In this document: piece by piece, positions 1 through 64,000 of the stretch | How positions within the stretch are numbered: the first letter of the stretch is position 1 | Layout: the number at the start of each line of letters is the position of its first letter | Source: Syntrophobacteraceae bacterium | GTDB taxonomy: Bacteria; Desulfobacterota; Syntrophobacteria; Syntrophobacterales; Syntrophobacteraceae | Reading direction: 5' to 3' | NCBI GenBank assembly: GCA_025453975.1 | Contig: JALOPI010000008.1 | Span: 1 to 64,000 of the forward strand | DNA length: 64,000 nt | Position numbers and translations under genes: made by a program | Notes under the pieces: generated by a model | Told to the model about the DNA's origin: nothing | Seen by the model: the letters and a program-made list of their open reading frames with translations, nothing else | The model's database searches: none

Positions 1-1
1 C

Positions 2-313
2 GACAATCACCTCATGCTGGTGGATCTCACCCCGAGGGGGCTCACGGGCAAAGTCGCCGAAGAGGCGCTGGATGAGGCCGGGATTACCGCCAACAAGAAC
101 TCCATTCCTTTCGACCCTCAGAAGCCCCAGATCACGAGCGGTATCCGCATCGGCACGCCGGCCCTCACCACCCGGGGCATGGAGCCGGATGACATGAAGG
201 AGGTGGCTGGGTTCATCCACCGGGCTCTGCGGAGCGTGGGGGATGTACAAAGCCTGAAGAAGCTGCGGGGCGAGGTGGCCGATTTCTGCCGTGCCTTTCC
301 CAGCTATCGATAG
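2..313 (+). CDS. glyA: Serine hydroxymethyltransferase, C-terminal fragment (5' truncated by window)
   Basis: Frame reads [39 protein letters not shown]...[15 protein letters not shown], typical SHMT C-terminus; open at the window edge. Confidence 0.95.
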
Positions 314-646
314 GGGCTGGGCTCGAGGACGGGGCGATCGGGGGGGGGACCCAGATTCTCCCTAACCTTCTTCATGAGGGAGAGGGAGCAACCGCGGATG
401 GGCGCGCCGACGGGAAGTCTCGTTGTTGTGCCAGGATGTGCGGAAACGAAGGTTTTGACCCTCAACGAGCATGTCCGTTGGGGTCAATGGTCTTGATCCC
501 ATTGCGTGGGCGGGAGGTCCCCGGAGGCTGGCCAGGCAATCATGAGGCATGGCGGGGCGGGCTCGACCGCTCGATGTTTTTGGGGCCATCATCCAGTCAG
601 TGACAAATCTCTCGCTGTCCGCGTGTGAAGCCCGCAGGGTACGGAA

Positions 647-1786
647 GTGTCCTTTCAAGATGCTCCAGGAAGTTCAGAAACCGACAGAGCCTTCATGAAG
701 AAGGCTCTCGCCCTGGCGGCCCGGGGGCGGGGCTGGACGAGCCCCAACCCCATGGTGGGCGCCGTGGTCGTCCGCCAGGGCGAGGTTGTTGGGGAGGGTT
801 ATCATCGCCGGGTGGGGGAAGCCCACGCCGAGGTGAACGCCCTTCTGGCCGCCGGGGAGCGTGCCCGCGGAGCCGATCTTTACGTGACCCTCGAGCCGTG
901 CAATCACCACGGGAGGACTCCGCCCTGCAGCCGGGCGGTGCTCGAATCCGGGATCATGCGCGTTGTCGTGGGGATGAAGGACCCGAATCCCCAGGTGCGG
1001 GGGGGCGGGAGCGAGTTTCTGAGAAGCCACGGGGCTCAGGTGATGGAGGGGGTTCTGGAGGAAGCTTGCCGACGGCTGAACCAGCCGTTCATCAAGCACG
1101 CCATCGTGGGGCGCCCCTATGTGGTCCTCAAGGCCGCTGCAACCCTGGATGGGCGCATGGCGACTCGAAGCGGTGATTCCCGCTGGGTCAGCAACGAGCA
1201 ATCCCGGCGGTTCGTGCACCGGCTGCGCTGCGATCTGGACGCGATCCTGGTGGGGTCAGGAACTGCGCGGGCCGATGACCCGCGCCTCACTGCCCGGCCG
1301 ACCGGGAAGAGGCGCTGCCGGCAGCCCGTCCGCATCGTTCTGGACAGCCAGTTGAACCTCCCTTTGGAGAGCGAGCTGGTGAGATCCATCGGGAAGGCGC
1401 CTCTCTGGCTGGCCTGTGGGGAAACGGCTCCGGGAGAGAGGGAGGAGGCACTGGTCCGGGCTGGAGCGACGGTGATTCGACTCCCTGGGGATCGACGGGG
1501 ACTGGATCTCGGCGCTCTCATGGATGAGCTGGGGAAGCGTCAGATCGGCAGTCTCCTGGTGGAGGGGGGGGGCAGGACGCTGGGAAGCTTCATCGATGGC
1601 GGTCTGGCTGACGCCTTTTACTTTTTTTATGCCCCGAGGATTCTGGCCGATGACGCCGCGGTGCCGATGGCCGCCGGCGTCACCGTGGACCGCATGGCCG
1701 GGGCGACGCCCGTTTACGATGTCCAGCTGAAGCGCTTCCAGGGGGACATCCTGATCCACGGTCGTTTTCGTGAGCACCTTTACTGA
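647..1786 (+). CDS. ribD: Bifunctional diaminohydroxyphosphoribosylaminopyrimidine deaminase / 5-amino-6-(5-phosphoribosylamino)uracil reductase
   Basis: Deaminase motifs HAEVNAL and TLEPCNHHGRTPPC; reductase VLKAAATLDGRMAT; first gene of rib cluster. Confidence 0.95.
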   Translation: MSFQDAPGSSETDRAFMKKALALAARGRGWTSPNPMVGAVVVRQGEVVGEGYHRRVGEAHAEVNALLAAGERARGADLYVTLEPCNHHGRTPPCSRAVLESGIMRVVVGMKDPNPQVRGGGSEFLRSHGAQVMEGVLEEACRRLNQPFIKHAIVGRPYVVLKAAATLDGRMATRSGDSRWVSNEQSRRFVHRLRCDLDAILVGSGTARADDPRLTARPTGKRRCRQPVRIVLDSQLNLPLESELVRSIGKAPLWLACGETAPGEREEALVRAGATVIRLPGDRRGLDLGALMDELGKRQIGSLLVEGGGRTLGSFIDGGLADAFYFFYAPRILADDAAVPMAAGVTVDRMAGATPVYDVQLKRFQGDILIHGRFREHLY

Positions 1787-1798
1787 GATGATCGAGCC

Positions 1799-2467
1799 AT
1801 GTTCACGGGATTGATTGAAGGAATCGGCCTCCTGGTCCGCATGGACCGGCAGGGACTGGATGCGCGCATGGTGATCCATGCCCAGTATTCGGTCGACAGA
1901 CTGGTGCTGGGCGAGAGTGTGGCGGTGGACGGCGCCTGTCTGACGGTGGTCTCATTCCAGGGGGATCAGTTCACCGTGGATGTCTCGGCCGAAACCCTGA
2001 GCCGCACCACCCTGGGAGCGATGCGGCCTGGCGCGCGCCTCAATCTCGAGCGAGCCCTGCGCCTGGGAGATCGCCTGGGGGGGCACCTGGTGAGCGGCCA
2101 CGTGGATGCCCTGGGAAGACTCGTGGAGCGCAGGAGCGAGGGCCGGTCCCTCAGGCTCCATTTCGAGATGCCGAGGGAGCTCAGCCGTTACACGATCGAG
2201 AAGGGCTCCATCGCCGTCAATGGAATCAGCCTCACCATCAATGGGTGCGGCGATGGCCGATTCGACGTCAATATCGTTCCGCACACGTCGCGTGCCACGA
2301 CCCTCGACGATCTTCGGATCGGTCAGTCGGTCAATATCGAGACGGATCTCATCGGCAAGTATGTCGAGAAAATGACCCATCCCTGGACCGGCCCTTCGGA
2401 GGGGGGGGGAGCCGAGGGCAGGGGGATCGACGCCGCCTTTCTCCAGAAGCACGGATTCTTTCCCTAG
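1799..2467 (+). CDS. ribE: Riboflavin synthase alpha subunit
   Basis: MFTGLIEGIG start, duplicated lumazine-binding halves (VDGACLTV; VNGISLTI), position between ribD and ribBA. Confidence 0.95.
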   Translation: MFTGLIEGIGLLVRMDRQGLDARMVIHAQYSVDRLVLGESVAVDGACLTVVSFQGDQFTVDVSAETLSRTTLGAMRPGARLNLERALRLGDRLGGHLVSGHVDALGRLVERRSEGRSLRLHFEMPRELSRYTIEKGSIAVNGISLTINGCGDGRFDVNIVPHTSRATTLDDLRIGQSVNIETDLIGKYVEKMTHPWTGPSEGGGAEGRGIDAAFLQKHGFFP

Positions 2468-2618
2468 AAGGGCGGGCCGGATAACTCCATTCGGGATCCG
2501 GCCATCGGGTCCGACCCGCCTTGAGGCCCGGGCGGCTTCATGTTATAGACAGCGGGCAATCAGCTCGGGCGCAATCTCTCGCGCCTGTAAACTGTGATCA
2601 TGGAAGGAGCACGGGGAC

Positions 2619-3842
2619 ATGCCTTTGGCCAGTATTTCCGAGGCACTTGAAGACATCCGCCAGGGCAGGATGATCATTTTGGTGGACGATGAAGATCGCG
2701 AGAATGAAGGGGACCTCTGCATGGCGGCGGAGAAGGTCACGCCCGAGGCCGTCAACTTCATGGCCAGGTATGGACGGGGGCTCATCTGCCTTTCTCTCAC
2801 ACCGGACTGGGTGGAGCGGCTGCGGCTTCAGATGATGGCCTCCAACAACCTGTCGCGTTTTCAGACGGCTTTCACGGTGTCCGTCGAGGCCCGCAAGGGA
2901 GTGACGACGGGCATCAGCGCGGCGGACCGGGCCCACACGATCCTCACGGCCGTGGCGGATCAGGCACGGGCCGAGGATCTCGTGAGCCCGGGCCACATCT
3001 TTCCGCTGAGAGCCCGCAAGGGCGGCGTGCTGGTTCGCACCGGACAGACGGAGGGCTCCGTGGACCTCGCCCGCCTGGCGGGTCTCAAGCCCGCGGGCGT
3101 CATTTGCGAGATCATGAAAGACGACGGCACCATGGCGCGCATGCCGGATCTGGAGGTCTTTGCCCGGGAGCATGGCATCAAGATCGTCGCCATCGCCGAC
3201 CTCATCCACTACCGAATGGAGAACGAGATCTTCGTGCACCGGGCCTCGGAAGCGAACCTGCCCACCTCCTTCGGCGGGGAGTTCCGGGTCATCGTCTACA
3301 ACAACGACATCGATGACTACAGCCATCTGGCCCTGGTCAGAGGCGAAATCGGCCCCGAGGATGATGTCCTGGTGCGTGTGCATTCCGAATGTCTCACGGG
3401 TGACGTTTTCGGATCGCTGCGATGCGACTGCGGAGGGCAGCTGCGCGCGGCCATGATTCAGATCGCCAAGGAGGGAAAAGGGGTGCTCCTCTACATGCGC
3501 AACCACGAGGGGCGCGGCATCGGCATCGAGAACAAGATCAAGGCCTATGCGCTTCAGGAGCAGGGCTACGATACCGTCGAGGCCAACGAGGCCCTGGGCT
3601 TCCGGGCGGATCTCCGCGATTACGGCATCGGGGCTCAGATGCTGGTGGAGCTGGGGGTGCGCCGCATGAGGCTCATGACGAACAATCCCACCAAGATCGT
3701 CGGGCTTCAGGGCTATGGCATCACCGTGACCGAGCGTGTTCCGCTGGAGATCCCGCCGAACGAGTGCAACATCGAGTATCTCAGCGCCAAGTGCACCAAG
3801 ATGGGGCACATTCTGAGCTGCGTGCAGGGAAAGGAATCGTGA
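2619..3842 (+). CDS. ribBA: Bifunctional 3,4-dihydroxy-2-butanone-4-phosphate synthase / GTP cyclohydrolase II
   Basis: RibB motif [11 protein letters not shown]; RibA motifs [21 protein letters not shown] and NHEGRGIGI. Confidence 0.96.
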
Positions 3843-3843
3843 T

Positions 3844-4308
3844 ATGAAGGTCTACGAGGGAAAGCTGCTGGCCCAGGGGCTGCGGGTTGGAATCGTCATC
3901 AGCCGGTTCAACGACTTCATCTGCGACCGCCTCCTGGGGGGAGCCCTGGATGCCCTCAAGCGCAGCGGGGGGAGCGAGGAGCAGATCGACGTCTTCAAGG
4001 TTCCGGGCGCCTTCGAGATCCCCTTGATTGCCAAGCAGGTTGCGGTCACCGGGCGTTACGACGCGGTCGTCTGCCTGGGTGCCGTCATTCGTGGCGCGAC
4101 TCCTCATTTCGACTATGTTGCCAGCGAGGTCTCCAAGGGCATTGCGTCGGTGAGTCTGGAGACGGGTGTCCCCATAGCCTTCGGTGTCCTGACCACGGAC
4201 ACCCTGGAGCAGGCCATCGAGCGGGCGGGATCCAAGGCGGGAAACAAGGGCTGGGATGCGGCCATGGCCGCCGTCGAGATGGTGAACCTGATCAAGCAGG
4301 TGAAATAG
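3844..4308 (+). CDS. ribH: 6,7-dimethyl-8-ribityllumazine synthase
   Basis: [31 protein letters not shown] motifs. Confidence 0.96.
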
Positions 4309-4427
4309 CGGTTATTTGGGGCTGCCCATGCGGGTGGAGGCAGGACGGACCTTGACAGCCGCTTCCTTTCGGGAGCGGCGGGCTTCCGTGGCCGGGCATG
4401 GGGAATTCACGTCGGAAGAGTGATGCA

Positions 4428-4871
4428 ATGGGGCGCCGAAGGCTTTCTCGGGAAGTGGCTTTGAAGATACTCTACCAGATTGACATGACGGGTGCTGCGC
4501 CAGCCGACGTTCTGCCCGTCTACTACGAACATTTCGATGCCCCTCCGGCCGTGCGTCCATTTGCCGAGCATCTCGTCCTCGGGGTGTGCTCGCACCGGGG
4601 GGAGATCGACGAGCGGATTGTGTCCGCCTCGGAGCACTGGCGGCTCGAGCGCATGCCGGTTGTGGACCGCAATGTGCTTCGCATAGCGGTCTTCGAGATG
4701 CTGTACTGCCCCGATATCCCTCCCAAGGTCTCCATCAACGAGGCCATTGATCTGGCAAAGTCCTATGGGTCGGAGGATTCAGGCGCCTTCATCAATGGGA
4801 TTCTGGACAAAGTTCTGCCCCGGGTCGATTCGGATGGCTCCTCCGAAATTGCCGGTCACGGCCTGGAATAG
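4428..4871 (+). CDS. nusB: Transcription antitermination protein NusB
   Basis: [20 protein letters not shown] ... [29 protein letters not shown]; follows ribH. Confidence 0.94.
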
Positions 4872-5001
4872 GCCCGTCCCCGGCACCCCCGCGTCTTGCC
4901 TCTCGTGGTGCCCGCTTTTACGGCTTCTGGACGGGACCTGGAAGGATCACCCGGCCTCCTGGCGCGTGGGGTGCCTTCGAGCCCATGGCCTCCACATCGG
5001 C

Positions 5002-5241
5002 TCATTCGGAATCCGAAGGCGAGCCGTCTTTCTTCTCCCAGCGGTCGATGGCGCACTTGATGGGCCAGGTTCGAGTGTTGTCGATGAGGTAGGCGTCGAG
5101 CCTGGGCAGGAGGCAGCATCCGCAAAGGGCGGTCATCTGTCCGGTTTTCGCGTTGCGGACGAGGAAGAGCTCTTCGCCTTCGCCGTGGCAGATGTAGCAT
5201 CCGCCTGAGTCGGATCGGATCACATCGTATTTTGATTCCAT
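5002..5241 (-). CDS. Small cysteine-rich hypothetical protein (putative Zn-binding)
   Basis: 79 aa MESKYDVIRSDSGGCYICHGEGEELFLVRN...LCGCC; paired CxxC-type motifs; internal start of ORF 5002..5652. Confidence 0.6.
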   Translation of the reverse strand: MESKYDVIRSDSGGCYICHGEGEELFLVRNAKTGQMTALCGCCLLPRLDAYLIDNTRTWPIKCAIDRWEKKDGSPSDSE

Positions 5242-5672
5242 TCCATTCACACTCGTGGGGCAGGTTCTCGGAGAGACTGGAATTGGGAGCATCCCTGTCG
5301 CCATCGCAAGGCATTTCTCAAGCCAAAACTTTCCCCCTTCTTTCATGACGATACCACAATCCTGTTTTCGGTCAATATGGAAAGCCTGTTGCGGGCTACC
5401 CGGCCAGGGTGCCAAGGCCCGACCTGCAAGGCCTTCGCGGAGGCAAGAAGAGAATACCCACGGATTCTCGCGGCTGGAGCATGTCCGGGGGCCCACGGGG
5501 GCTCTGTGGGGCTCCGAGCCTTCCCATCCCGAGGGAAGCCCCGTGTCGGAGCCTCGAATCCTGGCCTGTGGATCAGACGCTGCCTCCTGACTCCCCATGT
5601 TAGGACCTGGAGGCGCGATTCTTGCTATCATCTGGGCGAGCACGAACCCCATGTCGTCGAAGGGATCGCTTC

Positions 5673-6767
5673 ATGACCATTTACACACCCGGCTCCAAGA
5701 GAAATCCAGGGTCCGCTCTTGAGGTCCAGACCACGAAGGGCGGGCGCCCCGCGTCGGGAGGCACCCGGCAGGGGGAGTTCAGACAGATCCTCGAGGCCCA
5801 GCAGGCCGTGGGCAGGAATGTTCAGGGGAAGGAAAAATGTGCCACCCGCCTGGAGGGAGCTCCTCCGGCAGCTCAGGCGAAAGCCGGAAAGAATGCCGAC
5901 ACGGGTTTTGCGGTCAGCGCGGCCCGGAACGACCAGGCGGGCGTTTTGAGGGCGGCGGTGACCTCGACCCTGCTTCGGCTCAATGCCCTCACCGCTCCCA
6001 GGTCCGGAGCCCTCCTTTCCGGGGTCTCGGAAGGCCTGTCAACGAACCGGGCACTGGCTCCCCTGGCTCGAATGGCTGCGCTGCGGGCCGCTTCCGCCAC
6101 AACCATCCCGAGTCGACCCTCCAACGCTCTGGGCAGCCTTTCCGCCAGGTTCGAATCGGGGGAGGCCGGTGTGGATGCCATCGGCTATGATCGCCAGGGC
6201 GGAACTTCCTACGGTCAGTACCAGATATCGTCCAGGGCCGGGACCATGGATGCTTTCCTGGATTATTTGGATGAGCATGCTCCGGGGTGGGCGCGGGATC
6301 TTCGCACGGCGGGTCCGGCCAACACCGGGGGAAGGGGAGGGGCCATGCCCCGCGAGTGGAAGCGCATCGCTTCGGAAGCTCCCCAGCGATTTGCCGACCT
6401 GCAGCGGGATTTCATCGAGCGGACCCACTATGTCCCGGCATTGGAGGAGATCCGTGACAAAACCGGGGTGGATGTGAAGGGGCAGTCCAGGGCGCTTCAG
6501 GAGGTCTTGTGGAGCACCGCTGTTCAGCACGGTGCCAGGGGTGCGGCCAGGCTCTTCACCAGAGCCATCGAGCAGAGTGGCGCGGAAGGGGGGGGCGGTC
6601 CGGCGGCCCGCCGGGTGATCGACGGGCTCTATGCGGAGCGGGCGGAGCAGTTCGGAAGCTCCAGCTCCGATGTGAGGTCCGCCGTCCAGAGAAGGTTCCA
6701 GGAGGAGCGGAAGCTCGCCGTGGGAATGCTGGAGAGCGAATCCCGCCGTGGCAGGGGCACCGCATAG
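5673..6767 (+). CDS. Putative lysozyme-like / peptidoglycan hydrolase domain protein with a low-complexity N-terminus
   Basis: C-terminal half has FESGEAGVDAIGYDRQGGTSYGQYQISSRAGTMDAFLDYL, resembling muramidase-like domains; start chosen at ATG 5673. Confidence 0.55.
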   Translation: MTIYTPGSKRNPGSALEVQTTKGGRPASGGTRQGEFRQILEAQQAVGRNVQGKEKCATRLEGAPPAAQAKAGKNADTGFAVSAARNDQAGVLRAAVTSTLLRLNALTAPRSGALLSGVSEGLSTNRALAPLARMAALRAASATTIPSRPSNALGSLSARFESGEAGVDAIGYDRQGGTSYGQYQISSRAGTMDAFLDYLDEHAPGWARDLRTAGPANTGGRGGAMPREWKRIASEAPQRFADLQRDFIERTHYVPALEEIRDKTGVDVKGQSRALQEVLWSTAVQHGARGAARLFTRAIEQSGAEGGGGPAARRVIDGLYAERAEQFGSSSSDVRSAVQRRFQEERKLAVGMLESESRRGRGTA

Positions 6768-6854
6768 GCCTGGGGCTGGGAGCGAAACTTATCCCAGGCT
6801 GGAGTGCGGACACCCCTGACGGCAAGGAGTGACCGCACGCAAGCGCAGGAAACG

Positions 6855-7103
6855 TTATTTGTTATTCACGGCCTGATTGAGGTATTCAAAGATATCCTTG
6901 ACCGTTCGAATCTTCTCGGCATCCTCGTCGGGAATCTCCACGTCGAAGGACTCTTCCAGGGCCATGACGAGCTCGACCACGTCCAGGGAATCGGCCCCCA
7001 GGTCATCGATCACGTGGGCCTCGGCGGTGACGGCTTCCTTCTCGACGCCCAGCTGGTTGGTGATGATGTCAATGATCTTGCTCTCGAGTGCATTTCTCTC
7101 CAT
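6855..7103 (-). CDS. acpP: Acyl carrier protein
   Basis: 82 aa with phosphopantetheine site [19 protein letters not shown]. Confidence 0.95.
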
Positions 7104-8079
7104 CTAACGCCTCCTGTCTCATCTCGATTGGATTTCCGTTTCGGACAAAGCCATAAAAGAGAACTTCCACGACCAGGGGCAGGTCGTCCACCAGTGAGTA
7201 GGAACAGTCACTGGCCAGCCATTTTTCAATCACACCGTGCACGAACCCCATGACGCCATAGAACACCGTTGGAAAATCAACATCCTTGAGCCGGCCCTGC
7301 TGGCTGGCGGCGTAAATCTTACGCTTGAGCACCGGGATGCGCCGCATCACGGTCTTGACGTAGAGATCCTGCACCTGCCGGCCCACATCCAGGCCTTCCT
7401 GGACCACCAGCCGGTAGAGTCGCTGGTTCCGATCGAAGAAGGCAAAGTAGATGCGCAGATACTTGGTGATCATGGTGAGCACGTCATCCTGGCCATCCAG
7501 AACAGTGCTGGCATCCCGTTCCAGCTCTCCGAGCCGCAGCTGCACCAGCTCATTGAAGAGCGCTTCCTTGTTGGCGAAGTGCCGATAGACGGTGCCTTTG
7601 CCCAGCCCCGCCCGTTCGGCGATCTCGTCCACGGTGGCAACATGGAATCCCTTTTCCGAGAAGACGTCCAATGCGGCCTCCAGGATTCGCTCCCGTGTGG
7701 ATCGTCGCGCCGCCGCGGATGATGCGTCTTCCGCCTCGGACCCCAAAACCAGACTCTCCAGGACGCGGGCATAGAAAGCTGCGGGGTCGATGCCTCTGGA
7801 CTGGATCACCCGTTGAAATACTTCCATGAGGCGCGAAAAGCTGGCGGTACTCTGGGATGTGCCGCGGGAAAATGGTTCCTTGAGAAAGGTGAACCACTGG
7901 GCGAGGGCTTCCAGATCCCCCTCCGTGGAGGTGGACTCGGGAAGGTGGCTCACCAGAAGCTGAGCCAGGGTCTCGGGGTCATCCTTTCCGTGGCCCAGCC
8001 TGCGGAGCAGGGTTCGGACCGCCGGTTTGTGACGCTCTGATTTCAATGGGCTTTCCTCGCCATAGGGATCCTCGTTCAT
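7069..8079 (-). CDS. TetR/AcrR-family transcriptional regulator with a long N-terminal extension
   Basis: [50 protein letters not shown], preceded by about 130 aa of non-HTH sequence; alternative start at 8097. Confidence 0.85.
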
Positions 8080-8097
8080 GACGGACTGGTCAGTCAT
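8078..8097. promoter_or_regulatory. Candidate TetR-type operator overlapping the TetR gene start
   Basis: ATGACGGACTGGTCAGTCAT; core TGACnGAC-TG-GTCnGTCA inverted repeat. Confidence 0.45.
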
Positions 8098-8192
8098 AAA
8101 CCACAGGCAGGCAGCGAAGTCAAGCCATGATGCAGGGGGACGCCGGAGCCCGGTGCCGCCAGGGCCAAACAAGGAAGGGAATCAATGGCGCA

Positions 8193-8654
8193 TCAGAGGT
8201 TGGGGTCGTAGACGGGACGGAGCGGCGCTTCCTTGAGGGAGAATGCCCGCAGGAGGACTTTTTCGGTTCCCTCGGTGAGATCATGAGCGGGGAGGGCGTC
8301 CAGAGGCACGAAACGGCATGCCGTCACGTCGCTCCCCGCCCTGGGCTCTCCCGGTCCGCAGTGACAGAGAAAATCCAGGAGCACATAATGGTATGGAATG
8401 CCGTGATCCTCATCACGAATGACGCGGTCCAGGGCGGCAACTAGGTCGGCGACCCGGACGTGCAGTCCCGTCTCCTCCCACACTTCCCGGATCACCGCTT
8501 CCTCGAGAGTCTCTCCCAGCTCCACGAGACCACCCGGAATCGACCATTTGCCCAGGGCCGGCTCCCGCCCCCTCTGGATGAGCAGCACTCTGTCGGCGCG
8601 GAAGACGATGGCGCCGACCCCGACCATGGGATGCCGGGGATAGCGACGATCCAT
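8193..8654 (-). CDS. NUDIX hydrolase
   Basis: Nudix box GGLVELGETLEEAVIREVWEETGL; start at ATG 8654. Confidence 0.93.
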   Translation of the reverse strand: MDRRYPRHPMVGVGAIVFRADRVLLIQRGREPALGKWSIPGGLVELGETLEEAVIREVWEETGLHVRVADLVAALDRVIRDEDHGIPYHYVLLDFLCHCGPGEPRAGSDVTACRFVPLDALPAHDLTEGTEKVLLRAFSLKEAPLRPVYDPNL

Positions 8655-8671
8655 GAGGTCCCTCACGAGCT

Positions 8672-9418
8672 CTACGGTTTGCAGCGCCGGCAGGGGCTGA
8701 GCCCGGCTTCGAAGGCCGCCGTCCGGGAATCGATGCGAGTCCGGTTGCTGGATCCGGTCTGTCGTCCGTAGGAGCAGCCGGGTCGATGGAAGATGTAGCT
8801 CCTGCGGTTGCCCAGGTAGTATTCCGAGGGCTTCACCCGACACTGTCCCCACAGTCCCCGCTGGCTTCGCATGGCGTCTTTCTGAAGGGAAAGGAGCTCA
8901 TCGAGCTTGCTGAAGCCTTGGGCGGAGCGGAAGACCAGGGCGCACCCCTGGGCCACCAGCTCGGCGTTGACGCAGCGACCGTCGGGAAGGAAAACGTAAG
9001 CGAGCCAGCGGCCATGAACATCGATGGCTGTTCGGTCGTAGCGGAGGGTGACCCGCTGGCGGCGAACCAGCTTCTCGTTCAATGCCTTGGCTTCATGACC
9101 ATAGCAGTCCGCCGTCGATCCCGAATGCGCCACCTCCGGAGCATCGATCCCGAGGTAGCGGATCTTTTCACCCGAATCGAGCAGGACGGTGTCCCCATCG
9201 AATACGGCCACCACCACTCCGCCCGCGGGTGCCGCAACAGCTCCGCGGCAGGACCCGAGGCTCAGGATCGCGGCGAGCCCAACGACCCACCAGTGACGGC
9301 GCATCCGGCCCAGAAAGGATTTGGTGTCTTCCACCTCACTGCTGCGGCGTGTCTCAGGCGGCATGTGTTTCGAGCTTCCCTCCATGTCAAGGCAAAATGC
9401 GCTCTGGGCTCGTTCCAT
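8672..9418 (-). CDS. Thermonuclease (SNase)-family protein with C-terminal Cys-rich motif
   Basis: VAVFDGDTVLLDSGEKIRYLGIDAPE, RGLWGQC; C-terminal YIFHRPGC...LSPCRRCKP. Confidence 0.87.
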   Translation of the reverse strand: MERAQSAFCLDMEGSSKHMPPETRRSSEVEDTKSFLGRMRRHWWVVGLAAILSLGSCRGAVAAPAGGVVVAVFDGDTVLLDSGEKIRYLGIDAPEVAHSGSTADCYGHEAKALNEKLVRRQRVTLRYDRTAIDVHGRWLAYVFLPDGRCVNAELVAQGCALVFRSAQGFSKLDELLSLQKDAMRSQRGLWGQCRVKPSEYYLGNRRSYIFHRPGCSYGRQTGSSNRTRIDSRTAAFEAGLSPCRRCKP

Positions 9419-9534
9419 CGGAATTGCATCGGATTACCATGGTCCATACGCTTTGGGAAGCCCTTACGACGGCGGCGGACCACAATGACGCGCGCGTCGG
9501 TCCGCGATGAGGCCGCGACGGAAGGACAAAAGGC

Positions 9535-9562
9535 TTGACGATCCTGGGTGTCGTGGTATTTT
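9535..9562 (+). promoter_or_regulatory. Candidate sigma70-type promoter
   Basis: TTGACG - 16 nt - TATTTT in a roughly 520-nt region with no convincing gene. Confidence 0.25.
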
Positions 9563-9938
9563 GACAACGGGCGGACCCGCTGCCACCATCCGGCCAGCCA
9601 ACTTCATTGCCCCGTTTATCCTGGGCGAGCATCCCCATGTCTGTTGCGTTCTTTTGAGATGCGGTGATTGCCGGGCAGTGGAGTGCCTCTTCGCGATCTG
9701 GCGGCCTCGAAGCGGGGGTGGGGGGAAGCGAGGGCTTGGCGCGGTCACCTCTCCGATGCACCGGGGATCGGGATACCACCTTGAAATGCGGCCCTGGCTG
9801 CACCGACTGGCGCTTGAGACCCCGAGCAGCAGCCCGCGATCCTTCGGTGCCGATCAGCCCTCGCCTGTGCAGTCGCCTCATGAAGCCGTCCCATCAACAC
9901 GACTCTCAGCATCATGCATTCGTGCGGAGGTAGGGTTC

Positions 9939-10406
9939 GTGAACCTGAAAGCCAGGAGTATGCTGGTCGCTTTTTGTGTCGTTTGGATACTTCTCTCGGA
10001 TTGCTGGAATCTCGAGGCTCAAGAGGGATCCATCCCTCAAGAGCAGTCGGCGCCAGCAACAGCTTCATCGGCCGAGGACCAGGCGATGAAGCTGTTGCGC
10101 GCCGTCATGGCCGAGAAGGTCGAGAACCTCGTCCCCGTTCGCTCGGCCATCGCTTTTTCGGTGGTCATCGGTCAGGTTTACTGCTTCACGTCCTTCGATC
10201 CGGTTCCGCAGCCGGCCGTGATCTACCATCGCTGGTATCATCGTGAGAACCTCAGTACCCAGACACGTCTGCGTGTCTATCCGCCCCGGTGGTCCACCTA
10301 CAGCGTGATCCAGCTGCGGGAGACGGACAAGGGGCCCTGGCGCGTCGAGATCACGGATCACAACGGTCGAATCCTGGATGTCCTGCGCTTCAGCATTACC
10401 GACTGA
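9939..10406 (+). CDS. Secreted DUF2914-like protein
   Basis: GTG start after GGAGGTAGGG; hydrophobic N-terminus; YHRWYHRENLSTQTRLRVYPPRWSTYSVIQL...GPWRVEITDHNGRILDVLRFSI. Confidence 0.6.
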   Translation: MNLKARSMLVAFCVVWILLSDCWNLEAQEGSIPQEQSAPATASSAEDQAMKLLRAVMAEKVENLVPVRSAIAFSVVIGQVYCFTSFDPVPQPAVIYHRWYHRENLSTQTRLRVYPPRWSTYSVIQLRETDKGPWRVEITDHNGRILDVLRFSITD

Positions 10407-10465
10407 CGGGGCAGACATTACCCGGCAGCTCCCCGCACCCACGGAGCTACAAAGAATGACCTTCC

Positions 10466-11920
10466 ATGAGTGAGATCCTCGCCGTATTTTCAACGGTGCG
10501 CTGGCAGGATGTCGTCGACATCCTGATCAACAGCTACATCCTGTTTCGCGTTTACGTGGTGTTTCAGGGCACGAACGCCTTCCGTGTCCTGGTGGGGATC
10601 ACCTCGCTCTGGATCTTCAGGGAGGTTGCCGCATCCATTGGTCTCATCCTCACCAGCTGGGCGGTGACCGGCATCACGACGGCGGCGGCCATCATCATCA
10701 TCGTGGTGTTCCGTAACGAGATCCGCACGGCCCTCCAGGCGAGGAATCTCCGGGCTTTCCTGTGGGGGGCTCCAGCTCAGGAGCAGACGGCACCCATCGA
10801 AAGCATCACGGAGACCATCTACCAGATGGGCAAAAAGCGCATCGGCGCCCTGGTGGTCTTCCCCGGTAAAGAGGACATCTCCGAGGTCGTTCATGGCGGC
10901 ATCGCCTGGAATGGCACGGTCTCCCAGGAGATGCTCCTCAGCATTTTCTGGCCCAAGAATCCCGTGCACGATGGGGCCATCATCGTGACCGGGAACCGGG
11001 TGGCCGAGGTAGGAGTCCTCCTGCCGCTCTCCCAGAGGCAGGATCTGCCGAGCTTCTATGGAACCCGGCATCGAGCGGCGGCGGGGCTTGCCGAGCGCAC
11101 CGATGCCCTGGTGGTGGCCGTCTCGGAGGAGCGCGGTCGCGTGACCGTGGCCAAGGACAGCTGGATCAAGCCCATCGGCCAGGCCGAGGAGCTCCAGCAG
11201 ATTCTCAAGAAGCATTACAACCTGATGGATGGGGCTCCGCTGCACCAGAGGAGGCGGGAGCGCCTCAAGCATTCCATCGCCGCCGTCCTGTCGCTCCTGA
11301 TCATGACGGGCATCTGGCTCGGCTTCACACGGGGGCAGGACAAGATCGTGGCTCTGAACATTCCCATCGAGTATGTCAACCGTCCCGGCAACTTCGAGAT
11401 CCTGGAAGCCTCGGTGGATGAGGTGCGCGTTCAGCTTTTTGGGTCCAGCGCCCTCATCAACTCCCTCAAGCCAGGCCAGGTCCAGGTGCGCGTGGATCTC
11501 AAAAAATCCGTCGAAGGCTCCAACGTCTTCCCCATCAGCCAGGAGAACATCAATGTGCCTCCGGGTGTCTTCCTCAACAAGGTTCAGCCCAGCACCATCG
11601 AGGTGACCCTCGATGTGCCCGCCACCAAGGAGCTTCCCATTCAGATCGACTGGGTCGGACGCCTTCCCGAGAATCTGGTCCTCACCAGGTCCGAGGTCAC
11701 TCCCGCAACGGTGAAGGTCATCGGGGGCAGGAAGATCCTGGACCGGGTGAGCACCCTCTACACCACCCCGATCCGGCTGGACTCCCTGACCCGGTCAGGT
11801 ACCCTGTCCACGGGAATGGTCCTGACGCCACCCTCCCTCAAGCTGGCTTCGGGATCCCCCGATCGCGTCACCATCGTCTACACCCTGGAGGATCGCATGA
11901 ACGACCAATCCTCTCCGTAA
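10466..11920 (+). CDS. cdaA: Diadenylate cyclase (DAC domain) fused to YbbR/CdaR-like domains
   Basis: N-terminal membrane helices; DAC motifs VHDGAIIV and GTRHRAA; then a second TM segment and YbbR-like repeats (IPIEYVNRPGNFEILEASVDEVRVQLFG...). Confidence 0.85.
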   Translation: MSEILAVFSTVRWQDVVDILINSYILFRVYVVFQGTNAFRVLVGITSLWIFREVAASIGLILTSWAVTGITTAAAIIIIVVFRNEIRTALQARNLRAFLWGAPAQEQTAPIESITETIYQMGKKRIGALVVFPGKEDISEVVHGGIAWNGTVSQEMLLSIFWPKNPVHDGAIIVTGNRVAEVGVLLPLSQRQDLPSFYGTRHRAAAGLAERTDALVVAVSEERGRVTVAKDSWIKPIGQAEELQQILKKHYNLMDGAPLHQRRRERLKHSIAAVLSLLIMTGIWLGFTRGQDKIVALNIPIEYVNRPGNFEILEASVDEVRVQLFGSSALINSLKPGQVQVRVDLKKSVEGSNVFPISQENINVPPGVFLNKVQPSTIEVTLDVPATKELPIQIDWVGRLPENLVLTRSEVTPATVKVIGGRKILDRVSTLYTTPIRLDSLTRSGTLSTGMVLTPPSLKLASGSPDRVTIVYTLEDRMNDQSSP

Positions 11921-12090
11921 TGGGATCCATCTGGGCAGGCTTCCGTGGAGGGGGGCGGCATGAGCCTCTGGTGAATCCCAAAGCGGGATGGTCAGGTTCT
12001 GAATGCGGCGGAAGACGAGTGCCGGTGGGGGACTCGGGAAGGGCTCTTCTGAAGATGAGGCTATGATTCCGGGAGGTTTCGCCGAAGTCC

Positions 12091-13440
12091 TCAGAGGTTT
12101 TCGAGGGCGTCCCCATTCTTCAGGGAGCAGATGATGCGGTTGGCTCGCTCCTCCACATCGGGGATCATCTCGGCCAGCACCTTGAGGGATGTCAGGATCT
12201 TTTTGGTCTGCAGCTTGTGCGGGATTCGGAGGGCGGGGTGATCCAGGAGACCGATGATCTCGTCCAGCATGGGTACCTTCTCCACCGTGAAATCGACGTA
12301 GGCCAGCTTACGCCAACGCTCACGCAGATCCTCGGGAATGTGGCTCACCTTTTCAGCCAGCGCATCGGCGGTTCCCACCCAGATGGCATCCTGGAGCCGG
12401 TTCAAGAGGTTGAGGATCTCACCCTCCGTGGACTGCCAGACGGTGCTTTCACCCAGCAGCTCCATCCATCTCGGCCGGATTTTGTGATAGAGCCATCGTT
12501 CCGCCACATGGGGCATGAGGCTCAGGGTGGCCATCTCGACCTGATCGGCGAAAAGATCCTGGCTCACCCGGGTCAGATGCTGCTGGCCGTTCAGGAGATG
12601 GCCATGGGATTCGAGGAGATCGTTCAACCGTGACAGGATGGTTCGCTTGGTCTCCAGGTCCGGGCAGGCCTTTTCGACCTGAGCTTCCCATTGCTCCCTG
12701 AGGTAGCCTATCTCGGTGTTGATGGCTGACGTGGTGAAGCCGAGCTTGATCAGGGTGTTCCGGAGCTCATGGGCCAGCACGTTGCAGCTCTGGAGCCGCT
12801 GGCGAGTCAGGTTCTTCTGCGCGTCGGCGAGAGTCCCCCGGATGTGGAGGGAAATGAGCTCGGTGCCCAGGGTGCGGGACAGTTTTTTGATGATTTTCGT
12901 CGACCGGTCCCCGATTTTGATCTTGCAGGGATTGAAGTGGATCTTGACGACGGCGGCCACCACGTATTCCGTGCTCTGCCAGATGGGGCGCCCCATGTGA
13001 TCGAGAGGGTAGTCGAGGCGGTCCAGCTCGTTGCCGTAGAGGTCGCACTTGCGGACGAGAACCGGCTCCATGTGGTGGAAGTCTTCGATTTCGCCGCTGA
13101 GCTGTTTTCGGACACTGCGGACATCCTCATAGGGGTCGTCCGCCGTCCAGCTCTTCTGCCGCTCCACGCACCAGCCCATGGCTTCCAGAACCGAGCCCGG
13201 ACGGTCCCTGTACTGCTCCCAGCTCTTGCCGGGGAAGTTGTAGTCCGAAACCTCGGGGAGTCCCCATTCGATCTGACCGGAGCTTCGATCTCGATATCCC
13301 GATGTGACCCGAACAGCCTGCAGCTCGGGCATGGGCCCCACACGGTAGATGGTGCCCTTGGTGGCGTCTTCGAGGGTGAGCAGAATGGTTTCGATCATAT
13401 CCTTGCACGTTCGGGCAAGGATATCGTCTCCGATGATCAT
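12091..13440 (-). CDS. Uncharacterised protein with histidine-kinase-like H-box but no recognisable ATPase domain
   Basis: CNVLAHELRNTLIKLGFTTSAINTEI resembles a HisKA H-box; no N/G1/G2 boxes seen in 449 aa. Confidence 0.6.
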   Translation of the reverse strand: MIIGDDILARTCKDMIETILLTLEDATKGTIYRVGPMPELQAVRVTSGYRDRSSGQIEWGLPEVSDYNFPGKSWEQYRDRPGSVLEAMGWCVERQKSWTADDPYEDVRSVRKQLSGEIEDFHHMEPVLVRKCDLYGNELDRLDYPLDHMGRPIWQSTEYVVAAVVKIHFNPCKIKIGDRSTKIIKKLSRTLGTELISLHIRGTLADAQKNLTRQRLQSCNVLAHELRNTLIKLGFTTSAINTEIGYLREQWEAQVEKACPDLETKRTILSRLNDLLESHGHLLNGQQHLTRVSQDLFADQVEMATLSLMPHVAERWLYHKIRPRWMELLGESTVWQSTEGEILNLLNRLQDAIWVGTADALAEKVSHIPEDLRERWRKLAYVDFTVEKVPMLDEIIGLLDHPALRIPHKLQTKKILTSLKVLAEMIPDVEERANRIICSLKNGDALENL

Positions 13441-13746
13441 GTTCGAAAGCCCCGCAAGAAACTCGCTCCCCTGCGCACAGGGATCGTATTGTGATTATCC
13501 CGAATTCCAGACACCGTCAACAGCCTTTTGAACCGCCCCTTCTCGCCATGGCTCCGCGGGCCCGGCGGTTCTGGAAAGGTGGAAAAGCTCCCCATCGCTT
13601 CAGAACATTCCGATGCAGGCAGCTCTTGGTGAAAGCTATCGGCATTGGAGCCTGGGACCATTACTGCATCGCCTCCGAGGGGGACAGGGCGATGCGCTGG
13701 CTGACGGTAGACCACTTTCGCCATCCCTTCCGGGAAAAACGGGGAG

Positions 13747-15252
13747 TCAGGCTCTCCCAAAGAGGATCGTCAGCTCCCGAAGGCCTTGGATCAGCTCCTT
13801 GGTGATGTGCTGCCCCTTCAGTCGGTACCGCCAGTTGCCCATGGATATGGACGGAGTGTTCATGCGCGCTTCCTCATTCAAGCCCAGCAGGTCCTGCATG
13901 GGGATGATGGCCAGGTTCGCCACGGACATGAGAGCCATGCGCACTAAGCCGCTGGTCACCGTGCTCTCCTGGACGGGGTATCCCAGGTATCGAGCCAGAT
14001 TCTCTTTTTCATGCGGTTGAGCTTCCCGGCGAAGCCATCCCCTCACCGTGTTGTTGTCGTGGGTTCCCGTGTACGTGACGCTGTGGCGGATGTAGTTGTG
14101 CGGCGCGTGAGGACTGGTGGCCACGTCCCCCATGAACGCGAAGAGCAGCACGTTCATGCCCGGATAGCCCTGTCGCGTCATGAATTCCCGCACGTCGGCC
14201 GTGATGGTGCCCAAGTCCTCGGCGATGATGGGCAGGTGAGGAAATCTTCCGTGGAGAGTGGCGAAAAAATCCCCTCCGGGGGCCGTTCGCCAGCAGCCGT
14301 TGACGGCCGCTTTCTCGCCGAAAGGGATTTCCCAGTAACCGAGAAAACCCCGAAAATGGTCCAGACGGACCATGTCGAACAGGCCCAGGTAGTGGCCGAT
14401 CCGCTGCACCCACCAGTCGAATCCGCGCTGGGCGAGAGCTTCCCAGTCGTACAAGGGGTTCCCCCAGAGCTGGCCGGTGCTGCTGAAGTAGTCGGGGGGG
14501 ACTCCGGCCACATGGGTGGGGAGCCTGGCTCCATCGAGTCGGAAGATGTCAGGATGGGCCCAGACATCGGAGCTTTCGAGACTGACGTATATGGGGGCGT
14601 CACCCAGGATCTGAATGCCGCGCTGGTTGCAGTAAGCTTTGAGGGCATGCCATTGGTCGAAAAAGATGAACTGCGTGAGCATTTCCTTTTCGATGTGGGT
14701 CTGAAGCTGCACTCTCCAATCTCGAAGGGCCTCGTGGTGGCGATCCCGCAGCTCCACGGGCCACTCGCTCCAGTTCTGGTCCTCGAATCGCTCCTTGAGG
14801 GCGGTATAGAGCGCATGATCTTCCAGCCAGAAGGCATGGGCCTGACAGAACCGCTGGAATTCCTCCCGCCGAATCCCCTGCTCCCTGAAGCGTTCATGGG
14901 CCCGGTCCAGAAGGCGGGATTTTGCTTGAGTGGCCGAGACATAGTCGGTCACGTCCTGCGTCCCCATGCCCTGATCCAGGCCATCGAGGTCGGAGGGCGC
15001 AAGGAAGCCATCCCGCGCCATGTGCTCGGGGCTGATGAGGAGGGGATTGCCGGCAAAGGCCGACGGACTGGTGTAGGGCGAGCTCCCGCACTTGAGAGTG
15101 GTCGGTGTCAGGGGGAGGACCTGCCAGAGCCTCTGGCCGGCCGCCACCAGGAAGTCGGCGAACCCGTAGGCCGTGGGGCCCAGGTCCCCAATGCCGCAGG
15201 GCCCGGGCAGCGACGTGAGATGCAGGAAAATGCCACCGCGGCGGTCTTTCAT
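13747..15252 (-). CDS. malQ: 4-alpha-glucanotransferase
   Basis: MKDRRGGIFLHLTSLPGPCGIGDLGP, RLWQVLPLTPT, VRLDHFRGF, IIAEDLGTI, YTGTHDNNTVRGW. Confidence 0.96.
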   Translation of the reverse strand: MKDRRGGIFLHLTSLPGPCGIGDLGPTAYGFADFLVAAGQRLWQVLPLTPTTLKCGSSPYTSPSAFAGNPLLISPEHMARDGFLAPSDLDGLDQGMGTQDVTDYVSATQAKSRLLDRAHERFREQGIRREEFQRFCQAHAFWLEDHALYTALKERFEDQNWSEWPVELRDRHHEALRDWRVQLQTHIEKEMLTQFIFFDQWHALKAYCNQRGIQILGDAPIYVSLESSDVWAHPDIFRLDGARLPTHVAGVPPDYFSSTGQLWGNPLYDWEALAQRGFDWWVQRIGHYLGLFDMVRLDHFRGFLGYWEIPFGEKAAVNGCWRTAPGGDFFATLHGRFPHLPIIAEDLGTITADVREFMTRQGYPGMNVLLFAFMGDVATSPHAPHNYIRHSVTYTGTHDNNTVRGWLRREAQPHEKENLARYLGYPVQESTVTSGLVRMALMSVANLAIIPMQDLLGLNEEARMNTPSISMGNWRYRLKGQHITKELIQGLRELTILFGRA

Positions 15253-15368
15253 AGGCCGTGATCCTGGATTCTTGCAGTCTTGAGCTGATGAAGCTCCGCA
15301 GTCACGGGTCCGTAAAGCCGGGCTGGAAAACCTCGATGATAAAGGAAGGTAACCAGGTCCGAAGCCCC

Positions 15369-16895
<1,527 letters not shown>

Positions 16896-16994
16896 CTAAA
16901 CAAAAGCCCACCTTCTGTCAAAGGCAAACTGTGCGGCCCATCGGGGTGGACCGGCCCATCGTTCCACTCAGGCGCAGGGCGCTGGGCGCTGATT

Positions 16995-17921
16995 TCATGG
17001 CATTGAGGGGGGCTGCCCGCTGGATTGGCCTCGGATGGCCAGCCAGTTGTCCAGGGAGGCGCGATCCGGAATGGGCGACCTGGCTCCCAGCCCGGTGCAG
17101 CTCAGGGCCGCCGCGGCCCGAGCCATGCGAAAAGCCCCCTCCACGGAGCCGCCTCGGGCGATCTCCAGGGCGTAGGCGCCGTGAAAGACATCGCCGGCTC
17201 CCGTGGTGTCCACGACCTCCACGGGGAGCGCCGGCCAATGCTCCTCCCGGTCTTCGTTTCTCCAGAGGAAGCCTTCCTCGCCCAGGGTGACCGCCACCAC
17301 GGGAGCCTGGGTGCTCAGGCTCCGGAGGGCCCGCCGCGCGTCGATCTCCCCGGTCAGCTCCCGGGCAAACCGGCTGGAGGCGATGAGATGATCCACGTGT
17401 CCCGCCAGTCTTCCGGCCCCAGACTGGACGGAGCCCGCGTCCAGCACGGTGGGTACGCCCCTCCGGCGTGCCTCTCGAATCAGGGTCAGCGAAAGCTCGG
17501 GCTCGTGTCCGTCCATGAGCAGCACTCCTGGAGCGAGCCGGGAGAGGTCGACCTGGCCGGGCTCGAGCGGCGGGGTCTCCTCCTTGAAGTTGACCACCGT
17601 CCGCTTGCCGTCGGGCTTCACCAGGATCATGGAGAGGGGCGTGGGATGCGGCCCGCGAACGACCCAGTCCGTCAGAACGCCCTCGGCCCGAAGCTCCGCC
17701 AGATGCAGATCGCCGAAGAGATCGCGGCCGAGATAGCCGCAGAACGCTGCGAGCCCCCCCAGCCTCGCCACCGTCACCGAGGCATTGGCGGCCGGGCCTC
17801 CGCCAGCCATGGTCCGTCGAGAGGCGGGGCATTTTTCGTCCTCTCCCGGGTGGTGATCCACCACCAAGGCTACGTCATAGGCAGCGTGTCCGACACACAA
17901 GACGTCCACGGGCTTTATCAT
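16995..17921 (-). CDS. PfkB-family carbohydrate kinase
   Basis: GGGPAANASVTVARLG and DTTGAGDVFHGAYAL (PfkB signatures). Confidence 0.93.
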   Translation of the reverse strand: MIKPVDVLCVGHAAYDVALVVDHHPGEDEKCPASRRTMAGGGPAANASVTVARLGGLAAFCGYLGRDLFGDLHLAELRAEGVLTDWVVRGPHPTPLSMILVKPDGKRTVVNFKEETPPLEPGQVDLSRLAPGVLLMDGHEPELSLTLIREARRRGVPTVLDAGSVQSGAGRLAGHVDHLIASSRFARELTGEIDARRALRSLSTQAPVVAVTLGEEGFLWRNEDREEHWPALPVEVVDTTGAGDVFHGAYALEIARGGSVEGAFRMARAAAALSCTGLGARSPIPDRASLDNWLAIRGQSSGQPPSMP

Positions 17922-18188
17922 CCGGCGTCATGCCTTTCCAATCGCATCCGAGGGCGGCCCCGGCGGGAGAGCCGCGCACCCTTCACGCCAGCCTCCGCCC
18001 CGAGGGCTCGGGATTCCACTGCACTATGCCTGAGAAGCGCAGCAGGACGCAAGCCCGGCTTCAACCGCGGCAGCGGGATCGCTTGACAGGATGAGGGGAT
18101 CGCAATAGAGAGCGTCCAGGCTGGTCGCAGTCTTTCCCGCCGGATGATCCCGATGCGATGTACCGGCTCTCAAGGGAGGAGAGAATAC

Positions 18189-19757
18189 ATGGTCGATCTC
18201 ACCCCTTTCTGGGTGCCCTGGCTGACAGGCGCCGCCGGGCTTCTCCTTGGCCTTCTGATGGCGGCGATCTTCGTGCAGTTGCGGGCGGAGCAGTGGAAGG
18301 AGCGGATACGCCACGAGGCGGAGCTTGAAAAGACATCCCTCCTTTCCAGGCTGGATTCCCAGGATCAACAGAGGGCCCTGATGGATGCCACGATTTCGGA
18401 GCTTCGAGCCGAGTCGGCTCGGCTGGATTCGGAGGTGCGGTCCCTCCTGAGCCGAGGCGCCGCCGCCGAGGAGAAGAATTCGAGGATCCCGGAGCTTCTG
18501 GCGCGGCTCGGGGACAAGGATGCGCAGTGGCGGAGCCTGCACGACGAGAACATGGACCTGCAAAGGAAGCTTGCCGAAATGGAGACTCGCCTCGTGGAGG
18601 AGCGCAAGGCGTGGGAGGACAAGCTGAAGAGTCTTGGCGACGTCCAGGCCCGCCTGAGTGATACCTTCAAGGCCATTTCCTCCGAAGCCCTGCGTGACAG
18701 CGGGCAGAGCTTTCTTCACCTCGCCAGCGGAGTCATGGAGCGGATTCAGGAAGGCTCCAAGGGGGATCTCGAGGCCCGGCGCCTCGCCATCGATCAGCTC
18801 GTCAAGCCCCTCACGGAGATCCTGTCCCAGCTGGACCAGCGTGTCCGGGAAGTCGAGCAGGCCCGAACCCTGGCTTATGCGACCCTCACCGAGCAGGTTC
18901 AGTCCCTGGGCAGGACCCAGAGCCGGCTCCACCAGGAAACCTCCAACCTGGTCCAGGCCCTGAGGACTCCCTCGGTGCGGGGGCGCTGGGGGGAGATGCA
19001 GCTGAAGCGCGTGGCCGAGATCGCCGGCATGGCGGAGCACTGTGATTTCTTCCTGCAGGCCTCCACCGCTGCCGGCGGCGATCCCCAGCTGCGGCCGGAC
19101 ATGATCGTCAAGCTGCCCAGCGGGCGCCACGTGGTGGTGGATGCCAAGGCACCGCTTCAAGCCTACCTGGAGGCCATCGAATCGAGCGACCAGGCTGCGC
19201 GGGCCGCGAAGATGAAGGATCATGCCCGGCAGATCCGGTCGCACGTGACCCTGCTCGGCGGCAAGTCTTACTGGGATCGGTTCAAGCCCGCTCCGGAGTT
19301 CGTGGTCCTTTTCCTTCCCGGGGAGTCGTTCTTCAGCGCCGCCCTGGAGCAGGACCGGGATCTCATCGAATATGGCATCGAGCGTCGGGTGATCCTGGCC
19401 ACGCCCACGACCCTCATCGCTCTCCTGCGATCCGTTGCCTACGGCTGGAGGCAGGAGCAGCTGGCGGCCAACGCGGCAGCCATCAGCGATCTGGGGAAAT
19501 CCCTTCATGACCGCATGCACACCCTGGCGACCCACTTCGCGGACATCCGGCGGGGACTCGACCGGTCCGTCGAGGCGTACAACCGGGCCGTCGGGACGCT
19601 GGAGGGGCGGATCCTTCCCGCGGCCCGCCGACTGAAGGAAATGGGCATCTCGAGCTCCGTGGAGATCCAGGCCCTCCACCCCGTGGAAAGGGTGGCGCGG
19701 CCGCTCTCCACGCTGGGTGACGGCGACTCCGGATCGGAGGATGACGCGGATGAGTGA
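18189..19757 (+). CDS. rmuC: DNA recombination protein RmuC
   Basis: TM helix plus coiled coil, then SVRGRWGEMQLKRVAEIAGM, DMIVKLPSGRHVVVDAKAPLQAYLEA, ILATPTTLIALLRSVAYGWRQEQ. Confidence 0.94.
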   Translation: MVDLTPFWVPWLTGAAGLLLGLLMAAIFVQLRAEQWKERIRHEAELEKTSLLSRLDSQDQQRALMDATISELRAESARLDSEVRSLLSRGAAAEEKNSRIPELLARLGDKDAQWRSLHDENMDLQRKLAEMETRLVEERKAWEDKLKSLGDVQARLSDTFKAISSEALRDSGQSFLHLASGVMERIQEGSKGDLEARRLAIDQLVKPLTEILSQLDQRVREVEQARTLAYATLTEQVQSLGRTQSRLHQETSNLVQALRTPSVRGRWGEMQLKRVAEIAGMAEHCDFFLQASTAAGGDPQLRPDMIVKLPSGRHVVVDAKAPLQAYLEAIESSDQAARAAKMKDHARQIRSHVTLLGGKSYWDRFKPAPEFVVLFLPGESFFSAALEQDRDLIEYGIERRVILATPTTLIALLRSVAYGWRQEQLAANAAAISDLGKSLHDRMHTLATHFADIRRGLDRSVEAYNRAVGTLEGRILPAARRLKEMGISSSVEIQALHPVERVARPLSTLGDGDSGSEDDADE

Positions 19758-20055
19758 GGAGAAGGGCGAGGGATGTTGAGGCACTGAAATAGGAGCTGCA
19801 GGAGCTTCATGGTGAATCCCTGTTACAGTGGATCACGCGATTGGCCGAAAGAATAGGCGCCGGTTTTGAATCATGGGCACGAATCATGCTTTCATCGTCT
19901 GGCGCGGGTTGCCTTCACTCCATCGAGCACCCGATCGTGTGTTTACCGATCCACTGTGACGCGGTCTGTGACTTCCTGCTCGAATTCCTCGAGCGTCCTG
20001 CCTCTCCGGAGTCTTTCGGCGCGGCCCGGATGATGGCCTGAAGGGTGAGAAGAGC

Positions 20056-21201
20056 ATGCGGGTTCTGGTGGTTGAAGATCATCCTTCCATGAGGAGCATC
20101 CTGAAGAAGATGCTTTACCGGATGCAGCGCTTCGAATCCATTGAAGAGGCGGTCGATGGAGAGGAGGGCTGGCACAAGCTCCGAACCCAGATTTTTCACC
20201 TGGTCATTGCCGACATCAACATGCCGCGGCTCAACGGCATCGATCTGCTCAAGCGGTGCCGCGGCGAGCTTGACCTCAGAAACGTACCCTTTCTCATCGT
20301 GTCCGGTGAATCCCTCCAGGAGGTGATTGCCCTGGTGGGGGAATGGGGCGTCTTCGACTATGTGGTGAAGCCCTTTTCCTACAGCATTCTCAAGGAACGG
20401 ATCGAAGCCATGCTCGACCGGCTTCGAAGCCCCGAGGAGCTGCTCTACCGGGAAGTCGAGCGATTGAAGGAGATGGGCTACCATCGGGAAGCCCTGCGGA
20501 GAGTCGAGGAGGCGGAGGCCAGTCTGAAGGCGTTGAAGGTGAAGTGGCTGACCCTCAAGGGCGAATGCCTGATGGAGCTCGGTGAGCTGGAGACCGCCGG
20601 GGAGTGTCTCAGCAAAGCCCTGCAGCTCTCCGAATCATACCTGCCGGCCCACAAAACGTCGGCCGAGCTTCATCTCAAGCAGGGAAACGTGGAGCGTGCC
20701 ATCGATTTTCTGACGCGGGCCGACGAGATCAGCCCCATGGACACGGACCGCAAGGTCAAGCTGGGGAAGCTGCTCCTCACTCAGGGGCGGGAAGAAGAGG
20801 GCCGCGTCTATCTCGATAAGGCAGTGAAGCAGTCGAGCCAGGCTGATCGGGAGGGTACACTCCGCAGGGCTGCCGAGGCCTTCATGGAGGCCGGCCGTTT
20901 TGCCGACGCCGAAGAGCTTTTCGTGAAGCTTCTGAAGCTGAACCCGGAAGAGGCTGAAACCTACAACAGGCTGGGCATCGCCCTGAGGAGGCAGGGTAAG
21001 TACGATGAGGCGGAGGCCTATTACCGCATGGCCCTGGAGAGCCATCCCCAGAACCCGGTGATCCATTACAATCTCGGTGTGCTGCAGTTCAGCCGCCAGG
21101 AAAAAGGAAGCGCCCGTCAGTCGCTCCTGGAAGCCATCCGCCTGGACCCCGGTTTCAGCAAGGCCCGGGAGATCCTCAAGCAGTTGGATGCCTCGCGGTA
21201 A
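20056..21201 (+). CDS. Response regulator receiver domain fused to TPR repeats
   Basis: MRVLVVEDHPSMRSIL ... VIADINMPRLNGIDLL ... VVKPFS, then TPR units such as AETYNRLGIALRRQGKYDEAEAYYRMAL. Confidence 0.9.
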   Translation: MRVLVVEDHPSMRSILKKMLYRMQRFESIEEAVDGEEGWHKLRTQIFHLVIADINMPRLNGIDLLKRCRGELDLRNVPFLIVSGESLQEVIALVGEWGVFDYVVKPFSYSILKERIEAMLDRLRSPEELLYREVERLKEMGYHREALRRVEEAEASLKALKVKWLTLKGECLMELGELETAGECLSKALQLSESYLPAHKTSAELHLKQGNVERAIDFLTRADEISPMDTDRKVKLGKLLLTQGREEEGRVYLDKAVKQSSQADREGTLRRAAEAFMEAGRFADAEELFVKLLKLNPEEAETYNRLGIALRRQGKYDEAEAYYRMALESHPQNPVIHYNLGVLQFSRQEKGSARQSLLEAIRLDPGFSKAREILKQLDASR

Positions 21202-21213
21202 CGGGGGCGCCCA

Positions 21214-21564
21214 TCAAAGCTCGGGAGCGTCCCCCGGAATCACGCACACGAAAACCATCACCGATTTCCCGGTATTCCTGATCTGGTGCTCTTCCTCGGC
21301 GGGCACGAAAATCACGCTCCCAGCCTGGACCGGTACCCATTCCCCTTCCTGGAAGACCGCGCCCTCCCCCCCATGGACAAAGATTTCATGCTCCCATGCA
21401 TGGCGGTGACGTGGCGTGTGCCCCTCCGGAGCCAGCTCGAACACGCGCATGCAGAAACGGGTGGCACCGTCGCCTCGACCGATGACCACTCGGCCGGTGA
21501 CTCCCCTGGCGGGCGGCTGATCGAAAACTCGCTTCTCTGCCTCGGAATAGCGAATGATTTTCAT
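21214..21564 (-). CDS. Cupin-domain protein
   Basis: GHTPRHRHAWEHEIFVHGGEG...VFVPAEEEHQIRN. Confidence 0.88.
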   Translation of the reverse strand: MKIIRYSEAEKRVFDQPPARGVTGRVVIGRGDGATRFCMRVFELAPEGHTPRHRHAWEHEIFVHGGEGAVFQEGEWVPVQAGSVIFVPAEEEHQIRNTGKSVMVFVCVIPGDAPEL

Positions 21565-21596
21565 CGATGGTGCTCCTGGGGCGAACGACCGTGGAG

Positions 21597-21612
21597 CGTC
21601 TCGCGCGAGACG
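21597..21612. promoter_or_regulatory. 16-bp perfect palindrome upstream of the cupin gene (possible operator)
   Basis: CGTCTCGCGCGAGACG, 33 nt upstream of the minus-strand ATG at 21564. Confidence 0.35.
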
Positions 21613-21800
21613 GCGAATCGTCTGCCTCCCTGGGGGGGAGACAGACGCTCACGATCCGCCCGGCTTTTCAGGCGACTGGCGCCGAGGGATAGGGCTTGTT
21701 CGAGATCGGAAGGGGACCGGTTCGGCGAACCGGCTGGTGAAGGGCCTGAAGCGCTCTTCCATGTCTCCGGGCCGGCACGATGGCCGGCGGAAGCTGGCTC

Positions 21801-22004
21801 TCAGGACAGGAACTTCTTCTTGAGATCGTCCCACGGGGCGAAGGCTGCAAGCAGGATGGCTGAAATGAGGTAAATCGCCACGAGGGACGCCGGAAAGGTC
21901 ACATAGAACAGTGCATAGACCGGAAAAAGGGCGGCAAAGGCCAGTGCGAGCTTAACGGCCATTGCAATCCATTTGCTCTTGGAACCATTGTCATCCATGC
22001 TCAT
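21801..22004 (-). CDS. Small membrane protein (hypothetical)
   Basis: 67 aa with two hydrophobic segments: VKLALAFAALFPVYALFYVTF and SLVAIYLISAILLAAF. Confidence 0.55.
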   Translation of the reverse strand: MSMDDNGSKSKWIAMAVKLALAFAALFPVYALFYVTFPASLVAIYLISAILLAAFAPWDDLKKKFLS

Positions 22005-22294
22005 ACTCCATCTCTCGAGGTTCTTCGGGTTCGCTCTGTTCTAAAGCAGAGACAAGGATTTGGAGGCAGTCTGCTTGCCCTCGCATTGTGCATAGATCAA
22101 ACGCTGTCGGACTTCGTCCCCTTTGAGCTGACGGGCTCACCTTAAGCGAGGTGGGAAGAATTTGCAAGGGAGAAGGGGGGAGAGTCGTGACCTTTTTTTC
22201 ACAAAACCACCCATCCTTCCTTCGGATGGGACCGAGGGTCCGGCGGCGTGGGGAGGGCCGAAGCTGACGCGGTCTGGGTCTTCTGATCTTTTTG

Positions 22295-22323
22295 TTGCAA
22301 GGCTGGATCGCTTTGTGTATATA
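22295..22323 (+). promoter_or_regulatory. Candidate sigma70-type promoter upstream of qmoA
   Basis: TTGCAA - 17 nt - TATATA, about 125 nt upstream of the qmoA ATG. Confidence 0.35.
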
Positions 22324-22449
22324 AGCACATGGATTTATGGGGACTTCTCTGGCAAGCTCCATGCCTCACAGCCCTATGGTCATTCCTGGAGATTGCGCCC
22401 GATCGCTGGCGGGGTTCTCGATATTTCACACAGCCTTAGGAGGATAAGC

Positions 22450-23716
22450 ATGGCAAACGCAGTAACGCAAAGCATTCTGGTGGTCGGAGGCGGTATGAGC
22501 GGGCTCACTGCCGCCATCGAAGCAGCCGACCGAAGCGGGCCACGAGGTCTATCTCGTGGAAAGGCAGCCGTACCTCGGAGGTCGGGTAGCCCAGCTTCAT
22601 CAGTATTTCCCCAAATTGTGTCCCCCTTATTGCGGACTGGAGATCAACTTTCGCCGCATGAAGATCAGCCCGAAGCTGCACGTGCTCACCCAGGCGGAAG
22701 TGGAGTCGGTGTCGGGGGAAGAGGGCAACTTCGACGTGGCCATCAAACTGAGCCCCCGTTACGTCAACGAGAAGTGCACCGCCTGCGGTAAATGCGCCGA
22801 AGCCTGCTCCATGGAGATCGATAACCCCTTCAACTACAACATGGACAAGGTCAAGGCCGCCTATCTCCCCCACGACATGGCTTTCCCTCTGAGGTTCATC
22901 CTCGACCCCGCCCTGGTGAAGAGCGGCGAGGCACAGAAAGTCAAGGAGGCCTGTCCTTACGACGCCATCGATCTGGACATGAGCACGAAGACCCTGGATC
23001 TGAAGGTGGGCACCATCGTCTGGGCCACCGGCTGGAAGCCCTACGACGTCACCAGGCTTGACTCCTACGGTTCCGGCAAGTATCCCAACGTCATCACCAA
23101 CGTGATGATGGAGAGACTGGCGGCGCCCAACGGCCCCACCCAGGGCAAGATCCTGCGCCCCTCGGACGGCAAGGCCCCTGAAACCGTCGCCTTCGTTCAG
23201 TGCGCGGGGTCCCGCGACGAGAACCATCTCCCGTTCTGCTCCACCATCTGCTGCCTGGCATCCATGAAGCAGTCGACCTACGTGCGCGAGCAGTATCCCG
23301 ATGCCAAGGTTTACATCTTCTACATCGACATTCGCGCGATGGACCGGCTGGAGGATTTCTACCGCATGGTCAAGGAAGATCCCGGCACGATCTTCTTCAA
23401 GGGTAAGGTGGCCAAGATCGAGCAGGACAACGCCACGAAGAACCTGATGGTCCGCGTCGAGGATACGAACACGGCCTCGCTCCACGAGATGAGCTTCGAT
23501 CTGGTGGTGCTGGCCACGGGAATGCAGCCCGCGACTTCCGATGAGCCGGTCCCCATCAGCGTGCCTTATGACGACTACGGGTTCGTGGCTTCAATGCACG
23601 CCGCCCCCGGAATCTGCGCCGCCGGTTGCACGAGGACTCCCGCAGGAGTATCCGAATCGGTTCAAGATGGCACGGCAGCGGCTCTCAAAGCCATCCAATC
23701 CGTTGCGAGGAGGTAG
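22450..23716 (+). CDS. qmoA: Quinone-interacting membrane-bound oxidoreductase subunit QmoA (HdrA-like flavoprotein), frameshifted as given
   Basis: MANAVTQSILVVGGGMSGLTAAIEAA in frame 1; continues VERQPYLGGRVAQLHQYFPKLCPPYCGLEINFRRM in frame 2 after a CCGA tandem duplication at 22526-22533. Confidence 0.9.
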
Positions 23717-23722
23717 ACATCC

Positions 23723-25936
23723 ATGGAACAGAAGATTGCAGCATATATTTGTACCGGGTGCGGTATCGGGGACGCCCTCGACATCGAGCAGCTGAGCAAG
23801 GTGGCCACGGGCGAGTGCAAGGTCGCCATCTGTCAGACCCACCCCACGCTCTGCAGCGAGGCCGGCGCGGCGCTCATCAAGAACGACATCGCCAAGGAAG
23901 GGGCCAACACGCTGATCATCGCGGCCTGCTCGCCCCGTGTCATGTATGACGTGTTCAGTTTCGACGGGTGCATCGTCGACCGCGTGAACCTGCGCGAGCA
24001 GGTGGTCTGGTGCCAGCCGCCCAATGCCGAAGACACCCAGATGATGGCGGAGGATTATCTCCGGATCAGCGGGGCCAAGGTGAAGAAGATGGAGCTGCCC
24101 GAGGCCTACAAGCCCGAGCGTGAGCTGTCCAAGGACATTCTCGTGGTGGGCGGCGGCGTCACGGGGCTCACCGCGGCCCTGGAGGTGGCCAAGGCGGGCT
24201 ACAAGGCGGTCCTGGTGGAAAAAGAGGGTCAGCTCGGCGGTTTCCAGAGCAAGGTGACCGACAAGGCGACTTTCCCTTACAAGGATGTCAAGCCCAACGA
24301 CCTGGGCGACCTCGTCGAATCCGTGAAGCAGAATGCCAACATTAAAGTGTACACCGGCGCCAAGGTCGAGTCCATCGAGGGCGGGCCGTGTGTCTTCGAT
24401 GTGAAGATCAAGCAGAACGGATCCACGGCGGATCACCCCATCGGGGCCGTTGTCATGGCGGCCGGCTGGCAGCCCTACGATCCCGCCAAGCTCGACGCCA
24501 GGCTGGGATACGGTCAGTCTCCCAACATCATCACCAATGTGCAGTTTGAGGAGATGAAGCTGGCGGGCGATGTGGCCCGGCCCAGCGACGGCAAGGCCCT
24601 CAAGAACGTGGCGTTCCTCCAGTGCGCGGGCTCGCGGGATCCCGAGCACCTGCCGTACTGCTCGACGGCCTGCTGCCTCACTTCCTTGAAGCAGGCCATC
24701 CTCATCAAGCAGGAAAGCCCCGAGACCAACGTTTTCATCATCTACAAGGAAATGCGCACGCCGGGCCAGTCCGAGGATTTCTACCGCAAGGCTCAGCAGT
24801 CCGGAGTCATCTTCGCCCGGTCCCAGGATCCCGAGGTGAAGGTGAGCGGCAGTGCCATCACGATCGAATTCGTGGACGAGCTCCTGGGGGAATCGGTGGC
24901 CCTGGGCGATCTGGACATGGTCGTGCTCGCCACCGGCATGGTGCCTGTATCGGCGCTCGGGGACGATCCCCGGGCCAAGGAGCCCAAGGAAGGCGAGGAG
25001 GCATCCGAAGTCCCGGCCGACACCATCCTGGCTTCCGATATCCTCAACCTGCAGTATCGTCAGGGGCCGGAGCTTCCCGGGCTCAAATACGGGTTCCCCG
25101 ATTCCCATTTCATCTGCTTCCCGTATGAGAGCCGCAGGACCGGCATCTATCCCGCGGGCTGCGTGCGCCGCCCCATGGGTGTGGCCAGTGCCCAGGAAGA
25201 CGCCGCGGGCGCGGCCATGAAGGCCATCCAGTGCGTGGAGCTCACCAGCCGTGGCTTGGCGGTTCATCCTCGTGCCGGCGACATGACGTATCCCGAGTTC
25301 TTCATGCAGCGCTGTACCCAGTGCAAGCGGTGCACGGAAGAATGTCCCTTCGGGGCCATCAACGAGGACGAGAAGGGCAATCCGCTGCCGCAGCCCACGC
25401 GCTGCCGCCGATGCGGCGTGTGCATGGGTGCCTGCCCCGAGCGCATCATTTCTTTCAAGAACTACTCCGTCGGCATGATCGGCGATGCCATCAAGGCCAT
25501 CAACGTGCCCGACGAATACGATGAGAAGCCCCGCATCCTGGTTCTGGCGTGCGAGAATGACGCCTACCCCGCCCTCGACATGATGGGGCTTCGGCGCATC
25601 GGCTACAATCCATGGGTCCGCATCATGCCCATGCGCTGCCTGGGGTCCCTGAACCTCATCTTCGTGGCGGATTCGCTCTCCAAGGGCATCGACGGCGTGC
25701 TGCTCCTGGGGTGTGCCCACGGGGACAACTACCAGTGCCACTTCATCAAGGGCAGCGAGCTGGCCAGCATCCGTCTGAGCAAGGTCAAGGAAACCCTCGA
25801 CCGTCTGCAGCTCGAGTCGGACCGCGTCCGATTCGAGTCGGTTTCCATCACGGATTACAACACCCTCGCCAAAGTCCTGGATGAGTTCTCTGACAGGCTT
25901 GTGGAAATTGGGCCGAACCCGTACAAGGGTTTCTAG
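23723..25936 (+). CDS. qmoB: QmoB (HdrA/MvhD-like flavoprotein, Fe-S)
   Basis: DILVVGGGVTGLTAALEVAKAGYKAVLVEKEGQLGGF; CTQCKRCTEECP and CRRCGVCMGACP clusters; MvhD-like C-terminus; follows qmoA. Confidence 0.95.
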   Translation: MEQKIAAYICTGCGIGDALDIEQLSKVATGECKVAICQTHPTLCSEAGAALIKNDIAKEGANTLIIAACSPRVMYDVFSFDGCIVDRVNLREQVVWCQPPNAEDTQMMAEDYLRISGAKVKKMELPEAYKPERELSKDILVVGGGVTGLTAALEVAKAGYKAVLVEKEGQLGGFQSKVTDKATFPYKDVKPNDLGDLVESVKQNANIKVYTGAKVESIEGGPCVFDVKIKQNGSTADHPIGAVVMAAGWQPYDPAKLDARLGYGQSPNIITNVQFEEMKLAGDVARPSDGKALKNVAFLQCAGSRDPEHLPYCSTACCLTSLKQAILIKQESPETNVFIIYKEMRTPGQSEDFYRKAQQSGVIFARSQDPEVKVSGSAITIEFVDELLGESVALGDLDMVVLATGMVPVSALGDDPRAKEPKEGEEASEVPADTILASDILNLQYRQGPELPGLKYGFPDSHFICFPYESRRTGIYPAGCVRRPMGVASAQEDAAGAAMKAIQCVELTSRGLAVHPRAGDMTYPEFFMQRCTQCKRCTEECPFGAINEDEKGNPLPQPTRCRRCGVCMGACPERIISFKNYSVGMIGDAIKAINVPDEYDEKPRILVLACENDAYPALDMMGLRRIGYNPWVRIMPMRCLGSLNLIFVADSLSKGIDGVLLLGCAHGDNYQCHFIKGSELASIRLSKVKETLDRLQLESDRVRFESVSITDYNTLAKVLDEFSDRLVEIGPNPYKGF

Positions 25937-26088
25937 GAGGAGCCCCCGGGTCTGTGATCGGCCGGCGGGGACTTCTGGCGGCTCGGGGCTCGGGCCTCGA
26001 TCTGCCGCCTGCCCGTCGGATTCATGGGCCCGGGGCTCAGGCAGGATCCTATGGACTGATTTGATCCCCCTCAGGAGGAGGCATTGGG

Positions 26089-27270
26089 ATGAGCAATAAA
26101 GTCGATCCTAACCTAATTCACGATTTGAAGCATTTCGGGCTCTCCGAAGCGCAGAAGTGCTATAACTGCGGAAACTGTACCGCCATCTGTCCGCTCTCCA
26201 CCCCGGAAAACCCTTTTCCCAGAAAGTTCGTGCGCTACATTCAGATGGGCCAGACGGAAAAGATTCTCAAATCGCCCGAGCCCTGGCTTTGCTATTACTG
26301 CGGCGACTGTTCCACCCAGTGTCCCCGGGGTGCCGAGCCGGGTGAGACGATGATGGCGCTGCGGCGTTACCTGACGGCGGCTTACGACTGGACGGGGTTC
26401 GCCCGGAAGTTCTACACCTCGGAGCGCTTCGAGATCATCGCCATCAGCATCGTGGCCCTTCTGGTCGGTATGGGACTGCTTCTCTTCCACGGCGACAACA
26501 TCGACTGGCAGAATGCCCACATCAACTCCGTGTGGCCTTCGGACAAGATCGAGCTGGCCGATTTGGGCATGGCGGCGATCCTCTCCTTCCTGCTTCTGAG
26601 CAATGTGTTCCACTGCTTCAAGTACACCATGGGGGACCTGGCCTTCAAAATCCCGGTCAAGTACTACGCGAGCCAGGCCAAGGAGCTGCTCATCCACGTT
26701 CTCACCCAGAAGCGCTTCGGGCAGTGCACGGACAAGATGCAGTGGTTCGTTCACCTCATGATCATGACGGGCTACGCCTCCGTGTTCCTCCTGGTGGTGG
26801 TTTTCATCAACGGCTTGGGATTCGAGAACCTCAAGTTTCAGAGAGATCTGCCTGAATACCCCCTGTGGCATCCCATTCGCCTCGTTGGCTACTATGCTAC
26901 TTTCGCCATCATGTACGGGACCACCTACGCCATCATCGGTCGGCTGAAGAAGAGCAAACCGGTCTATCGGTATTCCCATCCCACGGACTGGATGTTCCTC
27001 ATCCTTCTGCAGCTCACCACCATGACCGGTATCTTCATCCACTTCACGCGCCTGCTGAACTGGCCGATTCCCACCTACGGACTCTACATCGTCCACATGA
27101 TGGTGGCCGTGCCCATGCTCGTGCTGGAGGTTCCCTTCGCCAAGTGGGCTCACCTGGCCTATCGCCCCCTGGTGATCTACCTTGTCAGGGTTAAGCAGCT
27201 CTATCTCCAGGATCAGCCGGCCCCCGTGGTCGAAACCGAGGCTCAGCCCGCCGTGGCTCCCGCCGAATAA
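26089..27270 (+). CDS. qmoC: QmoC (HdrC-like Fe-S domain plus cytochrome b-like membrane domain)
   Basis: CYNCGNCTAICP and CYYCGDCSTQCP followed by several TM helices. Confidence 0.95.
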   Translation: MSNKVDPNLIHDLKHFGLSEAQKCYNCGNCTAICPLSTPENPFPRKFVRYIQMGQTEKILKSPEPWLCYYCGDCSTQCPRGAEPGETMMALRRYLTAAYDWTGFARKFYTSERFEIIAISIVALLVGMGLLLFHGDNIDWQNAHINSVWPSDKIELADLGMAAILSFLLLSNVFHCFKYTMGDLAFKIPVKYYASQAKELLIHVLTQKRFGQCTDKMQWFVHLMIMTGYASVFLLVVVFINGLGFENLKFQRDLPEYPLWHPIRLVGYYATFAIMYGTTYAIIGRLKKSKPVYRYSHPTDWMFLILLQLTTMTGIFIHFTRLLNWPIPTYGLYIVHMMVAVPMLVLEVPFAKWAHLAYRPLVIYLVRVKQLYLQDQPAPVVETEAQPAVAPAE

Positions 27271-27321
27271 GGCAGGTTGTCGGCCGCGGTGTGAGCATCG
27301 ATGCCGTACCGCCATTTGCAG

Positions 27322-27357
27322 GGCCCACGAGGAGGATGTTTCCTCGTGGGCCTTTTT
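27322..27357 (+). terminator. Rho-independent terminator downstream of qmoC
   Basis: GGCCCACGAGGA - 7 nt loop - TCCTCGTGGGCC followed by TTTTT; perfect 12-bp stem. Confidence 0.93.
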
Positions 27358-27572
27358 GCGTAAAATGGACAGATCGAAGGTGCCGGCAGCTCACCCGGAC
27401 AGACGGGATGGAACGAGAAACGGTCGGAAGTGGTTTTCCATCACCCGGGTGTCATTATTCGGAGAATCGGAAGCCCTGATATCGCAGGGCTCGGTGGCCC
27501 TCGTCTCCCGGGGGGCTCACGCCCTGTCACGGCATGGAGCGGCTTGTATCCTGCCAACGTTGGGAGCGCCTG

Positions 27573-28874
27573 TTGAGTGAGCCCAGAATCGCCTACGTGC
27601 TGCACTGGTTTCCCGAGCCATCCGAGACCTTCATCTTCAATGAGGTCCGTCACCTTCACGGTCGGGGCCTGGACCTGAGGGTGCTGACGCTCTATGGCGA
27701 GATCAGGGGAAATCCGTCGACGGAAATGACTTCCGCCGGGCTTGAGGTGGAAAGGCTCGGCTTGGGGCTCATTCCCAAGGCTCCCGAGGCGCTTGGCTTC
27801 TGGCGGCGCCGGAACCCCGCCATGTTTCGCGACCTGGCCCGCACCGTGCCGCTCCGGCGCTGGAGCGACCTGGAGATGGCGGGAGAGAATCTCTGGGCTT
27901 TTCTATGCGGCTTCGAGGTGGCTCGGCGCTGTGAGGAGGAGGGGATCGAGCACATCCACGCCCCGTGGGCCAACGGTCCGGCGACGGCGGCCTGGGTGGC
28001 GTCTCGCCTGACGGGGATTCCCTTCAGCTTCGCGGCCCACGCCACGGACATTTATCCACCGGACGGGGCTCTGGCCGAAAAGATATCAGCGGCTTCCTTC
28101 GTGCGTACCGAGAACCGGGCCAATGTGGAGCATCTCCGGGCTCATGCGGCGACGGATCGGGACCGGCAAAAGATCCGTCTGGTCTACAGCGGCCATCCCA
28201 TTCGGGCGAGGGCTCCGGCGGCGGTGCCCATGAAGCCTCCCTTCCGGCTGATGGCGCTGGGGCGGTTCGTCCGCAAAAAGGGGTTCGACGTTCTCCTCGA
28301 GGCCTGCCATCTTCTGGAGAGTCGGGGCATTGCCTGGGAGCTGACCCTGGGGGGCGAGGGTCCCCTGGGGCATCGTTTGCGGACCCTTGCCCGCAGGCTC
28401 GATCTGGACCACCGCGTTCACTTCCCGGGCTTCGTGCCCTACGAAGGCGTCCCCGGGCTCCTGAGCGGTGCGGATGTCTTCATCATGCCGAGCGTCGTCG
28501 ATCCCTCGGGGGATCGGGACGGTCTTCCCAACGTCATCGTGGAGGCACTCATGCAGAGGATTCCCGTGGTGGCCTCCGACGTCTGCGGGATATCCGAGGT
28601 GATCCGCCATGGCATCACGGGAGTGCTGGTACCCCCGGGGGATTCCGCGGCCCTGGCCGACGGGGTGGCGTCCCTGATTGGGGACCGGGGGGGGGCGATC
28701 GGCATGGCCGAGGCGGGACGCAGCCTGGCGACGGAGCTGTTCCACCCGGAGCGATGCTTTGGGGCGGTGCGGGAGCTTCTGCTGGGGGCCCTTCCGGCTT
28801 CGGGGTCTCGGGACATGACCGGGGGGCGAGAAGCGCCGCCGGCGACGCCCTGGTTGGCGGGCTCCCATGAGTGA
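27573..28874 (+). CDS. Glycosyltransferase, GT4-like
   Basis: SEPRIAYVLHWFPEPSETFIFNEV, MALGRFVRKKGFDVLLEA, VFIMPSVVDPSGDRDGLPNVIVEAL; start could be ATG 27534. Confidence 0.88.
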   Translation: MSEPRIAYVLHWFPEPSETFIFNEVRHLHGRGLDLRVLTLYGEIRGNPSTEMTSAGLEVERLGLGLIPKAPEALGFWRRRNPAMFRDLARTVPLRRWSDLEMAGENLWAFLCGFEVARRCEEEGIEHIHAPWANGPATAAWVASRLTGIPFSFAAHATDIYPPDGALAEKISAASFVRTENRANVEHLRAHAATDRDRQKIRLVYSGHPIRARAPAAVPMKPPFRLMALGRFVRKKGFDVLLEACHLLESRGIAWELTLGGEGPLGHRLRTLARRLDLDHRVHFPGFVPYEGVPGLLSGADVFIMPSVVDPSGDRDGLPNVIVEALMQRIPVVASDVCGISEVIRHGITGVLVPPGDSAALADGVASLIGDRGGAIGMAEAGRSLATELFHPERCFGAVRELLLGALPASGSRDMTGGREAPPATPWLAGSHE

Positions 28875-30303
28875 AGCTTCCCATGGCATTCTCCGCAGGT
28901 TTGCCTACCTTCTGGGGGCCCAGTGGCTGCGGGAGGTCCTGCAGAGCGCTTTTTTCATCCTCCTGGCCAGAACCAGCACGACGACCTACGGGGAATTCAT
29001 GCTGGCCTTCAGCATTGCCCAGGTGGTCGTCTTCGTGGCGGAGTTTGGACTGAACCAGCACCTGGTGACGCTTCTGGCGGGGCACCAGGACGAAAAGGCC
29101 GACCTGCTGGCGGAGGTGTCCATCCTCAAGGGAGGCCTGCTCCTGCTGGGGCTGGCCGCGGCCCAGGGGTTCGCGCACTGGCAGGACTACGCACCTTCCC
29201 TCAGGGTGCTCATCCTCGTGGTGGTGGCGGGCGTCGGGTTCCAGGCGCTGACGACGTCGTTTTACGTGGCCTGCCAGGTGGAGGGTCGACAGCACGTGGA
29301 GGCCAGGATCCGCTCGCTGTCGGCCTCCCTCGGGCTCGGCTGGGGCCTCGCCTCCCTCCTTGCGGGGCTGGCGCCGGTCTGGGTGGCCTGCTATCTGGCC
29401 ATTGAAACCTTCACGGGGCTGAGCATCGCCGTGGTCGAGACCCTGGCCCGGGCCCCGTCGGCCTGGAAGCGCCCGAGGATGGGGCGCCTGCTGAGCCGGG
29501 GACGGGGAGGCATCGTTTTTGTCCTCATGGCGCTGGCGGCCATCCTGTACAACAAGAGCAACATCTTCTTCCTCCAGCGCTTTGGCGGACCCGATGGAGT
29601 GGCGCAGTACAGCGTGACCTGGCAGATGGTGGACGGGATCTCGGTCCTCACCTCCAATCTCCTGCTGAAGAACGTTCTCTTTCCGCTCTTCGTGAATCTG
29701 AGCCGCGACGACTCCCGCGAGCTGGCCACCGTGGCGCGGAATTGCGGCCGCTGGCTCCTCCTCGCCTCCCTCCCCATCATGTTCGTGCTCCACGTGGAGG
29801 CTGACCGGCTCATCGGGATCATCTACGGCGGCGACTACGCACCGGCGATCCAGCTCCAGAAGCTCCTGGTGGCCACGGTGCTCTTCTCCTTTCTTCACAA
29901 CCTGGCGGCCTACCTGATGATGGCCATGGGGCTGGAGCGGCTGCTCCTCAAATTCTACCTGGCTGGATTGGCATTCAATCTGGTGGTGTGCACGGCTCTC
30001 ATCCCGAGATTTCCGCTGGAAGGTGCGGCCGTCGCCATCGTGGCCACCAAGGGGCTCATGGCCCTCCTCACGACGGGCTACTGCCATCGCCACTTGGGCC
30101 TGATCACGGGGGAGACGTGGGCTCAGGCCCTCCTCGCGGTGGCGGCTGGCGCGGCGCTGTACGCTCTGGGAGCCTCCGCGCTTTTCCGAGAAGCGGGGGA
30201 GATCCTGGCACTGATCCCCGTGGCCGTCCTGGCGCTCCTGTGGTATCGCGCGCCGAGGCCAAGGGCTGTTGAAATGGAATTCCGGCGAGATCCAGCTGAA
30301 TGA
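28867..30303 (+). CDS. Polysaccharide flippase/oligosaccharide transporter-like membrane protein (MOP superfamily)
   Basis: Multi-TM protein beginning LRRFAYLLGAQWLREVLQSAFFILLARTSTTTYGEFMLAFS; overlaps the preceding glycosyltransferase by 8 nt. Confidence 0.85.
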   Translation: MSEASHGILRRFAYLLGAQWLREVLQSAFFILLARTSTTTYGEFMLAFSIAQVVVFVAEFGLNQHLVTLLAGHQDEKADLLAEVSILKGGLLLLGLAAAQGFAHWQDYAPSLRVLILVVVAGVGFQALTTSFYVACQVEGRQHVEARIRSLSASLGLGWGLASLLAGLAPVWVACYLAIETFTGLSIAVVETLARAPSAWKRPRMGRLLSRGRGGIVFVLMALAAILYNKSNIFFLQRFGGPDGVAQYSVTWQMVDGISVLTSNLLLKNVLFPLFVNLSRDDSRELATVARNCGRWLLLASLPIMFVLHVEADRLIGIIYGGDYAPAIQLQKLLVATVLFSFLHNLAAYLMMAMGLERLLLKFYLAGLAFNLVVCTALIPRFPLEGAAVAIVATKGLMALLTTGYCHRHLGLITGETWAQALLAVAAGAALYALGASALFREAGEILALIPVAVLALLWYRAPRPRAVEMEFRRDPAE

Positions 30304-30355
30304 AGTCTGGAAGTGGAAGCTTCGTTCGCATGGACCTGGCGGGACAGGACTGGGC

Positions 30356-31573
30356 ATGTTCGAGGTTCTAGTGGTCAGCGGAGCGCTGTACGTCCTTCTG
30401 GTTGGCGGCCTGTACCTCCTGGCCGCCGATCACGTGCGCCGGGGCATCGCCGCCCAGGCATCGGAAGCGGCTGAGCAGGGACGGGGGGCGGGGAGGGGGC
30501 GGACCCGGGCCCGGGCCCGGGCTCGGGTCGTCGTACCGGTGACGGGATCGGCCCAGGATCTCCCGTTCACTCTGGGATCACTCCTCACCCAGAGCCATCC
30601 GGCCTACGAGGTGGTGATGGTGACCCGGGACGAGGATGACCCCGCCACCCCCCTGGCGCGCAGGCTCTGCGGTGAGGCTCCACATGCGCGTCATGTGCTG
30701 AGCGGCCGTGCCGAGGGGTGCGGGCAGAAGAATCACAATCTACTGAAAGGCCTCGATGCGGCGGGAGCCAGGCCTGACATCCTGGTCTTCTGCGACGCCA
30801 ACCATTGGGCGCCGCCGCATTTTCTCGAGAATCTGGTGCGGCCGATGGAAGAGCGGGGGGTGGTTCTGGCGAGCGGCTACCACAGGGTCCGTGCGGGGGA
30901 TGCGGCCATGGGAACCCTGGGCATGCTGCTTTCGGTCATGGCCATCCACATGCTTCAGGGGATTCCATTCGTCACCCAGCCCTGGGGGGGCGCCACGGCG
31001 GTCTCGGCCCAGGTCTTCGAGTCCCTGAAGGTTCCCCGGGTCTGGGCCGAAACCGTCGTGGACGACTATGCCCTGGGATGCCTTTTTCTCAAGGCGGGAA
31101 TTCGATGCCGCCCGGTCTCCGAAGCCTGTCTCCTCACTGAGATCTCGGGTCAGTCGCTGGCCGGGTGGGCCGCCTGGCTGACGCGGCAGCTCATGTACTT
31201 CAAGTGCTTTCAGCCCGTCCTGTGGGTCCTGGCCGTCCCGGTGGCCCTGCTCCTCGTTCTCCCGCTGCTGCTTTCGATGGTCGGGATCGCGGGAGCCGCG
31301 GCGGGCTGGGTCGATCCGAGGGTCGCATTGACCGCGGCCTCGTTTCTCGCGGCGTTCGCCGGTCTGGCGTCGCTTTTCAGGCGGCTGGTTCCCGAATCGG
31401 TCCCCCTCATCAGGTGGACGGCCGCCTTCGCCCTGATGCACTTCATCACCGCCTGGTGCTATGCGGCGACATGGCTGACCCAACGCATTTCCTGGCGTGG
31501 GATCACCTATGAGGTGGGCCGGGGGGGCAGGGTCGAGAAGATTCTTTACGAGGAAGATCCTCGGGACGGCTGA
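30356..31573 (+). CDS. GT2-fold glycosyltransferase, ceramide-glucosyltransferase (GT21)/HpnI-like
   Basis: N-terminal TM, LVFCDANHWAPPHFL, AETVVDDYALG, LTRQLMYFK, C-terminal TMs. Confidence 0.78.
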   Translation: MFEVLVVSGALYVLLVGGLYLLAADHVRRGIAAQASEAAEQGRGAGRGRTRARARARVVVPVTGSAQDLPFTLGSLLTQSHPAYEVVMVTRDEDDPATPLARRLCGEAPHARHVLSGRAEGCGQKNHNLLKGLDAAGARPDILVFCDANHWAPPHFLENLVRPMEERGVVLASGYHRVRAGDAAMGTLGMLLSVMAIHMLQGIPFVTQPWGGATAVSAQVFESLKVPRVWAETVVDDYALGCLFLKAGIRCRPVSEACLLTEISGQSLAGWAAWLTRQLMYFKCFQPVLWVLAVPVALLLVLPLLLSMVGIAGAAAGWVDPRVALTAASFLAAFAGLASLFRRLVPESVPLIRWTAAFALMHFITAWCYAATWLTQRISWRGITYEVGRGGRVEKILYEEDPRDG

Positions 31574-31693
31574 GGCACGGTGCCTGACCGGGGATGCTCA
31601 GTTTTGCCGGTTCCGCTGGTCCCGGTGGAGCCGGACTGGGCTTGAGCTCGAATCTGGAAGTTTTAAACTGGAAACCTTCCACGACAGGATGCC

Positions 31694-32755
31694 ATGGCCA
31701 GGATTCTATACGGAGTGCAGGGCAACGGAAGAGGCCACGGTGTGCGATCGCTGGCTGTGGCGAGGCACTACCCGGAGCATGAATTCCTCTTCGTCAGCCA
31801 TTCCCAGGGGGCCGAGTTCCTGCGGCGGTCCTACAGGGTTCTCCAGCTCATCAGCCCCGAGACCGTGGTGAGCCGGCACCGGGTGGAGACCCTCCCCATG
31901 CTGTACCGGAACCTCCGTTTCTGGGTGCGGCGAAACGCCATGAAGGACTCCCTCCTGGAGGAGGTGATGCGGTTCGATCCGGAATTCGGCATCACAGACT
32001 GGGAGTTCTTTGTCCCCCATCTATGCAGGCAGCTGGGAATTCCCTGCCTTTCCCTGGACCACCAGCACATCGTCACCTCCGCCATTCCAGGCATCCCCGT
32101 GAGACAATGGGCCAGCTACGTGGGCCTGTATCTCTCGGCCAGGCACGTATTCAGCGCGGCCCGGGAATACCTGGTCGTATCGTTCTTCTTGAACGGCCTG
32201 ACCAAGAATGGCGGTGCCTACAAGATCGTGCCCCCCATCCTCCGGAAGCCGGTGCTGGGCCTGGAGTCCGAGGACCGAGGTCATGTGCTCTCCTACCAGA
32301 GCACTTCGACCTTCAGGGGATACTTGCCGTTACTCCGGGCGATTCGCCGCCCCGTCATCGTTTATGGGCAGCACGCCGAGGGAGCTCAGGGCAATCTCCG
32401 CTTCAAGGCGCCGTCCGAGGAGGGCTTCCTCGACGACCTGCGAGGTTGCAGCTATGTCATCTGCGGCGGCAGCCACAATCTGATCTCCGAGGCGCTTCAC
32501 CTGGGCAAGCCCGTGCTCGCCTTTCCCATCGCGGGGCTGTTCGAGCAATACCTGAATGTCCACTACCTGAAGCGGCTCGGGTACGGAAGCTTCTCGACGG
32601 ATTACGGGGCCAGCCCCCGCCTGCTGGCCGCCTTCGAAGGCGATCTGGACCGATTCCGGGAGAACATCCGGGGAGGCCGCTTCTGCGGCAATGATGAGGT
32701 CTTTGCCGCCGTGGACCGTTTCCTGGCTCGCGGGACCATGACGGATGCCCCCTGA
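31694..32755 (+). CDS. Glycosyltransferase, GT28/MJ1255-like
   Basis: MARILYGVQGNGRGHGVRSLAVARHY; CGGSHNLISEALHLGKPVLAFPIAGLFEQYLNVHYLKRLG. Confidence 0.83.
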   Translation: MARILYGVQGNGRGHGVRSLAVARHYPEHEFLFVSHSQGAEFLRRSYRVLQLISPETVVSRHRVETLPMLYRNLRFWVRRNAMKDSLLEEVMRFDPEFGITDWEFFVPHLCRQLGIPCLSLDHQHIVTSAIPGIPVRQWASYVGLYLSARHVFSAAREYLVVSFFLNGLTKNGGAYKIVPPILRKPVLGLESEDRGHVLSYQSTSTFRGYLPLLRAIRRPVIVYGQHAEGAQGNLRFKAPSEEGFLDDLRGCSYVICGGSHNLISEALHLGKPVLAFPIAGLFEQYLNVHYLKRLGYGSFSTDYGASPRLLAAFEGDLDRFRENIRGGRFCGNDEVFAAVDRFLARGTMTDAP

Positions 32756-32882
32756 AGTCAGGCAGTTCAGCACAGGACGGTCTGCCTCCGCCGATGAATG
32801 CCTGCATGGTCCGGAGATCGCCGCGGAGAGCCCCTCTCGTCCGGTGTTTCCAACGATGACGAGCGGGTCGGAGGGCCGCCCT

Positions 32883-33998
32883 TCAGGCCTGGCCTGGAGA
32901 TGGAGGAGGCAGGCTGCCGCTGTGCAGGAGCCGCAGGAAGAGCTGTTCGTGTGAGCGCACCGCGGCGTCGATGCTGAAGAGATCCTCGGCCCGCCGCCGT
33001 CCGGCCGCTCCGTGGATGATCCGTTTTTCCTCGTCCCTCAGCAGCTCCACCATGGGCCCGGCCAGGGCCTCGGGGCTTCCGGGGCTGGCGAGCAGGCCCG
33101 TCCGGCCGTGATCCACCACTTCCGCGAGGCCGCCCACGCGCGTGGCCACCACGGGAAGCCCGCACGCCATGGCCTCGATGACCACGTTGGGGAATCCCTC
33201 CCGGATGGAGCTGAGGACCAGCAGGCTGGCCTGGTGGTACAAGGGCAGCAGATCCCTGGTGCCGTCCAGGAACTGGAACCGGCCATGGGGCAGCGTGCGG
33301 CGGGCCTCGGCAATGATCTCCCCCTTCAGGGGGCCGTCGCCCACGAGCTGAAGCCTGGCGGCGGGGAATCGATCCAGAACGATCTTGAAGGCGGAAACGA
33401 GCGTTCTCGGATCCTTGTCGGGCACCATCCGGGCCACGCACAGGACGATAGGCTCCGCCGCGGCGCGGGTGCCGGCGGGCGGCGGGTGGAATCGCTGGCA
33501 GTCGATGCCGTTCCAAATAACGCTGACCCGCGAATCGGGAATCGCGTGCTTGTCCACCAGAATGGCCTTGAGAGCCGTGCTGTTGCAGAGATGATGATCC
33601 GCCAGCCGCCACAGCAGCATTTCATGCTGTCGAAACAGGCCGCCTTCCCCCCGAATGGTGGCCAGGATGCGGGGGATGCGCAGGACTCGGCCCAGGAGAC
33701 GCCCCCAGATGTTGGGGATGGCGGTGAGGAGGACCAGCAGGTCGACGGGACGGGAGCGAAGGTGCCGAGCGGTCCCCAGGATGCCGGGGAGCACCGACGT
33801 CCTGGACCGGGCGAGCCATCGGAGGGTTGGGCCGGCGCCGAGGGAGGGGAGCCGGAAGTCGCTGCCCGAGCGCATCATCCAGAGCTCCACGTCCAGGAGC
33901 CCGGGATCCAGGCGCATGGTCAGCTCCAGGGCCTGGCGCTGGGTGCCCCCGAACTCCAGGTCCTCCAGCAGCATGACGACTCTGGGCCCGTCCTTCAT
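32883..33998 (-). CDS. Glycosyltransferase, GT4
   Basis: MLLEDLEFGGTQRQALELTMRL; LVLSSIREGFPNVVIEAMACGLPVVATRVGGLAEVV. Confidence 0.93.
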   Translation of the reverse strand: MKDGPRVVMLLEDLEFGGTQRQALELTMRLDPGLLDVELWMMRSGSDFRLPSLGAGPTLRWLARSRTSVLPGILGTARHLRSRPVDLLVLLTAIPNIWGRLLGRVLRIPRILATIRGEGGLFRQHEMLLWRLADHHLCNSTALKAILVDKHAIPDSRVSVIWNGIDCQRFHPPPAGTRAAAEPIVLCVARMVPDKDPRTLVSAFKIVLDRFPAARLQLVGDGPLKGEIIAEARRTLPHGRFQFLDGTRDLLPLYHQASLLVLSSIREGFPNVVIEAMACGLPVVATRVGGLAEVVDHGRTGLLASPGSPEALAGPMVELLRDEEKRIIHGAAGRRRAEDLFSIDAAVRSHEQLFLRLLHSGSLPPPSPGQA

Positions 33999-34007
33999 AC
34001 GGCTCCC

Positions 34008-35225
34008 TCAATAGCCCATGAGCCCGCAGCAGCGCGAGCAGACGGGCATGAGCCCCTCCGTGGACAGGCTTTTCCGGAAGCGGCGGTAGGCCGGAGCGTT
34101 CCAGAGCTCGGTGATGGTCGCTTCCTTGACGTTGCCCACCACGTAGTCGTGGTAGTCGCGGCAGGGGGACAGGTCGCCGTTGCTGTCCACCTCCACGGCC
34201 TGATAAATGGAAATGCACTGGCCGAAACCGAACCGGTTCCGGTGATCCGTGTAGTAGGATTCGAGAGCCCTGGCGCCGCGGATGTGGGGAATGAAGATGA
34301 CGGGAGGGCTGCCCCGGGAGGCGGACCGGCGTTGAAGCTCCTGGATCTGCCCGTCCAGCGCATGGTAGTCGTCGGGCTTCCAGCTGCCCACCCACCCCCG
34401 GTGCAGGCGGGGCTGGAACCCGAAGCGGCGCCTGAAGTCGGTTTCGTGGGCCGACGCGCCGGCGGCGTCGATCCACCAGGAGAGATAGAAGACGAAGAGA
34501 TCCACCCGGTCCCGAAACGTTTCGTGGATGTCCACCAGGTGATGGTGATTGAGCTGTGAGATCACGGTGAGGGAAGCGATGAGGGGAAGTCTTCGGCCGC
34601 GCGCCGCGCGCTCGCCGTTCACGGCCTCGAGGGCGGATTCGATGCTCGAGAAGTTGTCGCCGTCCCTCCCGGCGCTGGGGCGCGCCGCATTGTGAGACTC
34701 GGGACTGTGCCCGTCGATGGAAAGCTGCAGCAGAAAAAGAGGCGCCTCCACCAGGCGGCCCGCCTCGGCGGCCAGGAAGGATCCGTTGCTGACGATGGAG
34801 GTTCCGAGCCCCAGGGATGTCGCTTTTTCGATGAGATCCACCGTACCGGGGTAGAGCATCGGCTCGCCCCCCCAGATGTAGACCAGCGGCGCATGCCCGT
34901 GGGCGACCAGGTCTTCGAGAAGCTCGGCGTACCTGGCGGGAGGCACCTCCTGGGCCTTCAGCTCCTTCATGCTCCTGCCGTGAAGGTAGCCCCCTTCACC
35001 CCATTGGCCGCAGGTCGCGCAGCGGAGATTGCATAGATCCGTGATGCGGATACTGAGCTGACGGATGCCGTGAGCCCGACCCTCCGCGTGGTCGGGGTAG
35101 AGGTGGTTGAAGAGCCACTTCTCCAGCTGAAGCCGGGCCAGCTTCAAGCCGGTGCCCGGCTGATCCAGCAAGCGCGGGAGAAGCCTGAGGATCGCCTGGT
35201 GAGCGATCATGACCCTTTTGGACAT
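34008..35225 (-). CDS. Radical SAM / SPASM-domain protein
   Basis: ITDLCNLRCATCGQWGEGG; YIWGGEPMLYP; C-terminal Cys set (CRDYHDYVVGNVKE, CSRCCG). Confidence 0.88.
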   Translation of the reverse strand: MSKRVMIAHQAILRLLPRLLDQPGTGLKLARLQLEKWLFNHLYPDHAEGRAHGIRQLSIRITDLCNLRCATCGQWGEGGYLHGRSMKELKAQEVPPARYAELLEDLVAHGHAPLVYIWGGEPMLYPGTVDLIEKATSLGLGTSIVSNGSFLAAEAGRLVEAPLFLLQLSIDGHSPESHNAARPSAGRDGDNFSSIESALEAVNGERAARGRRLPLIASLTVISQLNHHHLVDIHETFRDRVDLFVFYLSWWIDAAGASAHETDFRRRFGFQPRLHRGWVGSWKPDDYHALDGQIQELQRRSASRGSPPVIFIPHIRGARALESYYTDHRNRFGFGQCISIYQAVEVDSNGDLSPCRDYHDYVVGNVKEATITELWNAPAYRRFRKSLSTEGLMPVCSRCCGLMGY

Positions 35226-35459
35226 GCGGATGGTCCTTCTCGGTGCGGCTTGACAGCCAAAGCCCTTGTGTGAAAGAGTCTCGATCCCCCGGCTGACGCG
35301 GCGGAAGCCTGAAGCGCGAGGAGTCCCCCGCTTGCCGACGGGCATTTGAGGTCGTATACCACCAGACGGCGGCTAAATCCAATCCTTGGAGAAGGGTGCC
35401 CCTGGCCGCGGCCTGTCTTCATTGGTCGGAGCCCGGGTTTGGCCGAAGGAGTGTATCCC

Positions 35460-36689
35460 ATGCGGGCCCTGGTCTATCGCAAGTCCATCCCTCTCTACCT
35501 GCTGAACCGGTGGATGAGCCTTCTGAATCCACGGGCCTTCCATCCCGCCCTCTCCCCGCTGAGACTCCAGGAGGTACCTTTCGCGCCCAGAAAAGGGTGG
35601 GTGGTGCTCAGGAACCGGCTCTGCGGCATCTGCGGCTCGGATCTGGGGCTTCTGAGGGGGACGGAATCCGTCCTTTTGGAGCCGTATGCTTCATTTCCCG
35701 CCATCATCGGCCACGAAATGGTTTCGGAGGTGGTCGAAGCCCCCGTGGATTCGGGCTTCCACCCTGGCGATCGCGTGGTGGTGGAGCCTTTGCTGCCGTG
35801 CAGGGCCAGGGGCGTGCCTCCATGCCGATTCTGCCGGGAGGGGAGCTACAATCTTTGCGAGAGCACGACCCTGGGTGACCTCCTCCCCGGTCAGATGGGC
35901 TTCAGCCGGAGCTGCGGTGGAGGAATGGCTGAATTCACCTCCGCGCCGGCGGAGAACCTCTTCAAGATTCCGGAGAAGGTTCCGGACGAGGACGCCGTGC
36001 TGGCCGATTCGGTGGCCTCCGCGCTCCAGCCCGTCCTGGACCATTTCCCCGAGGACGGGCACACGGTGGTGGTGTACGGTGCGGGCAGCGTGGGACAGCA
36101 CATCCTGCGGTGCCTCAGGATGCTGGGCTCCCGAGCCAGACTGCTGGCCGTGGCGAGGCATCCTTACCAGCGGGAGCTGGCGCTGGCCGGCGGTGCGGAC
36201 ATCGTTCTCATGAATCCGGTGCGATCCGAGCTGGGCGCGGCAGCCGGCGCCCGCCTGCTGCCCACGACCCTCGGGGGTGGAAACCTGGAAGGGGGTGCCG
36301 ACCTCTTCCTGGATTGCGTCGGGAGCTCCCATTCGTTCCAGGAGGGGCTCATCGCGCTGCGGGGACGAGGTACCTACGTCATGGTCGGAACGGCGGGGAC
36401 CCTTCGCTGGGCGGATGTCTCCAGCCTCTGGCTCCGTGAGCTCAGGGTCACCGGTTCCATGGCCTATGGGCACGGCATGCATCGCGGGGAGCGGGTCAGG
36501 ACCTATGAGCTGGCGTTGGGGCTGCTCGGTCGCGGGGATTATCCCGTTGGCGGCCTGCTCACGCATGTCTTCCCCATCGAGGAATACGGCAGGGCCTTCA
36601 AGGCCGCCGTGGACAAAAAGCGCTTTCAGACCGTCAAGGTGGCCCTGGATCCGAGGAAGGAGCCCCCTTCATCGGATACCCTGGCATGA
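35460..36689 (+). CDS. Zinc-dependent alcohol dehydrogenase-like (MDR) protein
   Basis: LCGICGSDLGLLRG, IGHEMVSEVVE, VVYGAGSVGQHILRCLRMLG. Confidence 0.88.
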   Translation: MRALVYRKSIPLYLLNRWMSLLNPRAFHPALSPLRLQEVPFAPRKGWVVLRNRLCGICGSDLGLLRGTESVLLEPYASFPAIIGHEMVSEVVEAPVDSGFHPGDRVVVEPLLPCRARGVPPCRFCREGSYNLCESTTLGDLLPGQMGFSRSCGGGMAEFTSAPAENLFKIPEKVPDEDAVLADSVASALQPVLDHFPEDGHTVVVYGAGSVGQHILRCLRMLGSRARLLAVARHPYQRELALAGGADIVLMNPVRSELGAAAGARLLPTTLGGGNLEGGADLFLDCVGSSHSFQEGLIALRGRGTYVMVGTAGTLRWADVSSLWLRELRVTGSMAYGHGMHRGERVRTYELALGLLGRGDYPVGGLLTHVFPIEEYGRAFKAAVDKKRFQTVKVALDPRKEPPSSDTLA

Positions 36690-37726
36690 AAAGCGAGCTG
36701 AAGCTCGTCATCACGGTGGACGTGGAGGAAGAAGGGCTCTTTTCGGGGCGTTATCCCCAGGTCCCTCCCGGAGTGCGGAGCGTTCGCGAGCTCGGGCGCC
36801 TCGAGCCCGTCAGTCGGGAGCTCGGGCTTCCGCTGACGCTCCTCGTGACCCATCCCGTGGCTGTGGACCCCGAATGCGGCCGGATCCTGGACCGGTGGCG
36901 GCGGCAGCTGGGGGCCGAGATCGGAGCCCACCTCCATCCGTGGTGCACCCCTCCATTCGCCGATCTTGCATGGCCGGAGCCGGTGCCCTCCGACTTCATG
37001 CCGCGGTCGCTCCTCAAGGCCAAGCTGGAGAGCCTCGCCAAAGCCATCGAGAGCAGATGGGGGGAGAAGCCCGAGGCGTTCCGCATGGGCCGCTTCGATC
37101 TCGGTCCCGCCGTGCGCCGCCTGCTGCCGGATTGCGGGTTCCGGGTGGACAGCAGCATCGTGCCCTGCCGGTTCGGACCGGGCGCGGCCGATCATTTTCT
37201 GGCGGGAAACGAGCCATTCTGGTGGGATGAGGAGGAGATGGGAGGGAGCTCGCTACTGGAGGCTCCCCTGACTCAGGTGGCCCTTTGGCCGGGGCTGGGG
37301 GCCTGTGTCTACCGGGCTGCCCTGGGGATGGTCGGGGGAGGGCGATATCGGCTGCTCTCGATCTTCCGGACCCTGGGGGTGGTGGGGATTCAGCCCGCGT
37401 GGTTTCCTCTGGCTTCCATGCGGTGGGCGGTCCGGCTGCACCATGCCCGGGGCGGCCGGGTGCTCGTCATGTTCCTCCACTCCACCGAGCTGCTTGCCGG
37501 GGCGACGCCGGACTACCCGACGGAAGCGTCCGTGCGGCGGCTCACCTGGCGCATCCGCGCGTTCCTTCAGTGGCTCGCCGCGCGGTATGCCGTGGAGGGC
37601 GTGACCCTCTCACGGCTCCACGCCTCCATGCCCCCTGCACGGGATCTCCCTAATCGCATCGCTCGCGTGCGCTGTTCCGCTCCAGAATCCGGGTCAGCAG
37701 CAGCTCGAGGATCCCCATGGCCGTGA
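36686..37726 (+). CDS. Polysaccharide deacetylase-family protein
   Basis: LVITVDVEEEGLF, EIGAHLHPWCTPPF, FRMGRFDLGPAVRRLLPDCGFRVDSSIVP; ATGA overlap with upstream gene. Confidence 0.78.
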   Translation: MKSELKLVITVDVEEEGLFSGRYPQVPPGVRSVRELGRLEPVSRELGLPLTLLVTHPVAVDPECGRILDRWRRQLGAEIGAHLHPWCTPPFADLAWPEPVPSDFMPRSLLKAKLESLAKAIESRWGEKPEAFRMGRFDLGPAVRRLLPDCGFRVDSSIVPCRFGPGAADHFLAGNEPFWWDEEEMGGSSLLEAPLTQVALWPGLGACVYRAALGMVGGGRYRLLSIFRTLGVVGIQPAWFPLASMRWAVRLHHARGGRVLVMFLHSTELLAGATPDYPTEASVRRLTWRIRAFLQWLAARYAVEGVTLSRLHASMPPARDLPNRIARVRCSAPESGSAAARGSPWP

Positions 37727-38880
37727 TCTGGATTCCCGCCAGGACCAGGACGGAGCCGGTGGCGATGTAAGTCCAGTGGTAGGTGATCTGGCGGGTGGTG
37801 AGGTAGTCGACGATGGGGCCGAGGTTGAGGAGGATCCCCACCACGATGGGCACGAGTCCGAAGCGCAGCATGTTCAGCGTCGTACAGGTGGAAAGCAGCA
37901 GCCTCCCGACCAGGCAGTGCTTGCGCTCGTTCCCCACGAGGGCGGCCGCCACGCGCTCGGCCACGATGCCGACGGTCAGCGATGCCAAGGCGGCGAGAAT
38001 GAGCGTGTTGACGGTGATGAGGCGATAGATGAACCGTTCGGGGACGATCCCCTCCACCAGGTAGGACCAGAGGGGGCCCAGGCCGTAACCGCAGGCCAGT
38101 AGGCCCAGGACGGTTGCCGCGGCGCCGAAGAACTTCAGGGGACAGTAGGAGAGGGTGATCTCGGCAATGATCAGGAGAAACCGCAGGCCATCCCGGAAGA
38201 CGCTCAGCTTGGAGCGACCCAGCCGCTCGTGGTAGGGGATGGGGACTTCGACGATGCTCAGATCCTTCTGGGTGAGGGCACGGCAGGTCATGGCCGGAGT
38301 GAAGTGCAGGCCCGTGGGCAGGGGCTGGAGCTTCTTCAGGGCTTCGCGCCTGAGGACGCGCATGCCGCTGGCCGTGTCGGTGATGCGGGTGCCGGCAAGG
38401 TAGGACACGAGCCGGGCGAAGAAAGCATTTCCGAGGCGTCTGAGCGCCGGCATTCGGCTCTCGTCGTTCATGCGGGAGCCCACCACCACGTCGGCGGACT
38501 CCTCGATGCACGCCTGGCAGAGATTCACGAAGAACTGGGGGTCACAGGTCCCGTCGGCGTCCAGAAACCCGAGGATCTCACCCCGGCCTTCGGCGAACCC
38601 GCTCTTGATGGCGGCGCCGTAGCCAAGGTTATCGAAGTGAACGATGACCTTGACGCCGTCGTAGGACTGAGCGATCTCCGCTGTCCGGTCCGTGCTCCCG
38701 TCGCTCACCACGATGATCTCCACATCGCCGATGGGGGTCTCCCTGAGGATCCTCTCCCGGGCGTCCAGGCACTTCTGGATGGTCTCCCCGATGGCCTCCT
38801 CCTCGTTGAGGGCGGGGATGACGATGGTGAGGCTCCCGGGAGGCACCGGCTGCCGGATGGGAACGACTCGATGGGAGTCC
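37650..38880 (-). CDS. GT2 glycosyltransferase, polyprenyl-phosphate-mannose synthase-like with C-terminal TMs
   Basis: LTIVIPALNEEEAIGETIQKCL, VVSDGSTDRTAEIA, LGFLDADGTCDPQFF; exact start uncertain (38880 or 38900). Confidence 0.92.
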
Positions 38881-39006
38881 ATGGATGGGAGTGGCCTCAT
38901 GCTCCACGGTCCTGCTCAGGCAAGCTCCGAGCTTCAAGCTGCCGGCTCAATGCCACCGCAAGGGCCCACCACCGCATGGCGGCCGCCAAGCCGGTAGGCA
39001 AGGTGC

Positions 39007-39990
39007 TCAGCTTTCCTGGTGCAAGGAGGCGAGTCGCGACCAGCCCTTGCCTCCCCGGATGAATCCCCAGTTCCAGCATGCCGTGACGATGGTCAGAAAG
39101 AGCGTGTACCGAAGCCCCCTTCCCAAGCTCGACGTTCTGACCCAGAAAAAGCCGAGTGCTGCCAACCAGGGCAGGAAGAGCAACGGCCAGGCCGCCGGAT
39201 GAGCCATGATCGGGGCGGTCAGGACGAAGCCTCCAGCCAGAATCAGGAAAGGCTGAAAATCCAGCATTCGCAGGAAACCGTGTTTTTCGACCAGGCGTCT
39301 CTCCCCCGCGCCGTAGCGGCGCATCATGGACGCCAGGGCGCGGAGGCTGCCGGGACGGTAATGTCCCACAACGGCCGCCGGGTTGTAAACCAGTTTGTGG
39401 CCGAGCCTCCGGAGCTTGAGGTCCAGCTCCAGGTCTTCCCCGGGGAACTGGTCTTCGCTGAAGCCCCCGACCTCCTCGAAAGCCGATTTGCGATAGGCGG
39501 AATTGCAGCTGGGGTTGTGGTTGGTTTCCCGGATCGCCCGTTGGGATTCGTCGGGCCGGATGTACTCCGTCATGACCCCGATGGTCTTGAAGAAGTCCTG
39601 CACGCTTCGCCCGAACGGAGTCTCGTCGGCCGGGCTCACCTGGTCCCCGCCCGCCCCGGCCACCTCGGGGTCGTCGAAGCAATGGAGCAGCTCGCGCAGC
39701 CAGTCGGGGTGCGGCACGCAGTCGGAGTCGGTGAACGCCACGATCTCCCCCCGCGCCGCCCTCACCCCCACATTCCTGGCCCGTGACGGTCCACCCCAGT
39801 CGAGGCGGATGACCCGCACTCCGGAAAAGGATTCCGCCACGGAGGCTGTCTCGTCGGTGGAGCCATCATCGACGACCAGGATCTCTGGATGGACCTTAGC
39901 CTGTTTTTCAAGGGATCCCAGGCATTTGGCGATCTGAACCGGGGCATTGCGAACGGCCAGGATGACTGACAGTGCTGGGGGAGGCTTCAT
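39007..39990 (-). CDS. GT2 glycosyltransferase
   Basis: LSVILAVRNAPVQIAKCLGSLEKQ, VVDDGSTDETASVAESF, FTDSDCVPHPDWL. Confidence 0.93.
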   Translation of the reverse strand: MKPPPALSVILAVRNAPVQIAKCLGSLEKQAKVHPEILVVDDGSTDETASVAESFSGVRVIRLDWGGPSRARNVGVRAARGEIVAFTDSDCVPHPDWLRELLHCFDDPEVAGAGGDQVSPADETPFGRSVQDFFKTIGVMTEYIRPDESQRAIRETNHNPSCNSAYRKSAFEEVGGFSEDQFPGEDLELDLKLRRLGHKLVYNPAAVVGHYRPGSLRALASMMRRYGAGERRLVEKHGFLRMLDFQPFLILAGGFVLTAPIMAHPAAWPLLFLPWLAALGFFWVRTSSLGRGLRYTLFLTIVTACWNWGFIRGGKGWSRLASLHQES

Positions 39991-40082
39991 GTGCTGTCTA
40001 TCTCGCGCTCAGAGCACCAGTTCCAGTGCCTTGGCGTGTACTGGGATGGGATGGCGGGATCCGTCGCAGGCCGGTGGAGCTT

Positions 40083-41534
40083 TCAGGCTTTCTTCCGGCC
40101 ATGCGCTGTCCATAGATAAGAGAAGAAGTTTCTGGCGCCCTGCAGTTTTCGATACAAATCCGATGGGCTTCGAGTGGAAAGGAGGAACGTCAACATATAG
40201 CCTGGACGCAGATAGAAGCGCTTGAGCCCTCGGTCAACGGCATCGTCTACGGCGCTCTTTTCGAGACCGGGGCAACTGACAACCGGAGTCTGCTCGCCGT
40301 CGTTCAGCCACTCGTCCCACCTGCATTCCTCAATAAGCCCATCGGCGAGGCAACGATCATAGTAGGACGTCCCGGGAAAAGGAACAGCCGCTGAAAACTG
40401 GACCGTCTGGAGACCAAGGTCAAGAGAGTGCTGAATGGTCCTCTGCATGCTCTGAAGCGTCTCTCCGGGCACTCCCAGAACAAAGCACCCATGCACGTCG
40501 AGCCTGGCTTCCCTGGCAAGCTCCATGAACCGTCTGGAGTCTTCGGTGGTCCTCCCTTTGCGCATGCGGTTCAGCATGCCCTCGTCTCCCGATTCGAAAC
40601 CCACCAGAAGCTGACGGCATCCTGCTCTCTTGAGCGCGGTGAACAATTCCTTGTCCGCGGTGTCGGTACGGGCATTGACGGAAAAAGAAACCTTGAGCCC
40701 GCGCCTAAGGATTTCCTCACAGATCCGCATGGCGTTGGATTTGACGAGGGTGAAGGTGTCGTCCTCAAAAAAAAACTCTCCTTCGCGCAAAGTTGGGCAC
40801 AGCGCAAGGTCGTATTCCATCTCGTCCACCACATTATGGGGCGAGCGCAGTCTCACTCGATGCCCGTGCATGACTTGGGGCCACAGGCAGAAGGTACATC
40901 GGTGGGGGCACCCCCTGCCGGAAAAGATGTCGACATGAGGGTAGAGCTTCGATCCGTCGAAATACTTCATCAGGTCGAGCTGGTGCCAAGCGGGAAAGGG
41001 CAGGTTGTCGAGATCCTCGATGAGAGGGCGTGGACTGGTGCGGATCACCCCGTCATGGCTTGGGAGAGCGATTCCCGCGACGGAGCCGACATCGTGATAG
41101 TTGGAGACGACATCCATGACCGTGAGATCGTATTCTCCAATGCAGATGACATCCAGGGCTCCGCCGGCGATTCGAAAGGTGTCCTCGGGAAGTGCTGACG
41201 CGTGAGGGCCGACCATGATGGTCCGCGCCTGGCTTTCTTCCTTGCAAAGCCTTGCGCAATCGATGTCGGAATAAATGGAGGGTGTTGTCGAGTCCAGGAC
41301 CACGAAGTCGGGCTGCTCCCGTCTCACCAGCGCCTTGAGATGACTTTTGTCCCAGCCCGCCGCGGGAAAGTCGAATAGCTTGGCTTCGAAGCCGGCCCTT
41401 TCGAGAACCGCCGTGGCATACGCCAGCCAGTCCGGAGCCCGAAGTGCACGGCCTCTGGTGCGGGCGGCCCATCTCTGGGCTCGGTTAAAGCCCTTGACAA
41501 ACGGTGCATTTATGATGAGAACCTTCAATCCCAT
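40083..41534 (-). CDS. B12-binding-domain radical SAM protein
   Basis: N-terminal Rossmann-like B12 region (IMVGPHASALPEDTFR...DVICIGEYD), CxxxCxxC as FSGRGCPHRCTFCLWPQ, FEDDTFTL, GFESGDEGMLNRMRKG. Confidence 0.92.
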   Translation of the reverse strand: MGLKVLIINAPFVKGFNRAQRWAARTRGRALRAPDWLAYATAVLERAGFEAKLFDFPAAGWDKSHLKALVRREQPDFVVLDSTTPSIYSDIDCARLCKEESQARTIMVGPHASALPEDTFRIAGGALDVICIGEYDLTVMDVVSNYHDVGSVAGIALPSHDGVIRTSPRPLIEDLDNLPFPAWHQLDLMKYFDGSKLYPHVDIFSGRGCPHRCTFCLWPQVMHGHRVRLRSPHNVVDEMEYDLALCPTLREGEFFFEDDTFTLVKSNAMRICEEILRRGLKVSFSVNARTDTADKELFTALKRAGCRQLLVGFESGDEGMLNRMRKGRTTEDSRRFMELAREARLDVHGCFVLGVPGETLQSMQRTIQHSLDLGLQTVQFSAAVPFPGTSYYDRCLADGLIEECRWDEWLNDGEQTPVVSCPGLEKSAVDDAVDRGLKRFYLRPGYMLTFLLSTRSPSDLYRKLQGARNFFSYLWTAHGRKKA

Positions 41535-41936
41535 CAGGTCCTTGCATGTTTACGACTGCTCTTGGCAGGTTTGAATGGCCCGTTCACTCTGTCACCAGGC
41601 GAAGCGCCTGCTTTATGGCATGCATTGGTGCTGGAGACAACCGGAATCCTGGCGATTCCGCATACTGATGGTCGATGCAATGGGCGCGAGCAGCGCGCCG
41701 TGAGTCGATGCGCCGCCTGGAGAGGCCACGCGGCAACGTCATCTCGCGTTCGAACGGCTTGGGCTGCTGTGCATCAAGCCCCCGAAAAATCAAGGTTTTG
41801 GGCAACAGACTTGCGCAAATCATGGGTTTGAGTGAGAATGCGGACCCATGAAAGCATGTCGTGGATTTCCAGTCTTTTCAGCAGGTACGAAGGAGCTTTC
41901 TCCACTGGTGATTGTCCAGCGAATGTATGGGAGTGA

Positions 41937-42752
41937 TTGGCTCGCGCGATGAATGAAAGTATGGGGACTTCCCCTGCCCTGGATGTGATGCAAGCCGCTC
42001 GACTATGGCCTGTTTGGCTTAGGATCGGCCTGCAGGATACTCGGATGAGGTACCGACGCTCCCTTCTGGGGATCGGCTGGATATTCCTGAATCTGCTCAT
42101 CATGATCTTCAGCATAGGATTTATCTACAGCAGACTTTTTGGCCAGGATGTCAAAGAGTTCATCCCATTTCTGACCATAGGCTTAATCACCTGGAACCAT
42201 ATTGTTTCGGGTGTATTGGAAGGGGGTAATGCCTTCATCGTTTCCGAAGGCTATATCAAACAGATCGGCCTTCCTCACTATGTGTACGTCTTTCGCTTCT
42301 TTACAAGCATAACGATCAATCTCTTGATCAGCTTGCCTTGCTATTTCATCATAGCACTTTTTTATGGTGTCCCCTTTGGGATCGGTGTGCTCTGGGCTGT
42401 TCCAGGACTGATGTTGCTTTGCTCTAGCTCTTTCCTGATGATCGCCATTTTTTCGCATCTCAACGCCCGTTTTCGGGATGTGGGCCATATCGCGGGCGTT
42501 GCGCTGCAGGTGCTATTCTTCCTCACCCCGATCATGTGGCCTTTCGAGATGTTGAAAGCTCACAAGATCGAGTGGATTGCCTTGATGAATCCCTTCTTCC
42601 ACATGATCGAGGTAGTCAGGAGTCCTCTTCTCAAATCTTTGGCGGCCTCCCCGACCAGCTATCTGGTGGCCGCGGTATGGCTGTTATTCCTCGGCTCCTT
42701 GGCTTGGCTGGTCACGAGGTGTTTCGGTCAACGCATTCCGTATCTGCTTTGA
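41937..42752 (+). CDS. ABC-2-type polysaccharide export permease (Wzm-like)
   Basis: RYRRSLLGIGWIFLNLLIMIFSIGFIYSRLFGQD ... FLTPIMWPFEML ... LMNPFFHMIEVVRSPLL. Confidence 0.92.
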   Translation: MARAMNESMGTSPALDVMQAARLWPVWLRIGLQDTRMRYRRSLLGIGWIFLNLLIMIFSIGFIYSRLFGQDVKEFIPFLTIGLITWNHIVSGVLEGGNAFIVSEGYIKQIGLPHYVYVFRFFTSITINLLISLPCYFIIALFYGVPFGIGVLWAVPGLMLLCSSSFLMIAIFSHLNARFRDVGHIAGVALQVLFFLTPIMWPFEMLKAHKIEWIALMNPFFHMIEVVRSPLLKSLAASPTSYLVAAVWLLFLGSLAWLVTRCFGQRIPYLL

Positions 42753-42769
42753 GGGAGCGAGCCTGGTCC

Positions 42770-43510
42770 ATGGCTCTCATCAGTTTGAAAAACGTGGCTG
42801 TCCAGTTTCGAGTGGATGCCGAAAATGGCAAGACGCTCAAATCCACCGCCGCGCAGCTCTTCATGCGTCGGCGGACGACCCCGCGGATCATCCATGCGCT
42901 CCGTTCTGTCTCCCTGGACATTGAAAGCGGAGAGAGGGTGGGGATTATTGGGGCCAACGGCGCGGGAAAGAGCACTCTCCTGAAAGTCATGGCCAGGATT
43001 TACCGGCCTCACTCGGGGGAGGCCTCCATCCATGGCCATGTTTGTCCTCTTTTCGAATTCGTGACCGGGTTCGAAATGGATGCCAATGGCTGGGACAACA
43101 TTCGGACCCGGGCGTTGCTCCTGGGAATGTCCGCCGCCGAGATCGACCAAAAAATCCATGAGATCGCCGCCTTCACTCACCTGGACGAGTTCCTCGATTA
43201 TCCCGTTCGCTGTTATTCCTCGGGAATGCTCTTGAGGTTGGCCTTTGCCGCGTCCACCGCCGTCGATCCGGAGATCCTGCTGTTGGATGAGGTTGTTGCG
43301 GCGGGCGATGCGGCATTCATGGAGCAGGCGAAAAGGCGCATGGACGAACTGCTGCTTCGAGCGAATATCGTGGTTTTTGTTTCGCACAGCCTTTCCTTGG
43401 TTGAGAGCCTGTGTGATCGAGTCATCTGGCTGGACCGTGGAACGGTCATGTTCGACGGTCCATGCCGGGAGGCGATTCCTGCCTATGAGAGGCACGCGTC
43501 GGGCGGTTGA
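42770..43510 (+). CDS. Polysaccharide ABC exporter ATPase (Wzt/KpsT-like, short form)
   Basis: GIIGANGAGKSTLLKVMARIYRPHSG, YSSGMLLRLAFAASTAVDPEILLLDEVVAAGD; no C-terminal carbohydrate-binding extension. Confidence 0.94.
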   Translation: MALISLKNVAVQFRVDAENGKTLKSTAAQLFMRRRTTPRIIHALRSVSLDIESGERVGIIGANGAGKSTLLKVMARIYRPHSGEASIHGHVCPLFEFVTGFEMDANGWDNIRTRALLLGMSAAEIDQKIHEIAAFTHLDEFLDYPVRCYSSGMLLRLAFAASTAVDPEILLLDEVVAAGDAAFMEQAKRRMDELLLRANIVVFVSHSLSLVESLCDRVIWLDRGTVMFDGPCREAIPAYERHASGG

Positions 43511-43579
43511 TCCGGGCTGCTTTTTTCATGCAAGGCCCGCTTCCCAGCAACGATTCTCATCGCGAACAGGAGGATCCTT

Positions 43580-44773
43580 TTGACGATGGACCCTGTGAAT
43601 CTCTTTGTGCCTTCCTTCAGGATCGAGGAGACTCTGGCCGAAATCCGTCAGTGTCTCGAAAAGGGCTGGACTGGCCTGGGTTACAAGACCGTGGACTTCG
43701 AGGAGGCCTGGAAAGATTACACGGGCTTGCCCCACGCGCATTTCGTGAATTCAGCCACCGCCGGTCTGCACCTGGCGGTCCGATTGCTGAAGGAGGAGCG
43801 CGGCTGGCAGGACGGTGATGAAATCATCACCACGCCCCTGACGTTCGTTTCCACCAATCATGCGATCCTTTACGAGAGCCTGCGCCCCGTCTTCGCGGAT
43901 GTGGACGATCACCTGTGCCTCGATCCGGCTTCGGTGGAATCACGCATTTCGGATCGTACCCGCGCCATCATGTTCGTGGGAATGGGCGGCAACACGGGTA
44001 GATTTCAAGACATCGTGGAAATCTGCGGCAGGCGCGGTCTGAGCTTGATACTGGATGCCGCTCACATGGCGGGAACCCGAATGAACGGGACTCATGTGGG
44101 CCCTGAATCGGACGTTTCCGTTTTCAGCTTCCAGGCGGTCAAGAACCTGCCGACAGCCGACTCCGGGATGGTCTGTTTTCGGGATGCCCGTCTGGATCAT
44201 GCGGTCCGCAAGTGGACATGGCTCGGGATCGATAAGGATACCTTCTCCCGGACCCATTCCAAGGGATCCTATAAGTGGCATTACGATGTCGTCCACGACG
44301 GCTTCAAGTACCATGGGAACTCCATCATGGCGGCCATGGGACTCGTTTCCCTGCGGTATCTCGAACAGGACAACGCGTATCGACGCCAGATCGCCGCCTG
44401 GTACGATGAGCGACTTGTGGAGGAGGAGAAGATTCGACGCGTGCCGGTGGCACCGGGATGCCTCTCCTCTCGACATCTATACCAAATCCTTGTGGATAAC
44501 CGGGATGAGGTTATCCTGGCTCTGAACGAGAGCCAGATCTACCCGGGCGTGCATTACCGGGACAATACACTTTACCAAATGTACCGCTATGCACGGGGAA
44601 CCTGCCCCAGGTCCATGTCCGCCGGTGGATGCATCATCTCCCTGCCGTTGCATCTCAGACTCACGTACGCCGATGTGCAGCGAGTCTGTACGTCGCTTCT
44701 GGATATCATTCGCCGCCGTGTCTCCCTTTCCAAGGAGTCGGACCATGCCGAAGCTCAGCATCCCTCCGATTGA
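43580..44773 (+). CDS. DegT/DnrJ/EryC1/StrS-family sugar aminotransferase
   Basis: HFVNSATAGLHLAVRLL, ITTPLTFVSTNHAIL, LILDAAHMAGTRMNG, FSFQAVKNLPTADSGMV. Confidence 0.93.
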   Translation: MTMDPVNLFVPSFRIEETLAEIRQCLEKGWTGLGYKTVDFEEAWKDYTGLPHAHFVNSATAGLHLAVRLLKEERGWQDGDEIITTPLTFVSTNHAILYESLRPVFADVDDHLCLDPASVESRISDRTRAIMFVGMGGNTGRFQDIVEICGRRGLSLILDAAHMAGTRMNGTHVGPESDVSVFSFQAVKNLPTADSGMVCFRDARLDHAVRKWTWLGIDKDTFSRTHSKGSYKWHYDVVHDGFKYHGNSIMAAMGLVSLRYLEQDNAYRRQIAAWYDERLVEEEKIRRVPVAPGCLSSRHLYQILVDNRDEVILALNESQIYPGVHYRDNTLYQMYRYARGTCPRSMSAGGCIISLPLHLRLTYADVQRVCTSLLDIIRRRVSLSKESDHAEAQHPSD

Positions 44774-45266
44774 AGGAGAACGGATCGTTCTGCGCCTCCT
44801 GGAGGAGGCGGATCTGGACATGACTTTGCGCTGGCGCAACCAGGACCATATCCGAAAGTGGTTCAAGAGCTCGGCGGTCATATCCCCTTCGCGGCATCGG
44901 GCTTGGTTCGAGAGCTATCGTGAGCGCGATGACGACTATGTCTTCATCATCGAGGAGCGGCGGGATCTGTTCAAGCCGGTGGGGCAGGTTTCACTGTATC
45001 GGATCGACTGGGTCAAACGGTGTGCCGAATTCGGAAGACTGATGATCGGGGAGCCTGAAGCATTGATGAAGGGTATCGCCAAGGAGGCCACCAGGCTGTT
45101 GATGAGTTATGGTCTTGCGCAACTTGAGTTGATCAAGCTTGAATTGCAAGTCTATGATAATAACAAACCTGCTATCATGATTTATAGGTCGTGTGGATTC
45201 AAGGAAACTTCTTCTGATAATGACATGATATTGATGGAGGCCTTTAGGAACTGTGCTGTTGAGTGA
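44745..45266 (+). CDS. GNAT-family N-acetyltransferase
   Basis: GERIVLRLLEEADLDMTLRWRNQDHIRKWF ... LQVYDNNKPAIMIYRSCGFKE; start at ATG 44745 overlaps the DegT gene. Confidence 0.9.
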   Translation: MPKLSIPPIEGERIVLRLLEEADLDMTLRWRNQDHIRKWFKSSAVISPSRHRAWFESYRERDDDYVFIIEERRDLFKPVGQVSLYRIDWVKRCAEFGRLMIGEPEALMKGIAKEATRLLMSYGLAQLELIKLELQVYDNNKPAIMIYRSCGFKETSSDNDMILMEAFRNCAVE

Positions 45267-45528
45267 TTTCCATGAATTTTTATTTTTTCATTTGTTTCGT
45301 TCCTCAACAATCATCGGGAGCCTTTGGAAGATCAGTAATACATAATACTGTCGGAGAACTGTCAATTCGAGTGATAGCGAGAAATCTCGATTTTCCAGCT
45401 AGCTGAGTTGTCATAATTTCTCACTTCCCTACACTCCGTTCTAAATGACAATAAGAAATTTACGGACAGCCTCATGGATTAATGATGATCTAGTCGTTAC
45501 CTGCTCTTGAGGTGTATGCTATCGGGAT

Positions 45529-47478
45529 ATGACCATGGCCTCGCGCGATTCTGTACAGAATGTATCTTTTATCCTTGCGGTGATGGGGAGGTATTCCCGC
45601 ATCGCGCAGGCGCTTCAGAATAGCTTGACATGCATGGAGCCACTGATCCGGGATTCCGATTGTGACCTCGTCATCGCTTTCGAGAGCGACAGCTGGCTGG
45701 GGACCCCCTTGGCTCAGACGCTTCGCCTCCGTTTTCCCAAGGAGCGATTGACCGTGCTCGCCCGCGAATGTGGGAATCTTCCCGCCAAGCTCTACAACGA
45801 AGCAGCAAGATTCGGAACGAACCGATACCTTCATTTCCTTTGGCCCGGCTGTCGCCCCATAGCCGAACGGGTGGGAGCCACTTCTGCTCGGATGGATGAG
45901 TCCCATTTGGATTGGTCAGCGCACATCGACCCATTCATTCTGAGCCGATTGGGTGTCGATGCGGATTTCATTGCCAGATTTGGTAGCTACTTCATGTCCT
46001 GCAAGAGGTTGTTCTCTTCCGCCCAAGCGCTCTTGAGATCGGAGGTCTTCACTGAATTGGGGGGGTTCGATGCTTCACCGGTTCTTCAGCGTCACTTCGA
46101 TGTTGAGTTTTGGCTCAGGGTTCTGAAGGGGCAGGCCAAAATCCGACTCGATTCAGGGTATATCGCGGAGGAAGATTGGGCATGGCCAGTTTTTCCGCTA
46201 AGTCATGATCTGCGGATACCTCGATTTGTTGCCCAGAGCTTTGCGCTGCGAGCTTCAAGAGCTGCCAGCCAGAAAGGCCATGATGAGAAAATGTTGAGCG
46301 GATTCATACAAGACCTTCCCGTGAAGGAGGCGCAGCTGGTTGGTGAGCGTTGCTTTGCTGCTCACGGCCTTGCTTCCGAGCACTCCAACAGGCGGCGCTA
46401 CAAGATCGCGGTCACGGGAAATATATGGGATTATGTACATAATCGTCTGTGTTTTTACAATCACTTCGAGTATCTTGAAGGCAAGCAGCTTTTCACTTAT
46501 GTGCCTCTTCAGGATTCCTTAATTGATCCTGAGATTGATTTATGTGGGATCGACGCCGTGATCATCTCGAGAGGTAGAATTGATAACACCCTAAGAATAC
46601 TTGATTACTGTCAATTGCAGCGGATCCCTGCCATCTATATGATCGATGACAATTGGCTGACAATCGGTCAAGATTGGCCTGAGATCTATTCATCTTCATT
46701 TTCACCAGGCAAGTCGGCTTACAGTGTTTTTATTGAATGCCTTAAGAGATGTGATTCCGTACTGGTCTATAATGATATACTGGCGGAAGATGTGGAGCCA
46801 TATGTTAAGGATCTCATCAAGCTTCCCGTTAACGTTCGAATGGATGATTTTCGGGGGGGGATTCGGGACGAAGAGTGTTTAAAGCTCGTCGCCGATCTGA
46901 ATAAGTGGCGAGAGAAGACCCAGGGGCTGATTCTTGGATATGCGGGCTCGGTGCGCTATTCCGACGCTCCCTTCAGAGCGCTTGCTTCCGCGGTCGAGGA
47001 GCATACGAAAGACACGAAAGTGATCTTCTTCGGGTTTGTGACCGATGCCCAAAGAAACGCCTTTCGTCATAAGCCCATAACATTACCATACATGTCGTAT
47101 GAGGACTATGCGGCGGTTATGGGTGCGCTGCGCCCGGATATTCTCATTGCTCCGCTGGATCCTAGCAGGACGTCCATGTCCAAGTGTCCGAACAAGTATC
47201 TGGAGTATTCTGCGGCAGGCTCGGCCGGGATATACAGCAGTGTCTATCCTTACACCGATGTGATCGAGGATGGCCAGAATGGGCTGCTCGTCTCGAGCTC
47301 GGATGAGGCAGGCTGGAAGGCTGCCATTCAGCGCTTGCTGCTGGATGACGACTTGCGGCGGTGTCTTTCCGCGAATGCAGCAAGGGCCGTTGCGCTGCAG
47401 TATGATACGGCGGTGGTGGCACCATTGTTTGCCGAAGCCCTTTTAGGGCTTCTGGAAAGAGGGGCTTCCAGGGGATGA
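45529..47478 (+). CDS. Large two-part glycosyltransferase (N-terminal GT2-like, C-terminal GT4-like)
   Basis: N-terminal ALLRSEVFTELGGFD...FDVEFWLRVLKG; C-terminal IPAIYMIDDNWLT, SKCPNKYLEYSAAGSAGIYS, VIEDGQNGLLV. Confidence 0.78.
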   Translation: MTMASRDSVQNVSFILAVMGRYSRIAQALQNSLTCMEPLIRDSDCDLVIAFESDSWLGTPLAQTLRLRFPKERLTVLARECGNLPAKLYNEAARFGTNRYLHFLWPGCRPIAERVGATSARMDESHLDWSAHIDPFILSRLGVDADFIARFGSYFMSCKRLFSSAQALLRSEVFTELGGFDASPVLQRHFDVEFWLRVLKGQAKIRLDSGYIAEEDWAWPVFPLSHDLRIPRFVAQSFALRASRAASQKGHDEKMLSGFIQDLPVKEAQLVGERCFAAHGLASEHSNRRRYKIAVTGNIWDYVHNRLCFYNHFEYLEGKQLFTYVPLQDSLIDPEIDLCGIDAVIISRGRIDNTLRILDYCQLQRIPAIYMIDDNWLTIGQDWPEIYSSSFSPGKSAYSVFIECLKRCDSVLVYNDILAEDVEPYVKDLIKLPVNVRMDDFRGGIRDEECLKLVADLNKWREKTQGLILGYAGSVRYSDAPFRALASAVEEHTKDTKVIFFGFVTDAQRNAFRHKPITLPYMSYEDYAAVMGALRPDILIAPLDPSRTSMSKCPNKYLEYSAAGSAGIYSSVYPYTDVIEDGQNGLLVSSSDEAGWKAAIQRLLLDDDLRRCLSANAARAVALQYDTAVVAPLFAEALLGLLERGASRG

Positions 47479-49133
47479 TTCGCGTTGCATTGGTCTCGCA
47501 CTCCCCGGATCTAGGGGGGGGGGAGCGGATGCTGCTCAATGCGGGTCTGCTCATCCGGGAAATCGATGACATGGATGCGGTGCTATTTATACCTGGGAAT
47601 GGTAGGATGCGTGATATTGCCAGCAGTATGGGCATGAATCACGTTCTCATCCCTTCTTATCCTTGGCATGTCTTTAATCCTCTAAATGATTATCAAAGTT
47701 ACAGTCGCTCGCTTTATGTTTTAAGAAATAGTATAATTAATCAAGTTTGTGATATTGTAATTATTAATACTCTCACCTCTTATGTTCCAATAATGGTTTG
47801 TGTTGAATTGGGATTGCCATCTGTTTTGTGGATTCATGGTATTATTGATTGTGGTATGATAAGAGATAGGAATGAGCTTTTGTGTTCCACGTACGATCGT
47901 CTTGTTCTTAATTCCGCTTCTGCTGTTATTTATAATTCTTTTTGGACAAGTGAATTTTATAATAAACAGTTGAACTATAGAAATGGATCTATTGTTTATA
48001 ACTGGACGATGATGCAGGATGATACAAAACTGAGCCATGGTGTGTATGATAATCGTATATTTGTTTGCCTCAATACCTTTAATGAGATCAAAGGGCATTC
48101 TGTCTTGATAGACGCTGTACGGATTCTTGCACGCAAGACGAGGGAATTCCGTCTTGAATTGTATGGGGATGGTCCAGATATTGATGTGGTGCGCCAGCAA
48201 GTGAGCACAAATCACCTCGAAGATATTGTTCAATTTAAGGGATATACTGACAATGTCCATGAGGTATACGATCAGTCTTTATGTCTCATCAATCCTTCGT
48301 ATGTGGAGGCTTTTGGCATGACCCTCATCGAGGCATTGTCGCGGAAGACTCCAGTCATTGCCGCACGGGGTGGAGGGCCCGAGGAAATCGTTCAGGATGG
48401 TATCAATGGCTATCTGTTCGAAGCTGGGAACGCCGAAATGCTTGCCGGGCGGATGTCCGAATTCTTGGATAATCCGCAGATAGCCCGACAGATGGGTGAG
48501 AGAGGTTGTCAATTGGTTCGTGAAAAATTCTCTCCGGAGCGGGCTCGCGATGCCTTCACTCAAATCGTCCGGGGGACCCTGGCTGGATTTTCGGGTTATG
48601 ATGAGCGCGTCAGGCTGCTGGTCGATATGCATCTGAATCTCTCTTGCACCGACAGGCCCCGCGTTCATGGGGATTTCCATGATAAAGCTGATGACCGGTC
48701 AATTCACAGGGTGGTTGAATCCACCTCGCCTCCTGTCAGCTGTCTACGGGTGCGTGGCAGTGTGGTCTATGAATTCATTGCCGCGTATCCCTGTTGGCGG
48801 GGTCTGGACCTCATGGTTGGCACATATAAGCAGAGTGTCAGGGGGAAGATGATCGTAAGGGTGTTTTCAGCAAACGGCGGGCAGTGCCGTGAGGTTTCTT
48901 TAAACCTTGCCACGATGACGGACAATGGCTGGGTTGCCGTCCATTTTCTTCCCATAAGCAATTCATCGCAGCAGGTATTTAGAGTGTTGCTTTTGTTGGA
49001 ATTGGAGGATGCAAGGTCAGCGGTCGGTGTATATGAAGCTAATCCTCCAGAGAGAATGATGCATCGAATTCAACGCTTGCTTGGAATGAGAAAAGCGGGA
49101 AATGAGCTCTATTGCAGGGCGTATTATGGTTAA
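47475..49133 (+). CDS. Glycosyltransferase, GT4, with C-terminal accessory domain
   Basis: IRVALVSHSPDLGGGERMLLNAG, VEAFGMTLIEALSRKTPVIAARGGGPEEIV; about 170 aa C-terminal non-GT region. Confidence 0.92.
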   Translation: MIRVALVSHSPDLGGGERMLLNAGLLIREIDDMDAVLFIPGNGRMRDIASSMGMNHVLIPSYPWHVFNPLNDYQSYSRSLYVLRNSIINQVCDIVIINTLTSYVPIMVCVELGLPSVLWIHGIIDCGMIRDRNELLCSTYDRLVLNSASAVIYNSFWTSEFYNKQLNYRNGSIVYNWTMMQDDTKLSHGVYDNRIFVCLNTFNEIKGHSVLIDAVRILARKTREFRLELYGDGPDIDVVRQQVSTNHLEDIVQFKGYTDNVHEVYDQSLCLINPSYVEAFGMTLIEALSRKTPVIAARGGGPEEIVQDGINGYLFEAGNAEMLAGRMSEFLDNPQIARQMGERGCQLVREKFSPERARDAFTQIVRGTLAGFSGYDERVRLLVDMHLNLSCTDRPRVHGDFHDKADDRSIHRVVESTSPPVSCLRVRGSVVYEFIAAYPCWRGLDLMVGTYKQSVRGKMIVRVFSANGGQCREVSLNLATMTDNGWVAVHFLPISNSSQQVFRVLLLLELEDARSAVGVYEANPPERMMHRIQRLLGMRKAGNELYCRAYYG

Positions 49134-49180
49134 TCTGGAATATACAAATAAATATCTCATGATACAACCATTGTGACAAT

Positions 49181-51697
49181 ATGTTATCATTCTTTTTTCC
49201 AAGAACTATTGGAATTGAGCTTGTTCGTGGCTGTAATTTCAGCTGCAAGATGTGTCCCGTCACCCACCACAACTCCGGGATGGTGACCAATAAGATTCAG
49301 CACATCTCTCTGGATCTGCTGGCCATGCTGGTGGATGAAGCGGACCGTTGGCCGAGTGTGGAGACGGTTTGGGCATTTCATTTCGGCGAGCCGCTTCTGC
49401 ATCCCTACTACACCGACTGCCTTGAGATGCTGCACAAGTCCGCGGTGATCAGGCAGGCTCAAGTCATACAGCATACCAACGGGTCTCTGCTGAAAGGGGA
49501 TAAGGCCAGGGCGATTCTCGAAATCCCCGTGATCAAGAAGCTAGTCTTTTCGTTTGATGGCTTCGGGGATAGAAGTAGCTACGAGGTGCTGAGGGGACCA
49601 CATTTTGAGAACACCCTGGAGAACATCCGGCAATTTGCTGAGGATGCACGAAGAGTCAGGCCAGAGCTGATGCTCTCCACTTGCACTATCGTGCCGCGCC
49701 AAGGCGAGGTGCCGGGCCTGGATGTACCCTCAAGGCATGAGGTGCTGACTCGTTTGCATGGATTATTTGATCCGATGGGTGTTGAGGTCGTGGTTCGTGA
49801 CATGCACGCCTACTGTGGTGCTGACGAGCTCGAAATCAGGGGGCATCCAGCGAAGCAGGTTTTTGGGGGCTGTTCCTTCGTGGAGGAAGATTCCCTTTAC
49901 ATGACGGTGAACGGGTGGGCGCAGCCCTGTTGCGCGGTCTATTCGGAAACCTTCCGGGTGGGGCGTTTCCCAGACCAGTCGTTTGGCGAGCTGCTGAACG
50001 GCAAGGAAATGAGGACCATCAGGCACGCGCTCAGGATGGACCTGCGTGCGATACTGGATTTCTGCTCCGGGTGCTCGCTTTCCATGGGGGGAATCATGGA
50101 GGGGGAAGTGCTTCGAGCCTACTGGAAGGCCCGGGACGCTCAGGGGGGAATGCTGGAGGTCGCGGAGCGACGTCACCTGTTCGAGGCGGGATGTCTGGCG
50201 GATCAACCGGTGCGGGTGGATCTGGGGTGTGGCGGTGCAAAGCCTGGGGGCTTCATTGGCATCGATCGATATCCACTGAATGGGGTGGATATTGTGGCTG
50301 ATCTCGACAAAGCGCTCCCGCTGGCCGACGACTCCGTGGATTTGGTGTTGGCCAGCCATTCCCTCGAGCACGTCGGGGACCTGCTGAAAACCATGGAGGA
50401 GATCCATCGGGTATGCAGGCATGGTGCTCAGGTGTGCATCGTGGCGCCGTATCATCAGCAGCATCTGAATCTTGCAAACCCTTACCATCGACAGGTATTC
50501 AACGAGCATACCCCACGTTTTTGGACCAGCAGTCGGTGGGCCCGCGTGGATGTCGCTGAGTTTGCGCACCCACACGCCGAGGGCTGGGGGTTGGGAGAAA
50601 GTGACCACAGCCGTCCAGCCATGGACTTGAGATGCCTTCGGATGGAGCTTTTCTACTTCCCCGAATATCGGCGCCTGGGAATGGAGGAGCGGCGAAGGTC
50701 CAGGCTATCCCACCTGAATGTCTGTGACCAGATCATGTATCACTTGGTGGTCGTCAAGGAACGAACGAGCGAGGCGGAGATGGAGGAGATTGCCGACAGG
50801 GTGGAGTATTTCGAGCCGCCCTATGTGACCATCCGTAGGCTGCGGGAGCGCTGCGAGCAGTTGGAGATGGCTTGTGCCGACAAGCTGATGGAAGCGAAGC
50901 GGCTTTTGGAATCGGTGCAGTTTCCGGTGGAGGAAGCCCCGCGCCTGCGTGGCTCTCTGGTCGAGCTTGAGCAGCTTCAAGGCGACCTGGATAGCCATCT
51001 GGTCCGGAAGGTTTCGGAGTGGAAGCGCCTCGAGGACCGGGTCAGGGCCACGGAGGCTGAGCTGGCCTCGATGGGGGAGCGGACGGTGGAAGTCGAGTCT
51101 CGTTGTGAAAGGTGTGTCGCTCAGCTTTCAAGGGTTGAGGGCAAGGCACTCTCTCTCGCGGATGAACTGCGCATGTTTCGCGACCGGAAGCTCACAGTCT
51201 GGTTCAATCGCTTCTTCGACAGAACCGACCTCAGGGCAGCAATCGCCCCGGCGTTTCGTCAACTGCTGGATGACAGCTACATCTTCGGTGGCAGCCTGAA
51301 GCGCTTTAGACTGCAGCCGAGCATCGACCTCGGGCTGACCCCTTTCGTCTCCTATCACCTGGATACCGGCGGTCGGCGGCTTCAAGGGATCATGCTGGCT
51401 GTTCTCCCGGACATGCCGGCCAAGGGAGGGCTCATTGGAATCGAGATCGTGTCCTCGAGAAACAGCATCCTGATGCAGCAAACCCTGGCGCTGGAAGATG
51501 TCGATGAAGCGAGCCCAGCGCGGTTTTCGTTTCCCCTGCTGCCGGGCTCGGAGCAGACGGGATGTGCTCTGAGGGTTTTTGTCCGGGACGCCGAATGGCC
51601 CGTCAGGATTCTGGAATGGAGACGCTACCGGGCGTTCGGTCTGGGCCCCCTCAAGACGAGGCCTTTCTGCGGCTTTGACCTTGGGCAGGCTCCTTGA
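49181..51697 (+). CDS. Radical SAM/SPASM - class I methyltransferase - coiled-coil - C-terminal beta-rich domain fusion
   Basis: GCNFSCKMCPVTHH, FHFGEPLLHP, SPASM-like CSFVEED...QPCCAVY...CSGC; MTase VRVDLGCGGAKPGGFIGIDRYP...VDLVLASHSLEHV; heptad-like region; C-terminal IGIEIVSSRNSILMQQTLAL. Confidence 0.86.
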   Translation: MLSFFFPRTIGIELVRGCNFSCKMCPVTHHNSGMVTNKIQHISLDLLAMLVDEADRWPSVETVWAFHFGEPLLHPYYTDCLEMLHKSAVIRQAQVIQHTNGSLLKGDKARAILEIPVIKKLVFSFDGFGDRSSYEVLRGPHFENTLENIRQFAEDARRVRPELMLSTCTIVPRQGEVPGLDVPSRHEVLTRLHGLFDPMGVEVVVRDMHAYCGADELEIRGHPAKQVFGGCSFVEEDSLYMTVNGWAQPCCAVYSETFRVGRFPDQSFGELLNGKEMRTIRHALRMDLRAILDFCSGCSLSMGGIMEGEVLRAYWKARDAQGGMLEVAERRHLFEAGCLADQPVRVDLGCGGAKPGGFIGIDRYPLNGVDIVADLDKALPLADDSVDLVLASHSLEHVGDLLKTMEEIHRVCRHGAQVCIVAPYHQQHLNLANPYHRQVFNEHTPRFWTSSRWARVDVAEFAHPHAEGWGLGESDHSRPAMDLRCLRMELFYFPEYRRLGMEERRRSRLSHLNVCDQIMYHLVVVKERTSEAEMEEIADRVEYFEPPYVTIRRLRERCEQLEMACADKLMEAKRLLESVQFPVEEAPRLRGSLVELEQLQGDLDSHLVRKVSEWKRLEDRVRATEAELASMGERTVEVESRCERCVAQLSRVEGKALSLADELRMFRDRKLTVWFNRFFDRTDLRAAIAPAFRQLLDDSYIFGGSLKRFRLQPSIDLGLTPFVSYHLDTGGRRLQGIMLAVLPDMPAKGGLIGIEIVSSRNSILMQQTLALEDVDEASPARFSFPLLPGSEQTGCALRVFVRDAEWPVRILEWRRYRAFGLGPLKTRPFCGFDLGQAP

Positions 51698-51710
51698 CGG
51701 GTGTGGTTCA

Positions 51711-53042
51711 ATGGTTTCTCTTCCCCGCGTTTTAGCGGTGCTTCCCGGATTCGTGCCTTCTACCGAAATCTGTGTTGTCCGGCCATTCGTGAGCCTGCAT
51801 CGAGCAGGTCGCATCCTGGCCCGGGTGACCCTTGAGCGATTCGTGAGTCCTCGGGATCTGGCCTGGGCCAACCTGGTGGTCTTCTGCCGTAACACGGAGC
51901 CCAAGTTCTCATGGATCCTCGATCACCTGCTGGAAAGAGACCTCCCCTTCATTTACGACGTCGATGACAATCTCTTCAGCGTACCCGTGGATTCCGAGGT
52001 GGGAAGATATCACGCTTTACCCGCCTGCAGGGCCATGCTCGCTCGGTATCTCGAGGGGGCGCGGGCTGTGCGCGTCTATTCGAGCGAAATGGCTGACGCG
52101 GCGGAAGTGTTCAATCGGAGGGTCGCGAAAGTGCGAGCGCCCATTGATAGCAGGCTCATCGAGCCGCCCTCGAGTGCCCGCCATCCTCGGCCCGTCAGGA
52201 TCGTTTATGCCACTAGCCGCACCGAGGATCGGCTGGCTGCGGTCTTCATGCCAGCGGTTGTCGCCGTTCTGGAGGACTTTGGAGAATGCGCGGAGGTCCA
52301 TTTCTGGGGGGCCAGGCCACCGGCGTTCCCCTCAACGGTCCGCATCCATCATCATCCGGCCATCAGGAGTTACCATCGATTCCTGGGAGAGTTTTCCAGG
52401 ATGGGCTTCGACATCGGGTTGGCGCCACTGCTGGATGACCCGTTCCATCGAGCCAAAACGAACAACAAATTCAGGGAATATGGTGGATGTGGCATCGCTG
52501 GAATCTATTCTGATGTGTGTGTGTATTCCTCATGTGTCGAGGATGGGGTCACTGGATTGCTGGTCTCCAACGATCCCCTGTCCTGGTACGAGGCGCTGAA
52601 TCGACTCATCAGGGACGGTGCTTTGAGGCGAACTGTGGGAGCCAGGGCTCGAGAATACGTGCTGGCTCATTACTCCCGCGTCGACTTCGAGGATGAATGG
52701 CTGCGGCAGATCGTCGCCGTGGTGGAAGAACGTGGGGGCGGAGGGCTCCGCACGGACAGGCGTTTTTCCATGGCAGCCCGATCAGATTGTTCGATGCATG
52801 CCGGGACTTCAAGCGGTCTAGCTGAAAACGGGCAAGCCGGGGAGTCTTTGGAGCGAGAACAGCCCGTGTCGCCTTCCTGTGGTAGACAATGGCTCATGTT
52901 AGCCATGGGTCATTTCATTCAAAGATGGCATGATGTAAGTGATATCTGTAGAATGAGATTGTGTTGTAATGAAGCTTACGATGGTAAAGTGTATAGGTAT
53001 TTATATAATAGTTTGAAGTGGTATATTAGGCACAGTTGTTAG
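51711..53042 (+). CDS. Glycosyltransferase, GT4-like, YDVDDN-motif family
   Basis: LPFIYDVDDNLFSVP, KTNNKFREYGGCGIAGIYSDV, CVEDGVTGLLVSNDPLSW; start at ATG 51711. Confidence 0.82.
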   Translation: MVSLPRVLAVLPGFVPSTEICVVRPFVSLHRAGRILARVTLERFVSPRDLAWANLVVFCRNTEPKFSWILDHLLERDLPFIYDVDDNLFSVPVDSEVGRYHALPACRAMLARYLEGARAVRVYSSEMADAAEVFNRRVAKVRAPIDSRLIEPPSSARHPRPVRIVYATSRTEDRLAAVFMPAVVAVLEDFGECAEVHFWGARPPAFPSTVRIHHHPAIRSYHRFLGEFSRMGFDIGLAPLLDDPFHRAKTNNKFREYGGCGIAGIYSDVCVYSSCVEDGVTGLLVSNDPLSWYEALNRLIRDGALRRTVGARAREYVLAHYSRVDFEDEWLRQIVAVVEERGGGGLRTDRRFSMAARSDCSMHAGTSSGLAENGQAGESLEREQPVSPSCGRQWLMLAMGHFIQRWHDVSDICRMRLCCNEAYDGKVYRYLYNSLKWYIRHSC

Positions 53043-53082
53043 TCATTGATGTCGATACTGTGTTTATGAATTTGTATTTATT

Positions 53083-54267
53083 TTGTCAATTGGTTTTCAT
53101 GCTTTGAATGTACTGGCTATAACATCCCAAAATAATTTTTTGAGAGAGATAAGACTCGAAGCGATTCTGAGTTATCTTAAGGCAGCTCGTCTCATTGAGC
53201 ATTATTTCATTTCAGATGAATACTGCGTTGGGCTTCCTGATTTCTATTCTTGTGATGTGATTTGGCTTCAAAGGGTTGAATCCATTGATCTTGTTAGGCA
53301 CATTTCCAGATGTACCCATAACACATATATTTATGATATCGACGATTTATTGATCGGCAGGCCAACATACACCAAAGACATGCCTGGTGACAGCCAGGGA
53401 GCGATCGATGCGGTCGTCCATTGCTCAACCCTCACGGCTCCCTCCCTCAGGCTAATGTGCTTGCTGGAAAGGTACTTGGGGATATCCCTGGCTCAGAAGA
53501 CCGTGGTTTGCCCCAACGGCATCGAGATGGAGGTTCAGCGCCGTCCGCCAGCCGCTCCCAGCGGTATCGTGTGGTCCTCCAGCGATTATCCGGCCCTGAC
53601 CGACTCCAGGGAGGGGGTTGTCCGTGCTGTCGGTGAATTTTCATTGAAGCATCGGCTGCCGGTTTATTGCATCGGGCATTTCGATGGTTCTTTGAAAAAG
53701 CGGCTTGCCCACGCGGTTTGGCCAGGTTTTCTGCCTCTCCAGCAATACCGTGGCCTTCTGGGCTCAGATCACGTTTTCATTGGAATAGCGCCCCTTGAAA
53801 CGGAGGGCTCCAGAGAAGATCTGGACTTCATCAACGCCAAGTCGGACATCAAGATGCTGGACTTTGGAGGGCGAGGCCACCCTGGGGTCTACAGCGCCGC
53901 ACCTCCGTACATGGACACGGACTTGAGTACGGGCGTGCTGACAGCCAATGACGAAGCGTCCTGGCGGGAGGCGCTGCGGATCGCCCATTCCCATGCATGG
54001 AGGCGGATCCATGAGGAGCAGGATCGCATCATCGATCTGAGGCGTATGGATCGGCTGGCATCGACAGTGTGGATGGAGGCTCTTCAGCGGTCCCGTCTGG
54101 ACATTCCGATTCCGGCTGGAGATCTCAGGCCAGCGTCAACCCTGTCCCGGCATGTCTCCCGCGGATTATCCAGCCTCTATTGGGGATCGGGTTTCGTCCA
54201 GAGGGCTGTGGCCCTGCTTCCCAGACCCATCTTGCGCCGGCTGCGGCATCGACTTCTGGGCAAATGA
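53083..54267 (+). CDS. Glycosyltransferase-like protein, YDIDD-motif family
   Basis: TYIYDIDDLLIGRP, VVCPNGIEMEV, SDIKMLDFGGRGHPGVYS; TTG start proposed. Confidence 0.68.
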   Translation: MSIGFHALNVLAITSQNNFLREIRLEAILSYLKAARLIEHYFISDEYCVGLPDFYSCDVIWLQRVESIDLVRHISRCTHNTYIYDIDDLLIGRPTYTKDMPGDSQGAIDAVVHCSTLTAPSLRLMCLLERYLGISLAQKTVVCPNGIEMEVQRRPPAAPSGIVWSSSDYPALTDSREGVVRAVGEFSLKHRLPVYCIGHFDGSLKKRLAHAVWPGFLPLQQYRGLLGSDHVFIGIAPLETEGSREDLDFINAKSDIKMLDFGGRGHPGVYSAAPPYMDTDLSTGVLTANDEASWREALRIAHSHAWRRIHEEQDRIIDLRRMDRLASTVWMEALQRSRLDIPIPAGDLRPASTLSRHVSRGLSSLYWGSGFVQRAVALLPRPILRRLRHRLLGK

Positions 54268-54342
54268 GGGTGCTCGGCCAATCGGACGAGCCTGAGAGCG
54301 GCCAGCAGATGGATCTCGGTCTGGACGCGGGAAGGATTTTAC

Positions 54343-55365
54343 GTGCGCAACAAGGCTCCGGACATCGCCGTGCTGGTATTGAATCACAATGGAATCCGCT
54401 TCCTGCCCCCATGTTATGAGTCCATTCTGAGGAATGACCGGCCCGCCTTTGATTTGGTCATGATCGATAATGCGTCGACCGACGGATCGGTGGAAATGAC
54501 ACTTCAGAGGTTTCCCATGGTGAAGGTGATTCGGCACGATACCAACATGGGGTACTCAGCCGCATACGACGAAGCCATTCGGGCACTGGATTATCCGTTC
54601 ATGGTGCTCCTCAACAACGATACCATCGTTGAACCCAACTGGCTTTGGGAGCTGTTCATGGCGTCAGTCCACGAGGAGAATGTTGCCGCCTGCGGCTCAC
54701 GGATTCTCCTGATGGATCGCGAGACGGTTGACCATGGCGGGGGGTTGTTCACGCTCATCGGCTCAGGCGTGGATGTGGGGAAATGGACCCGGGCTCCAGT
54801 CCAGAGCGCCATCCCTTGGGAAACGGGTTATGGCTGCGGCTGCTCGCTGCTGATCCGGAGGAAAGCCTATATCGACGTTGGTGGATTTGATCGCGGGTAC
54901 GGCTACTATCATGAAGATGTGGATCTATGCTGGAGATTCAGGCTTTCGGGGTATTCCGTTCTCCATGTGCCTCGCTCGGTGGTCTATCATCATCTCGGGG
55001 GAGGGCGGCGGCTGCACATCGACGAGAATCCTTGGAAAGTCTATCATTGTGAGAAGAACCGGCTGGTCAATGTGATCAAGAACACAGGCCCGCTCAGGCT
55101 TGGGGCGGCCCTGCTGCTTTCCCTGGCTTACGATGCGGTTCGGGTGAAGAGATTCGTGACCACGGGCCGCCGGGATTTGCTGACCGCACTGGGAAAAGGC
55201 TGTGTGACCGTCTTGGGAGACCTGGGCGGGACCCTCCGGAAGCGGCGCCAGGCGCAGAACCATCGTGCTTGCTCGGAAAGGATCATGGGCTCGTTTTTCC
55301 TTCCTGTTCGGGCCTCTCTCAGGGAATACCGAAGGCTGCTTCAGGTACACCAAAGACAGGACTGA
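54343..55365 (+). CDS. GT2 glycosyltransferase (rhamnosyltransferase-like)
   Basis: IAVLVLNHNGIRFLPPCYESIL, VMIDNASTDGSVEM, LLNNDTIVEPNWL, GYGYYHEDVDLCWRFRLSGY. Confidence 0.94.
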   Translation: MRNKAPDIAVLVLNHNGIRFLPPCYESILRNDRPAFDLVMIDNASTDGSVEMTLQRFPMVKVIRHDTNMGYSAAYDEAIRALDYPFMVLLNNDTIVEPNWLWELFMASVHEENVAACGSRILLMDRETVDHGGGLFTLIGSGVDVGKWTRAPVQSAIPWETGYGCGCSLLIRRKAYIDVGGFDRGYGYYHEDVDLCWRFRLSGYSVLHVPRSVVYHHLGGGRRLHIDENPWKVYHCEKNRLVNVIKNTGPLRLGAALLLSLAYDAVRVKRFVTTGRRDLLTALGKGCVTVLGDLGGTLRKRRQAQNHRACSERIMGSFFLPVRASLREYRRLLQVHQRQD

Positions 55366-55399
55366 GACGGGTGACAGGAATCGCGCCACTGAGAGGTTT

Positions 55400-57604
55400 T
55401 CATGGCGTCAGTTCCAGTAGAACCGAGGATCCCCGGTCGTCCAGTACTCTTACCCCTCGTGCGGTGAGCGGTTTCGGCAGTAGACCTGCCGGGTCGAAAT
55501 CGAGCTTCACCTCTCCAGTTTCGGGGCTCTTGGCGTGGAGGGTCATTTCGGTTTTTTGCTCCCATGGCCAATGAAGGGGGGAGTCGTCGAAGACGATGCC
55601 ACCGATGAGCAGTTCGGCCCTGCCCCCTGGAAGTGTCAGCCTCAAGGGCTGGTGCTGAAGGAGGGGGGGGATGTCCAGCTCTACCCAGGCCCATCCCGGC
55701 GAGCTCAGTCGAACGGTCTGAGAAGCCTGGGACAGGGGGGCCCCCGCCGGAGTTGATTCAGACAGCGTCATCTCTGCCGTAGGGCTGGATGCCTTGGCCA
55801 GCACCCTCAATCGCCCGGGCGCCTGATTTCCTCTTGGCTGAACTTCGATCCAGGTGAATTCGTCGCCATGCAGATGGCCATCCTTGAGAATGGTGCTGAA
55901 TCGACGCGGGCTGCTTAAGGGAGAAAAGCGAAGATCGGGTCCTGAAAGGCATTGATCCTTCTCATCCAGACCATCCAGTGACGGGTGCCGCACAGCGGGG
56001 TGATAGACGACGGCAAATCGGATGTCTGCCCGCGAAAGCCAGTTGGAGGCGATGCTCGTTTCACCATAGGCTGGATGGTGGAAGACCGCGCCTAGCTGCA
56101 TGGCGCCCTGGGTGAAGTAATAAGCCATGGGCATGATGGCTGTGTGGAGCACGCGATCCCCGGTTTTTGCGTGGTTGAGGAGCAGGCGCGGCTGGGAGGG
56201 CTCGAAGGCGAGGGGCTGTCTTTCTCTCATATGCTGGATCATGGCCACGATGTGCTCTCCCCCTTGCAAGGCGGTTTGCGCCAGGGTTCCTGCAAGCATC
56301 AGGAGGACCAGTGCTGGCCAGTATCGATTCATGATGGGTCTGAGGCTGGGCTCGGTATCCGACCAGCAGCCCTGAGCGCATTGTTTAGCTTCCATTGCCA
56401 GTCTAATGATGGCCTGTCCGACGGCTCCAAAAAGAACAACGAGTGGCGGGATCCAAATTCGAAAGAACAGGTCCCCCATCGGGCTGGTAACGTGGGAATG
56501 GAAAAGAGCCAGGCTGAGCAGGGGAGCGTGAACGAGGAGGAATCCGCGGGCGGCCTTCGCCTGGATGTCCCTCGTCAAAAGAAAGCCTGCCGCCATCGCG
56601 CTCATGAGAATACCCATTGGCCCTAGAAGACTGTCCTGCAGACGAACGATGCCCACGACGACTCCGGCGATGTTGGAGACCAGGCTGCCCAATGCCTGAT
56701 CCAGACTGGGAATCGTCTGCAGGAGTCCATGGATGGTCACGAGGCTGGGCTCCGAGGCTCTGGATGCGGCCAAGGCCGCAAGGCCCAGGATGCAGAAGAC
56801 GGTACTGGATGCGGCCATGGCCTTGCGCCTGGCGCGTGGAAAGCTCCATGAGCATGAAATGGACAGTGCCATGGCGACCAGGACATGAATGACGCCGATG
56901 GGATGGATCAGGACCAGAGCCATGGACCCCGGCAGCAGGGTCCACGGCGCATCGCCCCCGCGTGCGATGATGCGGGCCCACATGAGAACAGCCACTCCCA
57001 TGGCGAGGTTGGACGGGGTGAAGTAGTGGAGGCCCGTGTCGGGGAAGATCTTGAAGGCCAGGAGGGCCAGGGTCACGCCCGCCGCGGATCTGCCCCAAAG
57101 CACGGCCAGGAGGCAGGCGAAGGCGATGCCGAGGAAGAGCGGGCTGAGGGTCCAAAGGACCTTGTAGGCTGTGATGAGGTCGCCCGTGAAGACCTGGGCT
57201 CCCAGGATGAGCGCCGAAAAGAGGGGATGGTAGATGGGAAAGGGAAATGCCGAGAGATCGTGGGCGCGGACGACCTTCGGGTCGTCGAGACCGATCTGGC
57301 GCTGTTCCTTCAGATCCAGCAGGGCGGGGCAATCCTGGAAGAAGCACTCCTCCATCTGCCGGGTCCGGACCAGGTAGGCCAGGCTGTCGTCCACCTCGGG
57401 CGGCAGGGATCGGGTCCAGAGGGGGATGGAGACCAGGAGTCCCTGGACCAGGGTGTAGAGGGCGAGGCCGGCCAGCAGCACGCCCCAGCCCCAGCGGCGG
57501 CTCGGCCCCGGCCCCGGCCCCGGTGGCGATGGCGCCGCCGGCGTCTCGCGGCCCGACGTCTCGCCAGGGCGGGCTGATTCGTGGGCAGGGATGGGCTGAG
57601 TCAT
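55400..57604 (-). CDS. Large polytopic membrane protein, GT-C-like
   Basis: 734 aa; TM1 followed by LPPEVDDSLAYLVRTRQM (GT-C-like acidic loop), many TMs, soluble C-terminal domain. Confidence 0.62.
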   Translation of the reverse strand: MTQPIPAHESARPGETSGRETPAAPSPPGPGPGPSRRWGWGVLLAGLALYTLVQGLLVSIPLWTRSLPPEVDDSLAYLVRTRQMEECFFQDCPALLDLKEQRQIGLDDPKVVRAHDLSAFPFPIYHPLFSALILGAQVFTGDLITAYKVLWTLSPLFLGIAFACLLAVLWGRSAAGVTLALLAFKIFPDTGLHYFTPSNLAMGVAVLMWARIIARGGDAPWTLLPGSMALVLIHPIGVIHVLVAMALSISCSWSFPRARRKAMAASSTVFCILGLAALAASRASEPSLVTIHGLLQTIPSLDQALGSLVSNIAGVVVGIVRLQDSLLGPMGILMSAMAAGFLLTRDIQAKAARGFLLVHAPLLSLALFHSHVTSPMGDLFFRIWIPPLVVLFGAVGQAIIRLAMEAKQCAQGCWSDTEPSLRPIMNRYWPALVLLMLAGTLAQTALQGGEHIVAMIQHMRERQPLAFEPSQPRLLLNHAKTGDRVLHTAIMPMAYYFTQGAMQLGAVFHHPAYGETSIASNWLSRADIRFAVVYHPAVRHPSLDGLDEKDQCLSGPDLRFSPLSSPRRFSTILKDGHLHGDEFTWIEVQPRGNQAPGRLRVLAKASSPTAEMTLSESTPAGAPLSQASQTVRLSSPGWAWVELDIPPLLQHQPLRLTLPGGRAELLIGGIVFDDSPLHWPWEQKTEMTLHAKSPETGEVKLDFDPAGLLPKPLTARGVRVLDDRGSSVLLELTP

Positions 57605-57798
57605 GGGGTGCGCCTGTCAGAGGCTCCCGGGGAGCAGCCTGTTTTCTGGAGATGGCCGGGATTCACTTCCGTCGCGCCGCGGAATCCGGGGATCCTGGAT
57701 GTCGTTTGACATGCGAGCGCCCGGAGAGTTATACGAATGCCATCAAAAAGCAACAGTGAATTGTGATTCTTACGTCACCCTTCATGCCTGGCCCGGGA

Positions 57799-58998
57799 AT
57801 GCTCAAGCTCATCGATCTCTTTCGCATCAGCCTGCGACATGTCTATCGCCAGAAGCGCCGCTACCTGGGGGTGATCGTCTCCATCGCCCTGGGGACGGCC
57901 GGCCTCATCGCGGTGATCATCATGGGACGGGACGTCAAGGCGAACCTGAACCAGGACCTCGACCTTCTGGGGCGCGTGACGATCCTCAAGGCCTATTTCG
58001 AGCCTTATGCCGGCGCCAGTGACCGGGGGGCCGGGCAGCGCTGGTTTCAGCCGGCCACGGTGGCGGCTCTGCGGCGGCATCCGGGTGTGAGCGGGATGAG
58101 TCTTGCCGCGGTCAAGCCCGGTGTCGCCGTTTCCACCTGGCGCGACAAGACGGAGAGCTTCGTCGTCATCGGCGTGGATGGCGATTTCTGGGAGCTGAAC
58201 GGTTTCGAGCCCGCCCACGGCAAGTTCTTCACGGCCCGTGATGTCGCTCGAAGCCGGCGCACCTGTGTGCTGGGAGTCGAGCTGGCTCGCCGCATTTTCG
58301 GCCGATCCCAGGTGGCGGGCCAGTATCTGCCCATCGACAACGACATCTACCTGGTGACGGGCACCCTGGGGGGTGAGGGGGCATCCACCCGCGTGGACTA
58401 CGCTTTCGTGCCCCTGACGACGGCGTCCCAGCGGATGCGGGGCGTCTGGCAGCCCGAGCGCCTCTATGTGCGCTGCAAAGGCTGGGACGATGTGAGGCCC
58501 GTGGCGGAGGCTATTCCACGCCTGGTGAAGTCTCATCAGCCGTCGGAAGGGCTGCGGGTGGAGGCCAACTGGGAGCATCTCACCCGGGTGAGGCGCATCG
58601 CCTGGTGGGTGGAGCTCTTCATCTACCTGTCCATCGCGGCGACGCTCTCCCTGGGGGGGTTCGGCATCTGGAACGGCATGATGGCCGCCGTGCAGTCGCG
58701 CACCCGGGAGATCGGACTGAAGAAAGCGGTGGGGGCCGAGGACCGGGACATTCTCATCCAGTTTCTCATCGAGGCGCTCTGCCTGAGTCTGGGCTCGGCG
58801 ATCCTGGGATGCGGTCTCGGCCGCCTCGTCATTCAGATCCTGAGCCTTCACCTCAACAGTACGGTCCCGGAAGAGGTCTTTCTGCACCATGCGGGGCTCG
58901 CTCTGTTTTTCTCCGTCATCCTGGGGGCCGCCGCCGGATATTATCCCGCCCTGCGAGCCAGCCGCATGGAGGTGGTCTCGGCCATCCGCTATGAATGA
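57799..58998 (+). CDS. MacB/FtsX-type ABC transporter permease
   Basis: LFRISLRHVYRQKRRYLGVIVSIALGTAGLIAVIIMG; C-terminal AVQSRTREIGLKKAVGAEDRDILIQFLIEALCLSLGSAILG...PALRASRMEVVSAIRYE. Confidence 0.92.
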   Translation: MLKLIDLFRISLRHVYRQKRRYLGVIVSIALGTAGLIAVIIMGRDVKANLNQDLDLLGRVTILKAYFEPYAGASDRGAGQRWFQPATVAALRRHPGVSGMSLAAVKPGVAVSTWRDKTESFVVIGVDGDFWELNGFEPAHGKFFTARDVARSRRTCVLGVELARRIFGRSQVAGQYLPIDNDIYLVTGTLGGEGASTRVDYAFVPLTTASQRMRGVWQPERLYVRCKGWDDVRPVAEAIPRLVKSHQPSEGLRVEANWEHLTRVRRIAWWVELFIYLSIAATLSLGGFGIWNGMMAAVQSRTREIGLKKAVGAEDRDILIQFLIEALCLSLGSAILGCGLGRLVIQILSLHLNSTVPEEVFLHHAGLALFFSVILGAAAGYYPALRASRMEVVSAIRYE

Positions 58999-59042
58999 CC
59001 GCGTGAATGGGCGCGACAATCCTGGTGTTCCGCAATATGGAT

Positions 59043-59069
59043 TTGACAGTGTTGTCGGGCGAGTGTAGA
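59043..59069 (+). promoter_or_regulatory. Candidate promoter upstream of the alpha-oxoamine synthase gene
   Basis: Perfect TTGACA; weak -10-like TGTAGA after 15 nt. Confidence 0.25.
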
Positions 59070-59156
59070 GGGGTTGGAAACGCTTCCGAGGGTCTGGCAG
59101 CCTGCGGCTTCTTGAGAGCATGAACCAGTCAACTCCATGGAACCCGGAAGGACAGC

Positions 59157-60422
59157 ATGACGCTCCTGAACGAGAGATGCAAACCATTTGCGGAGTACGT
59201 CGATCAGGCTAAAGCGTGCGGATTCTACCCGTATTTTCGTCCCATCGCTCAGTCCTGGGGACCGGAGGTCCAGGTGGATGACCGACGCCTGGTCATGGTG
59301 GGCTCCAACGACTATCTGGGGCTTGCCCATGACCCCCGGGTGGTGGATGCGGCCGCGAAAGCCCTGGGGCGGTGGGGGACGGGCCCCGGCGGGTCCAGGT
59401 TCCTGTGCGGAAACATGACCGTCCACGAGGCTCTGGAGGAGAGGCTGGCCGACTTTGTCGGAAAGCGAAAAGCCCTGGTCCACACGACGGGATTCACGAC
59501 CAACGTGGGGGTGATCGACTGCCTCCTGGGACCCGAGGACGTGATTCTCGTCGATCGCGAGAACCATTCCAGCATTTTCGAAGGGTGCCGGGCGTCGGGG
59601 GCGCGAGTCGTTCCCTTCAAGCACAACGATGCCGGGGACGCTCGACGCAAGCTGCTGCGGGCACTGGAGCGCGGCATCCAGGGGTGTGTCCTCCTGGTGA
59701 CGGAGGGGGTCTTCAGCATGTCCGGCGATGCGGTGCTTCTGCCTGATTTTCTGGCCCTTGGGGATGACTGCCCCTCGCTGCTCGTTTACCTGGATGACGC
59801 GCATGGTCTCGGTGTCATGGGGCCTCATGGCAGAGGGACAGCTGCCCGGTTCGCCTGCACCGGGCGGGTGGACTACATCATGGGGACGTTCAGCAAGGCC
59901 CTGGCCTCCGTCGGCGGCTTCATCGCCACCGATGACGAGCAGGTGCTGGAGTTCGTGAGGCATCATTCCAAGCCCCTCATTTTTTCCGCGGCTTTGCCCG
60001 CCAGCGCCGTGGCCGCCGTGCAGGCTTCCCTGGATGTGCTGGACCGTGAGCCCGAGCGGGTGGATCGACTGAGGGCCATCACCGAGCGGGTGAGGAATGG
60101 GTACCGGGAGATCGGCCTGAAGGTCAGGGATTCCGAAACCCCCATCGTTCCCATTCACATCGGTCCCGAGATGACGGCCTATCATTTCGCCCAGGAGCTT
60201 TTTGCGCACGGGGTGTTTGCCCTGCCCGCGGTCTATCCCGCGGTTCCCCGCGGGAAAGCGGTCATACGCACGGCGTTCATGAGCACCCACGAAGACCGGC
60301 ACATCGATTTCGTCCTCGAGGTGGTCCAGAAGCTGGCGCGCAAGCACGACGTTCCGGGCCGCTTTGCGGACTCCGAGGGGGCCGTGGCCGAAACGGCCCG
60401 TGTGTCCTCCCTCGTGTGCTGA
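59157..60422 (+). CDS. PLP-dependent alpha-oxoamine synthase, serine palmitoyltransferase-like
   Basis: GSNDYLGLAHDPRVV, GTGPGGSRFLCGNMTVHEALEERLADF, YLDDAHGLGVMGPHGRG, IMGTFSKALASVGGFIA (Schiff-base Lys). Confidence 0.87.
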   Translation: MTLLNERCKPFAEYVDQAKACGFYPYFRPIAQSWGPEVQVDDRRLVMVGSNDYLGLAHDPRVVDAAAKALGRWGTGPGGSRFLCGNMTVHEALEERLADFVGKRKALVHTTGFTTNVGVIDCLLGPEDVILVDRENHSSIFEGCRASGARVVPFKHNDAGDARRKLLRALERGIQGCVLLVTEGVFSMSGDAVLLPDFLALGDDCPSLLVYLDDAHGLGVMGPHGRGTAARFACTGRVDYIMGTFSKALASVGGFIATDDEQVLEFVRHHSKPLIFSAALPASAVAAVQASLDVLDREPERVDRLRAITERVRNGYREIGLKVRDSETPIVPIHIGPEMTAYHFAQELFAHGVFALPAVYPAVPRGKAVIRTAFMSTHEDRHIDFVLEVVQKLARKHDVPGRFADSEGAVAETARVSSLVC

Positions 60423-60478
60423 AGTGGGAACGGAGCACCCCCGATGCCCATGATCCTACGCTGGTGAGCCCGCGGCCA

Positions 60479-61183
60479 ATGATGAAAGAACGAGCCCTGC
60501 CCGTCATCGATGTGTGCGACCTGACGCGCGAGTACGCCAATGGGGCCGGCTCGTGCACCGTGCTTTGCGGCGTCAGCCTCACAGTCCGCCCGGGGGAGAT
60601 GGTGGCCATCATGGGACCGTCCGGGTCGGGCAAGTCCACCCTCCTGTCCATTCTGGGTCTGCTTCTGGCGCCCACCCGAGGCTCATACCGGATGAACGGT
60701 GAGGATTTGCTTCGCCTGGCGCGCTCGGGGCAGTCGTCCTTCCGCCGGCATGCCGTCGGGTTTGTTTTTCAGAAGTGCAACCTGGTGGAGAGCGCGACGG
60801 TTTATGAAAACCTCGAGTTCCCGCTCATTTACGCCGGGGTCAGGCGCAAAGAGCGGCCCGGGCGGATCAGGGAGGCGCTGGCCAGGGTCAACCTGCTCCA
60901 TCGCGTGGATTATCTGGCGAGCCTACTCTCGGGTGGAGAGCAGCAGAGGGCCGCCATCGCCAGGGCCCTGGTGAACCATCCCGGCGTGGTGCTGGCCGAC
61001 GAGCCCACGGGGCAGCTGGATCGACATAACGGGCAGCTCGTCATGGAGCATTTCGTTCGCCTGGCCGCCGAGGGGGAGACGGCCGTGATCATTGTCACTC
61101 ATGACCCGGAAGTGGCGGCTTTCTGCCATAGAACCTGTGTTCTGGAAGACGGCGTTCTCACCGAGACCGTTCGCTGCCCGTGA
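60479..61183 (+). CDS. ABC transporter ATP-binding protein (LolD/MacB-type)
   Basis: MGPSGSGKSTLLSILGLLLAPTRG, LLSGGEQQRAAIARALVNHPGVVLADEPTGQLD; partner of the permease at 57799. Confidence 0.95.
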   Translation: MMKERALPVIDVCDLTREYANGAGSCTVLCGVSLTVRPGEMVAIMGPSGSGKSTLLSILGLLLAPTRGSYRMNGEDLLRLARSGQSSFRRHAVGFVFQKCNLVESATVYENLEFPLIYAGVRRKERPGRIREALARVNLLHRVDYLASLLSGGEQQRAAIARALVNHPGVVLADEPTGQLDRHNGQLVMEHFVRLAAEGETAVIIVTHDPEVAAFCHRTCVLEDGVLTETVRCP

Positions 61184-61365
61184 GCCAAGGTTTCACCATG
61201 GATGAGCCCCGTGCCCGGGGCTCGGCCGCCCATGCGGAAGCGGAGAGCGTGGCCGTGCTCCCAGGGTCATCATTGGAGTACCCCAGGACGATGACGAGGG
61301 ATCAGATTCGCTGATGGATCCGAGATGCATACTCCGCGCGGGTAAGACCTGGACCTTTGCTGATA

Positions 61366-61441
61366 CCGTGGGAGCGGCTTGCAGCCGCCAGAAGGAATCG
61401 GTGGGGCCTGGTAGAATCGCGGCTGCAAGCCGCTCCCACGG
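61366..61441. repeat. REP-like palindromic element
   Basis: CCGTGGGAGCGGCTTGCAGCCGC and its exact reverse complement GCGGCTGCAAGCCGCTCCCACGG, 23-bp arms, 30-nt spacer, intergenic. Confidence 0.88.
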
Positions 61442-61490
61442 AAGTCAGGATTTCGCCCGCTCGGAGTATGGTGACAAGGAGTGTGGCGCC

Positions 61491-62873
61491 ATGTCCCAGG
61501 CTCCGGTCCCGGGAGATGTGGCATGCCGTTGCCGCCGGAGTCTCCCGTGGGGCCGGAGCCGGCCCGCGCTGCTGCTGGTCCTCGGGATGCTCATGATCCT
61601 CGGAGCGGCCTCCGCCCGTGCGCAGGAGGATGTCCTGCCGGGAAAGGATGTACCCCTCGGAGTGGACGGCCCCATGGATTTCACCCAGGCCGTCAGGGTC
61701 TCGCTCCGGCAGTCCCCCAACCTGACCGGCAGCTCCCTGGAGATCGATCTCCGGCGACTCGACGAATCCGATGCCCGGTTCGCCTTCATTCCCTCCTTTT
61801 CACTCCGCACCCTGTATTATCTCAATCAGCCTGACAACGACTCGGACCGTCCCTACTCGATCCATTTCGTGACGGAGACCTACAACCCCGTCGAGAATTA
61901 CTTCTCGCTGCAGGCCCGGAAGGTTTTGACCCAGATGGGGATCCTGGCTCATCTGCAGGTCATTTCCGACTACCTGGAGCGTCTGGGGATGGGGTTTCTG
62001 GAGCTTCAGGCCCTGGATCGCATGATCGCGCTGCAGCAGGAGAGCGTGCGCGTGGCCGAGCAGAGCGTGGCGTATGCTCGCACGCGGCTGGATTCGGGAG
62101 GCGTCTCCAGCCTGGAGGTGCGGCTGGCTGAGCAGGATTTGGAGATGGCGAGCCTCGAGACGGGCAAGCTGATGTCGGCCAGGACGACGATTCTGGAAGG
62201 GATCAGCGGCATGATGGGTCTGGGTCCCATGGACCTCCTCCCATTGGATCGGGAGGATGCCCGTGGACAGGTGCTCGGCGGATTCGATCCCGCGGGTGCC
62301 TCCCTCGAGGACGCTCGCCGATCCTCGTTCGAGCTCCGAATCCAGATGCTCAAGAGAGAGCTTCAGGAGAAGAACGTCACTCTGGCTTACACACGGTTTC
62401 TGCCGACGTTCATCTGGGGTGTGCAGACGACGGACCCCTTCAGCGCCAACGAGGAGAGGGGGCTGTTCTTCTCGGTGGGGCTGGAGCTGCCTTTGTGGGA
62501 CGGCCTCAAGCGCTATCACAACGTCTCGCGTCAGAAGACCATCTTGAAGCAGTACGAGGTGGAGGGCAAATCCAGGGAGGTTGGCCTCGACGCCAGGTGG
62601 TCCGCCGCCAGGAGAAAGCTCGAGCAGAGCGCCGCCGCCCTCAGGCTGGCCCAGTCCCAGCAGGGGGTGGCGGAGCTCAAGGAGCGCCAGACGAGCATCA
62701 GCTACAATGCGGGCCGGCAGCCGCTGAATGTCCTGGCGTCGGACCGCCGGACCCTCCTGGAGAGCCGTCGGAACGTGCTGAGCCAGGCCCTGGAGCACGA
62801 CAAGGCCGTCCTGGCCATTCGAAACCTTTCTGGAGACCTGATCAGAACCTATGTGGATACGACCCCTTACTAG
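61491..62873 (+). CDS. TolC-family outer membrane efflux protein
   Basis: Signal peptide-like N-terminus; DFTQAVRVSLRQSPNLTGSSLEIDL, VAYARTRLDSGGVSSLEVRLAEQDLEMA, SYNAGRQPLNVLASDRRTLLESR; start at ATG 61491. Confidence 0.87.
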   Translation: MSQAPVPGDVACRCRRSLPWGRSRPALLLVLGMLMILGAASARAQEDVLPGKDVPLGVDGPMDFTQAVRVSLRQSPNLTGSSLEIDLRRLDESDARFAFIPSFSLRTLYYLNQPDNDSDRPYSIHFVTETYNPVENYFSLQARKVLTQMGILAHLQVISDYLERLGMGFLELQALDRMIALQQESVRVAEQSVAYARTRLDSGGVSSLEVRLAEQDLEMASLETGKLMSARTTILEGISGMMGLGPMDLLPLDREDARGQVLGGFDPAGASLEDARRSSFELRIQMLKRELQEKNVTLAYTRFLPTFIWGVQTTDPFSANEERGLFFSVGLELPLWDGLKRYHNVSRQKTILKQYEVEGKSREVGLDARWSAARRKLEQSAAALRLAQSQQGVAELKERQTSISYNAGRQPLNVLASDRRTLLESRRNVLSQALEHDKAVLAIRNLSGDLIRTYVDTTPY

Positions 62874-63837
62874 GACTTTACTTGGGGCTGCTCTCGTCTG
62901 CGGTCTCTGCGCTCTGGCCATCCACGCTCTCGGTTCGTGGCGCGGATCCGCCGCCCAGGATGCCGACGCCGCCGAAGGGGAGGCGGCGCGGACCCAGCCC
63001 GGCTCGGCCGGTGATGACTTGTTTCAGGGCAAGGTGGTCTGCTCCCTGAAACGCACGGTGGTCATGCCCGTCAAGGGGACGATCCAGCGGATGGCGGCAC
63101 GGGGGGGGCAGGCAGTCCGGAAAGGGGATGTGCTGGCCTCCTACCGGATTGCGAGCGACATGCTGCCCGGACTCAAGCGTCGCATCGCGGCGGTGCAGGT
63201 CAAGGACATGGAAGTGGGGCTGTCCGATCTCGAGAAGAGCCTGACCCTCCTCAACGGCAAGCGGCGTGAACTGTCGGAGCTGGTCCGGAAGGACCTGGGG
63301 CCTGCCCAGGGGCTCAGACAGGTGGAGGCGGAGATCCAGGCCGTCGAGAGGCAGCGAGCCGCTTTGCTGGAGAAGCTGCGTATCGAGAAGGATGTGGTGC
63401 GGGACGACCTCGAAGCACTGCGGGAGCAGCTGGGCGGCTCGCTCCAGGCCATCGGCTCCAACGAGCCGGTCCATCTCGTCGCTCCCATCTCCGGCCTGGT
63501 CATCTGGGTCAGTCCCGAGCTTCGGGAAGGGGCCGAGCTGCCGGCTGGAGCCGGTGCCTTCGTCGTGGGCGTCATGGACCCGATGCTCATGAGAGCCCAG
63601 GTCCACGAGCTGGAGGCCGTCAAGCTGTCGGTGGGGGACTCGGCGGAGGTATCCTTCGAGTCGCTCCCCAACCGGGTCTTCGAGGGGAAGGTGTCGCGGC
63701 TGGCGTGGGCTCCGCTGACGCCGGCCCTGGAGCAGGCGACGTACTACGAGCTGGAGCTGGCATTGCCCAACCCGGAGCTGGCTCTCAGGGAGGGAATGAA
63801 GGGGCAGGTCGCTCTGCGCAAGGCGGGGGAGCGGTAG
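62851..63837 (+). CDS. HlyD/MFP-family periplasmic adaptor
   Basis: N-terminal TM, VVMPVKGTIQRMAARGGQAVRKGDVLASY, HLVAPISGLVIWVSPELREGAELPAGAGAFVVGVMDPM; overlaps end of TolC gene. Confidence 0.9.
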   Translation: MWIRPLTRTLLGAALVCGLCALAIHALGSWRGSAAQDADAAEGEAARTQPGSAGDDLFQGKVVCSLKRTVVMPVKGTIQRMAARGGQAVRKGDVLASYRIASDMLPGLKRRIAAVQVKDMEVGLSDLEKSLTLLNGKRRELSELVRKDLGPAQGLRQVEAEIQAVERQRAALLEKLRIEKDVVRDDLEALREQLGGSLQAIGSNEPVHLVAPISGLVIWVSPELREGAELPAGAGAFVVGVMDPMLMRAQVHELEAVKLSVGDSAEVSFESLPNRVFEGKVSRLAWAPLTPALEQATYYELELALPNPELALREGMKGQVALRKAGER

Positions 63838-64000
63838 CAGGGTGTGTTTTCGCGTCCGGGGCGGTTTGTTGCGGGGCAGCACCCGCGGGCGGGGCTGCAT
63901 GATTCATGACAGGGAAGCCTGGGGTCTGAGGCTTCCCCAAAGGCGAAAAGGAGGTCTTCCGCGGTTTGCGGCGTGATGAGCGATTTCGAGAATAGTCGGG

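Follow-up and report, generated by a model that had tools for sequence, protein, structure and literature searches.

The window analysed here is a stretch of 64,000 nucleotides from a Syntrophobacteraceae bacterium. On its forward strand a single unbroken open reading frame (ORF) runs from an ATG at position 49181 to a stop codon at 51697 and encodes an 838-aa four-part fusion protein, P0001. The modules follow one another in the order radical SAM, one-cluster SPASM/twitch, class I methyltransferase, coiled coil and C-terminal beta domain. The radical SAM and SPASM/twitch parts together occupy residues 1-320 (49181..50140) and are recognized by Pfam, profile search and Foldseek; the class I SAM methyltransferase occupies residues ~336-562 (50186..50866; Pfam and alignment) and the coiled-coil stalk residues ~551-672 (50831..51196; heptad test and model helices). 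The stalk is followed by a short helical segment seen by sequence comparison (51185..51286) and by a C-terminal tip domain (51293..51694), defined by hhalign, models and weak CBM-type fold matches. All of these features lie on the forward strand. Pfam places Radical_SAM at residues 12-154 (E 6.8e-13), SPASM at 231-298 (E 3e-07) and Methyltransf_11 at 371-419 (E 4.1e-09). The original prediction of one 838-aa ORF in four parts is thus borne out by the domain search it had called for, by the heptad test and by the strands and helices of the model. Structure prediction, which it also proposed, gave stalk helices and beta strands, but the full-length AlphaFold model is poor (mean pLDDT 52) and left the methyltransferase region unresolved, because the alignment there held only one relative.

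The genome is a draft of 118 contigs, and two genes could conceivably have been joined through an assembly or sequencing error. The probability of this is vanishingly small, as the same fusion, with the same module order, is found in a second genome (G237) of the same phylum and another class, where it is 58% identical over residues 5-567. Coding-type substitutions span the junction between the radical SAM and methyltransferase modules, where the two proteins differ by 0.41, 0.36 and 0.82 per first, second and third codon position; this third-position bias implies that the linker is translated and constrained in both genomes. The homolog and the codon-position pattern together rule out an artefact, and on this sequence evidence the P0001 fusion is genuine. 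The G237 protein has 773 to 802 aa (its start codon is unsettled) and is 60% identical to P0001 in the radical SAM module, 57% in the methyltransferase and 47% in the C-terminal domain.

P0001 is part of a surface-polysaccharide cluster on the same strand. About 6 kb upstream lie Wzm, an ABC-2 permease of the galactan-export type (41937..42752; domain and family profiles), and Wzt, an ATPase of 246 aa (42770..43510) that by profiles and a PF14524 search lacks a C-terminal carbohydrate-binding module (CBM). Wzt_C (PF14524) had no match in the whole genome, which is 88% complete; the control was positive in 2 of 14. The best NCBIfam match of both Wzm and Wzt is the Klebsiella O2a galactan exporter (RfbD/E), with scores well under the equivalog cut-offs. 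There follow, assigned by profiles, a DegT/PseC/ArnB-type sugar aminotransferase (43580..44773; 76% identical in G237 and 62% in Caloranaerobacter), a PseH-like GNAT N-acetyltransferase (44745..45266), a 649-aa glycosyltransferase (45529..47478; syntenic in Caloranaerobacter, at 37%) and a GT4 glycosyltransferase (47475..49133). Downstream, a glycosyltransferase-like protein (51711..53042) starts 13 bases past the P0001 stop, and G237 carries its homolog (47%) at the corresponding position.

Several other genes of the window are of note. A second radical SAM/SPASM protein (34008-35345, reverse strand; SPASM E 2e-14) and a zinc alcohol dehydrogenase (35463-36689, forward strand) are divergently arranged, with glycosyltransferase genes on either side; this resembles the gene pairs of aminocyclitol oxidation, and the two may form a further unit that oxidises sugars. 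A B12-binding radical SAM protein is encoded amid glycosyltransferases on the reverse strand (40083-41534), just ahead of Wzm. Since a Wzx-like flippase gene (28867-30303) is found ~12 kb upstream of Wzm/Wzt, two polysaccharide export routes may be encoded in the one region. Genes reading like QmoA/QmoB/QmoC, of the heterodisulfide-reductase type (22556-27270), suggest an anaerobic sulphate-metabolising host, which would suit oxygen-sensitive radical SAM chemistry.

The radical SAM module carries the predicted CxxxCxxC motif (C18/C22/C25) and the predicted SPASM-like cysteines, which are C231, C250 (with C251 adjacent), C295 and C298. These four conserved cysteine positions of the auxiliary domain fit one Fe-S cluster, short of the two present in a full SPASM domain. 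When the radical SAM profile was run against all solved structures (hmmsearch), BtrN was the sole match (E 8e-7); the alignment is gap-free across the auxiliary-cluster domain, and three of the four auxiliary cysteines align without gaps. Foldseek with the P0001 model, which is of low confidence, likewise gave BtrN as top fold (E 2e-8) and DesII as second. By profile and predicted fold the module is therefore nearest to BtrN, then to DesII, the similarity to BtrN being distant. BtrN is a 2-deoxy-scyllo-inosamine dehydrogenase and DesII acts on TDP-4-amino-4,6-dideoxyglucose, so that the substrates of both are sugars or cyclitols. BtrN resembles P0001 in being a radical SAM enzyme with one auxiliary cluster, and differs in being a stand-alone antibiotic enzyme with ~15% identity; DesII has no sequence-level match.

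SPASM maturases are mostly peptide enzymes, and the top NCBIfam scores of the module are for maturases, for example TIGR04317, all far under cut-off. An action on a protein or peptide, incidental to the cluster, is nonetheless very improbable: no precursor peptide was noticed nearby, there is one auxiliary cluster only, the nearest solved structure is BtrN, and in two genomes the module is fused to the methyltransferase of a glycan cluster. The best stand-alone radical SAM relative found (29%) is from Geomesophilobacter (L003:8852-10927), where it adjoins a methyltransferase gene; the two are neighbours, unfused, in a cluster that reads as one for a nonulosonic-acid (pse/leg-like) sugar.

In the methyltransferase module the motifs LGCG, FIGID, SHSLEH and NPYHxQVFNEHT are kept across phyla in the alignment. 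Its profile matches include glucose O-methyltransferase, over the common Rossmann part only, and no WbdD chain was matched in a profile search of the PDB at E 0.1. The coiled coil predicted to come after it is a stalk of strong heptad periodicity: residues 551-672 have a power of 123 against a shuffle mean of 11, none of 5000 shuffles reached as high, and the best hydrophobic period is 3.51. Of five control segments of the same length from P0001, four gave no signal; a weak one came from 489-610, a segment that extends into the coiled coil. The AlphaFold model has helices at 547-578 and 586-678. The segment after the stalk (RKLTVWFNRFF...) is conserved in both G237 proteins that bear this C-terminal part, and a similar W..x..F segment occurs in Caloranaerobacter; an amphipathic-helix test is suggestive, and a weak case can be made that it is an amphipathic/membrane or docking helix.

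The last ~110 residues of P0001 are modelled as beta strands in a beta sandwich (pLDDT 59). No Pfam family matches this domain and no fold match is significant; several CBMs are among the matches, all with E > 0.03 and from a weak model. The domain is common to P0001, the adjacent GT4 (residues ~417-552) and the giant glycosyltransferases of G237 (hhalign probability 91%, E 1e-6). In the GT4 it makes up the C-terminal ~135 residues (48723-49130) and, with no Pfam family, recurs across phyla in glycosyltransferases of such clusters; a separate family is warranted for it. Being common to neighbouring glycosyltransferases, the tip suggests a docking or glycan-binding tag, and a tag common to the synthesis enzymes of one cluster would most simply bind the growing glycan or a shared partner.

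The cluster is conserved beyond this genome. In G237 it is syntenic, comprising Wzm-Wzt-DegT-GNAT, giant glycosyltransferases, the fusion, a second methyltransferase, which is stalked, and the same glycosyltransferase downstream. The G237 fusion has only a 51-residue linker, in which no heptad signal was seen; the long coiled coil belongs instead to the adjoining second methyltransferase (L018:17906-19801). This protein of 631 aa has a methyltransferase of another kind, a heptad stalk that spans 231 residues, and a C-terminal domain of the P0001 type (49% identical). Compared with P0001, this protein is, by its sequence, a case of the catalytic head being swapped on a common stalk and tip. The Firmicute Caloranaerobacter azorensis has a 574-aa protein of methyltransferase, stalk and tip without radical SAM, in a cluster with DegT, GNAT, Wzm, Wzt and the same two glycosyltransferases, and no radical SAM relative was found anywhere in its genome. 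In a fourth genome (G582, Clostridia) a methyltransferase with a short stalk stands beside Wzm/Wzt, Wzm being read from sequence. The constant part in Firmicutes is the methyltransferase with the heptad stalk, at times with the tip. The co-occurrence with Wzm/Wzt that had been proposed as a check holds in all four of the clusters found with a P0001-type methyltransferase, in two phyla, and the same DegT and GNAT accompany them in three of the four. Identities range from 76% (DegT, G237) down to 29% (Wzm, G582) and 22% (GNAT, G582).

Whole-genome searches found this methyltransferase type at E < 1e-100 in 2 of 395 genomes of the phylum, with generic matches (E 1e-22 to 1e-26) in six further ones, and in 2 of 291 genomes of the class of Caloranaerobacter. 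The radical SAM part was present in the same 2 of the 395 genomes and never alone at E < 1e-25. The gene was absent from the other 55 of the 56 genomes searched in the class of the window, a scan of viral contigs gave no relatives, and a plasmid tblastn gave only weak, separate radical SAM or methyltransferase matches. The patchy occurrence and the range of identities fit a horizontally moving polysaccharide cluster. Its core looks like the coiled-coil methyltransferase of an ABC-exporter glycan cluster, with the radical SAM module an addition to an older stalked methyltransferase, because Caloranaerobacter has methyltransferase, coiled coil and tip in the same cluster and no radical SAM relative. 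The view that radical SAM is a new element accordingly stands, as a lineage-specific addition; the alternative is the reverse order, in which radical SAM was lost in Firmicutes.

The Caloranaerobacter cluster also bears on the stage at which the radical SAM module acts. The module might make a rare sugar at the nucleotide-sugar stage, in the manner of DesII or BtrN and together with DegT, the fusion merely coupling two tailoring steps; DesII, the second-best fold, has a nucleotide-linked 4-amino sugar as substrate, and the P0001 cluster has a DegT aminotransferase and a GNAT. This is distinctly unlikely, as in Caloranaerobacter DegT and GNAT exist without a radical SAM relative and so do not depend on one, and as the stalk and tip are of no obvious use to a nucleotide-sugar enzyme.

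The proposal tentatively favoured here is that P0001 is a bifunctional enzyme that caps or modifies a glycan in a Wzm/Wzt polysaccharide pathway, with stalk and tip holding it at the assembly site. Its substrate is very probably a glycan; the chances are about even that it caps or terminates chains rather than decorating every repeat, and there is an equal prospect that the radical step is a sugar oxidation or epimerisation. What the sequences show directly is that the four modules are present and how they are ordered, that the cluster is conserved and that the tip domain is shared; which substrate is used, in what order the reactions run, and that the protein terminates chains or acts as a ruler is what we infer. 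Held at the polysaccharide assembly site by stalk and tip, the BtrN-like module would abstract hydrogen from one of the sugars of a chain under construction, most probably that at the non-reducing end, and oxidise or epimerise this sugar, after which the methyltransferase would O-methylate the chain end. The coiled coil would keep the two catalytic sites at a distance from the C-terminal tip, and the tip could dock on the glycan or on those glycosyltransferases that bear this domain too. As in WbdD, a chain would be modified only once it had grown long enough to reach, whereby elongation would end and length be set.

A capping enzyme is favoured because P0001 has the geometry of characterised terminators, its pair of active sites being joined by a stalk to a tip that could dock at the polymerase; confidence is held back because Wzt has no CBM and the G237 stalk sits on the second methyltransferase. 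As the G237 fusion has no heptad stalk, a ruler function would not be universal for the radical SAM-methyltransferase fusion, and in that genome the pair may decorate repeats while the second, stalked methyltransferase measures length. Of the idea that the coiled coil sets chain length, the strong stalk in P0001 is in favour and the G237 fusion is not. The same observations lend themselves to a tethered decorating enzyme. Its catalytic pair would modify a sugar that is internal or belongs to the repeat unit, the coiled coil and tip would serve only for oligomerisation and for docking to the polymerase, and length would arise through synthesis-export coupling as in CBM-less galactan exporters. 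In favour are a Wzt that lacks a CBM and is nearest the galactan-export type, the missing heptad stalk of the G237 fusion, and a tip common to glycosyltransferases. This is rather unlikely given a stalk that is long and strongly periodic both here and in Caloranaerobacter, where it belongs to the sole stalked protein seen in the cluster. Returning to the capping enzyme, one carrier is a Firmicute, and the product therefore need not be LPS.

Radical SAM/SPASM genes occur in surface-polysaccharide clusters, and we know of no defined role for them in such assembly; here the covalent joining with a stalked methyltransferase next to Wzm/Wzt links radical SAM to a specific, testable step of glycan assembly. 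P0001 probably completes or decorates a chain of surface polysaccharide, whose length it may also determine; if so, a machine of a familiar type would be built from a new set of parts. If P0001 caps chains, terminator chemistry would be swappable and a glycan-recognition domain could shift from exporter to synthesis machinery. The full reading of a chain-terminating ruler, its cap made by radical SAM chemistry and methylation and its glycan-reading beta domain carried by terminator and glycosyltransferases instead of Wzt, is doubtful as a whole; were it true, length control and export would be wired unlike every characterised ABC-dependent pathway. No described radical SAM terminator was found in the open-licence literature, nor any match there to the combination of a BtrN-like radical SAM, a stalked methyltransferase, a tip common to glycosyltransferases and a CBM-less Wzt.

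Among known systems, the Klebsiella O2a galactan Wzm/Wzt (RfbD/E) is like this exporter in its Wzt without a C-terminal domain as well as in being the best NCBIfam match, and to our knowledge that system has no coiled-coil methyltransferase. In characterised ABC-dependent systems a coiled coil acts as ruler: it bears the terminator at its distal end, and its length determines that of the chain (PMC11231755, PMC5082667, PMC3482155). All characterised terminated O-polysaccharides depend on a Wzt whose carbohydrate-binding module recognises the cap (PMC11231755), unlike the Wzt of the P0001 cluster. WbdD (E. coli O9a/O8, Klebsiella O3/O5), the type of terminator originally suggested, shares with P0001 a methyltransferase, a long coiled coil, a C-terminal part and a place beside Wzm/Wzt, and the O8 WbdD is methyltransferase-only (PMC3482155). 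P0001 differs in having no kinase, no sequence kinship found, an extra radical SAM module and a beta-domain tip. Direct membership of the WbdD family is ruled out by the lack of sequence kinship, of a kinase and of a Wzt CBM, and what stands of the suggestion is the build and the Wzm/Wzt setting. The Klebsiella O7 ORF6 terminator likewise joins methyltransferase, coiled coil and an Ig-like, CBM-like domain in one chain, but it has a kinase-like domain, C-terminal polymerase glycosyltransferases and its CBM-like domain before the stalk (PMC11231755), whereas P0001 has its beta domain at the tip and radical SAM in place of the kinase. As a working model, a terminator/ruler of the WbdD kind serves best, and P0001 may be regarded as a variant of the coiled-coil terminators of ABC-exported glycans through likeness of build, not kinship.
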